From assembly GCA_024235715.1 (NCBI GenBank), contig JACKLW010000006.1:248001-312000 (forward strand): a stretch of DNA of 64,000 nt, in the 5' to 3' direction. Positions 1 through 64,000 of the stretch are shown here, one piece after another. The notes beneath the pieces were generated by a model. It made no database searches and was not told the origin of the DNA. It worked only from the letters and a program-made list of their open reading frames with translations. The position numbers and the translations under genes are program-made. Source of the stretch: Accumulibacter sp. GTDB lineage: Bacteria; Pseudomonadota; Gammaproteobacteria; Burkholderiales; Rhodocyclaceae. How positions within the stretch are numbered: position 1 is the stretch's first letter; each line of letters begins with the position of its first letter.

Positions 1-619
1 CGTCGGGTAGCGTCATCTTGCAGTCGTTGAGGACCGTGCCTCCCGGCAGCAGTGCGGCCAGACTCGGGGTGGCCATCAGGCCGACGCCGCCGCCACTGAT
101 ATCCAGCAGGGAGGCTTCGGCGATCAGCGTGCTGCCGTCCACGCGCTTGATTGTGGCGATGAATTTGACGGGTTTGGCGATCGGCGTCGACAGGCGAAAA
201 TACTCGCGACGCTGCAGCCGCAGAACCTTGTCCGGCAGCACTGCGCGGAAGGCCGGCCGCCCCTCGCTACGGGTCTCGGAAAGACCGCGCAGGGTGAACT
301 GCACCTTCACCTTGTCCACCATCGCGCTCAGGAAGACCTGTTCGGCCTGCAGCGCCTGGCGGTTGATCTCGTCGTCGCGACCCCAATCGAGAACCAGTTC
401 ACCGCTGTCCGTGGCGACCTCGAGCAGCGAGGTCATGAGAAAATTCCGGCCCGGGTCGAGGTAGGCGCTGACCAGCGCCCGTCGCTGAACAAGCGAGCGA
501 AGGACGGCCACGATCTCGGCCTTCGAGTGCAGCAGATACTCGCTGTAGTCCTCGGCTCGCTCGATTTCCAAGCGTGGGTTTTCTGCCTCTGTTCCTGGCT
601 GAACGTCCGTTTCTTCCAT
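1..619 (-). CDS. ycgR: YcgR-like flagellar brake protein (3' end cut off)
   Basis: The protein begins at the ATG ending at base 619 and runs off the left edge after about 206 residues. It has the layout of YcgR: an N-terminal YcgR-type domain (about residues 20-115) followed by a PilZ domain. The c-di-GMP-binding motifs are visible: an arginine cluster in LRLQRREYFRLSTP and the (D/N)xSxxG element in DISGGGVGL. YcgR proteins bind c-di-GMP and slow the flagellar motor by contacting the rotor/stator. The neighbouring flagellar genes fit that role. The end of the PilZ barrel lies outside the window. The family call is firm; the exact motor partner is family knowledge, not seen here. Confidence 0.88.
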   Translation of the reverse strand, partial: MEETDVQPGTEAENPRLEIERAEDYSEYLLHSKAEIVAVLRSLVQRRALVSAYLDPGRNFLMTSLLEVATDSGELVLDWGRDDEINRQALQAEQVFLSAMVDKVKVQFTLRGLSETRSEGRPAFRAVLPDKVLRLQRREYFRLSTPIAKPVKFIATIKRVDGSTLIAEASLLDISGGGVGLMATPSLAALLPGGTVLNDCKMTLPD

Positions 620-703
620 CTGCTTGTCCTGTATTGCCCGGAGGGCGCAGTGTAATGCAAAACCCCCCCGGCCCGGCAAGGGACAGTGCCGAGAATCGGT
701 GCC

Positions 704-1021
704 TCAGCGCTTCTCGCCACGGCCAGAAAGGGACGGCAGCGTTGGCAGCGCCTGACCGTTTTCGAGCTGGTAGATCCATGCGAGCAGTTCGGCGACCGCC
801 AGATACAGCTGTGGTGGGATGTGCCGATCGAGGTCAACCTGCATCAGCAGCGATACCAGCTCGGCCGATTCATGCACATAGACGCCGTTTTCGTGTGCGC
901 GGGCGATGATCTGTTCGGCCAGCAGGCCCCGCCCCTTGGCGACCACCCGCGGCGCGGCGTCGGTCTGACTGTAGGCCAGGGCGACGGCGTTCTTCAGCGT
1001 TTCATCCGCGCTTCTTGCCAT
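704..1021 (-). CDS. FhlB-like protein: free-standing FlhB C-terminal (export switch) domain
   Basis: This 105-residue soluble protein matches only the cytoplasmic domain of FlhB/YscU and has no membrane segments. The recognisable stretch runs from AVALAYSQTDAAPRVVAKG to the segment around PPQLYLAVAELLAWIYQLE. In full FlhB an NPTH autocleavage motif lies just before the corresponding region; it is absent here. Such short homologues (FhlB/FlhX) are common beside fliK in Proteobacteria and can partly replace the FlhB C-domain in export substrate switching. Here fliK lies about 14 kb away on the same strand, with a sugar-modification island in between, so an ancestral fliK-fhlB pair may have been split. 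The start has no strong Shine-Dalgarno. Confidence 0.8.
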   Translation of the reverse strand: MARSADETLKNAVALAYSQTDAAPRVVAKGRGLLAEQIIARAHENGVYVHESAELVSLLMQVDLDRHIPPQLYLAVAELLAWIYQLENGQALPTLPSLSGRGEKR

Positions 1022-1371
1022 GGTCAGCGCGCGCCAGGCAACTGGGCTGTACGGCCGACGCGTGGCGCCGACCTCCTGGTGCCAACGGCAGCACCCTGCC
1101 AGCCTCGCCGGCGGTGAAAGCTTTTTCGGTTAGTATTCGTCATCCGTCGCTGGTCTTCCCCGAATCGGTCGAATGCCGGGCTTGCGCTGATACCTCTGCA
1201 TCTTACCCCGAGTACCCCGCACGCGGTGGCACGGCCAGATCACCGGCCTGGCGTCGGCCGGCGGAACGGCTCGTCAGCGCTTGCTAGCGCGGTGACAAGC
1301 AGAGAATCCCGTTTGTCGCCATGCGGTGCATAATGGTGCGGCTCGGGTTCTATTCAAACATCCTGGAAGCC
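1022..1371. other. Non-coding gap between fhlB-like and the aminotransferase gene
   Basis: These 350 bases separate two divergent genes. I see no convincing coding frame: the open frames here are short and read like GC-rich noise. The promoters of both neighbours should lie here, but I could not assign a -35/-10 pair with confidence. It marks the left boundary of the sugar-modification island. Confidence 0.5.
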
Positions 1372-2484
1372 ATGACAGAAAAGCCAACATTCCTTACCCG
1401 GCCCTATCTGCCGCCGTTGGAAGAGTTCCTGCCCTATCTGGCCGAGATCTGGGAAAGCGGCCAGCTTACCAACGGCGGACCGTTTCATCAGCAGTTCGAG
1501 GAGGCGCTCAGGGAGTACCTGGGCGTGCCCTACGTTTCCCTGTTTGCCAACGGCACACTGGCGCTGATGACTGCCTTGCAGGCGCTGCGGGTGACCGGCG
1601 AGGTGATCACCACCCCCTACACTTTTGCCGCGACGACGCACGCGCTGCTGTGGAACGGTATCAAGCCCGTTTTCGTCGACATTCGCGGCGATACCTGCAA
1701 CCTTGACGAGGACCTTGTCGAGGCGGCCATTACCCCACGGACCACCGCCATCCTGCCCGTTCACTGCTACGGAAATCCCTGCACCAGCCAGCGCTTGCAG
1801 CAAATCGCCGATACCTACGGACTGAAGCTGATCTACGATGCGGCGCACGCCTTCGGGGTCAGCATCGGTGGGCATTCGCTGCTCGAGCATGGCGACCTGG
1901 CGATGCTCAGCTTCCACGCAACGAAAGTCTTCAATACTTTCGAGGGCGGTGCGATCATCGGCCACGACCTGAAGATCAAGCAACGTCTCGACTACCTCAA
2001 GAATTTTGGTTTTGCCGACGAAGTCACCGTCGTTGCCCCGGGGATCAACGGCAAGATGAACGAATTCCAGGCGGCCCTGGGCCTGCTGCAACTGAGACAC
2101 GTCGACCAGGCCATTGCGGCGCGCTGCGCCATCGACCAACGATACCGCATGGCGCTGGCCGAGGTTCCAGGGCTGCAGTGCCTGAGCATTGCCGACGGCG
2201 TCAAGCCAAATTGCGGCTATTTTCCCGTGCTGGTCGGTGCCGACTTTCCGCTGTCTCGCGACCAGCTTTACGACGAATTTCGCCGCCACGACATCCACGT
2301 TCGTCGCTACTTCTTTCCGCTGATCAGCAATCTCCCGATGTACCGAGGATTTGCTTCAGCAGCCCCCGCGAATCTGCCGGTGGCGACCGGTATCGCCAAG
2401 CGTGTCCTTTGCCTGCCGATCTACCCTGATCTCGACGTCGACACCGTCGATCGGATCATCGAGATCATTCTCTCAATCCACTGA
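1372..2484 (+). CDS. DegT/DnrJ/EryC1/StrS aminotransferase, VioA-like
   Basis: This 370-residue PLP enzyme should transaminate a nucleotide-linked keto-sugar. The family signature is clear: TNGGPF near the N-terminus, ANGTLALMTALQAL, TPYTFAATTHALLWN, the cofactor aspartate in LIYDAAHAFGV, and the Schiff-base lysine in SFHATKVFNTFEGG. The opening and the TNGGPFHQQFEEAL segment resemble the VioA branch, which makes dTDP-4-amino-4,6-dideoxyglucose; that substrate is inference. I start at 1372 because GGAAG lies five bases upstream and the residues after it begin the family alignment; an upstream in-frame ATG at 1321 adds unrelated sequence. No rmlA/rmlB-type supply genes are in the window. It leads a plus-strand set with the ACP and SDR genes. 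Confidence 0.87.
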   Translation: MTEKPTFLTRPYLPPLEEFLPYLAEIWESGQLTNGGPFHQQFEEALREYLGVPYVSLFANGTLALMTALQALRVTGEVITTPYTFAATTHALLWNGIKPVFVDIRGDTCNLDEDLVEAAITPRTTAILPVHCYGNPCTSQRLQQIADTYGLKLIYDAAHAFGVSIGGHSLLEHGDLAMLSFHATKVFNTFEGGAIIGHDLKIKQRLDYLKNFGFADEVTVVAPGINGKMNEFQAALGLLQLRHVDQAIAARCAIDQRYRMALAEVPGLQCLSIADGVKPNCGYFPVLVGADFPLSRDQLYDEFRRHDIHVRRYFFPLISNLPMYRGFASAAPANLPVATGIAKRVLCLPIYPDLDVDTVDRIIEIILSIH

Positions 2485-2507
2485 GCCAAACCTTGCGATT
2501 GCCACCC

Positions 2508-2747
2508 ATGAACGAACTCCTTGAACTGATTGCCACGGCCCTGAAGCTGCCAAAGAGTGACATTGACGCGCAGACGTCGATGAAATCCAGTGCTGCGTGG
2601 GATTCGCTGGCACACATGGAACTGGTGATAAGTATCGAGGACCACTACCAGATTGTTCTCGATGGTGATCAGATCGCGGACATGACTTCGGTGGCTGCCA
2701 TCGTCCACCAGTTGCAGAGCATGGGAGTGGTGCACGATGAAGCTTGA
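2508..2747 (+). CDS. Free-standing acyl/aminoacyl carrier protein
   Basis: A 79-residue acidic carrier protein. The phosphopantetheine attachment serine is in WDSLAHMELV, the standard DSL motif preceding helix II. It lies 23 bases after the aminotransferase and overlaps the next reductase gene by 11 bases, which suggests translational coupling. A single adenylation-domain protein lies just beyond on the opposite strand, so the likely job is to carry an activated amino acid or acyl group destined for an amino sugar, rather than fatty-acid synthesis; this is inference. The ATG at 2508 is preferred over a TTG fifteen bases upstream. It needs a phosphopantetheinyl transferase from elsewhere. Confidence 0.85.
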   Translation: MNELLELIATALKLPKSDIDAQTSMKSSAAWDSLAHMELVISIEDHYQIVLDGDQIADMTSVAAIVHQLQSMGVVHDEA

Positions 2748-3480
2748 TGGGGCAGTCGCCGTTGTGACCGGGGCGGCGCAGAATATCGGTCGTGGCATTG
2801 CCCTGGCTCTCGCTGCCGCTGGCTGCAGAGTGGCCGCCCTGGATCTCAACGAGGAACTGCTCGCTGATCTGGGCAGCGACCAGATCAGCGTCTTTCCGTG
2901 CGATGCCGCCGATCCGGAGCGGGCGGCGGCTGTGGTCCAGGCAGTCATGGCGGAGTTCGGGCGCATCGACGTGCTGGTCAACGCGGCCGGCTGGATCTGC
3001 AGTGCGCCGCTCTACAACCTGCTCGGCAGAACCGCTGGTCGTCACGATCTTGCTGTCTGGGAAAAGACCTTGCGCTCGAATCTGACGACGGCTCTGGTAA
3101 TGGGTTCGTGCGTGGTGGAGCAGATGATGCGCCAGCGCACGCGTGGCGTGATCATCAACATCAGTTCCGTCGCCGCCCGTGGCAATGCCGGACAGAGTGC
3201 CTACGCGGCAGCCAAGGCCGGCTGCAATGCGCTGGCGATGACCTGGGCAAAGGAACTGGGTGGTTTTGGCATTCGTGCGCTGGCGATCGCGCCGGGTTTC
3301 ATCGACACACCTTCGACGCACAGCGCGATGAGCGAGGAACGTCTCAAGGACTGGGTCGGCAAGACGGCGTTGCGTCGCCTGGGGACTGCGCCCGAGGTTG
3401 CTCGAACGGTCATCTTTGCCGTCGAGAACGACTACCTGACAGGAACCGTCATCGAACTGGACGGTGGCCTGAAACTGTAA
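2737..3480 (+). CDS. Short-chain dehydrogenase/reductase, FabG-like
   Basis: This 247-residue classical SDR has the cofactor glycine motif in VVTGAAQNIGRGIA, the NAAG motif, the catalytic serine in NISSVAARG and the YxxxK pair in SAYAAAKAG. It also has the usual C-terminal LTGTVIELDGGLKL. The family reduces 3-ketoacyl-ACP or sugar/alcohol carbonyls with NAD(P)H. Its start sits inside the carrier-protein gene, 11 bases before that gene's stop, with GGGAG upstream, so the two are almost certainly co-translated. That pairing suggests a substrate tethered to the carrier protein, but a sugar substrate is equally possible. It ends the plus-strand set and faces the adenylation-domain gene. Confidence 0.85.
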   Translation: MKLDGAVAVVTGAAQNIGRGIALALAAAGCRVAALDLNEELLADLGSDQISVFPCDAADPERAAAVVQAVMAEFGRIDVLVNAAGWICSAPLYNLLGRTAGRHDLAVWEKTLRSNLTTALVMGSCVVEQMMRQRTRGVIINISSVAARGNAGQSAYAAAKAGCNALAMTWAKELGGFGIRALAIAPGFIDTPSTHSAMSEERLKDWVGKTALRRLGTAPEVARTVIFAVENDYLTGTVIELDGGLKL

Positions 3481-3498
3481 GGCGGCACGGCGCACGCA

Positions 3499-5049
3499 CT
3501 AGCGCGCGCGCAGTTGCTGCGCCAGTGCCAGGCGGTCGACCTTTCCGTTGGCGTTGCTGGGCAACTCGGCCAGCACTTCGACCTGTCCCGGGATCATGTA
3601 GGCGGGCAGGCTATTCCTGAGAGAATCCCGGATGGCCGCAGCAGTGGTGGGTTCGCTTGCGCTGACGAAGGCGACGATCTGCCCGTGTTGCTCCCGGACG
3701 CGCTGATAGATGGCGACCGCCCGCGTCACCTGCGGCAGCGCGTGCATGGCAGCCTCGATTTCTTCCAGTTCGATGCGGTAGCCGAGATGCTTGATCTGGT
3801 TGTCGGTCCGGCCAAGGAAGCAGAGCAATCCCTGCTCATCACGTCGAACCAGATCGCCCGTCCGGTACATCCGTTCGTGGAAAGGCGCGCATAGCGGATT
3901 GGCAACGAAACTGCGGGCCGTACGTTCCGGGTCATTGTAGTAGGCGATCGCCAGTTGCGGGCCAAGCAGGCACAGTTCGCCGATGCCGTCCGTGGCCGGA
4001 GTGAGATCGTCGCTGACCAGGAGGTAGTCGAAATTGGCCGCCAGTCTGCCCAAGGGTGCGAGGCTGCGTGGATCAGCGAAGTCCGATTCCGTCAGCGTGT
4101 ACGCGGAACAGATGCAGGTGCACTCCGTGGGACCGTAGACGTTGACCAGCCGTGCCCGCGGATGAAAGAGGTCGAACAGGCGTTTTAATTCCTTCTTGGG
4201 GTAGGCCTCGCCGCCAAAAATCAGGCAACGGATCCGGGGCCACGTTTCCGGCCGAAGCTGGCGCATGGTGATCAGATAGATCAGCAACGAAGGGACCGAG
4301 AACCACAGCGTGCAGCCGAGTTCATCGACGCGCCGTACCAGGTCAGCCGCGGAGGCGACGACATCCCGCGCCAGTGGGGCCAGGGCGGCACCGTTGAACA
4401 GGGCCGCGTAGAAGTCGAATACCGAATTGTCGAAATGCACGGGGTTGACGTTGCTCAGGACGTCAAGCGGAGTGATTGCGAACTCGTCACCCGCCCACTG
4501 GACAAGATTGAGAACGCTGGCATGCGAGATGGCGACGCCCTTTGGCGTTCCGGTCGAACCGGAGGTGAACATCAGGTAGGCCGGGTCGCTGCCGATCGCT
4601 TCGTCGTGGTCGCCAGGGAGTTCGGCCGGGTGTCGTGCCAGGATGGCTGGCTCGGGAAGCCTCAGCAGTGACTTGCCGTATGTCTGGCAGCAAAGCAGGA
4701 TTTCTTCGGGCAGGGAGTGATCGCTGACCACGAGACGTGGCTGGCAGGTCGAAAGAATCTTCCCGAGGCGTCGTGCAGGGTTCTGGTCGTCGAGATTGAC
4801 GTAGGCTGCGCCCAGCTTCAGGGCGGCCAGCATCAGCGCAAAGCCCTCCATCGACTTGCCGTTGAACAGCGCCAGGACGTCGCGACGACGCAGTCCTTGC
4901 GCCTTCAGCCAGTTGGCCAACTGGCTGGCGCAGCGATCCAGTTCGCCGTATGACACCGACTGCCCAGGGCCGATCGCCAGCGCTGGTCGCCGGGCATGGA
5001 TTGCGGCAATGTGCTCAAAGGCCCGGCCGAGATTGCAGTGGTAAGCCAT
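3499..5049 (-). CDS. Single amino-acid adenylation domain (NRPS/DltA-like AMP ligase)
   Basis: A 516-residue AMP-forming enzyme with the complete set of adenylation core motifs. They are A3 YLMFTSGSTGTPKG (about 158-171), A5 NVYGPTE (303-309), A7 YRTGDL (395-400), A8 with GRTDNQIKHLGYRIE (413-427) and A10 NANGKVDR with the catalytic lysine (499-506). The A4 segment reads HFDNSVFD; the aspartate there normally holds the alpha-amino group, so an amino acid rather than a fatty acid is the likely substrate. No condensation, carrier or thioesterase domain is attached, so the separate carrier protein at 2508 is its obvious partner. An alternative in-frame ATG at 5073 would add eight residues; neither start has a strong ribosome site. 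Confidence 0.88.
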   Translation of the reverse strand: MAYHCNLGRAFEHIAAIHARRPALAIGPGQSVSYGELDRCASQLANWLKAQGLRRRDVLALFNGKSMEGFALMLAALKLGAAYVNLDDQNPARRLGKILSTCQPRLVVSDHSLPEEILLCCQTYGKSLLRLPEPAILARHPAELPGDHDEAIGSDPAYLMFTSGSTGTPKGVAISHASVLNLVQWAGDEFAITPLDVLSNVNPVHFDNSVFDFYAALFNGAALAPLARDVVASAADLVRRVDELGCTLWFSVPSLLIYLITMRQLRPETWPRIRCLIFGGEAYPKKELKRLFDLFHPRARLVNVYGPTECTCICSAYTLTESDFADPRSLAPLGRLAANFDYLLVSDDLTPATDGIGELCLLGPQLAIAYYNDPERTARSFVANPLCAPFHERMYRTGDLVRRDEQGLLCFLGRTDNQIKHLGYRIELEEIEAAMHALPQVTRAVAIYQRVREQHGQIVAFVSASEPTTAAAIRDSLRNSLPAYMIPGQVEVLAELPSNANGKVDRLALAQQLRAR

Positions 5050-5125
5050 CGTCGCCAGGCTCAGAGGTGGCATGCCGGTCGAGCGCGCGATCGATGCATT
5101 GCGCCGTTCTCTTGCGCAGGCATCG

Positions 5126-6223
5126 TCATCGAGGCTCGTGCTGCCACTGGACAAAAAGCGCCTTGCCGCACACGAAGGCTCTCGCGATCCGCTTGCCTTG
5201 CTCGCGCAGCAAGTCGTTGCCGACCCGGTAGGGGCCGTCACCATGTGCCCAGATGTAGTCGTCGAGAATCAGCCAGGACCCTGGCAGCATCCTGCCGAGC
5301 CAGAGCCGGCAATCCTTCCCGACCAGATCATGGTCGTGATTTCCGTCGATATGGATGGCTGCGATCTGTCCCGAATAGGCGACCTTGCTGCTTGCCGAGT
5401 AGGTCCGCGCACTGTCCTGGGCGTACACGGCAAAAGCCTCTTCCGACGGCAGGCGAAGATGGGAGTGGTCGTCGGCGCGCAGCGGGACCATGTTTACAAA
5501 AAAGCCTTCGCGCATGACCTCGAAATCCCATTCGTCGACCAGCGTCTGCAGGGCTTGCGGCGATCGCCGTTGCACCGCGTTGTCGGCCCTCCAGGGATCG
5601 ATCGTCAGTACCGGCCCGACGCGATATCGCCAGGCCAGGTAAAGCAGTACGAAGGCCGATCTGCCCATCAGCGCACCGATTTCGATGACATCTCCCGGCG
5701 GCGCGCTGGCCATGATCCCCATCATCGCGGCCAGTTTGTCGTCGTTCGATTCGCCGTAAATTTGCGACGCTTGCCGCAGTATGCCGGCTACCTCGAGCAG
5801 CGACAGGCAGGGGACGGGGCCCGCGCAATGTTCCACAAGCGGCAACAAGCGCCTTGCCCGGGCCATCAGACGACGATGTTGCTCGACCTGTTGCCGGATC
5901 GGCGACTGGCCGATCAGCTCGATCGCGAGATTTTGGGAGTCAATGAAGCGCGCCATGAAATCATGCACGCTCGCGACCGGGCAGAACAAGCGTCCGACCG
6001 ACTGGGCGGCCGCCAGCGCGAGGAAGGTCTCCGAGAACTGTTCGTCGTAGATCGGCGGCAGCCGATGCAGGTCGTCGCGTACACCAGCAATCTCGCCGTC
6101 CGTCACGGAAGCAGCGCAGATCGTCTCTTCTCCGCGCGCGCGCGCCGCCGTCACATACGCCTCTGCGGCTTCGTTTACCGCCGGGAACACCAGTGTTGCG
6201 CGAGCGGTCTGCGCATCGCCCAT
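5126..6223 (-). CDS. Class I SAM methyltransferase with an N-terminal pre-ATP-grasp-like domain
   Basis: The C-terminal half (about residues 150-360) is a Methyltransf_24/CmcI-type fold. GDVIEIGALMGRSAFVLLY is the SAM-binding loop, followed by TIDPW and the acidic segment IHIDGNHDHDLVGKD and WLILDDYIW. The first 110 residues do not belong to that fold. The opening TLVFPAVNEAAEAYVTAARARG and later LIGQSPIRQQVEQHRRL resemble the pre-ATP-grasp domain of carbamoyl-phosphate-synthase-like ligases, but no ATP-grasp domain follows. It lies on the minus strand between the adenylation gene and another methyltransferase, 13 bases downstream of the latter. The acceptor is unknown; a sugar or carrier-bound acyl group is plausible. 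Confidence 0.72.
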   Translation of the reverse strand: MGDAQTARATLVFPAVNEAAEAYVTAARARGEETICAASVTDGEIAGVRDDLHRLPPIYDEQFSETFLALAAAQSVGRLFCPVASVHDFMARFIDSQNLAIELIGQSPIRQQVEQHRRLMARARRLLPLVEHCAGPVPCLSLLEVAGILRQASQIYGESNDDKLAAMMGIMASAPPGDVIEIGALMGRSAFVLLYLAWRYRVGPVLTIDPWRADNAVQRRSPQALQTLVDEWDFEVMREGFFVNMVPLRADDHSHLRLPSEEAFAVYAQDSARTYSASSKVAYSGQIAAIHIDGNHDHDLVGKDCRLWLGRMLPGSWLILDDYIWAHGDGPYRVGNDLLREQGKRIARAFVCGKALFVQWQHEPR

Positions 6224-6236
6224 GGTTCGAGGGTCC

Positions 6237-7253
6237 TCAGTCCGTCAGTCCGATGTCTCGCCTGGCGGCTTGACGAACCGCCTCGTCCAGCCACTGGTGC
6301 ATGCTCTTGCCCGTCCTGGCCTGCGCCTCATGAGCCAGTCGCTTGGCCTCTGGCGTGACCCCCTCGAGTTGGCCATGGTAGCGAGTGCGGTGCGTCCCCC
6401 CCCGTGCACCCGGGATCGGGAAGTCCAGGTCGGCGACCGGTTCGCCTTCGCCGACCACGAAGTCGAAGACATAGAATACGCCGCCGATGATCCACTCGAG
6501 GCGCGTCTTGCGTGCTTCGATGGGCAGCTTGTCCAGGGGCAGGGGATAGACGAATTCGGGGTTGGAATTCATCAGGATCTTGCCGAAATCGGTATCTCGC
6601 AGCCACGGCGGCATGCTCTCGTCGCCAACCACCACCTTGCCCCCGGGCCGTGTGACCCGAGCCATTTCGCGAAAGGCGCGCCTGACATCGCCGAAGGCGT
6701 TGATTCCGCCAAAATGGAAGCAGGCATCGAAGCTGTTGTCGGCAAATGGCAGGAAATAGCCGTTGGCCAGCGCCGGTTCGATGCGCGCGCGCGCAGCACG
6801 CATTCGCTCGACATTCCTGGCCAGAAACGACGGCGACAGATCCTGGATATAGAGTCGACCGTCAGGCCCCAGGCGGCGCGCGATGATCTCCGAGTCCCGG
6901 CCTGTCCCCGCACCCGTTTCGAGTACGGTCGAGTCCGGGCGCAGGTCGAGCTTGTCGATCATTGCGTTGCGCACGGTCTGTTCGTCTTCACCATAGGTGC
7001 TGAAGGTCAACGGCAGGTAACGATCGTAGGCGTCGGCGCGCTGCTCGTATTGCTGCAGCGCCGCCCGATCAAGTGAAGGCAGCTCGAAGGGGTAGACCAG
7101 ATTCGGCAGCCCGTCGTGAATCTCGAAGCGGTGACCGGAGGGGCTCGACAGCACGCCGCTGACGATTTCATCGCCGTCGCGAACCGCCTCCGACAGCGTC
7201 AGAGACTCCAGCGTCGCTGGATCAATGTAGAAGTCCTCTTCTCCTGTGCGCAT
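6237..7253 (-). CDS. SAM methyltransferase with degenerate Trm112-like N-terminus and RHH-like tail
   Basis: This is a 338-residue protein. The central part (about residues 90-230) is a Methyltransf_11 fold with VLETGAGTGRDSEIIARRLG, the acidic loop in LYIQDLSPSFL, and ANGYFLPFADNSFDACFHF. The first 50 residues follow the Trm112/YcaR zinc-ribbon pattern (GHRFEIHDGLPNLVYP) but the zinc cysteines are missing. The last 40 residues (AKRLAHEAQARTGKSMHQWL...) look like a ribbon-helix-helix segment. I start at 7253 because GGGAAG lies about five bases upstream. It is the first gene of a minus-strand group with the next methyltransferase. Substrate unknown; island context suggests glycan methylation. 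Confidence 0.72.
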   Translation of the reverse strand: MRTGEEDFYIDPATLESLTLSEAVRDGDEIVSGVLSSPSGHRFEIHDGLPNLVYPFELPSLDRAALQQYEQRADAYDRYLPLTFSTYGEDEQTVRNAMIDKLDLRPDSTVLETGAGTGRDSEIIARRLGPDGRLYIQDLSPSFLARNVERMRAARARIEPALANGYFLPFADNSFDACFHFGGINAFGDVRRAFREMARVTRPGGKVVVGDESMPPWLRDTDFGKILMNSNPEFVYPLPLDKLPIEARKTRLEWIIGGVFYVFDFVVGEGEPVADLDFPIPGARGGTHRTRYHGQLEGVTPEAKRLAHEAQARTGKSMHQWLDEAVRQAARRDIGLTD

Positions 7254-7599
7254 GCGTCTTCCCAAAGGGCAATGGTGAACCGTGCGAAGGCCATTGTCGC
7301 CGCCGGTCAAGCCGGCGTGAGCGAGGCGGTCTGAAGTCGTCATTGTAGTGCCAGCGAGCAAGCGACGGGGACGATGACCGAAACGGCGACGGAGCGATGT
7401 CGCGAGCGGCCCGGTGCCTGGCGTCATTATCCCGCTCTCGCGCGAAGACATCGTCGGTGTCGGGCGGAGAGGAGGTACACTCTCTGGCAGAAAGTCGCGG
7501 GTAGCAGGCCGTGGATGATTGTCCTGCAGAGCAATCGGCCGACGCGACATCCTCGCTGGAGGATCCGGTCGGCAGCGACAAGGGAAAAGGAGACGAACG
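7254..7599. other. Divergent intergenic region inside the glycan island
   Basis: These 346 bases lie between a methyltransferase on the minus strand and the NeuD-like gene on the plus strand, so both promoters should be here. No supported coding frame was seen; several in-frame ATGs upstream of either gene read as unrelated arginine- and proline-rich sequence. I could not assign promoter boxes with confidence. Confidence 0.45.
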
Positions 7600-8313
7600 A
7601 TGAAGACAGTGATCATTTTCGGGCTGGGCAAGATCGCCGATGTCGCCTACCAGCACATCGTCCGCGACCGCGCGTACGAGGTGGTGGCGTTTACCTGCGA
7701 TGCCGAGTGGTTGCCAAAAGGTGACCAGGGCAGCACGTTTTACGGCCGTCCGGTCGTTCCTTTCGAAGAAATCGAACGCCTTTATCCACCCGAGTCGGTA
7801 TCCATGTTCGTGGCTATCGGTTATCACGACCTCAACGCCGTCCGGGCGGCGAAATGTGACGCGGCCAAGGCAAAGGGCTATCGCTTGATCAGCTACGTCA
7901 GCCCCAGGGCCGACCATGGCCCCTGGCTGGATGTCGGGGAAAACTGCCTGATCCTTGACAGCGTCGGGATTCAGCCCGGCGTACGGATCGGCAACAACGT
8001 ATCGCTGTGGAACAACGCGCTCGTCGGCCACCATTCGATTGTCGATGATCATTGCTGGATAGCGGCCGGCGCAACGCTCGGTGGCGGGGTGACCCTGGGC
8101 GCGCGTTCGTTCGTGGGGCTTAACGCCACGATTGGCGGGGAGTTGTCGATCGGAGCGGCATCTTTCCTGGGAGCAGCCAGTCTGGTCCTCAAGAGTGCAC
8201 CGCCACGCAGCGTTTTCATCGCACCAGGCACGGAGAAGTTCCGGCTGGACAGCAACGCCTTTCTGCGCATGACCAGGATGCCGGCCCTCGGAAGCGCGAC
8301 CAGTAAGGGGTGA
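7600..8313 (+). CDS. NeuD/PglD-like sugar acyltransferase, left-handed beta-helix
   Basis: A 237-residue protein. The N-terminus (VIIFGLGKIADVAYQHI) is the small Rossmann-like domain typical of NeuD/PglD sugar O/N-acyltransferases. From about residue 110 on it carries hexapeptide repeats of a left-handed beta-helix, with a likely catalytic histidine in NALVGHHSIVDDHCWIAAG. Such enzymes transfer acetyl or other acyl groups to amino or hydroxyl groups of nucleotide sugars. The ATG at 7600 follows AGGAG at ideal spacing. It leads a plus-strand operon with the propeller protein and FkbM genes, four bases and an overlap apart. It could acylate the amino sugar made by the aminotransferase at 1372; the donor is unknown. 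Confidence 0.82.
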   Translation: MKTVIIFGLGKIADVAYQHIVRDRAYEVVAFTCDAEWLPKGDQGSTFYGRPVVPFEEIERLYPPESVSMFVAIGYHDLNAVRAAKCDAAKAKGYRLISYVSPRADHGPWLDVGENCLILDSVGIQPGVRIGNNVSLWNNALVGHHSIVDDHCWIAAGATLGGGVTLGARSFVGLNATIGGELSIGAASFLGAASLVLKSAPPRSVFIAPGTEKFRLDSNAFLRMTRMPALGSATSKG

Positions 8314-8317
8314 CCGG

Positions 8318-9298
8318 ATGTTCTCCTGGAAGAAGCTTGGCAATATCTTCAATCCGACCCTGAGCCGGCCCAGGGCGTGGATGAACGAGTTCGCACAGTG
8401 TCCGACGCCTTTCATCCTCAACGACCAGGTGCTCCGCGTGTACGTCGCCTGCCGGCCGCAGCGCGGAACGGACCTCCAGTACGTCTCGTATCCCGGCTAC
8501 GTTGATCTGGCGCGTGCCGATCTGTCGCGTGTCGAGGGCGTTTCCGCGACGCCGCTTATGCCACTTGGCAATCCCGGCGCTTTCGACGAGTTCGGGATCA
8601 TGCCGAGCAGCATTGTGAAGAAGGGCGATGATGTGTGCGCCTATTACTCGGGCTGGACGCGGATGCGGTCGGTTCCCTACACCTTGGCCATCGGCATGGC
8701 GGTCAGCCGCGATGGGGGAACGACGTTCACCAAAGCCGGCGAAGGCCCCGTTCTCGGCTTGAGCCTGAGCGAACCCTACTTCGTCACCGGTCCCGTCGTG
8801 CGCCTGATCGGCGAGCAATGGCATATGTGGTACCTGACGGGGAGGAAGTGGTTGTTCGAGGACGGAAAACACGAACCGGTGTACCAGATCGCGCGCGCCA
8901 CGTCGAGCGACGGGATAAGGTGGACTCGCGACGGCCTGCCGGTCATCCCGACGCTGGCGGAAGATGAGTGCCAGGATATCTTCTCGCCATTCTTTCTGGG
9001 CGGCAAATGGCATGCAATCTTCGCATGGCGCAGACCTTCGGCGGCCGCCGGAAACTATCGTCTGGGCTATGCGTCGTCCGACGATCTGGAGAACTGGGTT
9101 CGTGACGACTCGCAGGTGGGGATTGAGCTTTCCGAGACGGGATGGGATTCCCGGATGATGTGTTACCCGCAGGTGATCGAAGTGGATGGCCGCGTGCTGA
9201 TGTTCTACTGCGGCAACGACTTCGGTCGTGAGGGTTTCGGTATCGCCGAGCTAAGCACGTATTCGGAAGTGCCGCGGCAAGCGGGTCTCGGACGGTGA
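8318..9298 (+). CDS. Five-bladed beta-propeller, glycosidase-like protein (copy 1)
   Basis: A 326-residue protein without signal peptide. The repeated pattern of SRDGGTTFTKAGEGPVL, SSDGIRWTRDG and SSDDLENWVRDD, each followed by short beta-rich stretches, is that of the five-bladed propellers of the GH43/GH32/GH130 superfamily. Homologues of this size occur in polysaccharide gene clusters with no assigned activity. A paralogue lies at 10360-11352 on the other strand: both share the opening (KKLGNIFNPT / RKLGKIFDPT) and closing (CYPQVIEVDGR / CYPHVFELDGR) blocks. Its start has GGGG(T)G upstream and lies four bases after the NeuD-like gene. A cytoplasmic role on an intermediate, or glycan binding, is more likely than secretion. 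Confidence 0.68.
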   Translation: MFSWKKLGNIFNPTLSRPRAWMNEFAQCPTPFILNDQVLRVYVACRPQRGTDLQYVSYPGYVDLARADLSRVEGVSATPLMPLGNPGAFDEFGIMPSSIVKKGDDVCAYYSGWTRMRSVPYTLAIGMAVSRDGGTTFTKAGEGPVLGLSLSEPYFVTGPVVRLIGEQWHMWYLTGRKWLFEDGKHEPVYQIARATSSDGIRWTRDGLPVIPTLAEDECQDIFSPFFLGGKWHAIFAWRRPSAAAGNYRLGYASSDDLENWVRDDSQVGIELSETGWDSRMMCYPQVIEVDGRVLMFYCGNDFGREGFGIAELSTYSEVPRQAGLGR

Positions 9299-10401
9299 GG
9301 GTGATCGAGCGCATCGTCGCGGAGGAAAACGGGCAGCGCGCCCTGCTGACCCGGCTCCGCGATTCCGGAGAGCCAGTGGTCATCTACGGGGCCGGCGTTT
9401 ACGCCTATGTCCTGAAACGCTTCCTGGCAGCCAATGGAATCCCGGTCGCGGCGGTGATGGTGGACCCCGCCCATCGCTCGGATGACCACTTGTTGGATTC
9501 GACAGTGAGCACGACGGAAGAAGTCGCCGCCCGCCTGCGCGACTGCCATGTGATCGTGGGCATCGTGAACTACCCGGCATTCGTCACCAGAGCGGTCAAG
9601 CTGGGCGCGCGGGAAGTCCACGTGGTCGACGTTCCGGATTACCTGAACATGCCCGCAGCGTTCATGGATCGGGCGTTCGTGGAGGAAAACGGCGAGCAGT
9701 TCGACCAAGCCGCCGGATTGTTCGCCGATGAACTGTCCAGAGAAACCTATATCGCGGCGATCAACACCAAGATCAACGAGAATCTGGCCTACATCAGGCC
9801 TTACGTTCGCCTCGACAGGCTTTATTTTCCTGCGGCGGAGGTTCCTCTGCGGAAAGACGAGGTGTTGCTCGATGTCGGTGGGTTTACCGGTGATACCGTT
9901 CGCGAGTTTCACGAAATCAGCCACGGTCGCTACGCGCGCATAATATCGCTTGAGCCTGGCGAGGAAAACTTCGCAAAGCTGAAGTCGACGATCGACACCC
10001 TGTGTCTTTCCCGGGTCGTTGCCCTCAGGGTCGGTGCCTGGGACGAAAAAGCGACGCTCCGGTTTGCAACCAAGGATATGCACATCGACAACCAGATCTC
10101 GAAAGACGGTGTCGGACAGATCGAGGTGGACACCATCGATTCGATTCTCGGCAAGCTCGAAAGCAAGGTGACCCTGATGAAGCTGGACATCAACGGTGCC
10201 GAGTATCGAGCCATTTGCGGCGCGCGTGCCACCATACAGACGCATCTGCCTAAAGTTGTGCTCAGGCTGCATACGAAAGAGGACTTCTTTCGCCTGCCGA
10301 TCCTGCTGAAGGAACTGGCTCCCGATATGAAGCTGTATCTCAGACAGCGCAACTTCATGTCAATGATGCTGGTCCTGTATGGTGTCTTCCATTCCGTCTA
10401 G
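9295..10401 (+). CDS. FkbM-family methyltransferase with an N-terminal Rossmann-like extension
   Basis: This 368-residue protein starts with GTG in a GTGA overlap with the propeller gene. The C-terminal part is an FkbM methyltransferase: DVGGFTGDTVREF for SAM binding, IISLEPGEENFAKL, VDTIDSIL, and KLDINGAEYRAICGA. The first 120 residues (VVIYGAGVYAYVLKRFLAANG and later VIVGIVNYPAF) form a separate small Rossmann-like domain of the kind often seen in front of FkbM domains in surface-polysaccharide loci. FkbM enzymes O-methylate sugars or polyketides. Its last 42 bases overlap the end of the convergent second propeller gene. Sugar methylation of the flagellin glycan is inferred from context. 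Confidence 0.8.
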   Translation: MRVIERIVAEENGQRALLTRLRDSGEPVVIYGAGVYAYVLKRFLAANGIPVAAVMVDPAHRSDDHLLDSTVSTTEEVAARLRDCHVIVGIVNYPAFVTRAVKLGAREVHVVDVPDYLNMPAAFMDRAFVEENGEQFDQAAGLFADELSRETYIAAINTKINENLAYIRPYVRLDRLYFPAAEVPLRKDEVLLDVGGFTGDTVREFHEISHGRYARIISLEPGEENFAKLKSTIDTLCLSRVVALRVGAWDEKATLRFATKDMHIDNQISKDGVGQIEVDTIDSILGKLESKVTLMKLDINGAEYRAICGARATIQTHLPKVVLRLHTKEDFFRLPILLKELAPDMKLYLRQRNFMSMMLVLYGVFHSV

Positions 10402-11352
10402 AATCGCCAGTCCGAAGCCGTGGCGGCCGAACTCGTTGCCGTTGTACAGCATGTAGATCCGGCCATCGAGTTCGAACACGTGTGGATAGCACTGCATTTC
10501 CGAATCCCAGTCGTTCTCGCTGCGATCGAAGCGGATCTGTTCATCGTCCCGCGTCCAGACCACGAGGTCATCGGAGTGCGCGTGGCCGATGCGGTAGCCT
10601 CTGTCTCTGTTGTCCCGGAAGTCGTGTGCTTGACGATAACAGAAGAACATGTGCTGTCGTCCCGCAATGCTCGTCGTTGTGGGCAGGGCCTGGCACTCAT
10701 CGGCGCCGAGGCGTGCAGGGATGACCTTCTTCCCTTCCTCCTTGAGCCAGTGTATCCCGTCACTCGAAACGGCGTGCCCGATCCTGTAGATGCGCTCCAG
10801 AGGCGTTCCAGCCGCAAGTCGCTTCCAGCCGGCACCAAAGATGTACCACATGTGAAACATGTCGTGATGCACCTGGACGAACGGGTCGGCAATCAGGCAT
10901 GGCTCGCGCAGCGATGCGGAAAGAACTGGCCCATCACCCAGTCGCTGGAAGGTGAAGCCGCCGTCGCGGCTTATGGCGAGGCCGATCGAACTGTCCACGG
11001 GAACGGACATTCGTCTATTTACGCCACTGGTGTAGCCGTAAATCAGATCGCCGTGGCGAAGGACATTCATCGGAAAGATCCCGTGCTCGTCAAAGCATCC
11101 GGTCTTCCCGAGTTCGATGACCGTATGCCGCGATACCGCAATCACCTCGCGAAAGTCCTTTCGCATATCGACGAAGGCAATATGGCTCAGGTACTCTCCG
11201 CCGTGCGCATCACGGGAGCGGGTGGAGAAATAGATTCGTACGAAGTCGTCGAAGACGAGCGCCTGCGGTGACTGGGCGAACTCGCTGCAGCCAGCGGGCA
11301 GCCTGTATTGTGTCGGGTCGAAGATCTTCCCGAGTTTGCGCCAGTGTGTCAT
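10360..11352 (-). CDS. Five-bladed beta-propeller, glycosidase-like protein (copy 2)
   Basis: A 330-residue paralogue of the protein at 8318. Blade motifs include SRDGGFTFQRLGDGPVL, SSDGIHWLKEEGK and SDDLVVWTRDDEQ; the end has GRHGFGLAIL where copy 1 has GREGFGIAEL. The two copies lie on opposite strands with the FkbM gene between them, so they are not a simple tandem duplication. GAGG lies about five bases before the ATG. The gene follows wbqC on the minus strand after a 66-base gap. No signal peptide is visible. A pair of different propellers may act on two different sugars of one glycan, but no activity can be read from the sequence. Confidence 0.68.
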   Translation of the reverse strand: MTHWRKLGKIFDPTQYRLPAGCSEFAQSPQALVFDDFVRIYFSTRSRDAHGGEYLSHIAFVDMRKDFREVIAVSRHTVIELGKTGCFDEHGIFPMNVLRHGDLIYGYTSGVNRRMSVPVDSSIGLAISRDGGFTFQRLGDGPVLSASLREPCLIADPFVQVHHDMFHMWYIFGAGWKRLAAGTPLERIYRIGHAVSSDGIHWLKEEGKKVIPARLGADECQALPTTTSIAGRQHMFFCYRQAHDFRDNRDRGYRIGHAHSDDLVVWTRDDEQIRFDRSENDWDSEMQCYPHVFELDGRIYMLYNGNEFGRHGFGLAILDGMEDTIQDQHH

Positions 11353-11418
11353 GCGGCCTCAATTTTCGCGGCTGTCGACGAACAGGAATGGTTCATCGCG
11401 GCAGCCTGCCTCCGGTCC

Positions 11419-12120
11419 TCACAGCACTTCGTGGTTCGAGTTCAGGAAATGGCCGATCTTGCGTACGCTATTGAACATCATGACGTCGATGATCGAAAGG
11501 GAAGGGACGAATGGCTTGTCCATTTGCGGGTAGAGGCAGGGGAGCGTTCTCAGGAACTGCAGCTGGATGTTCCTGAGCATGAAATCTTCCCGGGAGTAAA
11601 GGGTCACGCCGCCGATTGGATTGATGTAGTGGCTGGCGGCAGCGTGCTCGCAAATCGCCAGAACCTTGTCTTGTCCTCGGAGCGCGTGGTCGATCGGGAT
11701 GGCCGACGATGTCGCGAAATCGGTGTCGACCTGCAGGTACTCGCAGACGCTGATGATCGAGTGGTACAGGAAGCGAAACAGATTGTCGTCGTCATGCCGC
11801 AGAACCGTCTCGACGATCGGGAAGGCTTCAGCGAAATACGGTGCGCGGCGGTAAGCGTCCGAGATCTGATTGAGCAGTCTTTCTCTCCGGAAGTCGGCAG
11901 CCAGTCGCCGGTCGCGGATATCGAGAAAGTCCGAGTCCTTCTTCAAGGGGATGGAAATCAAGGCTTCCTTCCCCTGTCGCAGAATGCGATTTCTGTTGAT
12001 CCAGCCCTTCTTGGAATACTGGATATTGTCGTAGATCACGAAGGTGTCGACCGCCCTGATCAGTTGAAAATAACCAATGTAGGGGAAAAAATAGGGCTGC
12101 ATGATCGCCAGTTTTTTCAT
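11419..12120 (-). CDS. WbqC family protein
   Basis: A 233-residue protein with the WbqC-family opening AIMQPYFFPYIGYFQLI followed by DTFVIYDNIQYSKKGWINRN and a conserved IPLKK segment. WbqC proteins are found in O-antigen and other glycan loci, commonly next to DegT-type aminotransferase genes, and are thought to modify the amino sugar; the chemistry is not something I can state. Codon usage is visibly more AT-rich than in the flanking flagellar genes, which fits horizontal acquisition of the island core. It lies between the OGT-like gene (upstream on the same strand) and propeller copy 2 (downstream). Confidence 0.85.
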   Translation of the reverse strand: MKKLAIMQPYFFPYIGYFQLIRAVDTFVIYDNIQYSKKGWINRNRILRQGKEALISIPLKKDSDFLDIRDRRLAADFRRERLLNQISDAYRRAPYFAEAFPIVETVLRHDDDNLFRFLYHSIISVCEYLQVDTDFATSSAIPIDHALRGQDKVLAICEHAAASHYINPIGGVTLYSREDFMLRNIQLQFLRTLPCLYPQMDKPFVPSLSIIDVMMFNSVRKIGHFLNSNHEVL

Positions 12121-12204
12121 CGCGGGCTGATCCCTGCAGCCGCTACAGGCACGCGTTTTTCGGCAACGGATCAGTGCTGCCGTGATGCCTGTCTTCCGGC
12201 GTGC

Positions 12205-15156
12205 TCATGGCTCCGCCGAGGCTGCTCGATCTGGCAAGTCCTGCGCGCGCACTTCAAACGCCGCCGCTGGCAACTGCTTGCACCATCGCTGCCACATGAT
12301 GCGCAGGGCCCGCGACAGTCCGTTCGCGACCAGCTCTGGCTGACCCATGCCGGACTGCTGCAAGCGCGCGCGCAGCTCGGTTCGCAGCGTGGCCAGGCGT
12401 GTGAGCTCGTTCGACCACGATACGCCTCGGGCGACGAATTCTGCGGGCGTGTGAGTGACGAACTCTTCGAGTGCGACATGGCCGAGGATCGCGGCGCCCG
12501 ATCGACCGGGAACCGTCTCGCCGACGAGTGTCAGCGTTGGGACACCCATCCACAAGGCGTTCAGCGTCGTCGTGCCGCCGGTATACGGAAAGGTATCCAG
12601 GCAAATGTCCACCTGTTGATGCAGTTGCAGATAGGTTTGCACCTCACAGCGCAGATGCAGGCTCAAGCGGTCTCGGCTGATGCCGTGGCGCGCAAACTCG
12701 TCGATCAATTGCTGGCAGGCCGGGTCAGGTCGCATGGAGCCGAGCAGCATTCGCGAGCCGGGCAGGGCTCTCAGAAGTTCCGACCACAGGGCGATGACCG
12801 AGGCACTGATCTTGGTCGGGCGGTTGAAGCTGCCAAAGGTGAGCTGTCCCTGAGCGAGAGCCGGCAGGGCGTTGACCGGCGGTGCATCGGCGAATGGCTG
12901 GAAGGGCGCGCCGACCGGAATGCGGGCGATCTTCTCGGTGAACTGTTCGTCGAACTTGCCAACCGGCAAGAAGAAGCGATCGGCGAGATAGTAGTCCATG
13001 GCGTGCAGGCCGGTGGTCCCCGGGTAGCCCATCCAGCTCGCCTGCAAGGGAGCGGGCTTGTGAGCAAACGTCAGTAGTCGATGGTGGCCGGTATGGCCGC
13101 TCAGGTCGATCAGGATGTCGATGCCATCGGCGCGGATCGTTTCCGCGAGTGCGGCGTCGGAAGTCCCTGCGACGGCGTGCCAGTGCGCGACGAGCTTGCG
13201 CAGTCGCTGCGTTACTTCGTCTTCCGTGGCGTAGGTCGAGTAGGCGTGTATTGACAGCTGTCGGTCTGTTGCCAGTTCTGCCAGCACCGGTTCGATGAAG
13301 CTGGCCACGGCGTGATTGCGGAAGTCGGCCGAAACAAGGCCGACGCGCAGGCAGCGGTCGGGATCTGTGGAATTGTCATGCGGCGCCCAGTGGCTCAGCA
13401 GTGGCGTTTCAAACTGCTCGGCGAAACGACGGTGTTCGGCAAACAGTGTGCGCGCGTCGACCTTTTCGTTGTGCGTGAGACAGAAGAGGAGATTGCTATG
13501 TGCCAGGGGGTAGTCGGGGTCCAGTGCCAGCGCGTGCCGATAGGCTTGCTCGGCTTCGGCGTAGCGAGCCAGTTCGGCGAGGGTGACGGCCAGATTCAGG
13601 TAGGCGCTGGCGAGTTCGGGTCTGAGTTCCAACGCGCGGCGGTAGCTCGCTTCGGCTTCGCTGTGCCGTTCCTGGTCGCGCAGGATATTGCCGAGGTTGT
13701 AGTGCCCTTCGGCGAGAGCGGGCGTCGTCAGCAAGGCACGGCGCAAAGTGCTTTCGGCCTCGCTGTCCCGTCCTCCCCGCGCTCGCAGCGTCGCACTCAA
13801 AGCGACCAGCGCTTCGGCGAAGTCCGGACGGCACGCCAACGCCCGCCGCAGATGGCTTTCGGCCTCGGCGAACCGGCCTTGTTCGGCGAGTGCTGAACCG
13901 AGGGCGAGCAGCGCTTCGGGAAAGTGCGCCTTCAAGTCCAGCGCATTGCGCCAGGCGATCTCGGCTTCGCTGCCTCGGCCGAGGTCGCCGAGCGTAGTGC
14001 CCAGGTTGTAGAGCGCCTCGGCGAAGTCCGGGCGGCATTCGAGCGCCCGACGCAAGGCACTCTCCGCTTCCCCCGGTCTGTCCAGTCCTCTCAGGGTATC
14101 GCCAAGGTTGTTGTGTGCCTCGGCCAGATCCGGTGCCAGCTCCAGCGTGCGCCGGTAGGCGACTTCAGCTTCGGCCAGGCGGCCCTGGTTCATGAGGACG
14201 TTGCCGAGGTTGAAATGTGCCGAGGCAAAGTCGGGTTTCAGAGCCGCCGCGCGGCGATAGCTGGCTTCAGCTTCTTTGGGCCGTCCCTGGGAGCAGAGGA
14301 CATTGCCGAGGTTGTAGTGGGCTTCCGCGAAATCGGGCCTGATGCGCAGGGCTTTCCGCTGACAGGTTTCCGCCGCCGCGAGTTCACCTCGATCCACGAG
14401 GATCAGGCCAAGGTTGCTCTGCACCTGTTCGTCGCGTGGCAGCAGCCGAGAGGCGTGCCGCATCGCCGGTAGCGCTTCATCATCGCACCCCTGCGCCTTG
14501 AGCAGCGTTGCCAGCACTTTCCAGGCAAATCCATGGCGCGGAAAGCGCTCGGTCAGCGCGCGTGCGACGCTCTCGCCCTCACTGTAGCGCCCGGCGGTGA
14601 ACAGGGCCACCAGGGCGCGCTCTTCCTCGGCGGATGGTTTGCCGCTGTGCGCAGGCGGGACCTTCGCTGCAGCGCGCTTGCTTGCCTTGGGCTGCCGCGG
14701 CTCGCTGTGTTGCGGCGTCAGCTTGACCGGTTCTTCCTGGGCCAGGCGCAGTGCCAGGGCGTCCACGGCTTCCCCTTCCAGGCCATGCTGCCGGCCCAGT
14801 TCGAGCACCTGCCGTGCGGTCTCCGCCTGGCCTGCCAGCAGCAGTGCTTCCAGATAGCTCAGCCAGTATTGCCGCGACGCCGGGCTGGCTTCGAGCGCGG
14901 CGACGAGGTGCGGCAGGGCGGCGGCAGGCTGCTGCCGCTGGACCTCCAGAAGACCCAGGTGGTGGTTCGCCTCCGGATGATCTGCTTGCGCCTGCAGGAT
15001 TGCCCGATAGAGCTGCTCAGCCGCGGCGAGCTGGCCGGCGCGGTGACATGCCAGCGCTTTTGCCAGCGCCTGGGAAAGCACCTCGTCGAGCGTCGGCGGG
15101 TGTTCGGCCGCTGCTGTGCCGCTTTCCTGCGACGAATCATTCGCTGATTCGGACAT
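12205..15156 (-). CDS. TPR-containing O-GlcNAc-transferase-type glycosyltransferase (GT41)
   Basis: This 983-residue protein couples a long TPR solenoid to a GT41 catalytic region. About ten consecutive 34-residue TPRs with the pattern RPDFAEALYNLG...EAE...YRRAL occupy roughly residues 240-590, with two or three weaker ones before. The catalytic half has LRVGLVSADFRNHAVA, DLSGHTGHHRL, a lysine-containing FGSFNRPTKISASVI and DTFPYTGGTTTLNALWMGVPTLTL, the nucleotide-sugar loop. Bacterial GT41 enzymes glycosylate Ser/Thr of cytoplasmic proteins, flagellins among them. It lies next to fliK-fliC and its ATG overlaps the fliK stop by 20 bases, so flagellin is the best-supported target. AGGAAG precedes this ATG; an in-frame ATG at 15183 is less likely. 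Confidence 0.87.
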   Translation of the reverse strand: MSESANDSSQESGTAAAEHPPTLDEVLSQALAKALACHRAGQLAAAEQLYRAILQAQADHPEANHHLGLLEVQRQQPAAALPHLVAALEASPASRQYWLSYLEALLLAGQAETARQVLELGRQHGLEGEAVDALALRLAQEEPVKLTPQHSEPRQPKASKRAAAKVPPAHSGKPSAEEERALVALFTAGRYSEGESVARALTERFPRHGFAWKVLATLLKAQGCDDEALPAMRHASRLLPRDEQVQSNLGLILVDRGELAAAETCQRKALRIRPDFAEAHYNLGNVLCSQGRPKEAEASYRRAAALKPDFASAHFNLGNVLMNQGRLAEAEVAYRRTLELAPDLAEAHNNLGDTLRGLDRPGEAESALRRALECRPDFAEALYNLGTTLGDLGRGSEAEIAWRNALDLKAHFPEALLALGSALAEQGRFAEAESHLRRALACRPDFAEALVALSATLRARGGRDSEAESTLRRALLTTPALAEGHYNLGNILRDQERHSEAEASYRRALELRPELASAYLNLAVTLAELARYAEAEQAYRHALALDPDYPLAHSNLLFCLTHNEKVDARTLFAEHRRFAEQFETPLLSHWAPHDNSTDPDRCLRVGLVSADFRNHAVASFIEPVLAELATDRQLSIHAYSTYATEDEVTQRLRKLVAHWHAVAGTSDAALAETIRADGIDILIDLSGHTGHHRLLTFAHKPAPLQASWMGYPGTTGLHAMDYYLADRFFLPVGKFDEQFTEKIARIPVGAPFQPFADAPPVNALPALAQGQLTFGSFNRPTKISASVIALWSELLRALPGSRMLLGSMRPDPACQQLIDEFARHGISRDRLSLHLRCEVQTYLQLHQQVDICLDTFPYTGGTTTLNALWMGVPTLTLVGETVPGRSGAAILGHVALEEFVTHTPAEFVARGVSWSNELTRLATLRTELRARLQQSGMGQPELVANGLSRALRIMWQRWCKQLPAAAFEVRAQDLPDRAASAEP

Positions 15157-16288
15157 CGGTCTGGTCTTCCTGTGGGGCAGCAATGCCGAGTGACGTGAGG
15201 TCGAGGCCTGCGTTCTCCAGCTGGCTACGCAGGGTGGCCGTCTCGGTCCTCAAGAGCAGCCGCGTTGCCGCATCACTGGCGGTCATGGTCAGCGTCAGCT
15301 GCTGTCCATCGATGAGCAGTCGGGCGTCGACCTCGCCAAGTCTGGGAAGGACCAGACGAAGTCGCGTCTGCCACTTCTCGCCAGCATCATTATCGTCGCT
15401 TTCGCTGCCCTTGCCCTGCTTTTCGATTTCCCACTGGATTTGCTGACCGGGCCAGAGCTGTCCCTGCCAGGAAAAATTCTGGGTGGCGAAAGCTTCGAGT
15501 TGCTGCTGGACGAGCGCCTGGGTCTGCGCTGCGACTGGCTGGGCAACTTGCCCGGGCGCGGCCGCTTGAGCCGATTGGGCGACTCCCGCCTTGCTTGCTG
15601 CTTCGTTGCCGGTGTTTTGTGCCAGGGCGCCATCGGTGGCAGCGCGGGCCATGGTCGTTGCCGCGTTGCTGGCCGCGGGAGCATGTGCGGCGGTTGTCGC
15701 TGGCGCCAGCTTCCCTTGCGGCTCCTGCTGCAGCTGCACCTTGCTGTAGCGACCCTCGACCCATTCCGCCTGATGCGCTTCGTAAAACATGCCGCTCTGG
15801 ACGATCGCCTGCTTGAGTAGAGGTACCAGCGCCTGTGCGCTGCTCAGCGGGGCGGCCGCGATTGGCAGATTGCCGTTCAGCGGCAGAGGCGGTGCGCTCC
15901 CTTTGCCACCCTGCGTACTTGCCAGGAGGTTGCTGATCAGTTGCCCGGTTCGGCTCAAGCTGGTGGCGGCTGCTTCGCTGCCCGCCTTGCCACCTTCCGA
16001 CGTCGTCCGGGCAACCACGGCGAGAGTAAGCTTGCCGTTGCTCTCGGCGACCTCGAGTTCGATCACGTCACCGCTCTTGGCCGCGAAAGGCAGGGCGAGG
16101 GTCACGTTGCGCTGATTGATCAGCGCGCGGTAGGTGCCGTTGGGCATCAGCGACTGGATCTCGGCCAGCAACCGCTGTCCGGCGAACAGTCCGGGCAGCT
16201 TGTCGGCAATTTCCTGCGCCGGCGGAGCCGGCCGCAGGGCGAGGTCGGCCGATGGCTGGATGCGGGTGGCGACTTCCGGGCGGATCAT
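15137..16288 (-). CDS. fliK: Flagellar hook-length control protein FliK
   Basis: A 383-residue protein with the FliK plan: an N-terminal structured part, a low-complexity Ala/Gln-rich middle (around AAPGQVAQPVAAQTQAL), and a C-terminal hook-length domain. That domain has WPGQQIQWEIEKQG, the beta-rich LRLVLPRLGEVDARLLIDG and the helical end RLLLRTETATLRSQLENAG. FliK is secreted during hook assembly, measures hook length and signals the export switch through FlhB. It lies four bases after fliT in the filament-gene series. The usual neighbour, the fhlB-like gene, is displaced to 704-1021. Assigned from C-domain pattern and synteny. Confidence 0.85.
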   Translation of the reverse strand: MIRPEVATRIQPSADLALRPAPPAQEIADKLPGLFAGQRLLAEIQSLMPNGTYRALINQRNVTLALPFAAKSGDVIELEVAESNGKLTLAVVARTTSEGGKAGSEAAATSLSRTGQLISNLLASTQGGKGSAPPLPLNGNLPIAAAPLSSAQALVPLLKQAIVQSGMFYEAHQAEWVEGRYSKVQLQQEPQGKLAPATTAAHAPAASNAATTMARAATDGALAQNTGNEAASKAGVAQSAQAAAPGQVAQPVAAQTQALVQQQLEAFATQNFSWQGQLWPGQQIQWEIEKQGKGSESDDNDAGEKWQTRLRLVLPRLGEVDARLLIDGQQLTLTMTASDAATRLLLRTETATLRSQLENAGLDLTSLGIAAPQEDQTDVRISE

Positions 16289-16292
16289 CTTG

Positions 16293-16583
16293 TCAGGTGT
16301 CTGGTCGCGCTTCGCGCAGGACGACCCTGAGTTCGTTCATGCGCGTGGCGATCAGTGGCAGGATACGCGCGTCGCAGTGCAGGCAGGCTTCGATCAGTTG
16401 GCGCGCACGCGCCTGCTCGGCAATCGATAGCCGGGCGCTGGCAGCATCGGGCAGGCTCTCGGCCAGTGCCCGCCGCTCGGTTTCACGACTGGCGAGCTGT
16501 TCCCAGTTCTGATTCTGTGCCGCAGCAAGCATCGCCTCGGAGGCCGCGAGCAGTCGTTCGAGCGCCTGCAGCGACGCACTCAT
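16293..16583 (-). CDS. fliT: FliT-like flagellar export chaperone
   Basis: A 96-residue, mostly helical protein with little sequence conservation, typical of FliT. Position makes the call: it overlaps fliS by four bases (ATGA) and is followed by fliK. FliT binds FliD (the filament cap) as export chaperone and in enterics also inhibits FlhDC. The pattern of helices with heptad-like leucines (ALERLLAASEAML, EQARARQLIEACL) fits. Because conservation is low, another small flagellar chaperone cannot be excluded from sequence alone. Confidence 0.7.
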   Translation of the reverse strand: MSASLQALERLLAASEAMLAAAQNQNWEQLASRETERRALAESLPDAASARLSIAEQARARQLIEACLHCDARILPLIATRMNELRVVLREARPDT

Positions 16584-16993
16584 GCGACCGCTTGTTGTTC
16601 CGCATTCGGCGAAATTTGTCGCCAGGCACCATGCACTTCCTCGAGCAAGGCGGAGACCTCTTCCAGTGCCTGCAGGTCGTTTTCCAGATTGGCGCGCAGC
16701 AGGCGCAACACGAGGTAGTCGTACAGTGCGTCGAGGCGTTCGGCCAGTTCGCCACCCAGTTCCAGATCGAGGCTCACCTTGAGTCCATTGCCGATGATGT
16801 CGATGGCCTTGGAAATGGCTTCGCCCCTGGCGGCAATCCGGTCCTGTTGCATGGCTGCGCGGGCATTGCCGATTGCCGCCTGGGCGCCAGAGAACAGCAG
16901 CAGAATCAAGCGGTGTGGGTCGGCCACCTCGATGGCTGCGTCGATACCCACCTTCTGATAGGCTGAAATCGCGATGCGTGCGTTGCCGAACAT
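16580..16993 (-). CDS. fliS: Flagellin export chaperone FliS
   Basis: A 137-residue protein with the FliS signature: AISAYQKVGIDAAIEVADPHRLILLLFSG near the N-terminus and the helix around RLDALYDYLVLRLLRANLEND. FliS binds the disordered C-terminus of FliC, prevents premature polymerisation and delivers it to FlhA. It abuts fliD with no intervening base and overlaps fliT by four bases, so fliD-fliS-fliT are read together. If flagellin is glycosylated in the cytoplasm, FliS would have to bind the modified form. Confidence 0.93.
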   Translation of the reverse strand: MFGNARIAISAYQKVGIDAAIEVADPHRLILLLFSGAQAAIGNARAAMQQDRIAARGEAISKAIDIIGNGLKVSLDLELGGELAERLDALYDYLVLRLLRANLENDLQALEEVSALLEEVHGAWRQISPNAEQQAVA

Positions 16994-18421
16994 TTAGGAC
17001 CTCTGATAGAAATTGGGCAGAGTGGCGAGTTGCTGTTCGAGGAAGCTGCTGGTCTTGGTCATCCCGGCGATCAGGACGTCAAGTGAGGTGAATTGCCTGC
17101 GTAAGCGCGCTTCAATGTCGGTCAGTCTGCTTGAAATCACCTCCGACTGTTTGCCCAGGCTGGTGATTGATGCGCTCAGTCCGGCACTGCGCGCCGCTAT
17201 CAGGCCGTCACTGCCGACCAGGCCGTCGGTCGCCGTCTTGAGTGCGCCGCCGTAGGCGGCAACAAGATTGGCCACGCCGCTCAGGTCATCGCCGATCGCC
17301 GTGCTCAGCGCGGCCGCATCGACCACCAGGCTGCCGTCCTTCTGGAGGGTGACGCCGATGTCGGACAGGCGTTGCAGGCTGGCGCTGGAAAGCTCCGACG
17401 GGACGTTGCCCAAGGCGCTGCGAAAGGCGCTCTGCGCCGAGCGCAGGGTGCTCTCGCCGTTCAGCGCGCCCGCCTGCCTGGTGGCAGCGTTGTAACTGCC
17501 GAGGCTGCTGGCGGTGGTGTGAAAATCGTTGAGCGCCTTGACCAGCGCGTTGACGCCGCTGGTCAGGCTGGCGTTGTCCTTGCTGATGCTCAGCGTGGTG
17601 CTGATTCCCGTTGCTGGCGCTTCCGGGCCTTTGAGGAGGGTCAGGGTGAGGCCGTCGATGGCCGTCGTCACGGTATTGGTGATTCCCTCGACGGCGATGC
17701 CATTGAGCTTGAAGCTGGAGCCCTGTGCAGCCTGCGACTGGACGAACGGATCGCTCAGCGGTTGTGGCACGGCATCCGGATCGAAGGCCAGGCCGGCAAT
17801 TCCGGAGAGCTTGATGAACTGGTTGCTGCCGGCCTCGTTGCCGGTCAATACCAGCTGCTTGCCGGCGGTGCCGTTGATCACCACCGCCGACACGCCGGCG
17901 CTGGCGCTGTTGATCGCGTCGCGGATATCCTCGGGCGAAGCGCCGTCGGCGATAACGATGTCGGTGCTGGTGTGCGGGCTGGAGCCGCCCAGGGCGTCGA
18001 GCGAGATGGTCAGCGTGCCGCCAACGGGCAGCGTGTCACCGGCGCCGGAAAAAGGTGTTGTCGCGCCGGTTGCCGTAACCACGCCGTGCTGCTTGGCGAG
18101 CTGGTTCACTTCCAGCGTATAGCTGCCGGCGACTGCACTCGACGAGGTGGCGATCGAGGCGATTGTCGGGTCGCCGACGGTCGATTTGAATACCGAAAAT
18201 TTCTGCGTTGCCGTGCTGCCACTTTCCGGCACCAGCTTCGCTGCCGCGCCCTGCACTGCGGAGATGACGCCCTGCAGGGAGCCGAGAGCCGAGATCTTCG
18301 CCTGGAAGCCGGCTTCCTTCTGGGCCAGGACGGTCAGCGGACGTTGTTCCAGCGACATCAGCTGACTGACGATGCTGTTGACGTCGAGGCTCGAGCCTAA
18401 GCCCGGTGAGGCAATGGCCAT
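16994..18421 (-). CDS. fliD: Flagellar filament cap protein FliD
   Basis: The 475-residue product has the FliD layout: an N-terminal FliD_N region (GLGSSLDVNSIVSQLMSLEQRPL), a central Flagellin_IN-like segment (FKLNGIAVEGITNTVTTAIDGLTL), and a C-terminal FliD_C region with the helical end RLTDIEARLRRQFTSLDVLIAGM. FliD forms the pentameric to hexameric cap that folds flagellin at the filament tip. The gene follows flaG after 57 bases and is followed directly by fliS. It lacks a signal peptide, as expected for a flagellar type III substrate. Confidence 0.95.
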   Translation of the reverse strand: MAIASPGLGSSLDVNSIVSQLMSLEQRPLTVLAQKEAGFQAKISALGSLQGVISAVQGAAAKLVPESGSTATQKFSVFKSTVGDPTIASIATSSSAVAGSYTLEVNQLAKQHGVVTATGATTPFSGAGDTLPVGGTLTISLDALGGSSPHTSTDIVIADGASPEDIRDAINSASAGVSAVVINGTAGKQLVLTGNEAGSNQFIKLSGIAGLAFDPDAVPQPLSDPFVQSQAAQGSSFKLNGIAVEGITNTVTTAIDGLTLTLLKGPEAPATGISTTLSISKDNASLTSGVNALVKALNDFHTTASSLGSYNAATRQAGALNGESTLRSAQSAFRSALGNVPSELSSASLQRLSDIGVTLQKDGSLVVDAAALSTAIGDDLSGVANLVAAYGGALKTATDGLVGSDGLIAARSAGLSASITSLGKQSEVISSRLTDIEARLRRQFTSLDVLIAGMTKTSSFLEQQLATLPNFYQRS

Positions 18422-18477
18422 GCTTTTCTCCTGCGCCGTTTGCTACATGAAGCAGCGGCGACGCGTTCTGCTCTTTC

Positions 18478-18849
18478 TCAGGCCGTTTGCTGTACAAACA
18501 GGCCCTTGATGCTGTCCAGCGCCTTGGCAATGGAGAGCATTTCTTCCGACGGCATCTGGCGGATGACTTCCTTGGTCGTCCGGTCGATGATCTTGACCAC
18601 CAGCTGCCCGGTATCGGCGTTGACGCTGAACTCCAGGTTGCTGTTGATTGGCTTGACGAATTCGCGCACGCTTTGGGTGGCGGCTTCGAGCGTCTTGCGG
18701 TCCGGCAGCTGCACTGGCGATGTTGGCCCGGGCAGGCTTGCGGCCTTGGCCGCGATTTCGGCGCTGCCCGTGCCGACTTCACGCGTCGCGTTGTTCGCCA
18801 CCGGGTTGCCCTGGGGTGGCAGAGAGGCGGCTGTGGCTTGGATGCTCAT
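18478..18849 (-). CDS. flaG: FlaG family protein
   Basis: A 123-residue protein. The conserved C-terminal FlaG domain is clear: NSNLEFSVNADTGQLVVKIIDRTTKEVIRQMPSEEML. FlaG affects filament length in several proteobacteria and usually lies between fliC and fliD, as here. The start is the ATG at 18849, preceded by AAGGAG at good spacing; an upstream in-frame ATG at 18888 adds 13 residues inside the fliC-flaG hairpin and is rejected. Transcription may come partly from fliC through the hairpin between the two genes. Confidence 0.92.
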   Translation of the reverse strand: MSIQATAASLPPQGNPVANNATREVGTGSAEIAAKAASLPGPTSPVQLPDRKTLEAATQSVREFVKPINSNLEFSVNADTGQLVVKIIDRTTKEVIRQMPSEEMLSIAKALDSIKGLFVQQTA

Positions 18850-18875
18850 CTCACACTCCTTGGTGAAGAGGCGCT

Positions 18876-18910
18876 GGGGCGCGATCACGGCATCGCCGCA
18901 ATCGCGCCCC
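18876..18910. terminator. Strong hairpin between fliC and flaG
   Basis: GGGGCGCGAT (18876-18885) and ATCGCGCCCC (18901-18910) form a perfect 10-bp stem around a 15-base loop that itself can pair (CGGC/GCCG). It sits 30 bases after the fliC stop and just before the flaG ribosome site. No run of U follows on either strand. A processing or stability element that lets fliC mRNA accumulate over flaG-fliD is more likely than a full terminator; that is inference. Confidence 0.6.
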
Positions 18911-18939
18911 CGATCTTACTGCGATTCAGGCCGCTTCGC

Positions 18940-20694
18940 TTACCCTCGCAGCAGCGAGAGGACGTTCTGCGGCAGCGAATTGGCCTGTGCCAGCATCGCG
19001 GTTCCGGCCTGCTGCAGGATCTGCGCGCGGGTCAGGTTGGCGGTTTCGGCAGCGAAGTCGGCATCGACGATGCGGCTGCGTGACGCGGAAAGGTTCTCCG
19101 AAGTCGTTGCCAGATTGCTTACCACGCTGCTGAACCGGTTCTGTATCGCACCCAGGTTCGCTCGACTGGAGTTGATGTTGGCCAGCGCCGAGTCGATCGT
19201 TGCGATCGCGTTCTGCGCACCACTGGCGGTGGTCAGATCGACGCTCGCGATGCCGGCGCCGAAGGTTGCCGTGGCGGCCGTGTAGCCGGCGGTCAGGGCC
19301 GTCTTGGTGATGTCGGCACCGCCCAGGTTGATGCCCGCGCTGCCGGTCGAGGACAGCTTGACGCCGCCGTAGGTGTTGGTCTGCGTCGCGGTGGCGAAAC
19401 CGACGTTCTGCGTGTCGGCCGCGCCCCCCGTCTCGACGGTGACGGTGCGTCCGTCCGCGGCCACCAGGCTGACCTTCTGGGTGCTGGTGTCGAAACTCGC
19501 GGTGACGCCGGTCTGGTTCGAGACGGCGTTGAATGCCGCGACGACGTTGTTGCCCTGGGCATTGGCGTCGGCACCCGCGGCAATCGCGCCGAGCTTGACG
19601 CCGTTGATCTTGATGAAGTCGGTCGCATCGCCGGCTACCGCGGTGGTGGCCGTGAGCTTGGCGCTGGTGACGCTGGTCGCCGTGGCAGTCGCCGACACGC
19701 CGGTCTGCCCGGTGACCGTATTGAATGCGGCGGCCTTGGCGATGGCGCTGTCCGAGCCGACGCTCGTCGTGCCTGCGGTGAGGCCGGTCTTGACGAGCGT
19801 CGCGGCACCGCTCAGTTCGATCTTGATGTCCTTGCCGTCCTTGGAGGTCAGAGTGAGCGTGCCGGCGGCATTCGAGGCGGTGACGCCGGTGGAACTGGTC
19901 AGGAGGTTGATCGCCGTAACGATGGCGTCGCCCTGAAGAGTTGCCGTGGTACCGGTGGTCGGGTCGGCTGCGCCGATATCGACGCCGTTGATCTTGATGT
20001 CTCCCGCGGCGATGACCGCTGTCGAGGCGATGGCTGCGCCGGTGACCGTGGCCGAACTGGAAACGCCGTCAGATACCGAGGGGCCGACGCCGTAACCATT
20101 GACCGTGATACCGCCGGTCGAGATCGCGCCCTTGGTGACCGTTGCGGTGAGCGATGTCGAATACGACGAGGTCGTGCCGACGCCGAGGGCGTCGGCCTTG
20201 GCGCTGGCGATGGAGGAGACGGCAATGGTTTCGCCGCTGTTGGCGCCGACCTGGAACGACTGCGAGTTGAAGGTGCCGTCGAGCACTTTTACGCCGTTGA
20301 ACGCGGTCTGGCCGGCGACGGTGTTGATCTGCTGCACCAGCTGGTCTACTTCGTTCTGCAGGGCGGCACGGTCAGTGGCGGTGTTGGTCGCGTTCGACGA
20401 TTGCACGGCCAGTTCGCGCATGCGCTGCAGCGATTCGGTGATGCTCTGCAGGCCGCCTTCAGCCGTCTGCGCCAGCGAGATGCCGTCGTTGGCATTGCGC
20501 GACGCCTGATTGAGACCGTTGATCTGCGAGGTCATGCGCTGGGAGATGGCCAGGCCGGCGGCGTCGTCCTTGGCACTGTTGATGCGCAGGCCGGAGGACA
20601 GGCGCTGCAGCGAGGTCGCCAGCGTATTCTGCGACATGTTGAGGCTGCGCTGCGAGTTGAGCGACTGGACGTTGGTATTGATGACTTGTGGCAT
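18940..20694 (-). CDS. fliC: Flagellin FliC
   Basis: This 584-residue flagellin has the conserved N-terminal D0/D1 ([37 protein letters not shown]) and C-terminal D1/D0 ([20 protein letters not shown], then [17 protein letters not shown]). The roughly 320-residue middle is rich in Ser/Thr/Ala. It contains two related Flagellin_IN-type blocks, one around [10 protein letters not shown] (about 230-300) and one around [10 protein letters not shown] (about 345-420), suggesting internal duplication. Many exposed Ser/Thr would suit O-glycosylation by the nearby GT41 enzyme. No cysteine is present. A good ribosome site (GGAGAAGCAAA) and a sigma-28 promoter lie upstream. It is the only flagellin gene in the window. 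Confidence 0.96.
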
Positions 20695-20798
20695 TTTGCT
20701 TCTCCTATCACGGTCAAATTTGCTTCAGTTTCCGGTGACTGCCTGGCGAGGCATTTGCCGGTCCATCGTGTGTGGCGATTTGTTCGCTGACAACTTTA

Positions 20799-20825
20799 CT
20801 TACGACGGGCCCGCGGAAAACTTTA
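20799..20825 (-). promoter_or_regulatory. Sigma-28 (FliA) promoter of fliC
   Basis: On the minus strand, TAAAGTTT (20825-20818) is an exact match to the FliA -35 box. Eleven bases follow, then GTCGTAAG (20806-20799), a partial match to the -10 consensus GCCGATAA. Spacing equals the FliA consensus. The predicted start lies about 100 bases before the fliC ATG. A second -35-like TAAAGTTG (20798-20791) has no matching -10. Confidence 0.72.
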
Positions 20826-20955
20826 GTCACTTTCTCGGGGGGGCGCCGTGTAAGTTCCTTAGCGGCATCGGCGCGTAGGAGTTGAGGGCAGGGAAGCAGG
20901 AAAAAGCGAGTTGCGCGGCGCTGGGTGACGGCGTGATTGCTGCGCGCCCCCTCTC

Positions 20956-20983
20956 CCCCACCCCTCTTCCGCGAGGGGAGGGG
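20956..20983. repeat. REP-like palindrome (CCCC/GGGG hairpin)
   Basis: CCCC-A-CCCCTC (20956-20966) pairs with GAGGGG-A-GGGG (20973-20983) around TTCCGC. Only one A:A pair is mismatched. Its pattern resembles the extragenic palindromes dispersed in many high-GC proteobacterial genomes. One copy is seen here, so repeat status needs the genome. It lies in the gap between the divergent fliC and surE genes. Confidence 0.5.
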
Positions 20984-21064
20984 CTGTCGGCGAGCGCGGT
21001 GCGCGTGCCAGGACGCATTGCCGAGGCGATGGGGGATGCGTTTCTTATGGGGGCGCCAACTCTG

Positions 21065-21094
21065 TTTTCAGCGATACGCGCGGGCGGTTATAAT
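21065..21094 (+). promoter_or_regulatory. Sigma-70-type promoter upstream of surE
   Basis: An exact TATAAT (21089-21094) lies 18 bases after TTTTCA (21065-21070), which matches four of six bases of the -35 consensus. It would start transcription near 21101, about 170 bases before surE and ahead of the intrinsic terminator at 21217-21238. Confidence 0.5.
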
Positions 21095-21100
21095 TGCCGT

Positions 21101-21238
21101 CGGCGTGGCAGCGCGGCTCTTGCAGAATGCCGTCGGAAAAGCGGTGTTGACGAGCGTCCAGGTGCTGTCTTGCGCGATCCGGGCGAGCGACATTCGCCCA
21201 GTCGATTCCGAGAAGGCCGGCAGCTTGCCGGTTTTTTT
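21101..21238 (+). ncRNA. Candidate small RNA or attenuated leader upstream of surE
   Basis: A roughly 138-base transcript is bounded by the TATAAT promoter and an intrinsic terminator. Inside are a perfect hairpin GGGCGA/TCGCCC (21181-21186 with 21194-21199) and a direct repeat GCCGTCGG (21096-21103 and 21129-21136). No reading frame with a ribosome site is visible. It could be a free small RNA or a surE leader in which termination is regulated. I do not recognise a known RNA family; it lacks the features I would look for in 4.5S RNA and I could not fit it to 6S RNA. Confidence 0.35.
21217..21238 (+). terminator. Intrinsic terminator in the surE leader
   Basis: CCGGCA (21217-21222), loop GCT, TGCCGG (21226-21231), followed at once by seven T. 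This is a textbook rho-independent terminator, yet it lies 30 bases before the surE ATG with no annotated gene in front of it on this strand. Confidence 0.75.
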
Positions 21239-21267
21239 GTCCGTTTGCCCGTGTTTGTGGATGGAAG

Positions 21268-22011
21268 ATGCGCATCCTGCTCTGTAACGATGACGGTTAT
21301 TTCGCGCCCGGGATCGAGCACCTGGCGCTTGCGCTGTCGACTGTCGCACAGATTACGGTAGTGGCTCCCGAACGCGACCGAAGTGGCGCCAGCAATTCGC
21401 TGACGCTCGATCGCCCGCTTTCGCTCAAGCGCGCCGCGAACGGCTTCTACTACGTCAACGGAACACCGACCGACTGTGTCCACCTGGCTGTCACCGGCAT
21501 GTTCGATGAACTGCCCGATATGGTCGTTTCGGGGATCAACATCGGTGCCAACATGGGCGACGACACGATCTATTCGGGAACCGTCGCGGCGGCGACCGAG
21601 GGCTTTCTGCTCGGCGTGCCGTCGCTGGCCATTTCGCTGTGCAGCAAGACCGGCGAACACTACGAGACCGCTGCACGGGTAGCCCTCGAACTCATCGGCA
21701 TGCTGGAAAAGCAGGCCCTGCGCGAACCGGTGTTGCTCAACGTCAATGTTCCCGATGTGCCGCACGCGCAACTGCGTGGTACCGTCGTTACGCGGCTTGG
21801 CAAGCGCCACAAGGCCGAACCGGTGGTGCGCACGCTGTCGCCGCGGCACGAGACGGTCTACTGGGTCGGTGCCGCTGGCGAGGCGCAGGATGCGGGCGAG
21901 GGGACCGATTTCCACGCCGTGCACGAGAATCAGGTGTCGGTAACGCCGCTGCAGGTCGATCTGACCCACAATGCCCAGCTCTCGCTGGTTCGCGGCTGGC
22001 TGGTACAATGA
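21268..22011 (+). CDS. surE: 5'/3'-nucleotidase SurE
   Basis: A 247-residue metal-dependent nucleoside monophosphatase and exopolyphosphatase. The active-site opening [16 protein letters not shown] (Asp-Asp for metal), [13 protein letters not shown], and [19 protein letters not shown] carry the conserved residues. It heads the surE-pcm-nlpD-rpoS cluster found in many gamma- and betaproteobacteria and is linked to stationary-phase survival. Its stop overlaps pcm by four bases. A terminator in its leader suggests expression may be conditional. Confidence 0.96.
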
Positions 22012-22670
22012 ACCGGGTGGTGTCGGGTTTCGGCATGACTTCGCAGCGCACGCGGGCGCGAATGATCGAACGTCTGCGCGAGCAGGGCATCGACGACGAG
22101 GAGGTTCTGGCGGCGATCGCCGCGGTGCCACGGCATGTGTTCGTCGAAGAGGCGCTGGCGTCGCGGGCCTACGAGGACACGGCGCTGCCGCTGGGCTTTT
22201 CGCAGACCATCTCGCAGCCCTACGTGGTGGCGCGGATGATCGAGGTGCTTTGTGCCGGTGGTCGCCGGCTCGGCAAGACCCTTGAGATCGGTGCCGGATG
22301 TGGTTATCAGGCGGCCGTGCTCGCGCAACTCACCGACGAAGTCTACGCCGTGGAGCGCATCGCGCCGCTGTTGGCCAAGGCCAAGCTCAATCTGCGTGCG
22401 ATCAACCAGATGAAGGTGCGCCTGAAGCACGCCGATGGGCGGCTCGGTCTGCCCGAGGCGGCGCCTTTTGATACCATTATCGTCGCCGCGGCGGCGATCC
22501 GTGTGCCGCCGGCGCTGGTGCAGCAGCTCGCGCCCGGTGGGCGGATGATCCTGCCGCTGGGGGTGGCGACACAGCAGCACCTGGCCCTGATCGAAAACCA
22601 GGGCGAGGCCTATGTCGAAACCAGCCTCGATACCGTACGCTTCGTTCCGTTACTGACGGGAGTCGAATGA
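22008..22670 (+). CDS. pcm: Protein-L-isoaspartate O-methyltransferase
   Basis: A 220-residue SAM-dependent repair enzyme that methylates L-isoaspartyl residues in aged proteins. Family motifs: [22 protein letters not shown], the substrate loop [17 protein letters not shown], the SAM motif [15 protein letters not shown], and [18 protein letters not shown]. Starts at ATG 22008 within the surE stop (ATGA) and overlaps nlpD likewise, so the three are translationally coupled. Confidence 0.95.
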
Positions 22671-23539
22671 AGGATCAAGCGTTTCTCGCCTGGCACCGAC
22701 CACTTCTGGCTTTGCTGGTCGTGCTCCTGTTGGCTGGCTGCGCCAGCAACGCGCCGTCGTCGGTCAGTGCTTCCCAGAGCGGCAGCGCGGGGCAGGGCGT
22801 CTACATCGTACGCAAGGGCGATACCCTGCATTCCATCGCCGCCGATCATGGCCTCGACTATCGCAGCCTGGTGATCTGGAACAGCATCGAGAATCCGAAT
22901 CACATTCTTGTTGGCCAGGCGCTGCGCACGCGGCCACCAGGCTCTTCGGGTCCTGTCGCCGCAACCACGGTAAGGCCGATCGACACCTCGTCGTCGGTCG
23001 AGCAGCGCGACCTGGGCGCTGCTGGCAGCGTGAAGCGCGAGCCGCTGGTCGGCAAGCAGGCGTACTCTGCGCAGACGCTGGCACGGGCGCAAGCACAGGC
23101 GGCGGGGAAAGCGCCGGTAGCGAGCGATACGGTGCCCGCAGCCACGCCGGCTGCGGCAACCGGCGGCGATCCCGGGAGCGACTGGATCTGGCCCGCTTCC
23201 GGCAAGATCGTCGGCACCTTCAGCGAGGGTGGCGCCAAGGGCATCGATATCGCCGGCAAGGCGGGTGACCCCGTGCTTGCCGCCAGCAGCGGCAAGGTCG
23301 TGTATAGCGGCACCGGCCTGCGCGGCTATGGCAAACTGGTCATCGTCAAGCACAGCAGCACGTTCCTGACCGCCTATGCGCACAACCAGAGTCTCCTGGT
23401 GAAGGAAGGCCAGCAAGTCGTCAAGGGGCAGAAAATCGCCGAAATGGGCAACACCGACGCCGAACAGGTCAAGCTGCACTTCGAGGTCCGGCAGCAGGGC
23501 AAGCCGGTTGACCCCCTGAAGCATCTGCCGCCGCGCTGA
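22667..23539 (+). CDS. nlpD: NlpD-type lipoprotein: LysM plus M23 (LytM) domain
   Basis: This 290-residue outer-membrane lipoprotein has a signal peptide ending in the lipobox LLAGC (Cys about residue 25). A LysM domain follows ([21 protein letters not shown], about 45-90), then a linker, then an M23 domain (about 165-285). The M23 residues needed for zinc are degenerate, with [10 protein letters not shown] in place of the usual HxGxD, as in E. coli NlpD. It is therefore probably an activator of the amidase AmiC rather than a hydrolase. In enterics the main rpoS promoter lies inside nlpD; the same may hold here. Confidence 0.93.
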
Positions 23540-23544
23540 CCATC

Positions 23545-24519
23545 ATGGCTGGCGGTGTTTTCGATTCTGATCCCGATCGACTCGAAGACTATGTCGACGA
23601 GCCGGACTTCCCGGCCATCGAGCCGCTCTCCGAGCCGGAGCAGGCCGAGCCGGGACAGGCGGAAGGATTCCAGTCCCCGGAAGCAGAGCTGCTCAACGAC
23701 GTCACCCAGCACTACCTGAACGACATCGGCGCCAAGCCCCTCTTTTCACCGAGCGAGGAGGCTGACTGGGCGCGACGGGCACGGGCGGGAGAGTTCCTGG
23801 CGCGACAGAAAATGATCGAGCACAACCTGCGCCTGGTGGTCAACATCGCCAAGCACTATCTGAATCGCGGCATGCCTTTGCTCGATCTGGTCGAGGAGGG
23901 AAATCTCGGATTGATCCACGCGATAGAGAAATTCGATCCCGAGCGCGGCTTTCGTTTCTCGACTTACGCCACCTGGTGGATCCGGCAAAGCATTGGCCGG
24001 GCGATCATGAACCAGTCGCGGACCATTCGCCTGCCGGTCCACGTGGTCAAGGAAATCAACGTCGTGCTGCGCGCGATCCGTCACCTGGAGTCAGCCAACG
24101 GTCGAGAAATCTGCCTCGAACAGATCGCCCATCTGATCGACCGACCGGTCGAGGATGTGCGCCGGGTGATGGCCCTCAACGAGCGTATCGCGTCGCTCGA
24201 TGCGCCGCTGCAGGTCGATCCCAGCCGGACCGTCGGTGAAGTGATCGCCGACGAGAGTCTGGCGGACCCCGACGAACTGCTGCAGTGCAGTGAGGTCGGT
24301 GACCTCCTTGGCTGCTGGGTGGAGCAGCTTGCCGAAAAGCAGCAGCAGGTGCTGCAGCGCCGTTACGGTCTTGGCGGCGCCGAGACCTCGACCCTCGAGG
24401 AAATCGCCGTCGACCTCAATCTGACCCGCGAGCGTGTCCGCCAGATCCAGATCGAAGCGCTCGATCAGCTTCGTCGCCTGATCAGGCGCGGCGGCGTCAC
24501 GCGCGACAACCTGCTTTAG
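23545..24519 (+). CDS. rpoS: RNA polymerase sigma factor RpoS
   Basis: A 324-residue sigma-70-family factor of the RpoS branch. Region 1.2 is QHYLNDIGAKPLFSPSEE; region 2 has HNLRLVVNIAKHYLNRGM and the promoter-melting EKFDPERGFRFSTYATWWIRQ; region 3 follows; region 4 ends with TREVRQIQ-like DLNLTRERVRQIQIEALDQL. The surE-pcm-nlpD-rpoS order confirms it. It governs stationary-phase and general stress genes. The gene starts five bases after nlpD and its stop overlaps the convergent mltB stop by four bases. Confidence 0.96.
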   Translation: MAGGVFDSDPDRLEDYVDEPDFPAIEPLSEPEQAEPGQAEGFQSPEAELLNDVTQHYLNDIGAKPLFSPSEEADWARRARAGEFLARQKMIEHNLRLVVNIAKHYLNRGMPLLDLVEEGNLGLIHAIEKFDPERGFRFSTYATWWIRQSIGRAIMNQSRTIRLPVHVVKEINVVLRAIRHLESANGREICLEQIAHLIDRPVEDVRRVMALNERIASLDAPLQVDPSRTVGEVIADESLADPDELLQCSEVGDLLGCWVEQLAEKQQQVLQRRYGLGGAETSTLEEIAVDLNLTRERVRQIQIEALDQLRRLIRRGGVTRDNLL

Positions 24520-25538
24520 CGAGTCGCCGCAAGCCGGTTGTTGCGCACTTCGCGTATCGCTTCTGCGAGCTGGAAGACCGACATCGCGTAGAAGCTCGAT
24601 CGATTGTAGCGGGTGATCACGTAGAAGTTGTCGAAGCCCAGCCAGTATTCGGTGGTCTCTCCCGGTGTCTCCAGGTCGATCAACGCAGCCTGCCGGTTGC
24701 CGTCACTGGCCGCACTGGCAAAGACCCCTTGCGAGACCAGCTCCCGGACCGTCTGCACGGGCCTGATTCCGGCGGCGATCAGTGCCGCAGGATCGCCGTT
24801 GACGCGTGCCGGAACGGCGATCGGTGCGCCTTTTTGCCACCCGTATTTCTGCAGGTAGCGGGCAACGCTGCCGATCGCGTCGGCGGTGCTGTTGCGCAGG
24901 TCGATGCGACCGTCGCCGTCAAAGTCGACCGCGTACTCGCGCTGGCTGCTCGGCATGAACTGCGGGATACCCATTGCGCCGGCGTAGGAGCCCTGGATGG
25001 CGAGCGGCTCGTCGCCGTTTTCGCGTGCCAGGAGGAGAAACTCTTCGAGTTCCCTGCGAAAGAATTCAGCCCGTGGCGGGTAATCGAACGCCAGCGAGGC
25101 GAGTGCTTCAAGGACGCTGAAGTTGCCGGTATTGCCACCGTATTCGGTCTCCACGCCGATGATCGCGACGATGATTTCTGCGGGCACGCCGTAGATCGCC
25201 TCGGCACGTTGCAGGAGCGCGCCGTTTTCCTCCCAAAAGCGCAGGCCGCCCGCTTCGCGGCGACCATTGACAAAGCGCTGGCGGTAGCGCTGCCAGGAGC
25301 GCTGCGTGCCTGGTCTGGCCGCCGGGCGGATCAGGCGCAGCACGGTGGCGTTCGGGTGAATGCTGGCGAACTGGCTCGTCAGGCGGGCGATGTCGAAGCC
25401 GTGCTTTTCGTGCATTTCGATGATGAAGGCCTGTACCTCTGGTTCCTCGCTGAATGCGGCGCGCGACTGTGGGTGCCCGGTCAGTGGCAGCAAGCCACCG
25501 AGCACGCCGAGCAGCAGGCTGGCAAATAGTTTCTTCAA
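24516..25538 (-). CDS. mltB: Lytic murein transglycosylase B
   Basis: This 340-residue periplasmic enzyme cleaves the MurNAc-GlcNAc bond to form 1,6-anhydro muropeptides. SLT_2 features are clear: the catalytic glutamate in IIGVETEYGGNTG, GAMGIPQFMPSS, and the FDGDGRIDLRNSTADAIGSVA block. I choose the TTG at 25538: it makes a four-base overlap with the tgpA stop, has GGAG nine bases upstream, and gives a clean signal peptide (MKKLFASLLLGVLGGLLPL). An ATG at 25577 would add 13 charged residues in front of the signal. No lipobox is seen, so it is probably a soluble form. Convergent with rpoS. Confidence 0.9.
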   Translation of the reverse strand: MKKLFASLLLGVLGGLLPLTGHPQSRAAFSEEPEVQAFIIEMHEKHGFDIARLTSQFASIHPNATVLRLIRPAARPGTQRSWQRYRQRFVNGRREAGGLRFWEENGALLQRAEAIYGVPAEIIVAIIGVETEYGGNTGNFSVLEALASLAFDYPPRAEFFRRELEEFLLLARENGDEPLAIQGSYAGAMGIPQFMPSSQREYAVDFDGDGRIDLRNSTADAIGSVARYLQKYGWQKGAPIAVPARVNGDPAALIAAGIRPVQTVRELVSQGVFASAASDGNRQAALIDLETPGETTEYWLGFDNFYVITRYNRSSFYAMSVFQLAEAIREVRNNRLAATR

Positions 25539-27532
25539 GCGTTGTTTCTCCTTCTTGGTGGCAGTCGGTACAGGCATTGTCGCAGGCGACGCAGATCATG
25601 CTCCGTGCGGGCGCTGCGGCCATAGCGCAGCTTGGCATAATAGCCGGCGGCTTCGCTGGTGAGGGCGGCCAGATCGGGTTTTTCGCGCGCCACCCGTTGC
25701 GCGAAATCGAGCGGGCCTTCCCATGCGGCGCGGCTTATTCCCCGCCGCCCGAGCTGTGTGCAGTATTTCCGCCAGGCGCGCTGCACCGGGTCCGCGGCGA
25801 GACGTCGCGGCAGGGTCCACAGTGTGACAATCAACAGCGCCACGCCACACAGAACGGCCAGCGACGCGGTCATGCCGCGCCAGTCGGGATCCCGCCAGCC
25901 GAGTCGCGAGAGCACTTCGCGCTGGCGCTGCGGATTGTAACCGAGCACCCACTGATTCCAGGTGTTGTTTGCCGCTTCCCAGCGGTTGCGCAGTTCGCGC
26001 AGCCAGTCGGCGTCGAGACGGACGACGATCGGCAGGGGCTCGCCAGCGGGCAGCGCGGCAACGATTCCCTGCTCTATGCGCGACGGAGCCACCGCCGCGG
26101 TCGGATCGAAGCGCACCCAGCCTTGTCCGGCAAGCCATACTTCGGCCCAGGCGTGGGCGTCGGACTGGCGCACGGTGAGATAGCCGTCGACCGGGTTGAT
26201 CTCGCCACCCTGGTAGCCGGCGACCACCCGCGCCGGTACGTTTGCTGCGCGCATCAGGAAGACGAAGGCTGAAGCGTAGTGTTCGCAGAAGCCACGGCGT
26301 GTGTCGAAGAGGAATTCATCCATTGCATCCCTGCCGAGCAGCGGTGGGCGCAGGGTGTAATGGAAGTCCTCGTTGCGGAACATGGCCAGAGCCGCTTCGG
26401 CAATCCTGGCGGGTGGGCGTGAAGCCCACTCGCTGGCCAGCGCGCGCGTGCGCGGGTTGATTCCTTCCGGCAGCACCAGAGCCTGCTCCAGAATGCCGGC
26501 TGCTTCGATGACGTTGGCGCGATAGTTGGTCGACGAGACAAAGGAAAAACGTGAGCGGACGCGTACCGGCTCACGTGACACGGCCTCGAGAGTCGGCGCC
26601 AGGCTGCTGTCCGGCGGCAGGCGGGTGGCGACGTCCAGCGCCAGCAGCCAGCGCCGATCGTGTGCTTCGAGGATGCTGCTGTAGGCGTATGACTGGCCGA
26701 CACCCTCGACGACCGGTGCCGGCGTCGCCGAGCCGCCGGGCCGCGCGCGCGTGTGCCAGGTCAGGCCGTCGTATTCGTCGAAAACCGGGCCGCGCCAGTA
26801 GAGGTCGGACTTTTCCGGGGGCTCACCGTCGAAGCGGCTGCGGAAGGCAATCGCGCCGGACTGGATCAGGCGGCTTATCGAGCCGGGCGCCATCTGCTCG
26901 GACAGGCCGCTGAGTCCGGCGTAGGCGTCCTGCGGCAATCCCCATAGCGGACCCGAGATGCGCGGGAACAGCAGGTAGAGAATGAGCATGAAGGGCAGCG
27001 CCTGCGTCAGCAGCAGGCCCGCGTGGCGGAGCACGGTGACGACCGGTTGGGCGCCGCCGTGCAATCTGATCAGCGCTGCGGTGAGCAGCGTGATGGCCGC
27101 CAGCAGCCACAGCCCGGTGGGGATGCTCTGCGAGTAGAGATAGTGAGTGAGCAAGAGAAAGTAGCCGAGCATGACGACCACCAGGGCGTCGCGTCGGCTG
27201 TTCATTTCCATCGGCTTCAGGGCCATGAAGACGACCAGCAATGCGACCCCCGCATCCTTGCCGAACAGGGTGCGGTATTGCCAGCCGATTGCGGCGACGG
27301 TGCCGATCACCAGCAAGGCCAGCGTCCAGCGCGGTGGCAGCGGGCGACGCTGCTGCCAAAGCCAGGCGCGCCACGACAGGGTGCCGCCGACGAGCAGCGA
27401 CAGCCACCAGGGAAGGTGCGTGACATGCGGGCCGGCGGTGACGGTGGCAACGAGCAGCAGCCACGGGACGGCGCCGTGTTCGAGCGCAACGGCAGGCCTA
27501 GCGCGGCTGGTCGCTTTCACCATCTTCACCAT
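25535..27532 (-). CDS. tgpA: TgpA-like membrane transglutaminase (DUF3488/DUF4129)
   Basis: A 665-residue inner-membrane protein. The first 190 residues hold about five to six membrane helices (for example WTLALLVIGTVAAIG and LLVVFMALKPMEMN). A periplasmic transglutaminase-like core (about 230-520) follows, with Cys in TRRGFCEHYASAFVFL, His in SDAHAWAEVWL and Asp in VRFDPTAAV. A last helix near 565 precedes a DUF4129-like tail. The P. aeruginosa homologue is essential; its substrate is unclear. It forms a typical moxR-DUF58-tgpA set, overlapping DUF58 by up to 35 bases and mltB by four. A second in-frame ATG at 27523 is an alternative start. Confidence 0.92.
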   Translation of the reverse strand: MVKMVKATSRARPAVALEHGAVPWLLLVATVTAGPHVTHLPWWLSLLVGGTLSWRAWLWQQRRPLPPRWTLALLVIGTVAAIGWQYRTLFGKDAGVALLVVFMALKPMEMNSRRDALVVVMLGYFLLLTHYLYSQSIPTGLWLLAAITLLTAALIRLHGGAQPVVTVLRHAGLLLTQALPFMLILYLLFPRISGPLWGLPQDAYAGLSGLSEQMAPGSISRLIQSGAIAFRSRFDGEPPEKSDLYWRGPVFDEYDGLTWHTRARPGGSATPAPVVEGVGQSYAYSSILEAHDRRWLLALDVATRLPPDSSLAPTLEAVSREPVRVRSRFSFVSSTNYRANVIEAAGILEQALVLPEGINPRTRALASEWASRPPARIAEAALAMFRNEDFHYTLRPPLLGRDAMDEFLFDTRRGFCEHYASAFVFLMRAANVPARVVAGYQGGEINPVDGYLTVRQSDAHAWAEVWLAGQGWVRFDPTAAVAPSRIEQGIVAALPAGEPLPIVVRLDADWLRELRNRWEAANNTWNQWVLGYNPQRQREVLSRLGWRDPDWRGMTASLAVLCGVALLIVTLWTLPRRLAADPVQRAWRKYCTQLGRRGISRAAWEGPLDFAQRVAREKPDLAALTSEAAGYYAKLRYGRSARTEHDLRRLRQCLYRLPPRRRNNA

Positions 27533-28475
27533 GCAGCGCCAGGGATTGCAGGCAGCTTGCCCGATGCGCGTCGCCCTGCGCCGGGGCGATGTGCGTTCCC
27601 GGCAGAGCGAGGCCGTAGCGTGCCTGCTGGTCGTCGGCGGCGAGGATCCAGCCGGCGAGGATCGACAGGCGCTCTTCCGGGTCGCGGTCGGCTGGTGTCT
27701 GCGACCAGTTCAGCCACAGTTCTTCGGCCGCGCCGCCGGCGAACTGTTTCACCAGCAGCGCTTGCTCCTCCGAACGGCGGGCCACCGCTTTCCACGCGAT
27801 GTGCCGGGTCGGGTCGCTGATCTGGCGCGGCCGCAGTCCGGCGAAATCCTCCTGCCCGTTGTCGCCGTGCAGATGATCGGCGTGCGCGTTTGGCGATGGG
27901 GCTGGCAGGGGCGTGAATATGGGCCGTGGATAGACGACGCACGACCATGTCGGGTGCGGATAGCTCCAGGCGCGAAAGAGGCCGAGCGGATAGCGGCTGG
28001 CCAGAGTCACGCGACCGGGGTCGAGGCGGCCCCGACGCGTCGTGGTGCAGGCGATGGCGACGGTCGCGTGGCCTTCCGCAGGCAGGTCGACGCAGTTCGC
28101 CGCTTGCCCGGCGAAGGAAAACTCGAGTGCCCGCCGCGATTGCCGGCGAGCGTTTTCCAGGTGCAGCGGGAAGCGCGCCAGGTCACCGGCAAAGACCGGC
28201 TGCACCCGTCCTGGTGCCATTTGCAGCCCGAAGAGGTTGTGGAAAGTATGCACCATGGCAACGATGCCCAGTCCGACCAGCAGAAAGATCAGTGCGTGGC
28301 CCAGGCTCAGGTTGTAGTTGATCGCACCGATCAGCATCACCGCCAGTACGACCGCGAAGACCGTGCCGGCGCGGGTCGGGACGATGAAGATTCGGCGCTG
28401 CCCGAGAATGATCGGCAACTGCTCGTCACGCGCCAGGCGAAACAGCCAGCGCCGGAAGGACGCCAGCGCCTGCAT
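27498..28475 (-). CDS. DUF58 domain protein
   Basis: A 325-residue protein with two membrane helices near the N-terminus (RAGTVFAVVLAVMLIGAINY and HALIFLLVGLGIVAMVHT) and a cytoplasmic DUF58 region. The hallmark is RPRQISDPTRHIAWKAVARR. Such proteins are encoded with MoxR ATPases and transglutaminase proteins and are thought to act as adaptors or clients of MoxR. The start overlaps the moxR stop by one base (TGATG). Confidence 0.9.
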   Translation of the reverse strand: MQALASFRRWLFRLARDEQLPIILGQRRIFIVPTRAGTVFAVVLAVMLIGAINYNLSLGHALIFLLVGLGIVAMVHTFHNLFGLQMAPGRVQPVFAGDLARFPLHLENARRQSRRALEFSFAGQAANCVDLPAEGHATVAIACTTTRRGRLDPGRVTLASRYPLGLFRAWSYPHPTWSCVVYPRPIFTPLPAPSPNAHADHLHGDNGQEDFAGLRPRQISDPTRHIAWKAVARRSEEQALLVKQFAGGAAEELWLNWSQTPADRDPEERLSILAGWILAADDQQARYGLALPGTHIAPAQGDAHRASCLQSLALHGEDGESDQPR

Positions 28476-29401
28476 CAGGGCAGGGGCACGGCGCGGATCA
28501 GGGCGGCAATGTCTTCGCCGTCAGCCTGGTTGCCGCTGACCAGACGCAGCCGGTGGCGGGCGACGGCCGGCAGCACCGCCTGCACATCCTCCGGCAGGAC
28601 CATCGTTCGGCCATCGGTAAATGCCCAGGCGCGTGCCGCGGCAAGCAGGGACAAGGCCGCACGCGGACTCAGACCATGCACCAGCCGCGGATCCGCGCGG
28701 GTCGCTTCGACCAGCAGTTGCAGGTAATCGAGCAGGGCTGGCGCAGCGTGTACGGCTGCCGCTTGCTGCTGCAGGGCCGCAAAGTCGCTGCAGGTCAGGC
28801 GGGCGGCCAGCATCGGCAGTTGCTCGCGGCGCCCACCGCTCTCGAGCAGAGCGCGCTCGGCGTCGTGGTCCGGGTAACCGAGTTCGATACGCAGCAGGAA
28901 TCGATCCAGTTGCGACTCCGGCAGGGGGAAGGTGCCGATCTGATTCGATGGGTTCTGGGTGGCAATCACGAAGAAGGGTTGCGGCAGGGGACGCGTCTCT
29001 CCCTCGGTGGTTACCTGCCCCTCTTCCATGGCTTCGAGCAGGGCGCTCTGTGTCTTGGGTGTGGCGCGGTTGATCTCGTCGGCAAGCAGTACCTGCGAGA
29101 ACACCGGGCCGGGCAGAAAGCGGAAGTCGCCGCGATCGCGGTCGAAGACCGAGACGCCGAGAATGTCTGCAGGCAGCATGTCGCTGGTGAACTGGATGCG
29201 CGAAAACTGGAAGCCCAGCAGGCGGGCCAGGGTATGCGCCAGTGTCGTCTTGCCGACGCCTGGCAGATCTTCGATCAGCAGATGGCCTTTGGCCAGCAGG
29301 CAGCACAGGGCCAGGCGGGTTTGCCGGCTCTTGCCGAGAATCACCTGATCGGCTGCGGCAAGGATTTCGCTGAGTGGCGGTTGTCGGGTGGTGGGCAGCA
29401 T
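28475..29401 (-). CDS. MoxR-family AAA+ ATPase
   Basis: This 308-residue ATPase has Walker A DLPGVGKTTLAHTLA, Walker B VLLADEINRATPKTQSALLEAM, sensor 1 in FVIATQNP and the MoxR-specific VTTEGETRPLPQPFF. MoxR ATPases act as chaperones in maturing envelope or enzyme complexes, usually with DUF58 partners. It heads the minus-strand group moxR-DUF58-tgpA-mltB. The 110-base gap to the divergent deacetylase gene holds an AT-rich stretch with a palindromic AGTTAACT, presumably the promoter region of both genes. Confidence 0.93.
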   Translation of the reverse strand: MLPTTRQPPLSEILAAADQVILGKSRQTRLALCCLLAKGHLLIEDLPGVGKTTLAHTLARLLGFQFSRIQFTSDMLPADILGVSVFDRDRGDFRFLPGPVFSQVLLADEINRATPKTQSALLEAMEEGQVTTEGETRPLPQPFFVIATQNPSNQIGTFPLPESQLDRFLLRIELGYPDHDAERALLESGGRREQLPMLAARLTCSDFAALQQQAAAVHAAPALLDYLQLLVEATRADPRLVHGLSPRAALSLLAAARAWAFTDGRTMVLPEDVQAVLPAVARHRLRLVSGNQADGEDIAALIRAVPLP

Positions 29402-29511
29402 CGCTTGTCGTGGTGGCGCAATTGGGACGATAATAAACCATCATCAGTTAACTTGATTTTCCGCAGATCCCGGCGCCCGAGGCGGCCTCCGCCTGCGGCA
29501 GAGAGGCAACA

Positions 29512-30438
29512 GTGACCAGTACCGCATTCATCACCCACCGAGACTGCCATTTGCATGACATGGGATCGTATCATCCGGAATGTCCGGAGCGCCTCTCTGC
29601 GATCAGTGATCACATGATCGCACAGGGGCTGGACTCGTATTTTGCCTATCACGATGCGCCGCTGGCCAGCTTCCAGCAACTCGGGCGGGTGCACTCGGCG
29701 GCGCATCTGGAACGTGTGAAGCGCGCCTCGCCCGAACTGGGTATCGTGCACCTCGACCCCGACACGGCGATGAACCGGCACACCTGGAAAGCAGCACTGC
29801 GCGCCGCAGGGGCGGGTGTTCTGGCAGTTGACCTGGTGATGGCCGGCAAGGCACAAAACGCATTCTGTGCGGTTCGTCCGCCTGGCCACCATGCCGAGCG
29901 CGCGGCGGCGATGGGCTTCTGCTTCTTCAACAACATTGCCGTTGCCGCGGCACATGCGCTTGAAGCGCACAAGCTGTCTCGAGTGGCGGTGATCGATTTC
30001 GATGTGCACCATGGAAACGGTACCGAAGACTGCTTCAAGGGCGATCAGCGCGTGCTGATGGCGGGCACCTTCCAGCACCCCTTCTACCCGTACAGCGGTA
30101 CGGAAAAGCCCGCTGCCAACATGCTCAACATCCCTCTCAGCCGGGATACCGACGGTGAGGAATTCCGGCGCGTGGTCAGCGAGATCTGGATGCCGCGTCT
30201 GCGCGAGTTCCAGCCGGAGATGATCTTCATTTCGGCGGGTTTCGATGCGCACTACGAAGACGAAATGGGTGGTTTGAGGCTGCTCGAAAAAGACTACGCC
30301 TGGGTTACCGGCCAGTTGACCGAGCTTGCCGACGAGTTCTCGCAGAGGCGTATCGTGTCGATGCTCGAGGGAGGTTACGCGCTGTCTGCGCTGGCGCGCA
30401 GCGTCGTTGCCCATCTACGCGTGCTGGCCGATTTCTGA
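29512..30438 (+). CDS. Histone deacetylase superfamily protein
   Basis: This 308-residue zinc-dependent deacylase begins with GTG at 29512 after GAGAGG. Catalytic elements are the paired histidines in CAVRPPGHHAERAAAMGFC, the zinc ligands in VIDFDVHHGNGTEDCF and the Asp in FISAGFDAHYEDEMGG, plus the C-terminal SMLEGGYALSAL. Bacterial members (AcuC, polyamine deacetylases, HDAH) remove acetyl groups from proteins or small amines. Substrate is not readable here. Upstream of dapA, with a 150-base gap. Confidence 0.92.
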   Translation: MTSTAFITHRDCHLHDMGSYHPECPERLSAISDHMIAQGLDSYFAYHDAPLASFQQLGRVHSAAHLERVKRASPELGIVHLDPDTAMNRHTWKAALRAAGAGVLAVDLVMAGKAQNAFCAVRPPGHHAERAAAMGFCFFNNIAVAAAHALEAHKLSRVAVIDFDVHHGNGTEDCFKGDQRVLMAGTFQHPFYPYSGTEKPAANMLNIPLSRDTDGEEFRRVVSEIWMPRLREFQPEMIFISAGFDAHYEDEMGGLRLLEKDYAWVTGQLTELADEFSQRRIVSMLEGGYALSALARSVVAHLRVLADF

Positions 30439-30588
30439 TCCCGGGTTTCGCCGAAGTGCTGCCATTTGCCGCTGTCCACGACTTGGCGCTTATCATGGCC
30501 AAGGCGCTTTCCTTCGGTTAGAATCCAAAGCTTGACTTTCCACGGCCGAAGGCCCTCGGCCAATTCTCGGGCGCCCAGCCACATGAGC

Positions 30589-31467
30589 ATGATTACTGGA
30601 TCGATCGTCGCCATCGTTACTCCGATGCACGCGGACGGAAGCCTCGACTTGCCCGGCCTGCGCCGCCTTGTCGACTTTCACGTGCAGGAGAAGACCGACG
30701 CCATCGTCATCGTCGGTACGACCGGCGAGTCGCCGACGGTCAACGTTGACGAACACTGCGAACTGATACGAGTGACTGTCGAACAGGCTGCCGGGCGTGT
30801 CCCGGTGATTGCCGGTACCGGCGCCAACTCGACGGCGGAAGCCATTGCGCTGACCCGTTTCGCCCACGAGGCGGGGGCTGACGCGGCGCTCTCGGTGGTG
30901 CCGTACTATAACAAGCCGACGCAGGAAGGCCTCTATCGCCACTTCCGGGCGATTGCCGAAGCGGTGGACATCCCGGTCATCCTCTACAACGTGCCGGGGA
31001 GGACTGTCGCCGATATGGGCAACGATACCGCGCTGCGTTTGGCGGAAATCCCGAATATCGTCGGCATCAAGGACGCTACTGGCAACATGGAACGTGGTAC
31101 CGACCTGATCGCCCGGGCCCCAGAGGGCTTTGCCGTCTACAGCGGAGATGATGCCAGTGCCTGCGCCCTGATTCTGATGGGCGCCCAGGGCGACATTTCG
31201 GTGGTGGCCAACGTCGCACCGCGCCTCATGCACGAGATGTGCGCCGCGGCGCTGGATGGCAACGCGGTCGTCGCGCGCGCGCTGCATGCCCGTCTGCTCG
31301 GCTTGCACCGGCAGCTTTTCTGCGAGGCGAATCCGATTCCGGTCAAGTGGGCGTGCCAGGAACTCGGCTTGATCGCCGGCGGGCTGCGCCTGCCGCTGAC
31401 ACCGCTGTCGCCCGATTGCCACGAACGGGTGCGGGTTGCCATGCGCCAGGCTGGCGTGCTGGTCTAG
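30589..31467 (+). CDS. dapA: 4-hydroxy-tetrahydrodipicolinate synthase
   Basis: A 292-residue TIM-barrel aldolase that condenses pyruvate with aspartate semialdehyde in lysine and diaminopimelate synthesis. It has GTTGESPTV, the catalytic tyrosine in [14 protein letters not shown], the Schiff-base lysine in [10 protein letters not shown], and YSGDDA. I choose 30589 ([13 protein letters not shown]), matching the usual family start and length; an ATG six bases upstream adds two residues. It is followed by bamC, an arrangement conserved with E. coli. A -10-like TAGAAT lies about 70 bases upstream. Confidence 0.95.
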
Positions 31468-31482
31468 ATGCGGAGTTGCCAA

Positions 31483-32634
31483 ATGAGTCCTCTCGCCGCG
31501 CCCTTTCGACTTGCCGGGCTGCTGCTGGTGCCGGTGTTCCTGCTGGCCTGCAGCACGACCTTCGAAGGCAAGAAGATCGACTACAAGTCAGCGTCTGCGA
31601 ACAAGGTGCCGACGCTCGAGATACCGCCGGATCTGACCTCGCCGACGCGGGACGACCGTTACGCGGTCCCTGACACCGGTGGCGGCAAAGGGACGGCTAC
31701 CTACTCGGCATACACCGCCGAGCGTTCGCCAGAGGCGCGGGCGCAACAGCAGAGTGATGTCCTGCCGGCCGTCGACAACGCGCGCATCGAACGCGCCGGT
31801 AACGTGCGCTGGCTGGTGGTCAAGGGGTCTCCCGAGAAACTGTGGGACCCGGTCAAGGAATTCTGGCAGGAAACCGGTTTCGTGATCGCGCTCGATGAGC
31901 CGAGTGCCGGGGTGATGGAAACCGACTGGGCGGAAAACCGCGCCAAGATCCCACAGGATTTCATCCGCAACATTCTCGGCAAGGTGATCGATTCGGTCTA
32001 CTCGACGGCCGAGAGGGACAAGTTCCGCACCCGCCTCGAACCAGGCATCACTCCGGGGACCACCGACATCTTCATCAGTCACCGCGGGATGTACGAGATA
32101 TTCGTCACCGAGGGGCGAGAGCAGACCAAGTGGCAGCCGCGTCCGGCGGATCCGGAGCTTGAAGCGGAAATGCTGCGTCGCCTGATGATTCGCCTTGGCA
32201 GCGACGAGAAGCATGCTGCTGCTGCCCTGCAGGCGGCAAAGGAGAAAGCCGTCGAGCGAGCGACCCTGACCCGTGGGGATGACGGTGCCGGGACTCTTGA
32301 GGTGGACGAATCCTTTGAACGTGCCTGGCGGCGCGTGGGTCTGGCGCTCGATCGTGTCGGTTTCACCGTCATCGACCGGGACCGCTCGCGCGGTCTGTAC
32401 TTTGTCCGCTACGTCGATCCCGAAATCGACAACGAGAAGAAGGAGGACGGCTTCTTCGCCAGGCTGAATCCCTTCAAGAGCAGTTCGGACGGCAAGCAGC
32501 AGATCCAGTACCGTATCTTCGTGAAAGATGCGGGTAGCCGGTCGACTGTCCAGGTGTTGACGCCAGAGGGCGGTATTGACAAGTCCGAGACTTCAAAACG
32601 GATCCTGAATCTGCTCTACGATCAGTTGAAGTGA
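31483..32634 (+). CDS. bamC: BamC outer-membrane assembly lipoprotein
   Basis: This 383-residue lipoprotein of the Bam complex has a signal peptide with lipobox LLAC (PVFLLACSTT), a long unstructured segment with IPPDLTSPTRDDRY, and two helix-grip domains (about 100-205 and 265-380). CGGAG lies about seven bases before the ATG at 31483, preferred over the in-frame ATG at 31468 directly after dapA. The dapA-bamC linkage is the same as in E. coli, where BamC is NlpB. Confidence 0.92.
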   Translation: MSPLAAPFRLAGLLLVPVFLLACSTTFEGKKIDYKSASANKVPTLEIPPDLTSPTRDDRYAVPDTGGGKGTATYSAYTAERSPEARAQQQSDVLPAVDNARIERAGNVRWLVVKGSPEKLWDPVKEFWQETGFVIALDEPSAGVMETDWAENRAKIPQDFIRNILGKVIDSVYSTAERDKFRTRLEPGITPGTTDIFISHRGMYEIFVTEGREQTKWQPRPADPELEAEMLRRLMIRLGSDEKHAAAALQAAKEKAVERATLTRGDDGAGTLEVDESFERAWRRVGLALDRVGFTVIDRDRSRGLYFVRYVDPEIDNEKKEDGFFARLNPFKSSSDGKQQIQYRIFVKDAGSRSTVQVLTPEGGIDKSETSKRILNLLYDQLK

Positions 32635-33401
32635 TGCGTTTTGCGTCGCTGGGCAGTGGCAGTCAGGGCAACGCCCTGATTGTCGAGGCCGGCGAAACGA
32701 AAGTGATGGTCGACTGCGGTTTCTCCACTCGAATGGCGACCGCCAGGCTGGCCAGGCTTGCCGCAGCGGCCGATGACCTCGACGCAATACTGGTCACCCA
32801 TGAGCACGCAGATCATGTGGGCGGGGTCTTTGCCTTTGCGCGTCGCCATCGGCTCGCGGTCTATCTCACCCACGGCACGCATGCCGCCGCGTCGCGAGGA
32901 GTCGCCGCCCTGCCTGAATGCCGCCTGATCGACGGTCACTCGCCATTTTCTATCGGCGACCTCGAAGTGATGCCCTTCCCGGTTCCTCACGATGCGCGCG
33001 AACCCGTGCAATATTTGTTCGGCGATGGCCGGCATCGCCTCGGTGTCCTCACCGATACGGGCTCGATAACCCCCCACATCGTTGAAATTCTCGCTGCCTG
33101 CGACGCGCTGGTGCTCGAGTGCAATCACGATGCCGCCTTGCTTGCTGCGTCGCGTTATCCGGCAGTTCTCAAGCAGCGCATCGGTGGCCGTTTCGGGCAT
33201 CTCGAGAACAGTCAGGCAGCGGATCTCCTGCGCCAGGTCGAGACCGGGCGTCTGCAGCATCTGGTTGCGGCCCATTTGAGCCAGGAGAACAACCGGCCGG
33301 AGCTGGCTGTCAGCGCGCTTGCCGGCGCCCTCGGCTGCAGCGAGGACTGGATCGGTGTCGCTGACCAGGAGGGCGGCTTCGCCTGGCGGCAACTGGGTTG
33401 A
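32634..33401 (+). CDS. MBL-fold metallohydrolase
   Basis: A 255-residue metallo-beta-lactamase-fold protein with the ligand motif VTHEHADHVGG and further histidines in PVPHDAREP, an aspartate in LGVLTDTGS, and LECNHD. Its start overlaps the bamC stop by one base (TGATG), so it is co-translated with it. The arrangement resembles the YycJ/WalJ type of exonuclease-like MBL proteins, common downstream of bamC in betaproteobacteria; substrate remains unproven. Confidence 0.88.
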   Translation: MRFASLGSGSQGNALIVEAGETKVMVDCGFSTRMATARLARLAAAADDLDAILVTHEHADHVGGVFAFARRHRLAVYLTHGTHAAASRGVAALPECRLIDGHSPFSIGDLEVMPFPVPHDAREPVQYLFGDGRHRLGVLTDTGSITPHIVEILAACDALVLECNHDAALLAASRYPAVLKQRIGGRFGHLENSQAADLLRQVETGRLQHLVAAHLSQENNRPELAVSALAGALGCSEDWIGVADQEGGFAWRQLG

Positions 33402-33427
33402 ATCTGCGCGTTTGAACGAAAAGCGAA

Positions 33428-33449
33428 AAAGCCGGCGCGGGCCGGCTTT
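33428..33449. terminator. Bidirectional intrinsic terminator
   Basis: AAAGCCGGC (33428-33436), loop GCGG, GCCGGCTTT (33441-33449) between the convergent MBL and lipoprotein genes. On the minus strand the hairpin is followed by five T, so it best serves the lipoprotein gene; the three T on the plus strand are weaker. Confidence 0.8.
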
Positions 33450-33474
33450 GGGTGATCTGCGCTCAGGCCATGAA

Positions 33475-33798
33475 TTACTTCTTCATCGCGTCCTTGGCAG
33501 CGTCGGCAGCCCCCTGGGCAGCGGCATCGGCAGCTTCCTTGGCCTTGTCCATGGCGGCTTCGGTTGGCATCTTGGCGGCGTCTGCGGGCGCAGCGGCGCT
33601 ATCGGTGGGTTTTGCGGCGTCCGCAGCAGCAGCGGTGTCCGCAGGCGCAGTTGCAGGCGCGGCCGCAGGCGCAGCCGCAGGTTCGGCGACAGGGGCAGCC
33701 GCGGGAGCGGGGGCGGCCATGGGCTTGGCTTCCTCTTTCTTGCCACAGGCGGTCAGAGCGAATGCGAGCAGAGCAGCAACGAGCAGCGAATGTTTCAT
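33475..33798 (-). CDS. Small Ala/Pro-rich lipoprotein
   Basis: A 107-residue lipoprotein: signal peptide MKHSLLVAALLAFALTAC, with lipobox LTAC at residues 15-18, then KKEEAKP and a low-complexity Ala/Pro tract (about 28-75), ending with an Ala/Lys/Asp helix (AMDKAKEAADAAAQ). It may behave like Lpp-type or hydrophilic spacer lipoproteins; no function can be assigned. It is monocistronic with its own terminator. Upstream, ATAACGAG occurs twice (33832-33839 and 33846-33853). Confidence 0.82.
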   Translation of the reverse strand: MKHSLLVAALLAFALTACGKKEEAKPMAAPAPAAAPVAEPAAAPAAAPATAPADTAAAADAAKPTDSAAAPADAAKMPTEAAMDKAKEAADAAAQGAADAAKDAMKK

Positions 33799-34206
33799 TT
33801 GGGGGTTCCCTTTATTGACGACAAAATAGTCATAACGAGCTGGTTATAACGAGCGAGAAGCAGAATGGTTGACCGGAGTGCACATCTGCCAAGCTCGTAT
33901 TTTAACACCGGTTTTCACCAATCCATGGCAGTCGATTGTGCGCTGCAGTATTCATTTTTGCGCGGCAGGCGGTCGTATGACGCCGACTGAGCTTGCGGGG
34001 TGCCCGTCGTGGGGCGAGCCTTGCCCGGCGCTGGCGCTGGCGCCGGCGCCACTTTGCGCCCACCACGGAGTGCGAATCAGCGACGCCTTGCGATTCAGGC
34101 GATAGCGGGCGATGTTGGTGGGCCCGCAACCCGAGATTTACAGGCGCTCCGCCGCGATGCGACGGTTTCGGACGGGGGGCTCGATCAATTCGCCCGTGCA
34201 GCCGTG
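33799..34206. other. Gap between lipoprotein and zinc-ribbon protein genes
   Basis: About 400 bases without a supported gene. The first 60 contain the lipoprotein promoter region and a direct repeat ATAACGAG/ATAACGAG that could be an operator. The stretch around 34020-34060 is a GGCGCTGGC-type repetitive GC-rich run. The rest shows only short or implausible frames. Confidence 0.5.
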
Positions 34207-34548
34207 CTAGTCGTCTTTCAGGTGCAGGACGAGCGGTTCCAGCCAGCCCAAAGCGAACGCAAAGAAGAGGCCAAGCATGACCAGGAACAGTATCGCCAGC
34301 AGGCCGCCGATAACCATGTGGTCGCTGAACGCTCTTCTGGCCCAACCCCTCAGACCGAGATAATCTGCAAATGACACCTGGTGTGTAGCGGTAGCCTGAT
34401 CGGTCTCCTCGTTCTTGGCGGCGAACCGCGAGCCGCATTGTCTGCAGCGATACGGGGCTTCACCCTTCAGACGAAGAGCTGTTCCTTCCTTCGGGCCACG
34501 TCGCCTCGAGCGGCGGACGTCCTCCGAATTGCAGTCAGGGCATATCAT
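34207..34548 (-). CDS. Zinc-ribbon membrane protein, unknown function
   Basis: A 113-residue protein with an N-terminal zinc ribbon (CPDCNSEDVRRS at residues 3-14 and YRCRQCGSRF near 34-43) and one C-terminal membrane helix (VIGGLLAILFLVMLGLFFAF). I take the ATG at 34548, immediately before the first CxxC; an upstream ATG at 34575 adds unrelated residues. A membrane-anchored zinc ribbon may sense or recruit nucleic acid or protein, but nothing more can be said. Confidence 0.68.
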   Translation of the reverse strand: MICPDCNSEDVRRSRRRGPKEGTALRLKGEAPYRCRQCGSRFAAKNEETDQATATHQVSFADYLGLRGWARRAFSDHMVIGGLLAILFLVMLGLFFAFALGWLEPLVLHLKDD

Positions 34549-34823
34549 GGTTGAACGTAGGCCTCCGGTGTTCAATCAGGCGGTCTGGCTGCCGCCGATG
34601 GTTTGAGGAGACAATAACAAGGAAATGGGTAATTTTAACTTTTTCACGGCAGGCAGTGGCGTACTTTGTCACGAACGATGAGCGTTTCCCTGCGACCTGG
34701 CGGTCGCTCTGGTGCTGCTACGTGCTGCTGGTGTCACCGACCTTGGGCCTGCAGCGAGGGGCGGCAAGTGCCGGTGACGTCTCAGCGGCGGACTCGCGGT
34801 CGCGGAGTGTTAGACTGCCCCTC

Positions 34824-35225
34824 ATGCGCACGCCAGCACTCCTTGCGGCAGTTCTCGCGGCGACGGTCAATGCCGACGCCGGGAGCTTCGTTGGCCGTGG
34901 CCAGGTGGTCGTCGGTCCCTGGTATTCGCCCTACGGTGCCGCCTTCGCGCCGCCGTTCGTTTACGATCCGTTCGGTCCCTGCCTGGCTCGCCTGAATTGT
35001 GCCGACTACGAGCAGTTGCGACGCTTTCTTGATCGCTATGAGCGCAACTATGGTGGGCGTATTGCGCCGGGTCCACCGGCGGTCGCCTTGCCGCCGCGTC
35101 CGCGTGACGTCGCGCCGACGCCGGACGCACATATTCAGCCGCGCTACCGCGGTGCGAGTCAGATCCGTCCCGAGTTCGAGCAGTCCGGCCAGGAACGCGA
35201 TGGGCCTCCCGTGCCGGGGAAATAG
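34824..35225 (+). CDS. Hypothetical exported protein
   Basis: A 133-residue protein with a short signal-like start (MRTPALLAAVLAATVNADA) and a mature part rich in Gly, Pro and Tyr (VVVGPWYSPYGAAFAPPF), then ending in a Pro/Arg-rich tail. I do not recognise a family. The frame stays open upstream without a better start. It could be a small periplasmic or surface protein; confidence is moderate because no ribosome site is clear. Confidence 0.48.
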   Translation: MRTPALLAAVLAATVNADAGSFVGRGQVVVGPWYSPYGAAFAPPFVYDPFGPCLARLNCADYEQLRRFLDRYERNYGGRIAPGPPAVALPPRPRDVAPTPDAHIQPRYRGASQIRPEFEQSGQERDGPPVPGK

Positions 35226-35268
35226 GCGGTCGGTCAGGCCGTCGGGGCTGGAAGGCGCTGCCTGCCGC

Positions 35269-35589
35269 TCATTCCACGAGCACCGCAGTGCCGCTGGCGG
35301 ATACCATGAGCATGCCATTGCTCTTGCCGAGAACCTCGTAGTCGAGATCCACGCCGACCACTGCATTGGCGCCGAGATCATGGGCCCGCCGTTGAAGTTC
35401 CTCGAGGGCAATGTCGCGAGCGCGCTGCAGTTCCTTCTCGTAGGTGGCCGATCGCCCACCGACCAGATCCCGAATGCCGGCAAAAAGGTCCTTGAAGAGA
35501 TTGGCGCCGAGAATCGCCTCGCCGGCGACGAGGCCATGGTAGCGGGTGATTCGCTTGCCTTCGATGTTGTGCGTGGTCGTTACGAGCAT
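35269..35589 (-). CDS. YbjQ/UPF0145 heavy-metal-binding-domain protein
   Basis: A 106-residue protein of the YbjQ family: opening [14 protein letters not shown], then [27 protein letters not shown], and [15 protein letters not shown]. The start follows TGGAGCGG. Family members form pentameric rings; function is unknown. It lies downstream of cobT on the same strand with a 61-base gap. Confidence 0.9.
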
Positions 35590-35650
35590 TTCCGCTCCAG
35601 AGGGGAAGGGTTGATGTTTGCGCGGGGCTGCCTGCAGAAGCCTCCGCCTG

Positions 35651-36685
35651 TCAGGCCTGCTTGCTGACCCCCGCTGACTCGAAACTGGCCATTTCATTGA
35701 GGAAGGCGGCGGCTGCACGGACCAGCGGCCAGGCCAGCGCCGCGCCGGTTCCTTCGCCGAGGCGCAGGCCGAGATCGAGCAGCGGCTCGGCTTGCAAGGC
35801 ATTCAGCTGCGCCTGATGGCCCGGCTCGGCCGAGCGGTGACAGAAGACGCAGTACTCGCGAACGGCCGGTGCGATCCTGACCGCCACCAGGAGTGCCGAG
35901 GTGACGATGAAGCCGTCGATCAGCAGCAGTATCCCGCGCTCGGCGGCCGCAAGCATGGCACCGGTGATCATCGCCATCTCAAAGCCGCCGAACTCGGCGA
36001 GCACCTTCGCTGCCGGCGCATCCGGCGCCAGTGCTGCGCGGCGTGCCGCCTGCGCCAGCAGTGCCTGCTTGCGCGCCAGCCCGGCATCGTCGAGGCCGGT
36101 ACCGCGGCCGACGCAGTCGGCCAGTGGCGTGCCGGTGAACTGGTGAGTCAGCAATGCGGCGGCGGCGGTGTTGCCGATGCCCATTTCGCCGAAACCGATC
36201 ACCCGGCAGCCCTGGTCGGCAAGCTGGCGTGCGATCACGGCGCCGCGGGCCAGGGCCGCGGCGCAGTCGTCGGCGCTCATCGCCGCCTGCTCGAGGTAGT
36301 TGTGCGTTCCGAAGCCGATCTTGGCGTCGACCAGACCGTCGCGGGGCCCGAAATCGTGGGCGACACCGGCATCGATGATCTGCAGCTGCAGACCGTTCTG
36401 GCGCGCGAAGACGTTGATCGCGGCGCCGCCGGCGAGGAAGTTCTCGACCATCTGCCAGGTCACATCCTGCGGGTACGCCGAGACGCCAGCGCGGGCGGCG
36501 CCGTGGTCACCCGCAAAAACCAGCACATACGGGCGGTCGAGCGCAGGCGTCAGCGACTGCTGCACCTGGCCGATCTGCAGCGCCAGGCGCTCCAGTTGGC
36601 CGAGCGAGCCGGGCGGTTTGGTCTTGCCGTCGATGCGCGCCTGCAGGGCGGGGAGCGGGAGCGTTGGCGGGACAGAGAATCGCAT
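35651..36685 (-). CDS. cobT: Nicotinate-nucleotide:dimethylbenzimidazole phosphoribosyltransferase
   Basis: This 344-residue enzyme makes alpha-ribazole phosphate, the lower ligand of cobalamin. Motifs: [30 protein letters not shown], the [17 protein letters not shown] block, and [16 protein letters not shown] with the catalytic glutamate toward the C-terminus ([15 protein letters not shown]). Divergent from cobU across 65 bases. No cobalamin riboswitch is seen in that short gap. Confidence 0.95.
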
Positions 36686-36750
36686 TGTCGGGCACGTGTC
36701 GGCAAAGGTGTCGATTATACGCCTCCCGCGGCCGTGTTAATCTGTTCGGC

Positions 36751-37296
36751 ATGCGAGAACTGATCATTGGTGGCGCCCGTTCGGGCAAGAGTCTGCTGGC
36801 CGAACGCCGGGCCGGAGAAAGCGGCCTGCAGGTCGTGTACCTGGCGACTGCACAGGCGCTCGACAGCGAGATGTCGCAGCGCATCGCACACCATCGGGCG
36901 CGGCGTCGAGCCGACTGGGAACTGGTCGAGGAGCCACTCGACCTGGCGGGGGCCCTGCGCAGAAACGCTGCACCGGGCGTCTGCCTGCTGGTCGATTGCC
37001 TGACGTTGTGGTTGTCGAATCTGCTCTTTGCCGGTGACGCCGCGCGCCAGGCCGAAGCTGGGGAAACAGTGTCGTGCCGGCGCCTGACGGGTGCCACGGA
37101 CGGCTTGATCGATGTCTTGCCGCAATTGCCCGGTCAGATCATCCTCGTCACCAACGAGGTCGGCTGGGGCATCGTGCCGATGGCAGCGCTGTCGCGACTG
37201 TTCGCCGACGAGCAAGGTCGGCTCAACCAGCGGGTGGCGGCGGTGTGCGAGCGGGTGACGCTGGTGGCCGCGGGGTTGCCGCTGACCCTGCGCTGA
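36751..37296 (+). CDS. cobU: Adenosylcobinamide kinase / guanylyltransferase
   Basis: This 181-residue bifunctional CobU/CobP enzyme phosphorylates adenosylcobinamide and then adds GMP. P-loop GGARSGKSLLAE, the substrate segment AHHRARRRADWELVEEPLDL, LVDCLTLWLSNLL, and VTNEVGWGIVPMAALSRLF are diagnostic. ATG 36751 is the first codon of the P-loop region and matches family length. Together with cobT it prepares the two halves joined by CobS, which is not in this window. Confidence 0.95.
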   Translation: MRELIIGGARSGKSLLAERRAGESGLQVVYLATAQALDSEMSQRIAHHRARRRADWELVEEPLDLAGALRRNAAPGVCLLVDCLTLWLSNLLFAGDAARQAEAGETVSCRRLTGATDGLIDVLPQLPGQIILVTNEVGWGIVPMAALSRLFADEQGRLNQRVAAVCERVTLVAAGLPLTLR

Positions 37297-37403
37297 GCGC
37301 TGCCCTTTCGTCCTTGTCTGACCGCCGCCTTGCGCTGTCCAGCGGTGCTTTGATCAGTGCTATTCTTCAGGTTGTCTGACAACTGAGCGAGGAGCTGAGA
37401 GCA

Positions 37404-37868
37404 ATGTACAAGCGAATCATGGTCGCCCTTGACCAGAGCTTCATGACCAGCAGGGTGCTCGATACGGCGATCGAACTGGCCAAGAGCACCGGCGCCAGGG
37501 TGGCGATCTGTCATGCCATCGATGAAACGGTTCTTGCCCAGCGCGACGTCGCGATGATGCTGCCGAACAGCGTCGGCAAGACCGAAGCACGGCTGCGTCT
37601 GGGCGCGCAGGGATTTGTCGAAAAGGCTGCCGAGACGGCGCGTGCGGCCGGGGTGGAGGCGGAAACCATGGTCGTCGAGTCGGAGAAGAAGCACGTTTCC
37701 GACATGCTCATCGAAGCGGCGGCTGAGTGGAAGGCCGATCTGCTGGTCGTCGGTACGCACGGCCTTCGCGGCGTCGAGCGCTTCTTCGTCGGCAGCGTCG
37801 CCGAGCGCCTGGTGCGCAAGGGCCGCAGGTCGCTGCTGCTGGTGCGCGGCGAAGATCCCAACGACTAG
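37404..37868 (+). CDS. Universal stress protein (UspA family)
   Basis: A 154-residue Usp domain: [12 protein letters not shown] at the start, and the ATP-binding [21 protein letters not shown] (G-x2-G-x9-G-S) at the end. It stands between cobU and cobQ; its stop overlaps the convergent cobQ stop by four bases. GAGGAG precedes the start. Usp proteins act in stress and growth-arrest survival; a link to cobalamin is not implied. Confidence 0.93.
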
Positions 37869-39397
37869 GTCCCGGCAGGCACCGCGCGGTGCCGCATGGG
37901 CGACAGGGGCGTAAGCGCCCGTTCCGGCAGCCAGGCCGCCAGCTGCCGCAGGTCGAGGTGCTGCTCGACCGCATCGGCGAGGCGATCGATGTCGGCTTCC
38001 CGACGCTGACGCGGGTCGAACTCCTTTGTGGGATGGTGGCCGGCCCAGGCCAGCAGGGCAGCCAGCGCCGGTGGCGAGTCGAACAGGCCGTGGCAGTACG
38101 TGGCGAGAACCTGGCCGTCATCCGATAGCGCGCCATCCGGCTGGCCGGCGAGCCGCAGTGCCGGAGTAGCCAACGCCGGCCCCTGCGTGACGCCCATGTG
38201 GATGCGGTAACCGCTGACCCTTGCCGATCCCGGAAGCTGCAGTTCGCCGCTGACGTTCTGCAAGGTTTTCTGGGCGGCCAGGCGCGTCTCGTAGTCCAGC
38301 AATCCCAGTCCCGGCATGCTGCCAGGGGGGCCTTCGATACCCAGAGGGTCATGCAGGCTGCGGCCGAGCATCTGCAGGCCGCCGCAGATGCCGATCAGCT
38401 TGCCAGCGTAGCGCAGGTGTCGTCGGATTGCCTCCTCCCAGCCCTGTGCGCGCAGCCATTCCAGGTCGGCCTGGACTGCTTTCGAGCCTGGCAGGACGAT
38501 CAGGTCACAGGGTGGCAGCGGCTCGTTCGGGCCGACAAAGCGAAAATCGACCTCCGGGTGGAAGCGCAACGGATCGAGGTCGTTGTGATTGGAAATCCTC
38601 GGATAGACCGGCGTCACGACGCGCAGCGCCGCGGCCTTCTTGGGCAAATGCTCGCGTGGCAGCGCATCTTCGGCATCGAGGTAGAGTCCGTGCAGATACG
38701 GCAAGACGCCGAGCACCGGCTTGCCGGTGCGCTCTTCGAGCCAGCGCAGGCCGCCCTCGAGCAGGCCGATGTCGCCGCGAAAGCGGTTGATGACAAAGCC
38801 CTTAATGCGCGCCTGCTCCGACGGCGAGAGCAGGTCGAGGGTGCCGCAGAGATGCGCGAAGACGCCGCCGCGATCGATGTCGGCGATCAGGATCACCGGA
38901 CAATCGACCGCCTCCGCGAAACCCATGTTGGCGATGTCGCGGTCGCGCAGGTTGATCTCCGCCGGGCTGCCGGCGCCTTCGACGATCAGACATTCGTACT
39001 GTGCCCCCAGGCGCTGCCACGATTCGAGCACCGCCTGCATGGCGCGCGGCTTGTAGGCATGGTAGTCGCGCGCATCGAGGTCGGTCAGCGCCTTGCCATG
39101 GATGATCACCTGCGCGCGTTTGTCGGTCGCCGGCTTGAGCAGGACCGGATTGAAATCGGAATGCGTGGGCACGCCGGCGGCAAGCGCCTGCAGTGCCTGT
39201 GCCCGTCCGATCTCGCCGCCGTCGACGGTGACCGCTGAATTGAGGGCCATGTTCTGCGGTTTGAAGGGTGCGACACGGACGCCGCGGCGGTGCAGGATAC
39301 GGCACAGGGCGGCGACCAGGGTCGTCTTGCCGGAGTCCGAAGTGCAGCCTTGAACCATCAGGCTGGGGGTTGGGCGCTCGTTCATCGTAGAATCCAT
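37865..39397 (-). CDS. cobQ: Cobyric acid synthase
   Basis: This 510-residue amidotransferase amidates four side chains of adenosylcobyrinate diamide using glutamine and ATP. The ATPase domain has [31 protein letters not shown], and [14 protein letters not shown]. The glutaminase domain has the catalytic Cys in [16 protein letters not shown] and the His in [10 protein letters not shown]. Two ATGs are close, 39397 and 39385; neither has a strong ribosome site. It is divergent from cbiB, with 23 bases between the starts. Confidence 0.94.
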
Positions 39398-39420
39398 GGT
39401 TTCGTTGCCCCGATTCTCGC

Positions 39421-40377
39421 ATGCCGATCGTTTCTTCCTCCGCACTGATTGCCGCCCCGGTGCCGGCCGCGCTCTTTCTGCCGCTGGCCGCGCTGCTCGG
39501 CGTCGGGCTCGATCGGCTCTGCGGCGAGCCGCGGCGCTGGCATCCGCTGGTCGGTTTCGGCGTACTGGCCGGTGCAGTAGAGCGGCGCCTCAACGTCGGC
39601 GGCACAAGGCGTCTGCGCGGTCTGCTGGCCTGGTCGCTGCTGGTCTTGCCGGCATTTGTCCTGGCCGCCTGGTCGATTCCGTCCGGTGTGCCGGGCTGGT
39701 TGCTGCACGTGCTGCTGCTCTACCTGGCGCTCGGCGGCCGCAGCCTTGGCGAGCATGCCAGCCGGGTTGCCGACGATCTGGCGGCAGGTGATCTGCTGCA
39801 GGCCCGGCAGCACGTCGGCTGGATGGTCTCGCGGCAGACCGACAATCTCGACGCCGGCGGCGTCGCCAGCGCCTGCGTCGAATCGACGCTCGAGAACGGC
39901 AACGACGCCGTTTTCGGCGCGCTCTTCTGGTTCGCCCTGCTTGGTGGGCCGGGTGCGCTGCTCTATCGCCTGGCCAATACGCTCGACGCCATGTGGGGCT
40001 ACCGCACGCATCGCTTCGCCGACTTCGGCTGGGCTGCTGCGCGCCTCGATGATCTGCTCAACTTCCTGCCAGCCCGGCTGACCGCTCTCAGCTACGCGCT
40101 CTGCGGCCGTACGCGTGGCGCGCTGCGCTGCTGGCGCAAGCAGGCGGCGAACTGGAAGAGCCCCAACGCCGGTCCGGTAATGGCTGCCGGCGCCGGCAGC
40201 CTGGGCGTTGCCCTGGGCGGTGCGGCTTGCTACGAAGGGCGACTGGAAGAGCGGCCGCCGCTTGGCGACGGTCGCGCGGCCGGCGGCCAGGACATCGCGC
40301 AGGCGCTGGCCCTGCTGCGTCGCAGCGTCTGGCTGTGGCTGGCGGTGCTGCTGTGCCTGGGGCTGGCAGGTGCTTGA
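39421..40377 (+). CDS. cbiB: Adenosylcobinamide-phosphate synthase CbiB
   Basis: A 318-residue integral membrane protein with CbiB hallmarks: [42 protein letters not shown], the [20 protein letters not shown] block, and [17 protein letters not shown]. It attaches aminopropanol phosphate to cobyric acid, using the product of CobD, whose gene overlaps its end by eight bases. Five or so membrane helices are evident. Confidence 0.94.
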
Positions 40378-41371
40378 ACACGGCGGCCGCCTGCGCGCCG
40401 CAGCCAGGGAGTACGCGGCCTGCGCTGAGTGCGAGCTGGCCGACTGGCTGGATTTGTCCACCGGCATCAACCCGCATTCCTACCCGGTGCCGCTGATCGA
40501 CCCGGCGTGCTGGCGACGCCTGCCCGAGGACGACGACGCTCTGGTCGGGGCCGCCGCGGCCTGCTACGGCAGCGAGCGCGTGCTTGCCCTGCCGGGATCG
40601 CAGGTGGGGATCCAGTTCCTGCCGGCACTGTTCCCGCCGGCTGCCGTGGCCTGCATGACCCCGATCTACGCCGAACATGCGCAGGCCTGGCAGCGCGCCG
40701 GCCACAAGCTGCGCCGGCTGGAGAATGTCTCGCTGGCGCGCGCACTGGCAGTCATGACGCCGATCATCGTCCTCTGCAACCCCAACAACCCGACCGGCCG
40801 GCGCCTGCCGGCGAGCGCGCTGCTCGATGCCGCCAGTCAGCTGCGGCAGCGCGGCGGCTGGCTGGTGGTCGACGAGGCATTTGGCGACGCCGATCCGGAG
40901 AACTGCGTCGCTGCCCTGGCCGGCAGCAAGGAGGCACCGAATCTGATCGTCCTGCGGTCACTTGGAAAGTTCTTTGGTCTGGCCGGCGCTCGTGTGGGCT
41001 TCGTCTTCGGCGCCGCTGACAAGCTCGAACGCCTGCGCGAAGCGATCGGTCCCTGGGCGGTATCCGGCCCGGCCCGCGCCGTGGCCAGCCTGGCACTGGC
41101 CGATCGTGGCTGGCAGACACGGATGCGCCGCGAACTGCCCGTCGCTGCGGCGCGCCTGGTGACCTTGCTGGAGCCTTTCGGTGAAGTCGGCGCGACAGCC
41201 CTGTTCGCCACCGTTGCTTCGCCCCGGGCTTTGCCGCTCTTCGAGCATCTGGCCCGCCAGGCAATTCTGTGCCGGCATTTTCCGGAGTACGGATTGCTTC
41301 GCTGCGGGCTGCCCGGCAGCGAGGATGACTGGCAGCGCCTGACCGTCGCGCTGGCGAGCTGGACACCGTGA
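40370..41371 (+). CDS. cobD: L-threonine-O-3-phosphate decarboxylase CobD
   Basis: A 333-residue PLP enzyme of the aminotransferase I/II fold that makes (R)-1-amino-2-propanol phosphate for CbiB. The start is GTG 40370, giving [15 protein letters not shown], the family's usual opening, with an eight-base overlap with cbiB. Visible motifs: [36 protein letters not shown] and the Schiff-base lysine in [16 protein letters not shown]. The final Cys/Gly-rich end is family-like. Confidence 0.92.
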
Positions 41372-41372
41372 A

Positions 41373-42272
41373 ATGCGCAAGAACCTGCCGAGACTGTTGC
41401 TGCTTGCCTGTCTGCTGAGCGCCAGCAGCCTGCTGCGCGCCGGGACGGTCGAGGTCCTGGACGATGTCGGGACGACGCTGCGCCTGGCACAGCCGGCCAG
41501 GCGCATCGTCAGCCTGGCGCCGCATCTGACCGAGACGCTGTTCGCTGCTGGCGCCGGTGAACGCATCGTCGGCAGCGTCGAATACAGCAACTACCCGCCG
41601 GCAGCGGCGAAGATTGCGCGCGTCGGCAGCTACTCGCAGATCGACCTCGAGCGCGTGATCGCCTTGCGACCGGACCTGATCATCGCCTGGCAGAGCGGTA
41701 ACGCGGCAGCGCACGTCGATCGCCTGCGCGCGCTCGGTTTTCCGGTCTACGTCTCGCAGCCCGATCGCATCGAGGAAGTCGCCAGCGAGATCGAACGTCT
41801 CGGCGTGCTGGCCGGCAGCGCTCCGGTCGCCGGTCGCGCCGCGGCGAGTTTCCGCCGGCGGCTGGCAGCCTTGCAGAAGCGCTATAGCCGCCAGCCGCCG
41901 GTACCGACTTTCTACCAGATCTGGAAGCAACCGCTGATGACCGTCGGCCGTCGCCAGATCATCTCGGACGTCATCCGCCTGTGCGGTGGTGAGAACGTTT
42001 TCGGCATGCTCGAAACGATGGCGCCGACGGTGACGGTCGAAGCGATCATCGCCGCCGATCCGGAAGTGATTGTCGCCAGTGGCATGGGCGAACAGCGGCC
42101 CGACTGGCTGGACGACTGGCAACAGTGGACAGCGATCACCGCCGTCGCGCGTGGCAACCTCTTCTTCGTCCCGCCCGATCTGATCCAGCGCCATACCCCG
42201 CGCCTGCTCGACGGCGCCGAGTTGCTCTGCCAGCACCTCGAGACCGCGCGCGGCCGCCGGCCGACGAAGTGA
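41373..42272 (+). CDS. btuF: Periplasmic cobalamin-binding protein (BtuF-like)
   Basis: A 299-residue class III periplasmic binding protein with signal peptide MRKNLPRLLLLACLLSASSLLRA. The mature part has RRIVSLAPHLTETLFAAGAG, VGSYSQIDLERVIALRPDLI, and the interdomain helix linking the two lobes. It begins one base after the cobD stop and would deliver corrinoid to a BtuCD transporter, whose genes are not in the window. A metal-chelate substrate is an alternative to B12. Confidence 0.88.
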   Translation: MRKNLPRLLLLACLLSASSLLRAGTVEVLDDVGTTLRLAQPARRIVSLAPHLTETLFAAGAGERIVGSVEYSNYPPAAAKIARVGSYSQIDLERVIALRPDLIIAWQSGNAAAHVDRLRALGFPVYVSQPDRIEEVASEIERLGVLAGSAPVAGRAAASFRRRLAALQKRYSRQPPVPTFYQIWKQPLMTVGRRQIISDVIRLCGGENVFGMLETMAPTVTVEAIIAADPEVIVASGMGEQRPDWLDDWQQWTAITAVARGNLFFVPPDLIQRHTPRLLDGAELLCQHLETARGRRPTK

Positions 42273-42286
42273 CGGGCCTGCACGCC

Positions 42287-43162
42287 ATGTCCCGCCTGCC
42301 ACAGCGCATCGTCTGCCTGAGTACCGAAACGGTCGAAGTCCTCTATGCTCTCGGCGAGGAAGCGCGCGTCGTCGGCATCAGCGGCTACACCGTCTTCCCG
42401 CCGCGCGCACGCAAGGAAAAACCCAAGGTCTTTGCCTTCAGCAGTGGCGATGTCGACCGCATTCGGGCCGTCGAACCGGATCTGGTGTTCGGTTTCTCGG
42501 ATCTGCAGGCAGACATCAGCCGCGACCTGATCAAGGCCGGTGTGGCGGTGCACGCTTTCAACCAGCGCACCGTCGAAGGTATCCTGGCGATGATCGAAAG
42601 CGTTGGCCGCCTGGTCGGCGCCGCAGAGCGCGCCAGCCTGCTGGTCGCCGAACTGGAAGCGCTCATCGCGCAGGCTCGCCTCGCCGCTGCACGTCTGCCG
42701 CGCCGACCGCGAGTCTATTTCGAGGAATGGGACGATCCGCCGATCGCCGGCATCGGCTGGGTTTCGGAGCTGATCGGCATGGCTGGCGGCGAGGACGTTT
42801 TCGCCGACCGGGCGGGCCAAAGGGCGGCCAGGGAGCGAATCATCGCCGATCCGCTCGAAGTCGTCCGGCGCGCCCCGGACATCATCATCGGCTCATGGTG
42901 CGGCAAGCGTTTTCGCCCCGGGAAAGTCGCCGCGCGCCCCGGCTGGCATGAAATCCCGGCAGTCGCCGACGGACAACTGCACGAGATCAAGTCGGCGGTC
43001 ATCCTGTCTCCCGGGCCGGCCGCGATTCGCCAAGGCCTGTCGGCGCTGTGCCGCCTGTTCGACGACTGGGCGCTGCGCGTCGCGCCGGCCGGAAGCGGGC
43101 GGTCGCCGCTGTCCGCCGACGGCAACCTGAACCGGCGTCCACCTGTTATCGGGCCAAAATGA
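42287..43162 (+). CDS. Second cobalamin-binding-type protein, no signal peptide
   Basis: A 291-residue BtuF/FepB-fold protein: PQRIVCLSTETVEVLYALGEEARVVGISG, a segment with FGFSDLQADI, and GIGWVSELIGMAGGEDVF. No signal peptide is visible, and it lacks the N-terminal strand present in the gene before it. An upstream GTG at 42269 would overlap the btuF stop (GTGA) and adds six residues, still without a signal. Such proteins occur beside corrinoid genes in betaproteobacteria; it may bind a corrinoid in the cytoplasm. It overlaps the next gene by four bases. Confidence 0.72.
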   Translation: MSRLPQRIVCLSTETVEVLYALGEEARVVGISGYTVFPPRARKEKPKVFAFSSGDVDRIRAVEPDLVFGFSDLQADISRDLIKAGVAVHAFNQRTVEGILAMIESVGRLVGAAERASLLVAELEALIAQARLAAARLPRRPRVYFEEWDDPPIAGIGWVSELIGMAGGEDVFADRAGQRAARERIIADPLEVVRRAPDIIIGSWCGKRFRPGKVAARPGWHEIPAVADGQLHEIKSAVILSPGPAAIRQGLSALCRLFDDWALRVAPAGSGRSPLSADGNLNRRPPVIGPK

Positions 43163-44808
43163 AAAGCCTCTTCTCAGCGCTTGCCGAGCGTCTCCTTGAT
43201 ACCCGCAGCAGGGTGCTGGTGCCTGTTTCCTGTCTCGTCTGGCTGGCCATGCTGGCGGGAACGAGATCGCTGATGCTGCCTGACGAGGGCCGTTATATCG
43301 GCGTCGCCTGGGCAATGCTCGAGAGCGGCGACTGGCTGACCCCGAAGCTCGACGGTTTGCCCTATTTTCACAAGCCGCCGCTGTTCTACTGGCTGACCGG
43401 GCTGGCCCTGAAGCTCTTTGGCAGCAACGACTGGGCCGGGCGCCTGGCCTCCGTTCTCGGCGCCGTGCTTGCTGCCAGCGGCCTGTATCTCTTTGTCCGG
43501 CGCCACGTGGATCAGCGCCTGGCGACGCTGTCGGCGGCCGTTCTGGTGACCCAGCCGATGTTCTTTGCCGGCGCCCAGTACGCCAACCTCGACATGCTCG
43601 TCGCCGGAATGATCTCGGCGACCATCGTCTGCGGCGCCGCTGCCGTGCTGCGCATGGCGAACGGCGAGCCGTACCGGCTGGCGCTGGCTGCCGCCTACGT
43701 TTTCGCTGCTCTGGGCGTTCTTGCCAAGGGCTTGATCGGCTTCGTACTTCCCGGCGCGGTGCTGTTCGCCTGGCTGTTGTTGCGCAAACGCTATCGGCTG
43801 ATTCCGCGCCTACTGTCGATCGCGATGATCGGCCTGTTTGTCGCCGTCGCCGCGCCGTGGTTCGTGTGGATGCAGATTTCGTACAGCGGCTTCTGGGATT
43901 ACTTCTTTGTCTATCACCATTTCCAGCGCTTCTCGCAGACCGGCTTCAGCAACGCCCAGGCATTCTGGTTCTATGTGCCCGTCCTGCTGCTCGGCGCGCT
44001 GCCGTGGTCGCCGTGGATTGCGCGCGCCTGTACGTGGAAATTCCTGGCCGACCCGGAGCAATTCGAGATCCGCAGCCTGATGATCGTCTGGATGCTGGTG
44101 ATCGTCATCTTCTTCTCGCTGCCCAATTCAAAACTCGTCGGCTACGTCTTTCCGGCACTGCCGCCGCTGGCATTCCTGATCGCCGATGCGCTGCTCGGCT
44201 GGCTGAGGAAACGGCAGGAGGCGCAGCGCCCGGAGGCAGCCGCCTATCTCGGCGGCAGCCTGGTCGTGGCCGGCGGCATGTGCGTCCTTTTCATCGCCCT
44301 GGTCGGACAGTTCGACGACACGTCGACGAGAGCGCTAAGCCGGCAGGTGGCACCGCTCTACCGCAGCGGCGATCAGATCGTGATGATCGACGAATATGAG
44401 TACGACGTGCCCTTCTACCTGCAGGCAGAGAAGGACGCCTGGGTGGTCAGCGACTGGCAGGATGCCGCGGCGATTGCCGAACGAGACAACTGGCGCAAGG
44501 AACTCTACGATGCCGGCCAGTTCGACGCGGCAAGGATGCGCGAAGTACTGCTCCTTCCCGGCGAGTTCGTTTCGCGCCTCTGTGCCTACCGCGGTGGTTC
44601 GCTGTGGGTGTGGGGGAAGATGACGCAATTGCTGCGCTACGAATTTCTCCCGCGGGACGCGGTTGCCTTTGCCGACGACAGAAGAGTGGTCTGGCGTCTG
44701 GATGCGGCCCGGCGTGCGCAGCTGAAGGCTTGTCGCGACGCGCCGGACTCCGGTGAAGGAGCGACCTCGACGAGTACGCCGCTGGATATGCCGGGCGCTG
44801 CGCAGTGA
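43159..44808 (+). CDS. ArnT/PMT-like membrane glycosyltransferase (GT39/83)
   Basis: This 549-residue polytopic protein has the ArnT-type first periplasmic loop with acidic motif in LMLPDEGRYIGVAWAML and YFHKPPLFYWLTGLALK, then about ten membrane helices and a C-terminal periplasmic domain. ArnT-type enzymes move a sugar from undecaprenyl phosphate to lipid A or a similar acceptor. ATG 43159 makes an ATGA overlap with the cobalamin-binding gene. It is the last gene of this plus-strand run and is functionally out of place beside B12 genes. Confidence 0.85.
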   Translation: MKSLFSALAERLLDTRSRVLVPVSCLVWLAMLAGTRSLMLPDEGRYIGVAWAMLESGDWLTPKLDGLPYFHKPPLFYWLTGLALKLFGSNDWAGRLASVLGAVLAASGLYLFVRRHVDQRLATLSAAVLVTQPMFFAGAQYANLDMLVAGMISATIVCGAAAVLRMANGEPYRLALAAAYVFAALGVLAKGLIGFVLPGAVLFAWLLLRKRYRLIPRLLSIAMIGLFVAVAAPWFVWMQISYSGFWDYFFVYHHFQRFSQTGFSNAQAFWFYVPVLLLGALPWSPWIARACTWKFLADPEQFEIRSLMIVWMLVIVIFFSLPNSKLVGYVFPALPPLAFLIADALLGWLRKRQEAQRPEAAAYLGGSLVVAGGMCVLFIALVGQFDDTSTRALSRQVAPLYRSGDQIVMIDEYEYDVPFYLQAEKDAWVVSDWQDAAAIAERDNWRKELYDAGQFDAARMREVLLLPGEFVSRLCAYRGGSLWVWGKMTQLLRYEFLPRDAVAFADDRRVVWRLDAARRAQLKACRDAPDSGEGATSTSTPLDMPGAAQ

Positions 44809-44950
44809 ATCGACCGGCGCCGGCACTGCTTGTTTTCGATTGCGACGGCGTGCCCTGCCGGCGGACTTCGCGGCGCGCCTGCGCTCGCGCGACCGGCAGG
44901 CGTTTCGCGCCGATTTGAAAGCGGCGCCGGCTCGATCCGGCAAATTTCCG

Positions 44951-45748
44951 TTACGGCTGGCGATCGATCCAGTCGGCAATCTTCTCTGCCGCTGCCTGCC
45001 AGTGCGCGTCGAGCATCAGCGTGTGACCGGCGGCAGGGATGACTTGCACTTCGGCCCGCCAGCGGCTGGCAGTGAAATTCAGCAGACCCGGCTGGAAGAC
45101 CGCGTCGGCTTCGCCGCCGACGACGAGCACGGGCAGTTCCGGCCGGCGTCGGCCGATGCGCATTGCCAGCAGGGTCAGATCGAGGATCGCGCGCCGGGAT
45201 TCGGACTGGAACAATCGCCCGAAGCGGATCAGATCTTCGGTTTTCGTTTCGCGCGAGTAATACACGTCGCGCATCGTCTGCAGCGTTTGCGCCGTGTACT
45301 CGCCGTGCGCGGCACGCGCCTGTTCGCCGAAGAAGGACGGTTGGCTGAAGGCGATGTTCATCGTCGCGCCAAGGATGCCGCCCGGCGGCACCGGCGCCAT
45401 CAGGATCGCGGCCTGCGTGTGGTTGCGTTCGAGAACGCGCTCGACGACGACGCAGCCCATCGAATGCCCGATCAGGATGATCGGTCCCTCGATGCCTTCC
45501 ATGACCTGCCTGACGTCCTCGACGTAGTCGTCGAGTCCGAAGGAGTCGAGGCGCTCGCGGCCATCGCTGGCGCCGTGGCCGGCGAGGTCGAGCGCGCGGC
45601 AGTCGAAGCCGAGACGGCTGAAGTAGGGCAGAAAATAGGCATCCCAGCAGCCCGCCGTGGCGTAGCCGCCGTGGACAAAAAGGAGGCGGGGAGAACGCAC
45701 CGGGCCGACAGCCGGCCGGTGCAGGGTATGAATTCGTCGTGTTTTCAT
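44951..45748 (-). CDS. Alpha/beta hydrolase
   Basis: A 265-residue hydrolase with the nucleophile elbow LIGHSMGCVVVERVL (Ser), oxyanion HGGYATAGCWDAYFLPYF, the cap segment, a likely acid in VVGGEADAVF and the final His in AAGHTLMLDAHW. Substrate unknown; lysophospholipase- or lactonase-type activity is common in this group. Starts at ATG 45748 (MKTRRIHTLHRPAVG). Confidence 0.85.
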   Translation of the reverse strand: MKTRRIHTLHRPAVGPVRSPRLLFVHGGYATAGCWDAYFLPYFSRLGFDCRALDLAGHGASDGRERLDSFGLDDYVEDVRQVMEGIEGPIILIGHSMGCVVVERVLERNHTQAAILMAPVPPGGILGATMNIAFSQPSFFGEQARAAHGEYTAQTLQTMRDVYYSRETKTEDLIRFGRLFQSESRRAILDLTLLAMRIGRRRPELPVLVVGGEADAVFQPGLLNFTASRWRAEVQVIPAAGHTLMLDAHWQAAAEKIADWIDRQP

Positions 45749-45943
45749 GATGCTTTCGACTTTAGCACGGCGCCGGCTGGCATCTGGCCGGCAAGAGGCC
45801 GGAAACGCGATGCGAGCGCGGAAATGCTGCCCAATCGCCCCTCGCTCGCGTACGCTGGACGGAACGCTGCCGGCTGCCGTTGCGTCCAAGCAAGGGGATT
45901 TCCGGGGCCGGGAACCTTTGCCCATGCGGCGAGGAAAAAGACA

Positions 45944-46375
45944 ATGACAGCAGCCGATCCTGTTGCTCGCGCCTTCGTGCGTCACCCGGCCGATATTCCG
46001 ATCGAGGTTGATGCCGCGCCGACGGGCCGCGCCGGCCATCGCTTGTGGGACGTCGCCGCAGGTGGTCTGGCCTTCGCATCCGAACAGCCGCTGGCGGTGG
46101 GGGCGGTGGTGCGCGTGCGTATCGCCATCGTGCGGCCAGCGTTCGAAACCAGTGGGCGCGTCGTCTGGTGCACCGCGCGCGAGCGGCATTTCGACGTCGG
46201 CGTGCAGTTCGTCAGCGCCGAGGAGGCGTTTTCGGTACGCATGGTCGAGCAGATCTGCCACATCGAGCACTATCGTCAGGAGGTGCGGCAGGTCGAAGGC
46301 CGGCAACTGGACAGCGAAGCAGCGGCACTGGAATGGGTCAGCAGATACGCGGCCGATTTCGCCAATCCGCAATAG
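45944..46375 (+). CDS. PilZ-domain protein
   Basis: A 143-residue single PilZ domain. RAFVRHPADIPIEV carries an RxxxR c-di-GMP motif; the second motif reads DVAAGGLAF, in which the usual serine of (D/N)xSxxG is alanine. GAGG lies ten bases before ATG 45944. The C-terminus is a helical extension (EAAALEWVSRYAADF). It may be a free c-di-GMP effector; binding could be weakened by the Ser-to-Ala change. Confidence 0.8.
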   Translation: MTAADPVARAFVRHPADIPIEVDAAPTGRAGHRLWDVAAGGLAFASEQPLAVGAVVRVRIAIVRPAFETSGRVVWCTARERHFDVGVQFVSAEEAFSVRMVEQICHIEHYRQEVRQVEGRQLDSEAAALEWVSRYAADFANPQ

Positions 46376-46405
46376 GCGGCGATGCGCTGACGCCGGCGTG
46401 CCCGT

Positions 46406-47485
46406 TCACCGGCCAACTGCGCGCCGGCGGCGCCACTGCCGCCAGGCGAGGACGATCAGGGTGATCGCCGTCAATGGCAGGGCGAAGCCGCTCATTGCCA
46501 GCGAAAACCCGCTCTGCACGGCATGACCCGCGGCGTCGAGAATCAGATAGGTGGTGTAGGCCGCGTAGTAGGCGAGGAATAGCGCGCCTTCCCAGCGCGC
46601 GATCAGGTGGTCGGTGAAGAAGATCGGCAGGCAGGCGACCGCGACGGCGACCATCACCGGCAGGTCGAAAGCGCGAATCGAAGGCGCGACGATCAGGTCG
46701 CCGGGAGCGACGCTGGCCGAGATCCCCAGTACGGCGAGAATGTTGAAGATGTTGCTGCCGACCACGTTGCCGACGGCGATGTCGCGCTCGCCACGAACGG
46801 CGGCCATGATCGAGGTCGCCACTTCGGGGAGCGACGTGCCGGCGGCGACGATGGTCAGGCCGACGATCGCTTCGCTCATCCCCAGCCGCCGGGCGAGGGT
46901 GACAGCGGCTTCGACAAGCCAGTTGGAGCCGAGCACCAGCAGGCCCATCCCGCCCACAACGAGCAGCATCTGCACCAGCCAGTGCGCATCCCAGGACCTG
47001 CCGCCTGCCGTGTCGATCGCGGGCGCCTGCTCGCTCGCGGCAACGCCGTCGCGCCGGCTCTGGCGAATGATCAGGAAGTTGTAGCCGATCAGCAGGCCGA
47101 CCAGCAGCAGGCCCTCGCCACGGCTGATGCCGCCGTCGGCGACCAATGCCCAGAGCAGCAGCGAGATACCGACCATGATCGGCACTTCCTGCCGGATCAA
47201 CTGCCGGTGCACCAGCAGTGGCGCAATCAGCGCCGAAATGCCGAGGATGAAGAGGACGTTGAGGATGTTGCTGCCGACCACGTTGCCCATTGCAATGTCC
47301 ACCTGGCCAGACCACGCCGACTGTACCGACACCGCAAGTTCCGGAGAGCTGGTGCCGAAGGCGACCACCGTCAAGCCGACCACCAGCGGCGAGATGCCCA
47401 AGGACAGAGCGAGTCTGGAGGCGCCGCGGACGAGCAGTTCGGCGCCGATGATCAGAGCCAGGAGACCAGGGATGAACCAGACCAT
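46406..47485 (-). CDS. Calcium/sodium:proton antiporter, CaCA family
   Basis: A 359-residue YrbG-type exchanger with ten or so helices and the two inverted alpha-repeats: FGTSSPELAVSV...GNVVGSNILN and AGTSLPEVATSI...GNVVGSNIFN. The acidic residues in both repeats coordinate Ca2+. Convergent end with the PilZ gene. Confidence 0.93.
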   Translation of the reverse strand: MVWFIPGLLALIIGAELLVRGASRLALSLGISPLVVGLTVVAFGTSSPELAVSVQSAWSGQVDIAMGNVVGSNILNVLFILGISALIAPLLVHRQLIRQEVPIMVGISLLLWALVADGGISRGEGLLLVGLLIGYNFLIIRQSRRDGVAASEQAPAIDTAGGRSWDAHWLVQMLLVVGGMGLLVLGSNWLVEAAVTLARRLGMSEAIVGLTIVAAGTSLPEVATSIMAAVRGERDIAVGNVVGSNIFNILAVLGISASVAPGDLIVAPSIRAFDLPVMVAVAVACLPIFFTDHLIARWEGALFLAYYAAYTTYLILDAAGHAVQSGFSLAMSGFALPLTAITLIVLAWRQWRRRRAVGR

Positions 47486-47960
47486 GCGAAAATGTTCCTG
47501 CAGTTATTATTGGCGGCGAGCCTGTCGCGCGTCGTTGCCGCGTGCCGCGCGTTCGTGTCCGGAACGGCTGCAAGCGGCGCGCCTGCCTGCCAGTGCCGGC
47601 GGCGCGGCGATCATCGCACGACCGCCACCCGTACTCAAGCGCCCGCCAATTCGTGCGCCGCCGAGCCGCTGCGCCGGGGCAGGCTGCCGGGCAGTCGCGC
47701 GCCGGGAGATCAGCTCTCGCGGGCACGGCACTCCGCTGCGGGGTGATTGGCGCGCCAAGGCTTGCCAACGGAATCATCAGGGGCACACTCGGTCGAAAAC
47801 CCGACGTTACGGAGATTCGTATGCCGCATGCCAGCCACCGCCGCATTCTGTTCGCTGTTGCCTCGCTCGTCTTCCCTGCCTGCCGGCGACTGCCGCCCGC
47901 CCTGACACAGGCGCCGGGTAGTGCGCGGGGAACGTTCCGCCCGGTCAGGCCGCTCAGTCG
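47486..47960. other. Gap before the MFS-like gene
   Basis: About 475 bases without a confident gene, between the divergent antiporter and transporter genes. Only the short frame at 47821-47964 is a candidate. The rest is Arg/Pro-rich noise in every frame. Confidence 0.45.
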
Positions 47961-47964
47961 GTGA
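47821..47964 (+). CDS. Possible small lipoprotein-like peptide
   Basis: A 47-residue frame, MPHASHRRILFAVASLVFPAC at its start, preceded by GGAG. The opening resembles a lipoprotein signal with a Cys at residue 21, but the rest is short and unconserved in appearance, and its end overlaps the next start by four bases. It may be a leader peptide or chance. Confidence 0.25.
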   Translation: MPHASHRRILFAVASLVFPACRRLPPALTQAPGSARGTFRPVRPLSR

Positions 47965-49274
47965 CCGTGCCGGCCGCATGGACGGTGCGTGCCGCCCGGC
48001 TCGTCGATTGTCGTCCGGGCGAGGGGCGCGCACTGTGCTGGTCCTTTTTCGGCTTCTTCCTGCTGCTTGCCGGCTACTATGTGTTGCGCCCGGTACGCGA
48101 GGAAATGGGCGTGCAGATCGGGCCGGACAGGCTGCAATGGGCCTTCACGCTGACCCTGGCCGGCATGCTGGCGATCGTCCCGCTCTATGGCTGGGCGGCG
48201 GCCCGGCTGCCGCGGCGTGCCCTGCTGGCGACGGCCTTCGGCATCACGGCCCTGGTGCTGGCGGGTTTTCAGGCCTGGATCGCCGGTGGCGCCTCGCCTG
48301 CGGCGGCGCTGGCCCTCTTTGTCTGGGTCAGTGTCTTCAACCTGGTGATCGTCTCGCTGTTCTGGACGGCGATGGCCGACAGCTTCGCGCACGCGCAGGC
48401 GCGGCGCCTGTTCGGCATGATTGCTGCCGGCGGCAGCAGCGGCGCGCTGGCCGGGCCGATGATCACCGCCTTCTCGGTGCGTGCCGTCGGCGTGCATGGC
48501 CTGCTGCTGGTTTCGGCGGCATTGATGCTGCTCTCGCTGCTGTGCATCCTGCGGGTGGTCGACGGCCATGGCCCGGCTGACGTCGGCCAGGCACTCGGCG
48601 GCAAGGTTCTCGCCGGACTGGCGGAAATCGCGGCCTCACCGTACCTGGCGATGATCGCGCTGGCGATCGTGCTGCAAAGCGTGCTCGGCACTTTCGTCTA
48701 TTTCGAGCAGGCGCGACTGGTCAGGGCCGCGGCGCTGGCCGCCGAGACGCGCACCCAGCTTTTCGCGCTGATCGACCTGGCGGTAAACCTGCTCGCCCTG
48801 GGACTGCAGGCCCTGCTTGCCGGTCGCCTGATGCAAAGGCTGGGCCTCGGCATTACGCTGGCGGCGGTGCCGCTATTGCTGGCCGTGCCGCTGGCGTTCC
48901 TGGCGGCGATTCCGCTGCTGGCCACGGTGCTGGTCATCCAGGTCGTTTCGCGAGCCGGTGGCCACGGCCTGATGCGTCCGGCGCGCGAGGCGCTGTTTAC
49001 CGCCGTTGAGCGAGAATCCCGCTACAAGGCCAAGAACGTCCTCGACACCGTGGTGTCCCGCGCCGGCGACGCCCTGGGTGCCTGGATGCACGCGGTTGCC
49101 GGTCTGGGCACTACAGGTGTCGCCCTGGCGGCAATTCCCGGCGCCCTTGTACTCGCCTGGCTGGGGATGAAACTCGGCAGGCACTACCAGCGGCAGGTGG
49201 CGCAGACAGCCGCCGCCAGCGGTGTGGATGAAGTGGATACGGGCGCCCGGCTGGCGACGCGGGCGGCGGAATGA
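47961..49274 (+). CDS. MFS-like transporter (nucleotide-translocase-like fold)
   Basis: A 437-residue protein with about twelve predicted helices, opening with ALCWSFFGFFLLLAGYYVLRPVREEMG. That YxxLRPVRE motif and length resemble the MFS-related ATP/ADP-translocase-like proteins common in betaproteobacteria, whose substrate is unknown. GTG 47961 is taken; other GTGs follow in frame and the start is not secure. The C-terminal tail is hydrophilic. Confidence 0.75.
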   Translation: MTVPAAWTVRAARLVDCRPGEGRALCWSFFGFFLLLAGYYVLRPVREEMGVQIGPDRLQWAFTLTLAGMLAIVPLYGWAAARLPRRALLATAFGITALVLAGFQAWIAGGASPAAALALFVWVSVFNLVIVSLFWTAMADSFAHAQARRLFGMIAAGGSSGALAGPMITAFSVRAVGVHGLLLVSAALMLLSLLCILRVVDGHGPADVGQALGGKVLAGLAEIAASPYLAMIALAIVLQSVLGTFVYFEQARLVRAAALAAETRTQLFALIDLAVNLLALGLQALLAGRLMQRLGLGITLAAVPLLLAVPLAFLAAIPLLATVLVIQVVSRAGGHGLMRPAREALFTAVERESRYKAKNVLDTVVSRAGDALGAWMHAVAGLGTTGVALAAIPGALVLAWLGMKLGRHYQRQVAQTAAASGVDEVDTGARLATRAAE

Positions 49275-49286
49275 AAGGAGAGGGCG

Positions 49287-50243
49287 ATGAAAGCGCGCGA
49301 TGGCGACTCGATGCTCGAAAGGCGGCGTGCCGCGCTGAAGGTGATTGCGGCCGGCGGGCTGGCCTTCGCTGGCGGCGCACTGGGCGCCGCGCCTGGCAGC
49401 GTCCCGGCGACCCCCGACGACGGCATGCTCAGGCGGCGCATTCCGTCGTCCGGCGAACTGCTTGCTGCTGTCGGGCTGGGAACCTACCAGAGCTTCGACG
49501 TCGCCGATTCCGCCAGCCCGGCACTGGAGCAGGTGCTGGCGCGTCTTGTCGCGCTTGGCGGGCAGATGGTCGACAGTTCGCCGATGTACGGGCGTTCGGA
49601 GTCCGTCGTCGGCGAACTGGCGGCAAGGCTCGGGATACGCGAGCGGCTTTTCCTGGCAAGCAAGGTCTGGACCAGCGGTCGTGCCGAAGGTATCCGGCAG
49701 ATGGCGAACTCACTCAGCCGGCTGCGAACCAGCCATCTGGAACTGATGCAGGTGCATAACCTGCTCGACTGGCGGGTGCAGCTTCCGACCTTGCGCGCGT
49801 GGAAGCAGGAAGGGCGCATTCGCTATCTCGGCGTAACGCACTACCACGAAGGCGCCTACCGCGACGTCGAGGCCGTACTGCGCGCCGAAAGACCTGATTT
49901 CGTGCAGATCAACTACAGCATGGCCGAGCGCGATGCCGAAGTACGCATGCTGCCGCTGGCGCAGGACCTGGGCATAGCCGTCATCATCAACCGGCCTTTC
50001 GCCAAGGCCTCGCTCTTCTCGCGGGTGCGCGGCAAGCCGCTGCCCGATTGGGCGGCGGAGTTTGACTGCGCCAGCTGGGCGCAGTTCTTCCTGAAGTTCA
50101 TCCTCGCCCAGCCGGCGGTGACCTGCGCCATCCCGGCGACCAGCAAGCCGCAGCATCTGGAAGACAACCTCGCCGCCGGCCATGGTCGGCTGCCCGACGC
50201 GAAAGAACGGGCAAGAATGAGCGCGTACCTGGCGAGCATTTAA
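49287..50243 (+). CDS. Tat-signal aldo/keto reductase
   Basis: A 318-residue AKR with GTYQSFDV, VDSSPMYGRSESVVGEL (catalytic Asp/Tyr), SKVWTSG, and FVQINYSMAERDAEVRML. The N-terminus has a twin-arginine signal (LERRRAALKVIAAGGLAFAGG) ending in AxA, so it should be folded in the cytoplasm and exported with its cofactor. GGAGAGGG precedes the ATG. Exported AKRs are uncommon because NADPH is cytoplasmic. Confidence 0.85.
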   Translation: MKARDGDSMLERRRAALKVIAAGGLAFAGGALGAAPGSVPATPDDGMLRRRIPSSGELLAAVGLGTYQSFDVADSASPALEQVLARLVALGGQMVDSSPMYGRSESVVGELAARLGIRERLFLASKVWTSGRAEGIRQMANSLSRLRTSHLELMQVHNLLDWRVQLPTLRAWKQEGRIRYLGVTHYHEGAYRDVEAVLRAERPDFVQINYSMAERDAEVRMLPLAQDLGIAVIINRPFAKASLFSRVRGKPLPDWAAEFDCASWAQFFLKFILAQPAVTCAIPATSKPQHLEDNLAAGHGRLPDAKERARMSAYLASI

Positions 50244-50265
50244 GCGCCGGCCGCCGCTGACCGAT

Positions 50266-51096
50266 TCAGACCGCTGCCGGATTGACGCCGTAGCCGATGA
50301 GGAACTCGCCCGGAATCGCGTAGGCATCGCCGAGTCTGTAAGGGGCCACCGATTGCAGATACGCTGCGCGCACGGCAGCGCGGGTCGCCGTATCGAAGTG
50401 CGAGTAGGCGAGTGCGACCGGTCCTCCGAGGAAGGCCGCATCACAGGCCTCGGCGCCGTTTTCGTAGCGCAGAGTGACCGACAGACGTTCGGTCGCGACA
50501 GCGGTCAGGCCGGCAGCGCCGAGCGCCTGGTGCAGCGTATCGCCTGCGCCGGTGCGAAAGAAGAGCGGGCAGACCTCGGATTCGACGTGGGCGTCGACGA
50601 TCGGAAAGATCTCCGCCCAGGCGCATCGACTGCGCTGCCCCCAGACCGATACCGCCACGCGAGCACCGGGCACGAGGCGCTGCGCGATCACCGCAAGCGC
50701 GCGCTCCGGGTCCGGCATGTACATCAGCCCGAGGCCGCACAGGGCGACGTCGAAGCCGCCCTCCAGATCGGGCGGTGCCTCGGCGTCGCCGCGTTCGAAG
50801 CGACAGTTGACCAGGCCGAGCGCCGACGCCGCGGCACGCGCGGCGTCGACCATTTTCCCCGACAGATCGATTCCCGTCACCGAGCCATCGTTGCCGACGG
50901 CGGCGGCCGCCGCGATCGTCAGGACGCCGGTTCCGCACGCCACGTCGAGCACGCGCTCGCCGGGCTGGATGTTTGCGCGTTCGAGCACGTTTTGCGTCGC
51001 CGGCAGTAGCTGTTTCATCCAGTGCTGATCGTAGAAGTCGACGGCGCGATCCCAGCCATAACGCTGGATGCGTCTTTGCAGTCGCGCATCCATCAT
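50266..51096 (-). CDS. UbiE-type SAM methyltransferase
   Basis: A 276-residue class I methyltransferase: GERVLDVACGTGVLTIAAAAA, TGIDLSGKMVDAAR, and DVALCGLGLMYMPDP. Overlaps osmC by four bases (ATGA); a second ATG follows at 51093. Acceptor unknown. Being coupled to an OsmC-like peroxide-resistance gene under a SARP-type regulator suggests a stress or detoxification role. Confidence 0.85.
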   Translation of the reverse strand: MMDARLQRRIQRYGWDRAVDFYDQHWMKQLLPATQNVLERANIQPGERVLDVACGTGVLTIAAAAAVGNDGSVTGIDLSGKMVDAARAAASALGLVNCRFERGDAEAPPDLEGGFDVALCGLGLMYMPDPERALAVIAQRLVPGARVAVSVWGQRSRCAWAEIFPIVDAHVESEVCPLFFRTGAGDTLHQALGAAGLTAVATERLSVTLRYENGAEACDAAFLGGPVALAYSHFDTATRAAVRAAYLQSVAPYRLGDAYAIPGEFLIGYGVNPAAV

Positions 51097-51614
51097 GCCG
51101 CCGCGGCGGTTCGGGTGACGCGCATTTCGCGGCTCAGACTCTGCGGCTTCTTGAAAAGCTGCAGATCCGGGCTGCGCTCGTCGGCCTCGTCGAGAACGCG
51201 CTGCAGGTCCCTTTCAGGCGCGTCGCTGTCAAAGGTGACCAGGTAGGCGAGGGCGGCATGGTTGGGCACTTCCGCCTGCCCGCAAAAGAGGCCGCGAATG
51301 TCCACGTCGGCGCGCAGTTCGACTTCGACGCCGCGTATCGGGACGCCGAGGTAGGCGGCGCGCATCGCATAGCCGATGGCCAGGCAGGAGCTGAGCGCGG
51401 CGCGGGCAAAGGTGCTCGGCGTCGGTCCGCTGGCAGTGCCGCCGATGGGCTCCGGCATGTCGGCGATGAAGGTCCACTCGTCTTCTCTGAATTCACAGCG
51501 CATGCCGTCGCCAACGCTGGCCCGCGAGATCTTGCTCATCTGCGCCGCTTCCGGACGCTTCGAAAAAATGTGCTCGGCGCGTTGCAGAGCGGATTGCATG
51601 GTTTGCTGGTTCAC
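51093..51614 (-). CDS. OsmC/Ohr-family peroxiredoxin-like protein
   Basis: A 173-residue OsmC-fold protein with one of the family cysteines in ARAALSSCLAIGYAM and a preceding PTPSTFARA; the second cysteine is in LFCGQAEV. It reduces organic hydroperoxides in the family. It starts at GTG 51614, eight bases after AAGGAG; an ATG at 51599 is possible. Confidence 0.85.
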   Translation of the reverse strand: MNQQTMQSALQRAEHIFSKRPEAAQMSKISRASVGDGMRCEFREDEWTFIADMPEPIGGTASGPTPSTFARAALSSCLAIGYAMRAAYLGVPIRGVEVELRADVDIRGLFCGQAEVPNHAALAYLVTFDSDAPERDLQRVLDEADERSPDLQLFKKPQSLSREMRVTRTAAAA

Positions 51615-51750
51615 GTGCTTTCTCCTTGCGTGCTGACGATCGACCGGCGAGCGTTTGGTGTCGGTCTGGGGCTCGTTAGGAGTTTCCTGCGCGGGCGTCA
51701 GTCGACCGTCCCGGAAAGCGTCAATCCGCCGTCAATCGAGGCGCGAATTT

Positions 51751-53661
51751 TCAGAATCCGGACGAAGTGACGAGACGGTCGAGGGCGCTGCCGACAAAGC
51801 GCCGCATTTCGGCGGGCGTGAGCTGCGGGCGGATGCGTCTTGCGTCTCTCAGCGCCGCTGCCGCCTCGCCATCCCTGCCGAGCTTTGCCAGCACCATCGC
51901 CAGGACGATTCGCGCCGGATGGTATCTTGCGTCCGACCGGCAGGCGCCCTGCGCGGCATCGAGCGCTTCGTCGAGCCGGTTCAGGCGCACCAGGGCACTG
52001 GCCAGCGCCGTCAGCCAGACCGAGCGACGGTAGTCGGTCGGGCTGGTGCGCAGGCCGCGGCGCAGCGCCTCGACGGCGGTTTCGAACTGCATCTGCAGCA
52101 AGTGCGTGGCGCCGAGTGCCGCCCACGCCTGCGCATTGTTCGGATTCTCCTCTATCGCGCGCTGCAGCAACGGCACGGCGCGCGCCGGATCACCGAGGTG
52201 GGAAATGGCGCAGGCGGCCAGAGCGAGGACTTCGGATCGGCCTGGCGCCAGTTCCAGCGCTTTTTCCGCGTCGGCGCGCGCCTCGTCCCGGGCCGTATTG
52301 CCGTGCAGCAATCCCCAGTCGTGGGCAAAGGCCATGATCAGCGCCTTGTGCGCGTAGGCCAGCGCAAGTTCGGGATCGAGCGCGATCGCCTCCCGATACA
52401 GGCGCACGGCGGTGCCGACCGCGGCTTCGGACCATCCGGCCGCGAACAGCGCGCTCGTCGCCTGGTGCGTCTTCTGCCAGGCGTTCTGCCGGTCGCCCCG
52501 GGTATCGCTTGCGGCGGCCTCGGCGAGGATCAGTTGTTGTTCGATCCTGGCCGCGGTTCCGGCGACGAAGTCGTCGATATCGGCAGTGGCTCCGCGCGAC
52601 GCCAGATCCTGTTGCAGGGTCCACAGGTAGCGGGCCTTGTCCCCGTCTACGATCTGCAGGGCAATGCGCAGACAGCCACGTTCGGGCAGGCGCAGGCTGC
52701 CGGTGACCAGATAGCTGGCGCCCAACACGCGAGCGAGCTGGCCGAGATCGTCGGGATTCGGCCGCATGGCCGTAACGACCGCTGGCTGGGCCACGACCTG
52801 GAACCCGGGTGCGCGCGAGAGCTGTCTGCCGAGTTCATCGGCGATGGACGCGGCAAGGGCGTCGAGTTCGGGCGCGCGCGCGACGTTGGCAAACGGCAGG
52901 ACGGCGATGACAGCTTGCCGGCGACCGTCGGTGCCGCGCAGGGCGGTGCTCGCCTGGCGGATGTCGTCATGGAGGTCTTGCGTGGCCGTGTCTGGTTCGA
53001 CCTGCAACTGCTTGCGCAACAGTTCCCGGCACAGCTGATATTGCTGCAGCGCTTCGCTGCGCCGGCCGAGGGCTTCGAGCGAGCGCATCATGGCGCGGTG
53101 AGCGTCTTCGTTCGTGGGATCGCAGCGCAGCAGGCGATGCAGCAGCGGCAGTGCGGCTGCATGCCTGGATTGCCCGGCATGCCGTGCTGCAAGGCGCAGC
53201 ATTGCTTGCGCCGCCGCCTTCGCCAGTCGCGCGCGTTCGACGCCCAGCCAGGCCTCGAAAGCTTCCGCTTTCGTCACCATTCCGTCGAGGAAAATCCCCG
53301 CGTGCAGAAGCAGCGCACGCTCGAGTTCAGCGCTGCTGGTGCTCGCTGCGAGTGCGGCGAATTCGGACACGTCGGAGGTGCAAACGCGGCTATCCAGGAA
53401 CAGTGTTTCGCCGCTTGCCTCGACCATCGGCGCGTCCCGCCGCAAGGCCGTGAGTACCTGGCGCAGGCTGTGCCGGGCACGCTCTTCGGCAAGCTCGCCC
53501 CAGAACAGTCCGGCGATGCGCTCGCGCGTGACGGCAGCCGGACTGTGGACGGCGAGAACGGCGAGCATGGCCCGCGCCTTGCGGGAGGCGACGGCAATCT
53601 CCCGGCCTTTCTCGTCGTCGAGCCGGAAGCCACCCAGCAGCGTCAGACGGAATTTCGCCAT
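51751..53661 (-). CDS. SARP-type (OmpR wHTH plus BTAD) regulator with TPR tail
   Basis: This 636-residue regulator has an N-terminal winged helix (FRLTLLGGFRLDDEKGREI ... VTRERIAGLFWGEL), a bacterial transcriptional activation domain (about 100-245, ending RKQLQVEPDTATQDLHDDI), a TolB/CadC-like middle (VIAVLPFANVARAPELDALA ... YLVTGSLRLPERG) and TPRs over the last 230 residues. This BTAD architecture is typical of actinobacteria and less common in Proteobacteria. It lies 136 bases upstream of osmC in the same direction. Confidence 0.82.
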   Translation of the reverse strand: MAKFRLTLLGGFRLDDEKGREIAVASRKARAMLAVLAVHSPAAVTRERIAGLFWGELAEERARHSLRQVLTALRRDAPMVEASGETLFLDSRVCTSDVSEFAALAASTSSAELERALLLHAGIFLDGMVTKAEAFEAWLGVERARLAKAAAQAMLRLAARHAGQSRHAAALPLLHRLLRCDPTNEDAHRAMMRSLEALGRRSEALQQYQLCRELLRKQLQVEPDTATQDLHDDIRQASTALRGTDGRRQAVIAVLPFANVARAPELDALAASIADELGRQLSRAPGFQVVAQPAVVTAMRPNPDDLGQLARVLGASYLVTGSLRLPERGCLRIALQIVDGDKARYLWTLQQDLASRGATADIDDFVAGTAARIEQQLILAEAAASDTRGDRQNAWQKTHQATSALFAAGWSEAAVGTAVRLYREAIALDPELALAYAHKALIMAFAHDWGLLHGNTARDEARADAEKALELAPGRSEVLALAACAISHLGDPARAVPLLQRAIEENPNNAQAWAALGATHLLQMQFETAVEALRRGLRTSPTDYRRSVWLTALASALVRLNRLDEALDAAQGACRSDARYHPARIVLAMVLAKLGRDGEAAAALRDARRIRPQLTPAEMRRFVGSALDRLVTSSGF

Positions 53662-53764
53662 GCCGATCGATAGCTCCTTCGCAGGTCATCGAGAATCCCG
53701 ATGAGGGGACAGGGCCGGGCGCACGCCGCGAAGGGCGCTTGCCGGCACGCGCGTGCCATGCGCC

Positions 53765-54187
53765 TCAGCTCAGCTCGGCCACGATGATCCCGATCAGCCA
53801 GAGAAAGGCGATGATCTGCACCAGGAAGAAGGCGAAGCGGACGGATGTCACGGTGTTGCTCTGGACGAAACTTACGTGCACCAGCGATTGCGTCACCCGG
53901 GCAAGCAGAATCGTCGCTGCGAGCCCGTCCACCAGCGTGCCGGACACCTTGCCAACGTAGAGCGCGATAACGATGGCGCCAAACACCGGCAGATTCTCTA
54001 TGCAGTTTGCGTGTGCCCGCATCGCGCGCCTGTAGCGATCAGCGCCTTCAACCTGATCGGCACGGAAGTCGCGTATCGGGACCCGTCCGGTCAGAATAAG
54101 GCTCCAGCGATATACGCCAACCGTGGCCAGCAACAGCAGCACGGTCCAGGCGGCGAAGCCAAGCAACATCCACACGGGCACAGTCAT
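53765..54187 (-). CDS. MAPEG-family membrane protein
   Basis: A 140-residue protein with four membrane helices and the MAPEG signature RRAMRAHANCIENLPVFGAIV. MAPEG proteins include glutathione S-transferase and peroxidase activities at membranes. GAGAGG lies before the ATG. Confidence 0.88.
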   Translation of the reverse strand: MTVPVWMLLGFAAWTVLLLLATVGVYRWSLILTGRVPIRDFRADQVEGADRYRRAMRAHANCIENLPVFGAIVIALYVGKVSGTLVDGLAATILLARVTQSLVHVSFVQSNTVTSVRFAFFLVQIIAFLWLIGIIVAELS

Positions 54188-54403
54188 GGTTTCTACCTCT
54201 CAGCCTTGCACATGGTCGGGACGGGGAAAGCCTCGCGGCGCCTCCCGCTCGGGCGCACCTGGGGATCGCGTTTCCGGGGCCTCGATGGAGTGTAGTCCTG
54301 TTCCGGCCCAAGGTCGTGCGCAGGCCGCAATGAAGCGGCTGTGGCGAATGGCGGGAGAGTCACCGCCACTGCCCTTTTCTTCATGGAAGAACAGGACCCC
54401 ATT

Positions 54404-54757
54404 TCATCTGTTCGCCATGCTGTTCTTGCGGACATTGGCAGGGATATGCGGCAAGACGCGACTCTCCAGCAAGCGGACCAGAAGGGGATCCATTCGCTCG
54501 TATTCATCGGGAATATCCAGGCAAACGAGTTTCTTGCCTCTCAGCAAAGGCTTGAATCGCTTGCCGACCTTGTTTCTGTGACTGTTTTCCATCAGGAAGA
54601 CGATATCCGCCCAACTCACCAGATCGCCGGATATCGCTGTTGCGGCGGCGCTACTGGTACCGCAGCCAAGCGCCTTGATGCCTTCGTAGGCCGAAAAGAT
54701 TTCCTCCGCCGTGGGGCTGCGGAGTCGGTTCTCGCTACAGACAAAGAGCAGATTCAT
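54404..54757 (-). CDS. Low-molecular-weight phosphatase-like protein, short form
   Basis: A 117-residue protein with the P-loop CSENRLRS (Cx5R-S) at residues 7-14, as in LMW protein tyrosine phosphatases, but shorter than the usual 150 residues. A late acidic segment (LDIPDEYERMDP) could supply the general acid. AGAGGAATGG precedes the start. Substrate unknown. Confidence 0.78.
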   Translation of the reverse strand: MNLLFVCSENRLRSPTAEEIFSAYEGIKALGCGTSSAAATAISGDLVSWADIVFLMENSHRNKVGKRFKPLLRGKKLVCLDIPDEYERMDPLLVRLLESRVLPHIPANVRKNSMANR

Positions 54758-55215
54758 TCCATTCCTCTCTGGCCATGATCTCGCCCATCAGCCGGGCCAT
54801 TGCGATGCGCACGCGCAGCCAACCTTACAACAGCTTCCCACGGCAGACCAGGCAAGGAGCGACGCCAGCGCCTGGCGAGCGGCTGCCTGGTCGGCGCTGA
54901 TTTACGGCGCTGCAGCATGTCAGATAGAATCGGCGCCCCCGCAAGGGATCGGCGCGACGCATCGGGGAACCTGGTCCCTTTCTTTTACCCGAGGCGGCGG
55001 CGTCCCTGCCACCTTGCGGCCGCCGCCCGGCTGCTTTCGCGTGCTCAGCGATGACCTGCGGCTGCTGCGCCGCGTCGCCCGCACGGGCAGGGCCGATGCC
55101 GGTCCCCTGGAAGCCGTGGCGCTGCTCGGCAGGCTCTTCGGCACGCGGCCAGAGCTTGGCCCGGCAGTGATGTCGCGGAACGAGACTCCCGAGCCAGTGG
55201 AGTCATGACCGCGAG
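54758..55215. other. Gap between phosphatase and hipA genes
   Basis: Roughly 460 bases with no secure gene. A plus-strand frame over its last 180 bases (55027-55208) reads smoothly (FRVLSDDLRLLRRVARTG) and might be the remnant of a broken gene, but it has no start with a ribosome site. It is not annotated as coding. Confidence 0.4.
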
Positions 55216-56520
55216 TCAACTGGACGCAAGGCTCAGCCTGTGGCTTTCTCGAATCTTCTCGCGCCATTCGTCGGCAAGACCCGCCGCCGCCGCAAACTCG
55301 GGCCAGCGCAGCACTGCCGCCCGCACTTCTTCGATGATCGTCCCGGCACGGCCTCGTTTCATCAGCGCAGACCTCGCACAGGCCTCGAAGTCTTCGAGCG
55401 TGAAGTCATCCCTTTTCCCGTTGAGTGTCATCTGGTGTGCCGAAGTCCACGCGCCCGACGGATTGTAGCTGTAGGTGACATCGAATGCCGGCGCGAGCGA
55501 CCAGCGGCCCTGCTTGTCCATCAGGAAGGCGATGTTCTTCACATGATCGTCCTGGTTGCGGGCGACGATGTTGAAGACCATCCGCCGGAACTGCTCCTCA
55601 AGTGCGGCCATCGGTAGCTGCAGCTGGCGAATCGTCAGCAGCGCCTGTTCGTAGGCATGAGCGCCGGCGTGGTTGAAATCGAAATGCGCCAGCGCGCACA
55701 GGGACTGCATGTGCAGTTTCTCGCCGCCAGCCAGCCGGTCAAAGCGGCGGGTCATGAAGTGCCGCCTGCCGCTTTCCTCAAGGAGACGGCAGTCGCTCAT
55801 GGTGATGCCGGCGGCCCTGGCCATCAGGTGATACGCGTACTCGATGGCGCCGCAGCCTTGCCGATCGTCGAGTTCCCGGTCCCTGTTTCCCGAGACGCCG
55901 TCGAATTTCAGCAGCCAGTATTCAAAGCCTTCGCCGGTGGCGACCTGCCCCGGGCGCAGCTCGTTCGTCCCGGGGTTCCATGCGATCACCACCTTGGCGC
56001 GTGCACCGCCGGCGGAGGTGCCGACTCGGAGAAGGTCGTTCAGCGCTTTTTCGCGTGCGGCGCCGGCAAGCGTGGCTTTCAACGCATTCCGCTGGGTCAG
56101 GATATCGGATGCCAGCCGCACCAGTGCATCGATCTCGATCTTCGCTGCCTGGCGCGACCTTGGTCCCAGCACGGGTGAAAACTCGAGCGCGCCCATGCCG
56201 CGCGAGCCGGTGTAGCAGAGCCGTTCGACGGGGCTGAAGCTCTCCGGCGTTCGCCCTTGTGTGGCCAACCAGGCATTGATCAGGGCGTTGCCGAATCTGT
56301 CCGGCAGCGAATCGGCCAGCAGCCCTGGCAGGCCATGAAAGGTTTCGCGCGGCAGCGTCGGGAATTCATAAACCCGGTCGCTCAGGGGCATCACCAGGGG
56401 AGAGAGCTCGATCCCGCTTCTGGCAAAGACGGGCTCGTATTGAAACGCGGCGTGGTCGCGCCCTGCCTCCAGCGAGACTGCCCCGATGGTTCGCCCCCAG
56501 AGCCGAACCCCGGCGATCAC
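55216..56520 (-). CDS. hipA: HipA-type serine/threonine kinase toxin
   Basis: A 434-residue HipA-fold kinase. Recognisable: GLPGLLADSLPDRFGNALI, the Gly-rich TSAGGARAKVVIAW for ATP, the kinase core with FDFNHAGAHAYEQ, a catalytic VARNQDDHVKNIAFLMD (Asp) and the metal-binding LAPAFDVTYSY. HipA phosphorylates translation components such as GltX and induces growth arrest; HipB neutralises it. The start is GTG 56520 in a GTGA overlap with hipB. Confidence 0.9.
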   Translation of the reverse strand: MIAGVRLWGRTIGAVSLEAGRDHAAFQYEPVFARSGIELSPLVMPLSDRVYEFPTLPRETFHGLPGLLADSLPDRFGNALINAWLATQGRTPESFSPVERLCYTGSRGMGALEFSPVLGPRSRQAAKIEIDALVRLASDILTQRNALKATLAGAAREKALNDLLRVGTSAGGARAKVVIAWNPGTNELRPGQVATGEGFEYWLLKFDGVSGNRDRELDDRQGCGAIEYAYHLMARAAGITMSDCRLLEESGRRHFMTRRFDRLAGGEKLHMQSLCALAHFDFNHAGAHAYEQALLTIRQLQLPMAALEEQFRRMVFNIVARNQDDHVKNIAFLMDKQGRWSLAPAFDVTYSYNPSGAWTSAHQMTLNGKRDDFTLEDFEACARSALMKRGRAGTIIEEVRAAVLRWPEFAAAAGLADEWREKIRESHRLSLASS

Positions 56521-56870
56521 GGTTGCTCACCCCAGGTCCATGGTTGCGCTTTCGCGGCTACCGGCCTGCGGCCGCTGGCACGCTGGCGTTTACGGCCATG
56601 CAGCTGCAGCTGTGCGATCGGGCTGGCCGCGCTCTCGGGGAGCAGGGCATCCAGGCGCTCCAGCAGGCCGAGCGCCCGGCATACCCTGATGAAACCCGAC
56701 AACTGCGTTGCCGATTCGCCTGATTCCAGCCGCTCCAGCGTGCGCTTGGCGACGCCCGCTTCCTCGGCCAGTGTCGCCTGGGTCAGGTTGCGTGCCAGCC
56801 GCGCTGCCGCCAGCCGTTGACCCAACTCGTGGATGACGGCCTGGTTGCCGGATGTTTCCAGAATTTTCAT
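56517..56870 (-). CDS. hipB: HipB-type XRE antitoxin
   Basis: A 117-residue protein with an XRE helix-turn-helix: LGQRLAAARLARNLTQATLAEEAGVAKRTLERLE. AAGG lies upstream of the ATG and the stop overlaps the hipA start by four bases. It presumably binds the palindrome at 56950-56966 to repress its own operon. Confidence 0.88.
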   Translation of the reverse strand: MKILETSGNQAVIHELGQRLAAARLARNLTQATLAEEAGVAKRTLERLESGESATQLSGFIRVCRALGLLERLDALLPESAASPIAQLQLHGRKRQRASGRRPVAAKAQPWTWGEQP

Positions 56871-57176
56871 GATGCGTCACCTTGGGCGAACTGGTCGCGA
56901 TCAGCAACTTTACCCGGCTTCGTTGGCGAGTCGATAGGATTCGCCGCTTTTGGCGAAAATCGCCAACGTTACCCGCGACACTCGCTATATAAGACGAGTT
57001 AAGGCATCAGATCACTGGACAGGCGTGCGTTGCCCGCCGACGGCCACGGTAAGCGGCGGTACTTGCGGCACAGGCATCTGGTTTCCTATCCTTAAGTATG
57101 CTTTCGAAGGCGACCGAGCCGCCAAGAAAAAAGCGATGCTCCGTCGCGGACAAGCCCAACCGAAAGGAGAATCGCC
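56871..57176. other. Regulatory gap between hipB and a small membrane-protein gene
   Basis: A 306-base divergent region. The hipB-proximal 100 bases hold the operator-like palindromes; a TATATAAG at 56986-56993 is the most AT-rich spot. The remainder up to the HIG1-like gene shows no further coding frame. Confidence 0.45.
56923..56966. promoter_or_regulatory. HipB operator palindromes
   Basis: TTGGCGA-AAA-TCGCCAA (56950-56966) is a perfect inverted repeat. Another TTGGCGA (56923-56929) with TCGCC (56941-56945) forms a second, imperfect palindrome upstream. The pair resembles the multiple half-site operators of hipBA-type loci and lies about 50 bases before the hipB start. Confidence 0.68.
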
Positions 57177-57371
57177 ATGACCCTGCTCACTGTCCTGATC
57201 TTTCTGGCCCTGGCGGCCACGGTCCTGTCTTTGGCTCTCGGCATCGGCTCGATGGAGCGTGGTGGCGAGTACGATAGGGTTCACAGCACGCGCTTCATGG
57301 CCATGCGCGTCGGTTTTCAGGGCCTGACCTTGTTGCTGCTGGTGATCGCCCTTTTTCTTGCCGGAACGTAG
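57177..57371 (+). CDS. Small HIG1-like double-helix membrane protein
   Basis: A 64-residue protein with two membrane helices (VLIFLALAATVLSLALGIGSM and LTLLLLVIALFLAGT) joined by a charged loop, RGGEYDRVHSTRFMAMR. That loop is the HIG1/twin-transmembrane pattern. AAAGGAG gives a good ribosome site. Confidence 0.82.
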   Translation: MTLLTVLIFLALAATVLSLALGIGSMERGGEYDRVHSTRFMAMRVGFQGLTLLLLVIALFLAGT

Positions 57372-57451
57372 TGCCTGCGTCGGTGAGGTGTTCTCCGCGC
57401 CCTGCTGTCGCGTTCGGCACCTTGCGCCGCTGGCGATGGCTCCGGGACCGA

Positions 57452-58150
57452 TCATGCCAGCGGAAGCATTCGACAAAGCTCCTCGGTGACCGCCTGAAAC
57501 TGCAGCGCTGGCACTGCAAGTCTTTGCCCGTCGATGAGCACGTCCGGGAAGCGAACGCTGATGCGGGTTTCCGTCCCGAGCGTGATCGGTACTGTCTTGA
57601 CAAGGTAACGTCGTGTCCCGCTCAGGCGCTGGCCAAGCACCGCCCCTTCATGCAAGCCGTCGCTCGCCCCGCGAAACGCCAGCGTTGGGTCGAAGACGTA
57701 TCGATCCGTGCCAGAGCTCCCCGCAGCCTTTCGTCGTGGGCCGTCGACCGGTGACTCCTCGGGCGACGAACAGACTCTGCTCCCGGCCTGACCAACACGG
57801 CACCAGATTTCATATTCGATGCTTGCCAGCTGCACCATCACCGGCTTCGCCCTGCCAGCAGTGAGCTGCATGCTCCCGTCCAGAAAGCGCATGCTCGCGT
57901 TGCTGGCGAGTTCCACCGACATGCAGAGCCGAATGCTGTCTCCCGGCGCCGGCGGGTAGCTGTCGCCGCAGGCTGCGATCATTGCTGATGCCGTGTCGCC
58001 AAGCGTCAATCCGACGTAGCCCGGCAACTGTGCGTAGGTCTGCAGCTGCTTGCCGTTGTCAACCATTGGCTTGTAGTAGGAAGCTGGCTGACAGCTGGAA
58101 CAGGCGCTCAGCAGCGAGGCGAGGGAAAGCAGTAAGGAGCGCCGGATCAT
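57452..58150 (-). CDS. Uncharacterised lipoprotein
   Basis: A 232-residue lipoprotein (MIRRSLLLSLASLLSACSS; lipobox LSAC). The mature part contains several cysteines and segments such as DGSMQLTAG and ISVRFPDVLIDG. I do not recognise the family. Its start overlaps the dadA-like stop by four bases, so both are probably one operon. Confidence 0.68.
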   Translation of the reverse strand: MIRRSLLLSLASLLSACSSCQPASYYKPMVDNGKQLQTYAQLPGYVGLTLGDTASAMIAACGDSYPPAPGDSIRLCMSVELASNASMRFLDGSMQLTAGRAKPVMVQLASIEYEIWCRVGQAGSRVCSSPEESPVDGPRRKAAGSSGTDRYVFDPTLAFRGASDGLHEGAVLGQRLSGTRRYLVKTVPITLGTETRISVRFPDVLIDGQRLAVPALQFQAVTEELCRMLPLA

Positions 58151-59442
58151 GGATGGCCAGCCTTTCTGCTGGTGGCGCGGGGCAGCGTGAAACCGTCCAG
58201 CGACACAAACGGTGCCTGTTCGGCGATCAGGTCGGCGAGCGCGCGGCCACTGGCCAGCGACAGCGTGAAGCCGAGTGCGCCGTGACCGACGTTGAGCCAG
58301 AGCCTGCGACAGGTGCTGTGGCCCAGAATCGGCCGGCCACTCGGGGTCGCCGGGCGCAGCCCGGCCCAGGCCTCGACTTGCTGCTCGTCCATGGCCCCGG
58401 GGAAGGCCGCACCTGCCTCGGCCAGCAGCGTTGCCACGCGCGCCGGCACGATCGTCCGGTGGTAGCCGCCGATGTCGGCGATACCGGCCACGCGCAGCTT
58501 GCCGTCGATCACGGCGTACACGATCTTGCGCTGGAAGTCGGTGACGCTGAGCCGTGGTGCGGCGTCCGGGTCGGCAATCGGCGCCGTCAGGCTGTAGCCC
58601 TTGAGCGGGTATATCGGCAGTGCCACGCCTAGCGGTCGAGCCAGGCGCGCGCTGTCGCAGCCGCTGGCGAGCACGTAGGCGTCGGCTTCGAGCAGCCCGG
58701 CGCTGGTTTCGACGCCGACGACTTCGTCCTGACTGACGCGCAGGCCGTGTATCACCGTGTCGAACAGGCAGCGGTTGTCCGGCGAGGCGGCGCGAATCCG
58801 GTCGAGCAGTCCGACCGTGAAGCGATAGCAATCTGCGCTGTCTTCACTTGGCGTGTGAACCCCACCGACGATCTCTCGGCGCAGGGAGTCGAGGGCCGGC
58901 TCGATGGCGATGCACGCGGCGGCGTCCAGCACCTCCTGCGAGTGCTCGCTGTCGCCGGCGAGGCGCTGCTGAAACTCGACCTGGCGGCGCGCAGCCGCCA
59001 GCGATGCAGCGTCGCGATAGACGACGAGCTTGCCGCTGTTGGCCCAGGCGAAGTCGAGCTCAGGCTCCTCGCCGAGCAGTTCATGCATCAGGCGACGGCT
59101 GGCATGCCCGAGACGCAGCAGGTGTCGCGTCGTCTCGGCGCTGCGGACGCTGCTGCAGGCCGCGAGAAACTGCAGGCACCAGCGCCATTGATGAGGGTCG
59201 AGCTGCGGGCGATAACGTACCGGTGAGGTCGATGAAAGCAGCCACGGGACGAGCTTCGGCCATACACCGGGATCGGCCAGCGGCGCCACGTAGCTGTAGC
59301 TCAGCTGTCCGCCGTTGGCGTAGCTCGCTTCGAGCGCGGCGCCTTGGTTGCGGTCCACGATGGTCACCTGATGGCCGTCGCGCGCGAGGTAGTAGGCGGT
59401 GGTGACGCCGACCACGCCGGCGCCGAGAACGATCACTTTCAT
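58147..59442 (-). CDS. dadA: D-amino acid dehydrogenase (DadA-type)
   Basis: A 431-residue FAD-dependent dehydrogenase: VIVLGAGVVGVTTAYYLARDGHQV for FAD, EASYANGGQLSYSYVAPLADPG, HTPSEDSADC, and LRPATPSGRPILG near the C-terminus. DadA oxidises D-amino acids, feeding electrons to the respiratory chain. I take ATG 59442 (MKVIVLGAGVVG), the family start, not one 93 bases upstream. Confidence 0.92.
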   Translation of the reverse strand: MKVIVLGAGVVGVTTAYYLARDGHQVTIVDRNQGAALEASYANGGQLSYSYVAPLADPGVWPKLVPWLLSSTSPVRYRPQLDPHQWRWCLQFLAACSSVRSAETTRHLLRLGHASRRLMHELLGEEPELDFAWANSGKLVVYRDAASLAAARRQVEFQQRLAGDSEHSQEVLDAAACIAIEPALDSLRREIVGGVHTPSEDSADCYRFTVGLLDRIRAASPDNRCLFDTVIHGLRVSQDEVVGVETSAGLLEADAYVLASGCDSARLARPLGVALPIYPLKGYSLTAPIADPDAAPRLSVTDFQRKIVYAVIDGKLRVAGIADIGGYHRTIVPARVATLLAEAGAAFPGAMDEQQVEAWAGLRPATPSGRPILGHSTCRRLWLNVGHGALGFTLSLASGRALADLIAEQAPFVSLDGFTLPRATSRKAGHP

Positions 59443-59577
59443 TTCTTGTACCCGGTGGGTGGAGAATCGACAACAGTGACGCCAGCCTGGCGTTTCGACG
59501 GTGCCCTCGCTGGCGTCCGAAAAAAACTGTCGCAATCGTGGACGGCTCGGCGCCGCGCGCTGGCGCTTGCCGGCATG

Positions 59578-60162
59578 TCAACGTTTCGCAGCGTCTGATT
59601 CTGACCGATTTTTCCTCTGCGCGCGGAGCGTGCGCCACAGCCAGAAAGCCAGGCCCGCGACAACGATGGCAAGCAGCAGCGCTTCCTCGATGGTCTTGAG
59701 ATCGCTAAGCAGCGAAGCGATGGCCTCGCCGAAGGCGTAGCCGGCGGCGGTGATCAGCGCCGCCCACAACGCCGCGCCGAGCGTGTTGAGCAGCGCGAAA
59801 CGCCACACGGCCATGCCGCTCGACCCGAGCAGTACCGGCCCGGCGATTCGCAGGCCGTAGAGGAAGCGGACACCGAGGACAAACAGCACGTTGTAGCGCT
59901 GCAACAGTCGATCGACACGGGGTTTTTGCTGCACGAGGAACGGAAAGCGTCTGATCAGGGCCGTGCCTTTCCAGCGGCCGAGAAGAAAGGCGATCTGGTC
60001 ACCGAGGGTGGCGCCAAGCATGGCCACCAGGAACACCAGGCGCCAATCGAGCAAGCCGCGGTGCGCGGCAAAGCCGGCGGCGATGAGGATCGTTTCCCCT
60101 TCGAGCAGGGTCCCGAGAAAAACCGTCGTATAACCGTACGAGGCGACGAAGGCGCTGATCAT
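59578..60162 (-). CDS. DedA-family membrane protein
   Basis: A 194-residue protein with five or so helices and DedA motifs: GTLLEGETILIAAGF, DQIAFLLGRWKG, and GVRFLYGLRIAGPVLLGSSGM. DedA proteins transport polyprenyl phosphate or phospholipids. Start at ATG 60162 (MISAFVASYGYTTVF). Confidence 0.88.
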   Translation of the reverse strand: MISAFVASYGYTTVFLGTLLEGETILIAAGFAAHRGLLDWRLVFLVAMLGATLGDQIAFLLGRWKGTALIRRFPFLVQQKPRVDRLLQRYNVLFVLGVRFLYGLRIAGPVLLGSSGMAVWRFALLNTLGAALWAALITAAGYAFGEAIASLLSDLKTIEEALLLAIVVAGLAFWLWRTLRAQRKNRSESDAAKR

Positions 60163-60308
60163 CTTTGTCGTCGCCGAGGGCAGGCAAGCGCGCGGATGTC
60201 GGCGGCGGACGGTACTGCCGTGGCTGCCAGCCGGCATGTTTGTCGCCACGAGCAGGGATCAAGTCTCTGCGCACCTGCGTTTCGCACGGTCACCTCGAAA
60301 CTGAAAAG

Positions 60309-60336
60309 AAAAAGGGCCATCGCTAGCCGACGGCCC
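60309..60336 (-). terminator. Intrinsic terminator of the PPi-phosphofructokinase gene
   Basis: On the minus strand GGGCC-G-TCG, loop, CGA-T-GGCCC (60336-60314) is followed by TTTTT then CTTTT. It lies about 25 bases after the gene's stop. Confidence 0.78.
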
Positions 60337-60361
60337 CCCATTACCGCATACGACTTCGCGG

Positions 60362-62068
60362 TCAGCCGATCTTGAACATCAGCGAGTTCGAGCCGGAGTT
60401 CAAGGCCACGCTGATTGGCTGCTGGTGTGTCGTCGGGCCCCAGAACTGGCGTGGGCCGGGCGAGGTGAAGAGGTCGCTGGCGGCCCATTCGTCACGCCGC
60501 GAGGCAAAGAACTGCATGGCCGGCGAATCCATCCTGACCAGTGCCTTCTCGATCACGAACTCGTCCTGACCGTGACGACGCTCGATGTTGAGCAGGCCGG
60601 CGAGCGGGATCGCCTGCGGCACGCCGCCGCTGGTCAGACCGGTGATCGTCGCCATGTAGCCGCTATGGCCGTCGAGGATCAAGGAGCCGGCAGTCAGGCC
60701 GAGGTTGTAGGTGTAGGCGGCGTCGAACAGGGTCGGCGCGCCGCAACGGCCTTCGTAGCCGAGGAAGTGGCTGTGCGCGGCAAACGGGACTTTGCCATCG
60801 AGTTCCTTGACACGTGCCTTGGTCATGTCGATCAGCAGCTGCTCGGTCGGGATCAGCGAGACCTGCAGGTTGCCGTGCGAGTCACGCTCGGCAAGCAGCA
60901 TGTCGACGATGTAGTGTGGCAGCGAAGCCAGCAGGCGACCGTTGTCGGCGCTCAGCTTGCTCTCGACGAAAGCCGCCTTGGCGTCGTCGGCGAGGGCGGC
61001 GAAAGCAGCCGCTTCATGCGCCAGGACGTCGTTGAGTTCGGCGATCATGGCGTTCATTTCGGGGATGAACTCGATCAGCCCTTCGGGAGCGAGCAACACG
61101 CCGTAGTTCATGCCCTTGTGTGAGCGTTCGACAACGATTTTGGCGATGCTGTCGATGATGCTCGCCAGCGACATCTTCTTGGTCGAGACTTCTTCGGAAA
61201 TGATGGCGATTGCCGGCTTGGTCTGCAGCGCCACTTCGAGCGCCACGTGCGATGCCGAGCGACCCATCAGCTTGACGAAGTGCCAGTACTTCAGCGACGA
61301 GCTGGTGTCCTGCAGGATGTTGCCGACCATTTCGCTGTAGATCCGTGTCGCGGTGTCGAAGCCGAACGAGATGGCCAGCAGATCACCGAGTTGCAGGTCG
61401 CCGTCGATCGTCTTCGGCACGCCGATGACCTGCACGCCCGAGCCGTCGGCCTTGACACCGCGATACAGCGACTCGGCGAGTACCGCCGCGTTGGTGTTCG
61501 AATCGTCGCCGCCGACGACGACGATGGCGTCCAGGTTGTGCTTGATACAGGTCTCCCTGACCTGTGCGAACTGGGCGTCGCTCTTGATCTTGGTCCTGTC
61601 CGACCCGAGGAAGTTGAAGCCGCCGGTGTTCAGGACGAAGTCGACGTCGGCATCGCTGATCTCGAACAGCGAGCCTTCGAGCAGGCCCTTGGGGCCGGCC
61701 TTGACCCCGAGCAGGGTGTTGCCGGTGCCGAGAACGCGCTTCAGGCCGCAAACGACGTTATGGCCACCGGCGGCGGGTCCGCCGGAGAAGAGGACGGCGA
61801 CGCGCTTGCCCTTGATGTTGGTCGTCCGGCTGCCGGCGGAGGTGAGCACGACATTGCCGGACGCGGCGACGGTCTTCGGAAACTGCTTGGCGACCGCGTC
61901 GCTGTCTTTGGTGCGCAGGACACGATCGGTGCTGCTGAAGCTGACCGGCTGCGGTTTGTCGGACGAGCCGAAGGCGGCGCAGACCGGAAGCGGGAGTTGG
62001 CGCACTGCAGATTCGAAGATCGACTTGTGCGCTTCTGTATTGATTAGCTGTTCTACCAGGGTGCTCAT
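60362..62068 (-). CDS. pfp: Pyrophosphate-dependent 6-phosphofructokinase
   Basis: A 568-residue long-type PFP: VAVLFSGGPAAGGHNVV, GGDDSNTNAAVLAE, PKTIDGDLQ, MGRSASHVALEVAL and YEGRCGAPTLFDAAYTY. The GGDD aspartate is the residue that distinguishes PPi- from ATP-users. The enzyme interconverts Fru-6-P and Fru-1,6-P2 reversibly with PPi. ATG 62068 follows AGAGGA. It pairs with the aldolase gene downstream in glycolysis. Confidence 0.95.
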   Translation of the reverse strand: MSTLVEQLINTEAHKSIFESAVRQLPLPVCAAFGSSDKPQPVSFSSTDRVLRTKDSDAVAKQFPKTVAASGNVVLTSAGSRTTNIKGKRVAVLFSGGPAAGGHNVVCGLKRVLGTGNTLLGVKAGPKGLLEGSLFEISDADVDFVLNTGGFNFLGSDRTKIKSDAQFAQVRETCIKHNLDAIVVVGGDDSNTNAAVLAESLYRGVKADGSGVQVIGVPKTIDGDLQLGDLLAISFGFDTATRIYSEMVGNILQDTSSSLKYWHFVKLMGRSASHVALEVALQTKPAIAIISEEVSTKKMSLASIIDSIAKIVVERSHKGMNYGVLLAPEGLIEFIPEMNAMIAELNDVLAHEAAAFAALADDAKAAFVESKLSADNGRLLASLPHYIVDMLLAERDSHGNLQVSLIPTEQLLIDMTKARVKELDGKVPFAAHSHFLGYEGRCGAPTLFDAAYTYNLGLTAGSLILDGHSGYMATITGLTSGGVPQAIPLAGLLNIERRHGQDEFVIEKALVRMDSPAMQFFASRRDEWAASDLFTSPGPRQFWGPTTHQQPISVALNSGSNSLMFKIG

Positions 62069-62208
62069 GTTTGGGTCCTCTTTTGGCAGGAGTTGCGGTG
62101 TCGGTGCATGCACGGCTCGCCGCGCTGTTCGGGCCGGCGCGCCAGCGTCGCGGCAAGGGCTCGCCGGCGACGTGGATCCTGCGCGTTCGCAGCGTCCTGG
62201 CCCGACAC

Positions 62209-62243
62209 AAAAAAGGGCCAGCCCAAGAGACTTGGGCCAGCCC
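62209..62243 (-). terminator. Intrinsic terminator of the aldolase gene
   Basis: On the minus strand GGGC-TG-GCCCAAG (62243-62231), loop TCT, CTTGGGC-TG-GCCC (62227-62215), followed by six T. The two TG/TG mismatches form an internal loop. It lies 24 bases after the fba stop. Confidence 0.85.
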
Positions 62244-62266
62244 GTTTCGGAATCCTCAGCGCTCGC

Positions 62267-63340
62267 TTACGCCAGGGTCCCGACGTTGTTCAGATCCTTG
62301 AAGGCCTGCGTCAGGCGGGCGCGGAAGGAATCTTCGCCCTTGCGCAGCCAGGCACGCGGATCGTAGTACTTCTTGTTCGGCTTGCTGTCGCCTTCGGGGT
62401 TGCCGATCTGGCCTTGCAGATAGCCTTCATTCTTCTTGTAGAAGCCCATCACGCCTTCCCAGAACGCCCACTGCAGGTCGGTGTCGAGGTTCATCTTGAT
62501 GACGCCGTAGGAGATCGCTTCGCGGATTTCCTCGAGGGTCGATCCCGAGCCGCCGTGGAAGACGAAGTTGACCGGCTGCGCCTTGGTAGCGAATTTCTTC
62601 TGCACGTACTCCTGCGAGTTCTTGAGGATGATCGGCTGCAGCTTGACGTTGCCCGGCTTGTATACGCCATGCACGTTGCCGAAGGCGGCGGCGACGGTGA
62701 AGCGATCGCTGACCTTGGACAGTTCTTCATAGGCCAGAGCCACGTCTTCAGGCTGGGTGTAGAGCTTCGAGCTGTCGACGTTGGTGTTGTCCACGCCGTC
62801 CTCCTCGCCGCCCGTGACGCCGAGCTCGATTTCGAGGGTCATGCCCATCTTGCTCATCCGTTCGAGATAGCGCTTGCAGATCTCGATGTTCTCGGCGATC
62901 GGCTCTTCGGAGAGGTCAAGCATGTGCGAGCTGTAGAGCGGCTTGCCGTGCACCTTGAAATACTGCTCGCCGGCGTCGAGCAGGCCGTCAATCCAGGGCA
63001 GCAGCTTTTTCGCGGCGTGGTCGGTATGGGTGACGACAGTGGCGCCGTACAGCTCGGCCATGTGATGGATGTGCATGGCAGCGGAGACGGCACCGGCAAC
63101 ACAGGCGCGCTGGCCGGCATTGTCGAGTCCCTTGCCGGCATAGAATTGCGCACCACCATTCGAGAGCTGGATGATGGCCGGGGAGTTGAGCTCGGCGGCA
63201 GTCTCGATGACGCCGTTTACGGTGCTCGTGTTGATGACGTTCACGGCCGGCAGGGCGAATTGCTTTTCCTTGGCCAGATCGAAGATTGCTTGCAGTTGGT
63301 CGCCGCTGGCGACACCTGGTTTAATGCCTTTTGCATTCAT
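62267..63340 (-). CDS. fbaA: Class II fructose-bisphosphate aldolase
   Basis: A 357-residue zinc aldolase close to E. coli FbaA: NVINTSTVNGVIETA, THTDHAAKKLLPWIDGLL for zinc, EIELGVTGGEEDGVDNT, AAAFGNVHGVYKPGNV, HGGSGSTLEEI and KMNLDTDLQWAFW. ATG 63340 (MNAKGIKPGVASGDQL) fits. Cleaves Fru-1,6-P2, the product of PFP. Confidence 0.96.
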   Translation of the reverse strand: MNAKGIKPGVASGDQLQAIFDLAKEKQFALPAVNVINTSTVNGVIETAAELNSPAIIQLSNGGAQFYAGKGLDNAGQRACVAGAVSAAMHIHHMAELYGATVVTHTDHAAKKLLPWIDGLLDAGEQYFKVHGKPLYSSHMLDLSEEPIAENIEICKRYLERMSKMGMTLEIELGVTGGEEDGVDNTNVDSSKLYTQPEDVALAYEELSKVSDRFTVAAAFGNVHGVYKPGNVKLQPIILKNSQEYVQKKFATKAQPVNFVFHGGSGSTLEEIREAISYGVIKMNLDTDLQWAFWEGVMGFYKKNEGYLQGQIGNPEGDSKPNKKYYDPRAWLRKGEDSFRARLTQAFKDLNNVGTLA

Positions 63341-63490
63341 GGGTTCAGGTCCAGATTCAGTTGATTGAGTGGGTTCAAAAACTAGAGGAAAGCGGCCGCT
63401 GAAGTTGACCGGTTCAATGGAAGTATCTCGTTCGCGCAGCAACTCGTCAAGCACCGGCTCGCCAAGCCTTGCAGGCTCTTGTCTCTTCGC

Positions 63491-64000
63491 TCAGGCTTGT
63501 TCGCCACTCGCCTGCGGGTGGCGCAGACCAGCCTCGTACCAGGGCCTGCTGCGATTCACGAGATGCACCAGCCAGAGCATCACCGGGACCTCGATAAGGA
63601 CCCCGACGACCGTGGCCAGTGCAGCTCCGGAATCGAAGCCGTACAGGACGATTGCCACTGCAACTGCCAGCTCGAAGAAGTTTGATGCCCCTATCATTGT
63701 TGACGGGCCAGCGACGGCATGCGCAACAGAGAACGTCCGGTTCAGCCAGTAGCCAAGGGCTGCGATGAGCAGTCCCTGCAGCAGGATCGGCACGGCGAGC
63801 ATGCCGATGACGAACGGTTGTTCGATGATGGCCTGGCCCTGGAAGGCAAAGAGCAGCACCAGGGTCGCCAGGAGGGCGAAGATCGAGAACGCGCCGACGC
63901 GGGCCAGCGCCTGCTGGAAATACGCCTCGCCACGCATGCGCAGGCGGTGGCGGACAAACTGGGCGATGGCCAGCGGCAGCACGATGTACATCACGACTGA
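63491..64000 (-). CDS. ACR3-type arsenite efflux carrier (C-terminal part)
   Basis: The frame enters from beyond the right edge and gives 169 residues to the stop at 63491. Five helices with IVLPLAIAQFVRHRLR, GQAIIEQPFVIGMLAVPIL, AVAGPSTMIGASNFFELAVAVAI and GVLIEVPVMLWLVHLVNRS match Acr3/BASS carriers; the glutamate in NFFEL corresponds to the essential TM9 acid. The N-terminal half with the Cys is missing. Confidence 0.88.
   Translation of the reverse strand, partial: SVVMYIVLPLAIAQFVRHRLRMRGEAYFQQALARVGAFSIFALLATLVLLFAFQGQAIIEQPFVIGMLAVPILLQGLLIAALGYWLNRTFSVAHAVAGPSTMIGASNFFELAVAVAIVLYGFDSGAALATVVGVLIEVPVMLWLVHLVNRSRPWYEAGLRHPQASGEQA

Follow-up and report, generated by a model that had tools for sequence, protein, structure and literature searches.

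Between the fhlB-like gene and fliK of this Accumulibacter genome lie twelve glycan-type genes, all with open frames, that occupy positions 1372-15156 of the window, the 64,000-nucleotide stretch of contig JACKLW010000006.1 that was analysed. The initial annotation placed an island wedged between these two flagellar genes, and the gene positions are as it claimed, while its count of eleven glycan-type genes becomes twelve on recounting. The order runs from fhlB (704-1021, minus strand) through the island to fliK (15137-16288, minus strand), followed by fliT, fliS, fliD, flaG and fliC in line, so that the flagellar block from fliC to fliK is indeed contiguous. Eleven of the twelve island proteins have a Pfam match above the whole-protein cut-off of the family, the exception being propeller protein 2. 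The island and its surroundings are as follows.

704..1021, minus strand: fhlB-like gene with an FlhB C-terminal domain, bordering the island on the left; PF01312, E 5.7e-18
1372..2484, plus strand: DegT/DnrJ aminotransferase, DesI/VioA-like, proposed dTDP-4-amino-4,6-dideoxyglucose (Qui4N) synthase; PF01041, E 1e-99
2508..2747, plus strand: acyl/aminoacyl carrier protein, Ser33 in a DSL motif; PF00550, E 6e-9
2737..3480, plus strand: SDR, 3-oxoacyl-ACP-reductase-like; NF006072, 211 bits, below the cut-off of 298
3499..5058, minus strand: stand-alone NRPS-type adenylation protein, proposed carrier loader; PF00501, PF13193; TIGR01733, 352 bits, cut-off 317
5126..6223, minus strand: Methyltransf_24-type methyltransferase; PF13578, E 1e-12
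6237..7331, minus strand: Methyltransf_25/11-type methyltransferase; PF13649, E 2e-16
7594..8313, plus strand: NeuD/PglB/VioB-type hexapeptide acyltransferase, proposed amino-sugar N-acylation; PF00132; TIGR03570; 4ea7
8318..9298, plus strand: propeller protein 1, paralogue of propeller 2; PF00251, E 2e-6, 28.0 bits, cut-off 22.1
9295..10401, plus strand: FkbM methyltransferase; PF05050, E 1.6e-12; TIGR01444, 60.1 bits, above the cut-off
10360..11352, minus strand: propeller protein 2, predicted five-bladed beta-propeller of GH130/GH43/GH32-like fold, proposed glycoside transferase or phosphorylase; PF00251, 22.0 bits against a cut-off of 22.1
11419..12120, minus strand: WbqC family protein, proposed amino-acid ligase on an amino sugar; PF08889, 235.4 bits, cut-off 21.3
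12205..15156, minus strand: TPR-GT41 glycosyltransferase, proposed cytoplasmic flagellin O-glycosyltransferase; PF13844, E 4.5e-41, 141.1 bits, cut-off 25; TPR repeats
15137..16288, minus strand: fliK, bordering the island on the right and opening the flagellar block; PF02120
18943..20694, minus strand: fliC flagellin, 584 aa, proposed acceptor; PF00669, PF00700

The position of the island is unusual, as fhlB was expected to stand normally beside fliK and a comparison of this junction across 121 genomes of the family, with a fliK match in 111 and an fhlB/flhB match in 112, confirms that it does. The fhlB set comprised 109 genomes, G047, G085 and G093 being excluded as their sole match was flhB-like, and the fliK set comprised 108 genomes among the matches listed, where G015, G048 and G076 have no fliK entry and eight extra pieces of already entered genomes were excluded. 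The gap measures -7 to 234 bp in 102 of the 104 genomes that carry both genes on one contig, and the two exceptions are the 14,119 bp seen here and 93,310 bp in the congener G018; the genes lie on different contigs in the congener G079 and in one other genome, G041. The separation in the Accumulibacter genome is not a matter of chance, and none of the three members of the genus that were sampled has fliK and fhlB together. The 93 kb gap of G018 also contains unrelated genes, including a hydrogenase and an RND pump (10 of its open frames were scanned), while in G079 a subtilase gene adjoins fhlB, with a proline dehydrogenase gene farther out. Because these two congeners carry other genes there, the site varies in what it holds, the 14 kb island being one case among several. 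A match to propeller 1 is absent from both of them in the family survey, which found flagellar genes in 5 of 10 other propeller genomes, longer stretches being examined where fliK was known to be near.

In A. adiacens the same genes recur in the same order at 85-91% identity (fhlB 81%), on a contig that stops within the TPR part before reaching fliK. In view of the twelve open frames and this conserved order, chance or decay was set aside as the origin of the island. Recent foreign DNA was also considered as an origin and not adopted, since GC per kb gives no clear signal (0.57-0.67 in the island against 0.63-0.67 in the next 11 kb, with the island minimum of 0.57-0.58 at propeller 2 and WbqC). 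Promoter and terminator scans, in which shuffled sequences gave more sites (a mean of 2.5 against 1 observed; 11.3 against 7), were set aside.

The reading of the product as a decorated amino sugar holds up. The best solved relative of DegT is 2po3, which we take to be DesI, at 226.7 bits with the next at 143.2; the best NCBIfam model is PLP_DesI, with a score under its cut-off, and the DesI equivalog TIGR04427 gives 280.2 bits, under its curated cut-off of 650. Among solved structures and NCBIfam models DesI is the nearest type, and rmlB and rmlA are both in the genome. RmlA and RmlB would supply dTDP-4-keto-6-deoxyglucose, from which the DesI-like DegT may form dTDP-Qui4N. The SDR gene overlaps the carrier gene by 11 nt, and the adenylation protein would charge the carrier with a dedicated amino or acyl group, which the SDR may then reduce. 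The pocket motifs of the adenylation protein are identical in 10 of 10 aligned sequences, and its specificity code, read by eye as D N F S I G V C I plus the usual Lys, fits no nameable substrate. A retained Asp in such a code goes with an alpha-amino acid, and its retention here suggests a substrate of that class. The hexapeptide acyltransferase reaches 150.3 bits against TIGR03570 (cut-off 160.8) and E 1.8e-11 against the perosamine N-acetyltransferase 4ea7; this VioB-like enzyme, WbqC with its predicted BshC fold, or both, could form the amide on the 4-amino group, and the three methyltransferases could O- or N-methylate the product.

DegT, WbqC and the two propellers form a core module that extends well beyond this genome. 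The comparison drew on 80 propeller loci from the top of a list of at least 548 relatives, ordered by their similarity to propeller 2 and so not a random sample; each spans at most 10 kb on either side, and many are cut by contig ends. The complete module occurs in 67 of the 80 (the same count with one best match per region), a propeller 1 region in 77 and WbqC in 78, and its commoner form, in 56 of the 80 loci, is without a strong GT41, meaning a match of 150 bits or more. A GNAT/methyltransferase family that occurs after propeller 2 in such loci has 96 members, most of them encoded separately with lengths near 150 and 250 aa, and nine of 397 aa or longer. These genes swap with the carrier/adenylation set, which suggests that a surface sugar can be diversified by exchanging modules.

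Excerpts of PMC5532660 describe the Pfam family of WbqC as functionally uncharacterized. The top match to its predicted fold is BshC, with 226 of 233 residues aligned; Foldseek alone gave BshC an E of just 0.016, and a search with the WbqC profile found no BshC sequence at E 10. BshC is the cysteine ligase of bacillithiol synthesis, and it is this predicted likeness that leads us to propose WbqC as a ligase. A structural, binding or nucleotidyl-transferring role within the class I synthetase-like superfamily is quite possible instead, at somewhat under an even chance; the extent of the predicted fold match argues against it, as does the company that WbqC keeps, DegT commonly adjoining it among the best 30 of 58 WbqC places listed. 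The WbqC of the window is itself one of these 30 and has no DegT match within 1.5 kb. In Shigella and E. coli O121, WbqC is presumably tied to N-acetylglycyl Qui4N; this link was not found in the open-licence literature, where WbqC leads mostly to unrelated papers.

The two propellers are 42% identical in alignment and share, in their predicted structures, the five-bladed beta-propeller fold of the GH130/GT108 superfamily. With few exceptions the best fold matches of the pair are hydrolases and phosphorylases, and no GT108-titled structure is among the 50 listed. Membership of GH130 was rejected, as PF04041 has no match in the whole genome and none in the island, and the profile comparison with GH130 is partial and blade-shifted (88.5% over 109 columns). 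Judged by eye, the invariant Asp88 of propeller 2 takes the position in blade 2 where GH130 has its acid, and the blade-1 motif has Gln; the blade-shifted comparison is the sole profile alignment to GH130. Under the usual mechanism rules of these families, this residue pattern disfavours a GH32/43-type hydrolase. That both propellers are glycoside hydrolases or phosphorylases of an ordinary kind, trimming or recycling the glycan and not transferring it, comes very close to an even prospect, given the predicted fold matches and Rhizobium homologues publicly annotated as ‘glycosylase’ and ‘hypothetical protein’. This is countered by the residue pattern just described and by the near-constant placing of the propellers within a biosynthetic module with DegT and WbqC. 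On the transferase reading the two propellers would act after WbqC, perhaps transferring the finished sugar. Beta-propellers are unmentioned in the matches listed on flagellin glycosylation in the open-licence literature.

The connection to the flagellum runs through the TPR-GT41 gene, which overlaps the stop of fliK by 20 nt on the strand of the flagellar genes, giving a one-strand line of fliK, TPR-GT41, WbqC and a propeller gene; the line of TPR-GT41, WbqC and propeller appears again in two other Accumulibacter contigs. Its product (~983 aa) joins a TPR N-terminus to a GT C-terminus and carries motifs with a His and a Lys that are presumably the catalytic residues of GT41. The TPR part could bind flagellin, whose Ser/Thr residues would be modified in the cytoplasm before export; residues 151-490 of fliC contain 28% Ser+Thr, against 20% in the remainder. 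Flagellar genes are seen in 18 of the 80 loci, in 15 of 24 with a strong GT41 and 3 of 56 without (Fisher p about 1e-7, relatedness ignored), and nine loci have a strong GT41 with no flagellar gene seen. Loci classed as ‘big’ show a weak link (6 of 14 against 12 of 66, p 0.07, relatedness again ignored; L079 is so classed solely via weak SDR and MT25 matches). In two Undibacterium isolates, U. umbellatum NL8W (L087) and U. pigrum DSM 19792 (L091), fliC has the island beside it, and in Thiobacillus denitrificans RG fliC is flanked by TPR-GT41 and the core module. The suggestion that the GT41 enzyme could modify flagellin thus has this context in its favour, but is tempered by the core module, which also lies away from flagellar genes, including in groups usually without flagella, and therefore appears to be an amino-sugar module of general use that is linked to flagellin in this island.

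The gene content, the open frames, the line from fliK to the propeller and the recurrence of the core module are firm at the level of sequence. On these we consider it likely that the island serves flagellin glycosylation, as a cassette occupying a variable site next to fliK; it probably makes an unusual decorated sugar and puts it on the flagellum filament. We regard it as unlikely that these genes form a side cluster for O-antigen or exopolysaccharide that stands beside fliK by accident, sending their sugar to a surface polysaccharide while GT41 has another target. Such a cluster would suit the module in loci without flagellar genes, including records named Flavobacterium, Ferruginibacter, Omnitrophota, Gottesmanbacteria and others, and the GT2 transferases, Polysacc_synt (Wzx-like) protein and GtrA-like protein that recur near it. 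Against it stand the layout of TPR-GT41 as a soluble protein-modifying enzyme, the fliK overlap and the co-occurrence with flagellar genes, and none of the twelve island proteins matches a Pfam flippase, O-antigen polymerase or O-antigen ligase. A bolder and rather improbable extension of the cassette reading would make DegT-WbqC-propeller-propeller a widespread amino-sugar module not yet described, in which WbqC is a minimal class-I-synthetase-like ligase attaching an amino acid to the dTDP-Qui4N amine and the propellers are a new glycosyltransferase family of GT108-related fold passing the aminoacylated sugar on; with TPR-GT41 it would feed flagellin here, and a surface polysaccharide in non-flagellated bacteria.

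Flagellin glycosylation islands are well known, and it is the recurring core with WbqC and two propellers, whose roles are proposed, that sets this one apart. The roles proposed here for its three conserved core proteins are testable: the predicted WbqC fold provides a concrete activity to test for a Pfam family, and the paired propellers may prove to be transferases of a new kind. Accumulibacter, a wastewater bacterium, is hard to grow, and isolates such as Undibacterium and Thiobacillus denitrificans RG allow testing.

That the exact gene set is not a described pathway, as the initial annotation supposed, fits the open-licence literature, although many parts resemble viosamine islands. Enterobacterial flagellin glycosylation islands are likewise variable and share an aminotransferase, methyltransferases and carrier protein with this one, and also hold fatty acid CoA ligases; PMC4875605, which describes them, does not name WbqC, and ‘hydrolase’ and ‘adenylation’ occur 0 times in that paper. 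FlmG of Caulobacter crescentus, a cytoplasmic flagellin glycosylation enzyme, has the TPR N-terminus and GT C-terminus of TPR-GT41, but is 596 aa long against about 983 aa and, according to excerpts of PMC7591256, transfers pseudaminic acid, whereas the island has no NeuB-type family. Among fold relatives, GT108 enzymes are described in part of PMC8950772 as dual transferase-phosphorylases with a GH130-like fold; the propellers share the five-bladed fold by prediction, yet differ from GH130 in the missing profile and the partial alignment. WbqC is predicted to share the fold of BshC, and by analogy may take an amino-sugar amine as its acceptor, although the chains differ in length (540 against 233 aa) and show no sequence match. 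The closest systems are the viosamine island of P. syringae pv. tabaci 6605 and the P. aeruginosa PAK island, where, in excerpts of PMC3927599, a VioA-type aminotransferase, carrier, SDR, VioB-type acyltransferase and methyltransferase serve flagellin; an acyl carrier protein (PF00550), a VioR-type, 3-oxoacyl-ACP-reductase-like SDR and methyltransferases are shared, and the DesI-like aminotransferase and the hexapeptide acyltransferase, just under its TIGR03570 cut-off, are candidate counterparts of VioA and VioB. The tabaci island lies, on that partial account, between glutamine synthase and histidine kinase genes, in contrast to a place inside the flagellar block, and has the KAS III VioS, no KAS family being found among the twelve proteins here. 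Its glycosyltransferase VioT has 1,173 aa; in the Accumulibacter genes, where GT41 is the sole Pfam glycosyltransferase family, either GT41 or a propeller may fill that role. In comparison with the viosamine island the adenylation protein, WbqC, the two propellers and TPR-GT41 are present only in the Accumulibacter island.

The island lies between fhlB and fliK, where the initial annotation had placed it, and comprises twelve glycan-type genes rather than the eleven listed there. They are arranged in four groups:

704-1021, minus: fhlB, left border
first group between fhlB and fliK, plus: DegT, ACP, SDR
second group, minus: adenylation protein, Methyltransf_24, Methyltransf_25
third group, plus: hexapeptide acyltransferase, propeller 1, FkbM
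fourth group, toward fliK, minus: propeller 2, WbqC, TPR-GT41
15137-16288, minus: fliK, right border

Intergenic gaps range from -42 to 84 nt, with two larger exceptions: 350 nt separates fhlB from DegT, and 262 nt separates Methyltransf_25 from the acyltransferase. GT41, WbqC and propeller 2 continue the direction of the flagellar block past fliK, and fliK and GT41 overlap by 20 nt.

Comparison of the fliK-fhlB junction in relatives, the check proposed with that annotation, shows that the island is real. Among 121 family genomes, 111 have a match to fliK and 112 to fhlB/flhB, and the gap between the two does not exceed 234 bp in 102 of the 104 genomes with both genes on one contig; the exceptions are the window (14,119 bp) and the congener G018 (93,310 bp). 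In a second congener, G079, fliK and fhlB lie on two separate contigs. The break is thus common to all three sampled Accumulibacter genomes, and the glycan genes flanking fliK differ among them. Because the 93 kb interval of G018 also includes non-glycan genes, rearrangement rather than simple insertion may account for its junction. Next to fliK in G079 is a single open frame of 2,669 aa (L023:9026-17035), at the place of three GT41 matches 68-71% identical to the window GT41, one of which contains TGA; farther away are an adenylation protein, a GT2/radical-SAM protein, a Methyltransf_24 homologue (31%) and DegT (80%). The fliK neighbor in G018 (L030:9779-13798, minus) is a 1,340 aa protein composed mostly of ALTTAQ repeats (PF20080, 36 stretches). 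At another locus, L054, four TPR-GT41 matches are consecutive.

DegT, WbqC and the two propellers, paralogous predicted five-bladed beta-propeller proteins, form a core module. Propeller 1 has homologues in 11 of the 121 family genomes, and searching a genome collection with seven propellers as queries yielded at least 548 relatives. Within the best 80 of these, retained for locus counts, regions match propeller 1 in 77, WbqC in 78 and DegT in 67, all nearly constant; all four genes occur at 67 loci, with DegT matching at 250 bits or more in 63. By simple gene calling, WbqC, propeller 1 and propeller 2 are consecutive on the same strand in 51/80, including DegT in 37. Of the named organisms among the matches listed, Candidatus Accumulibacter adiacens (L050, 89%) carries the protein nearest to propeller 2, in a search that may have omitted the window's own record; nearest relatives place the window in the genus Accumulibacter. 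Kiloniella spongiae has two adjacent propeller regions (L129:9024-10942), each best matching propeller 2, with GT41, WbqC and flagellar matches on the same stretch. Among 14 control genomes, Caulobacter vibrioides and Bacteroides ihuae match the WbqC family (PF08889).

A linked GNAT acetyltransferase and methyltransferase gene family occurs at 59/80 loci, beginning within 400 nt after propeller 2 in 46. One scanned member is a 397 aa fusion of both domains; judged by length, most are separate genes, and Rhizobium plasmid pCC283b_3 is annotated with two, its propellers being labeled "glycosylase" and "hypothetical protein". Fourteen of the 80 loci are "big", carrying two or more counterparts of the window's genes for Methyltransf_25, acyltransferase, ACP, SDR and adenylation protein, and only one of them has the GNAT/methyltransferase family (L079, itself "big" on weak matches). 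This pattern can be read as two interchangeable acylation/methylation gene sets around one constant core. With L079 set aside (WbqC 56%, without FkbM), FkbM is present at all six "big" loci where WbqC is 54-91% identical to that of the window (L050, L051, L054, L076, L087, L091) and absent from all seven at 30-33% (L052, L053, L056, L057, L059, L073, L080). These 13 loci are related, and contig ends cut some. FkbM presence tracking the closer WbqC type suggests that FkbM methylates something WbqC-dependent.

Flagellin glycosylation, as first proposed, is the most likely function of the island, with the tie to flagella holding for GT41 and weak for the larger island. A flagellar gene accompanies 15/24 loci with strong GT41 (at least 150 bits) versus 3/56 without, and 6/14 "big" loci versus 12/66 others, a weak link to flagella for the larger island itself; for many core modules no flagellar gene was seen within 10 kb. 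The association therefore rests with GT41, not the sugar module. Among named isolates, the island lies beside fliC in Undibacterium (L087, L091), and the core module plus TPR-GT41 does so in Thiobacillus denitrificans RG (L064); these would be good experimental hosts.

The window DegT is far closer to 2po3 (DesI) than to other solved aminotransferases, and rmlB and rmlA are found in the window's genome. The adenylation protein retains its motifs, and its pocket motifs are the same as in nine homologues, pointing to a single dedicated substrate as likely. The carrier, SDR and VioB-like acyltransferase of the window are parallel to parts of the viosamine pathway, where the modified viosamine requires vioR and its methyl group requires vioM (PMC3927599). 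Flagellin glycosylation islands are already known; what appears new here is the conserved WbqC-propeller core, together with the predicted WbqC fold.
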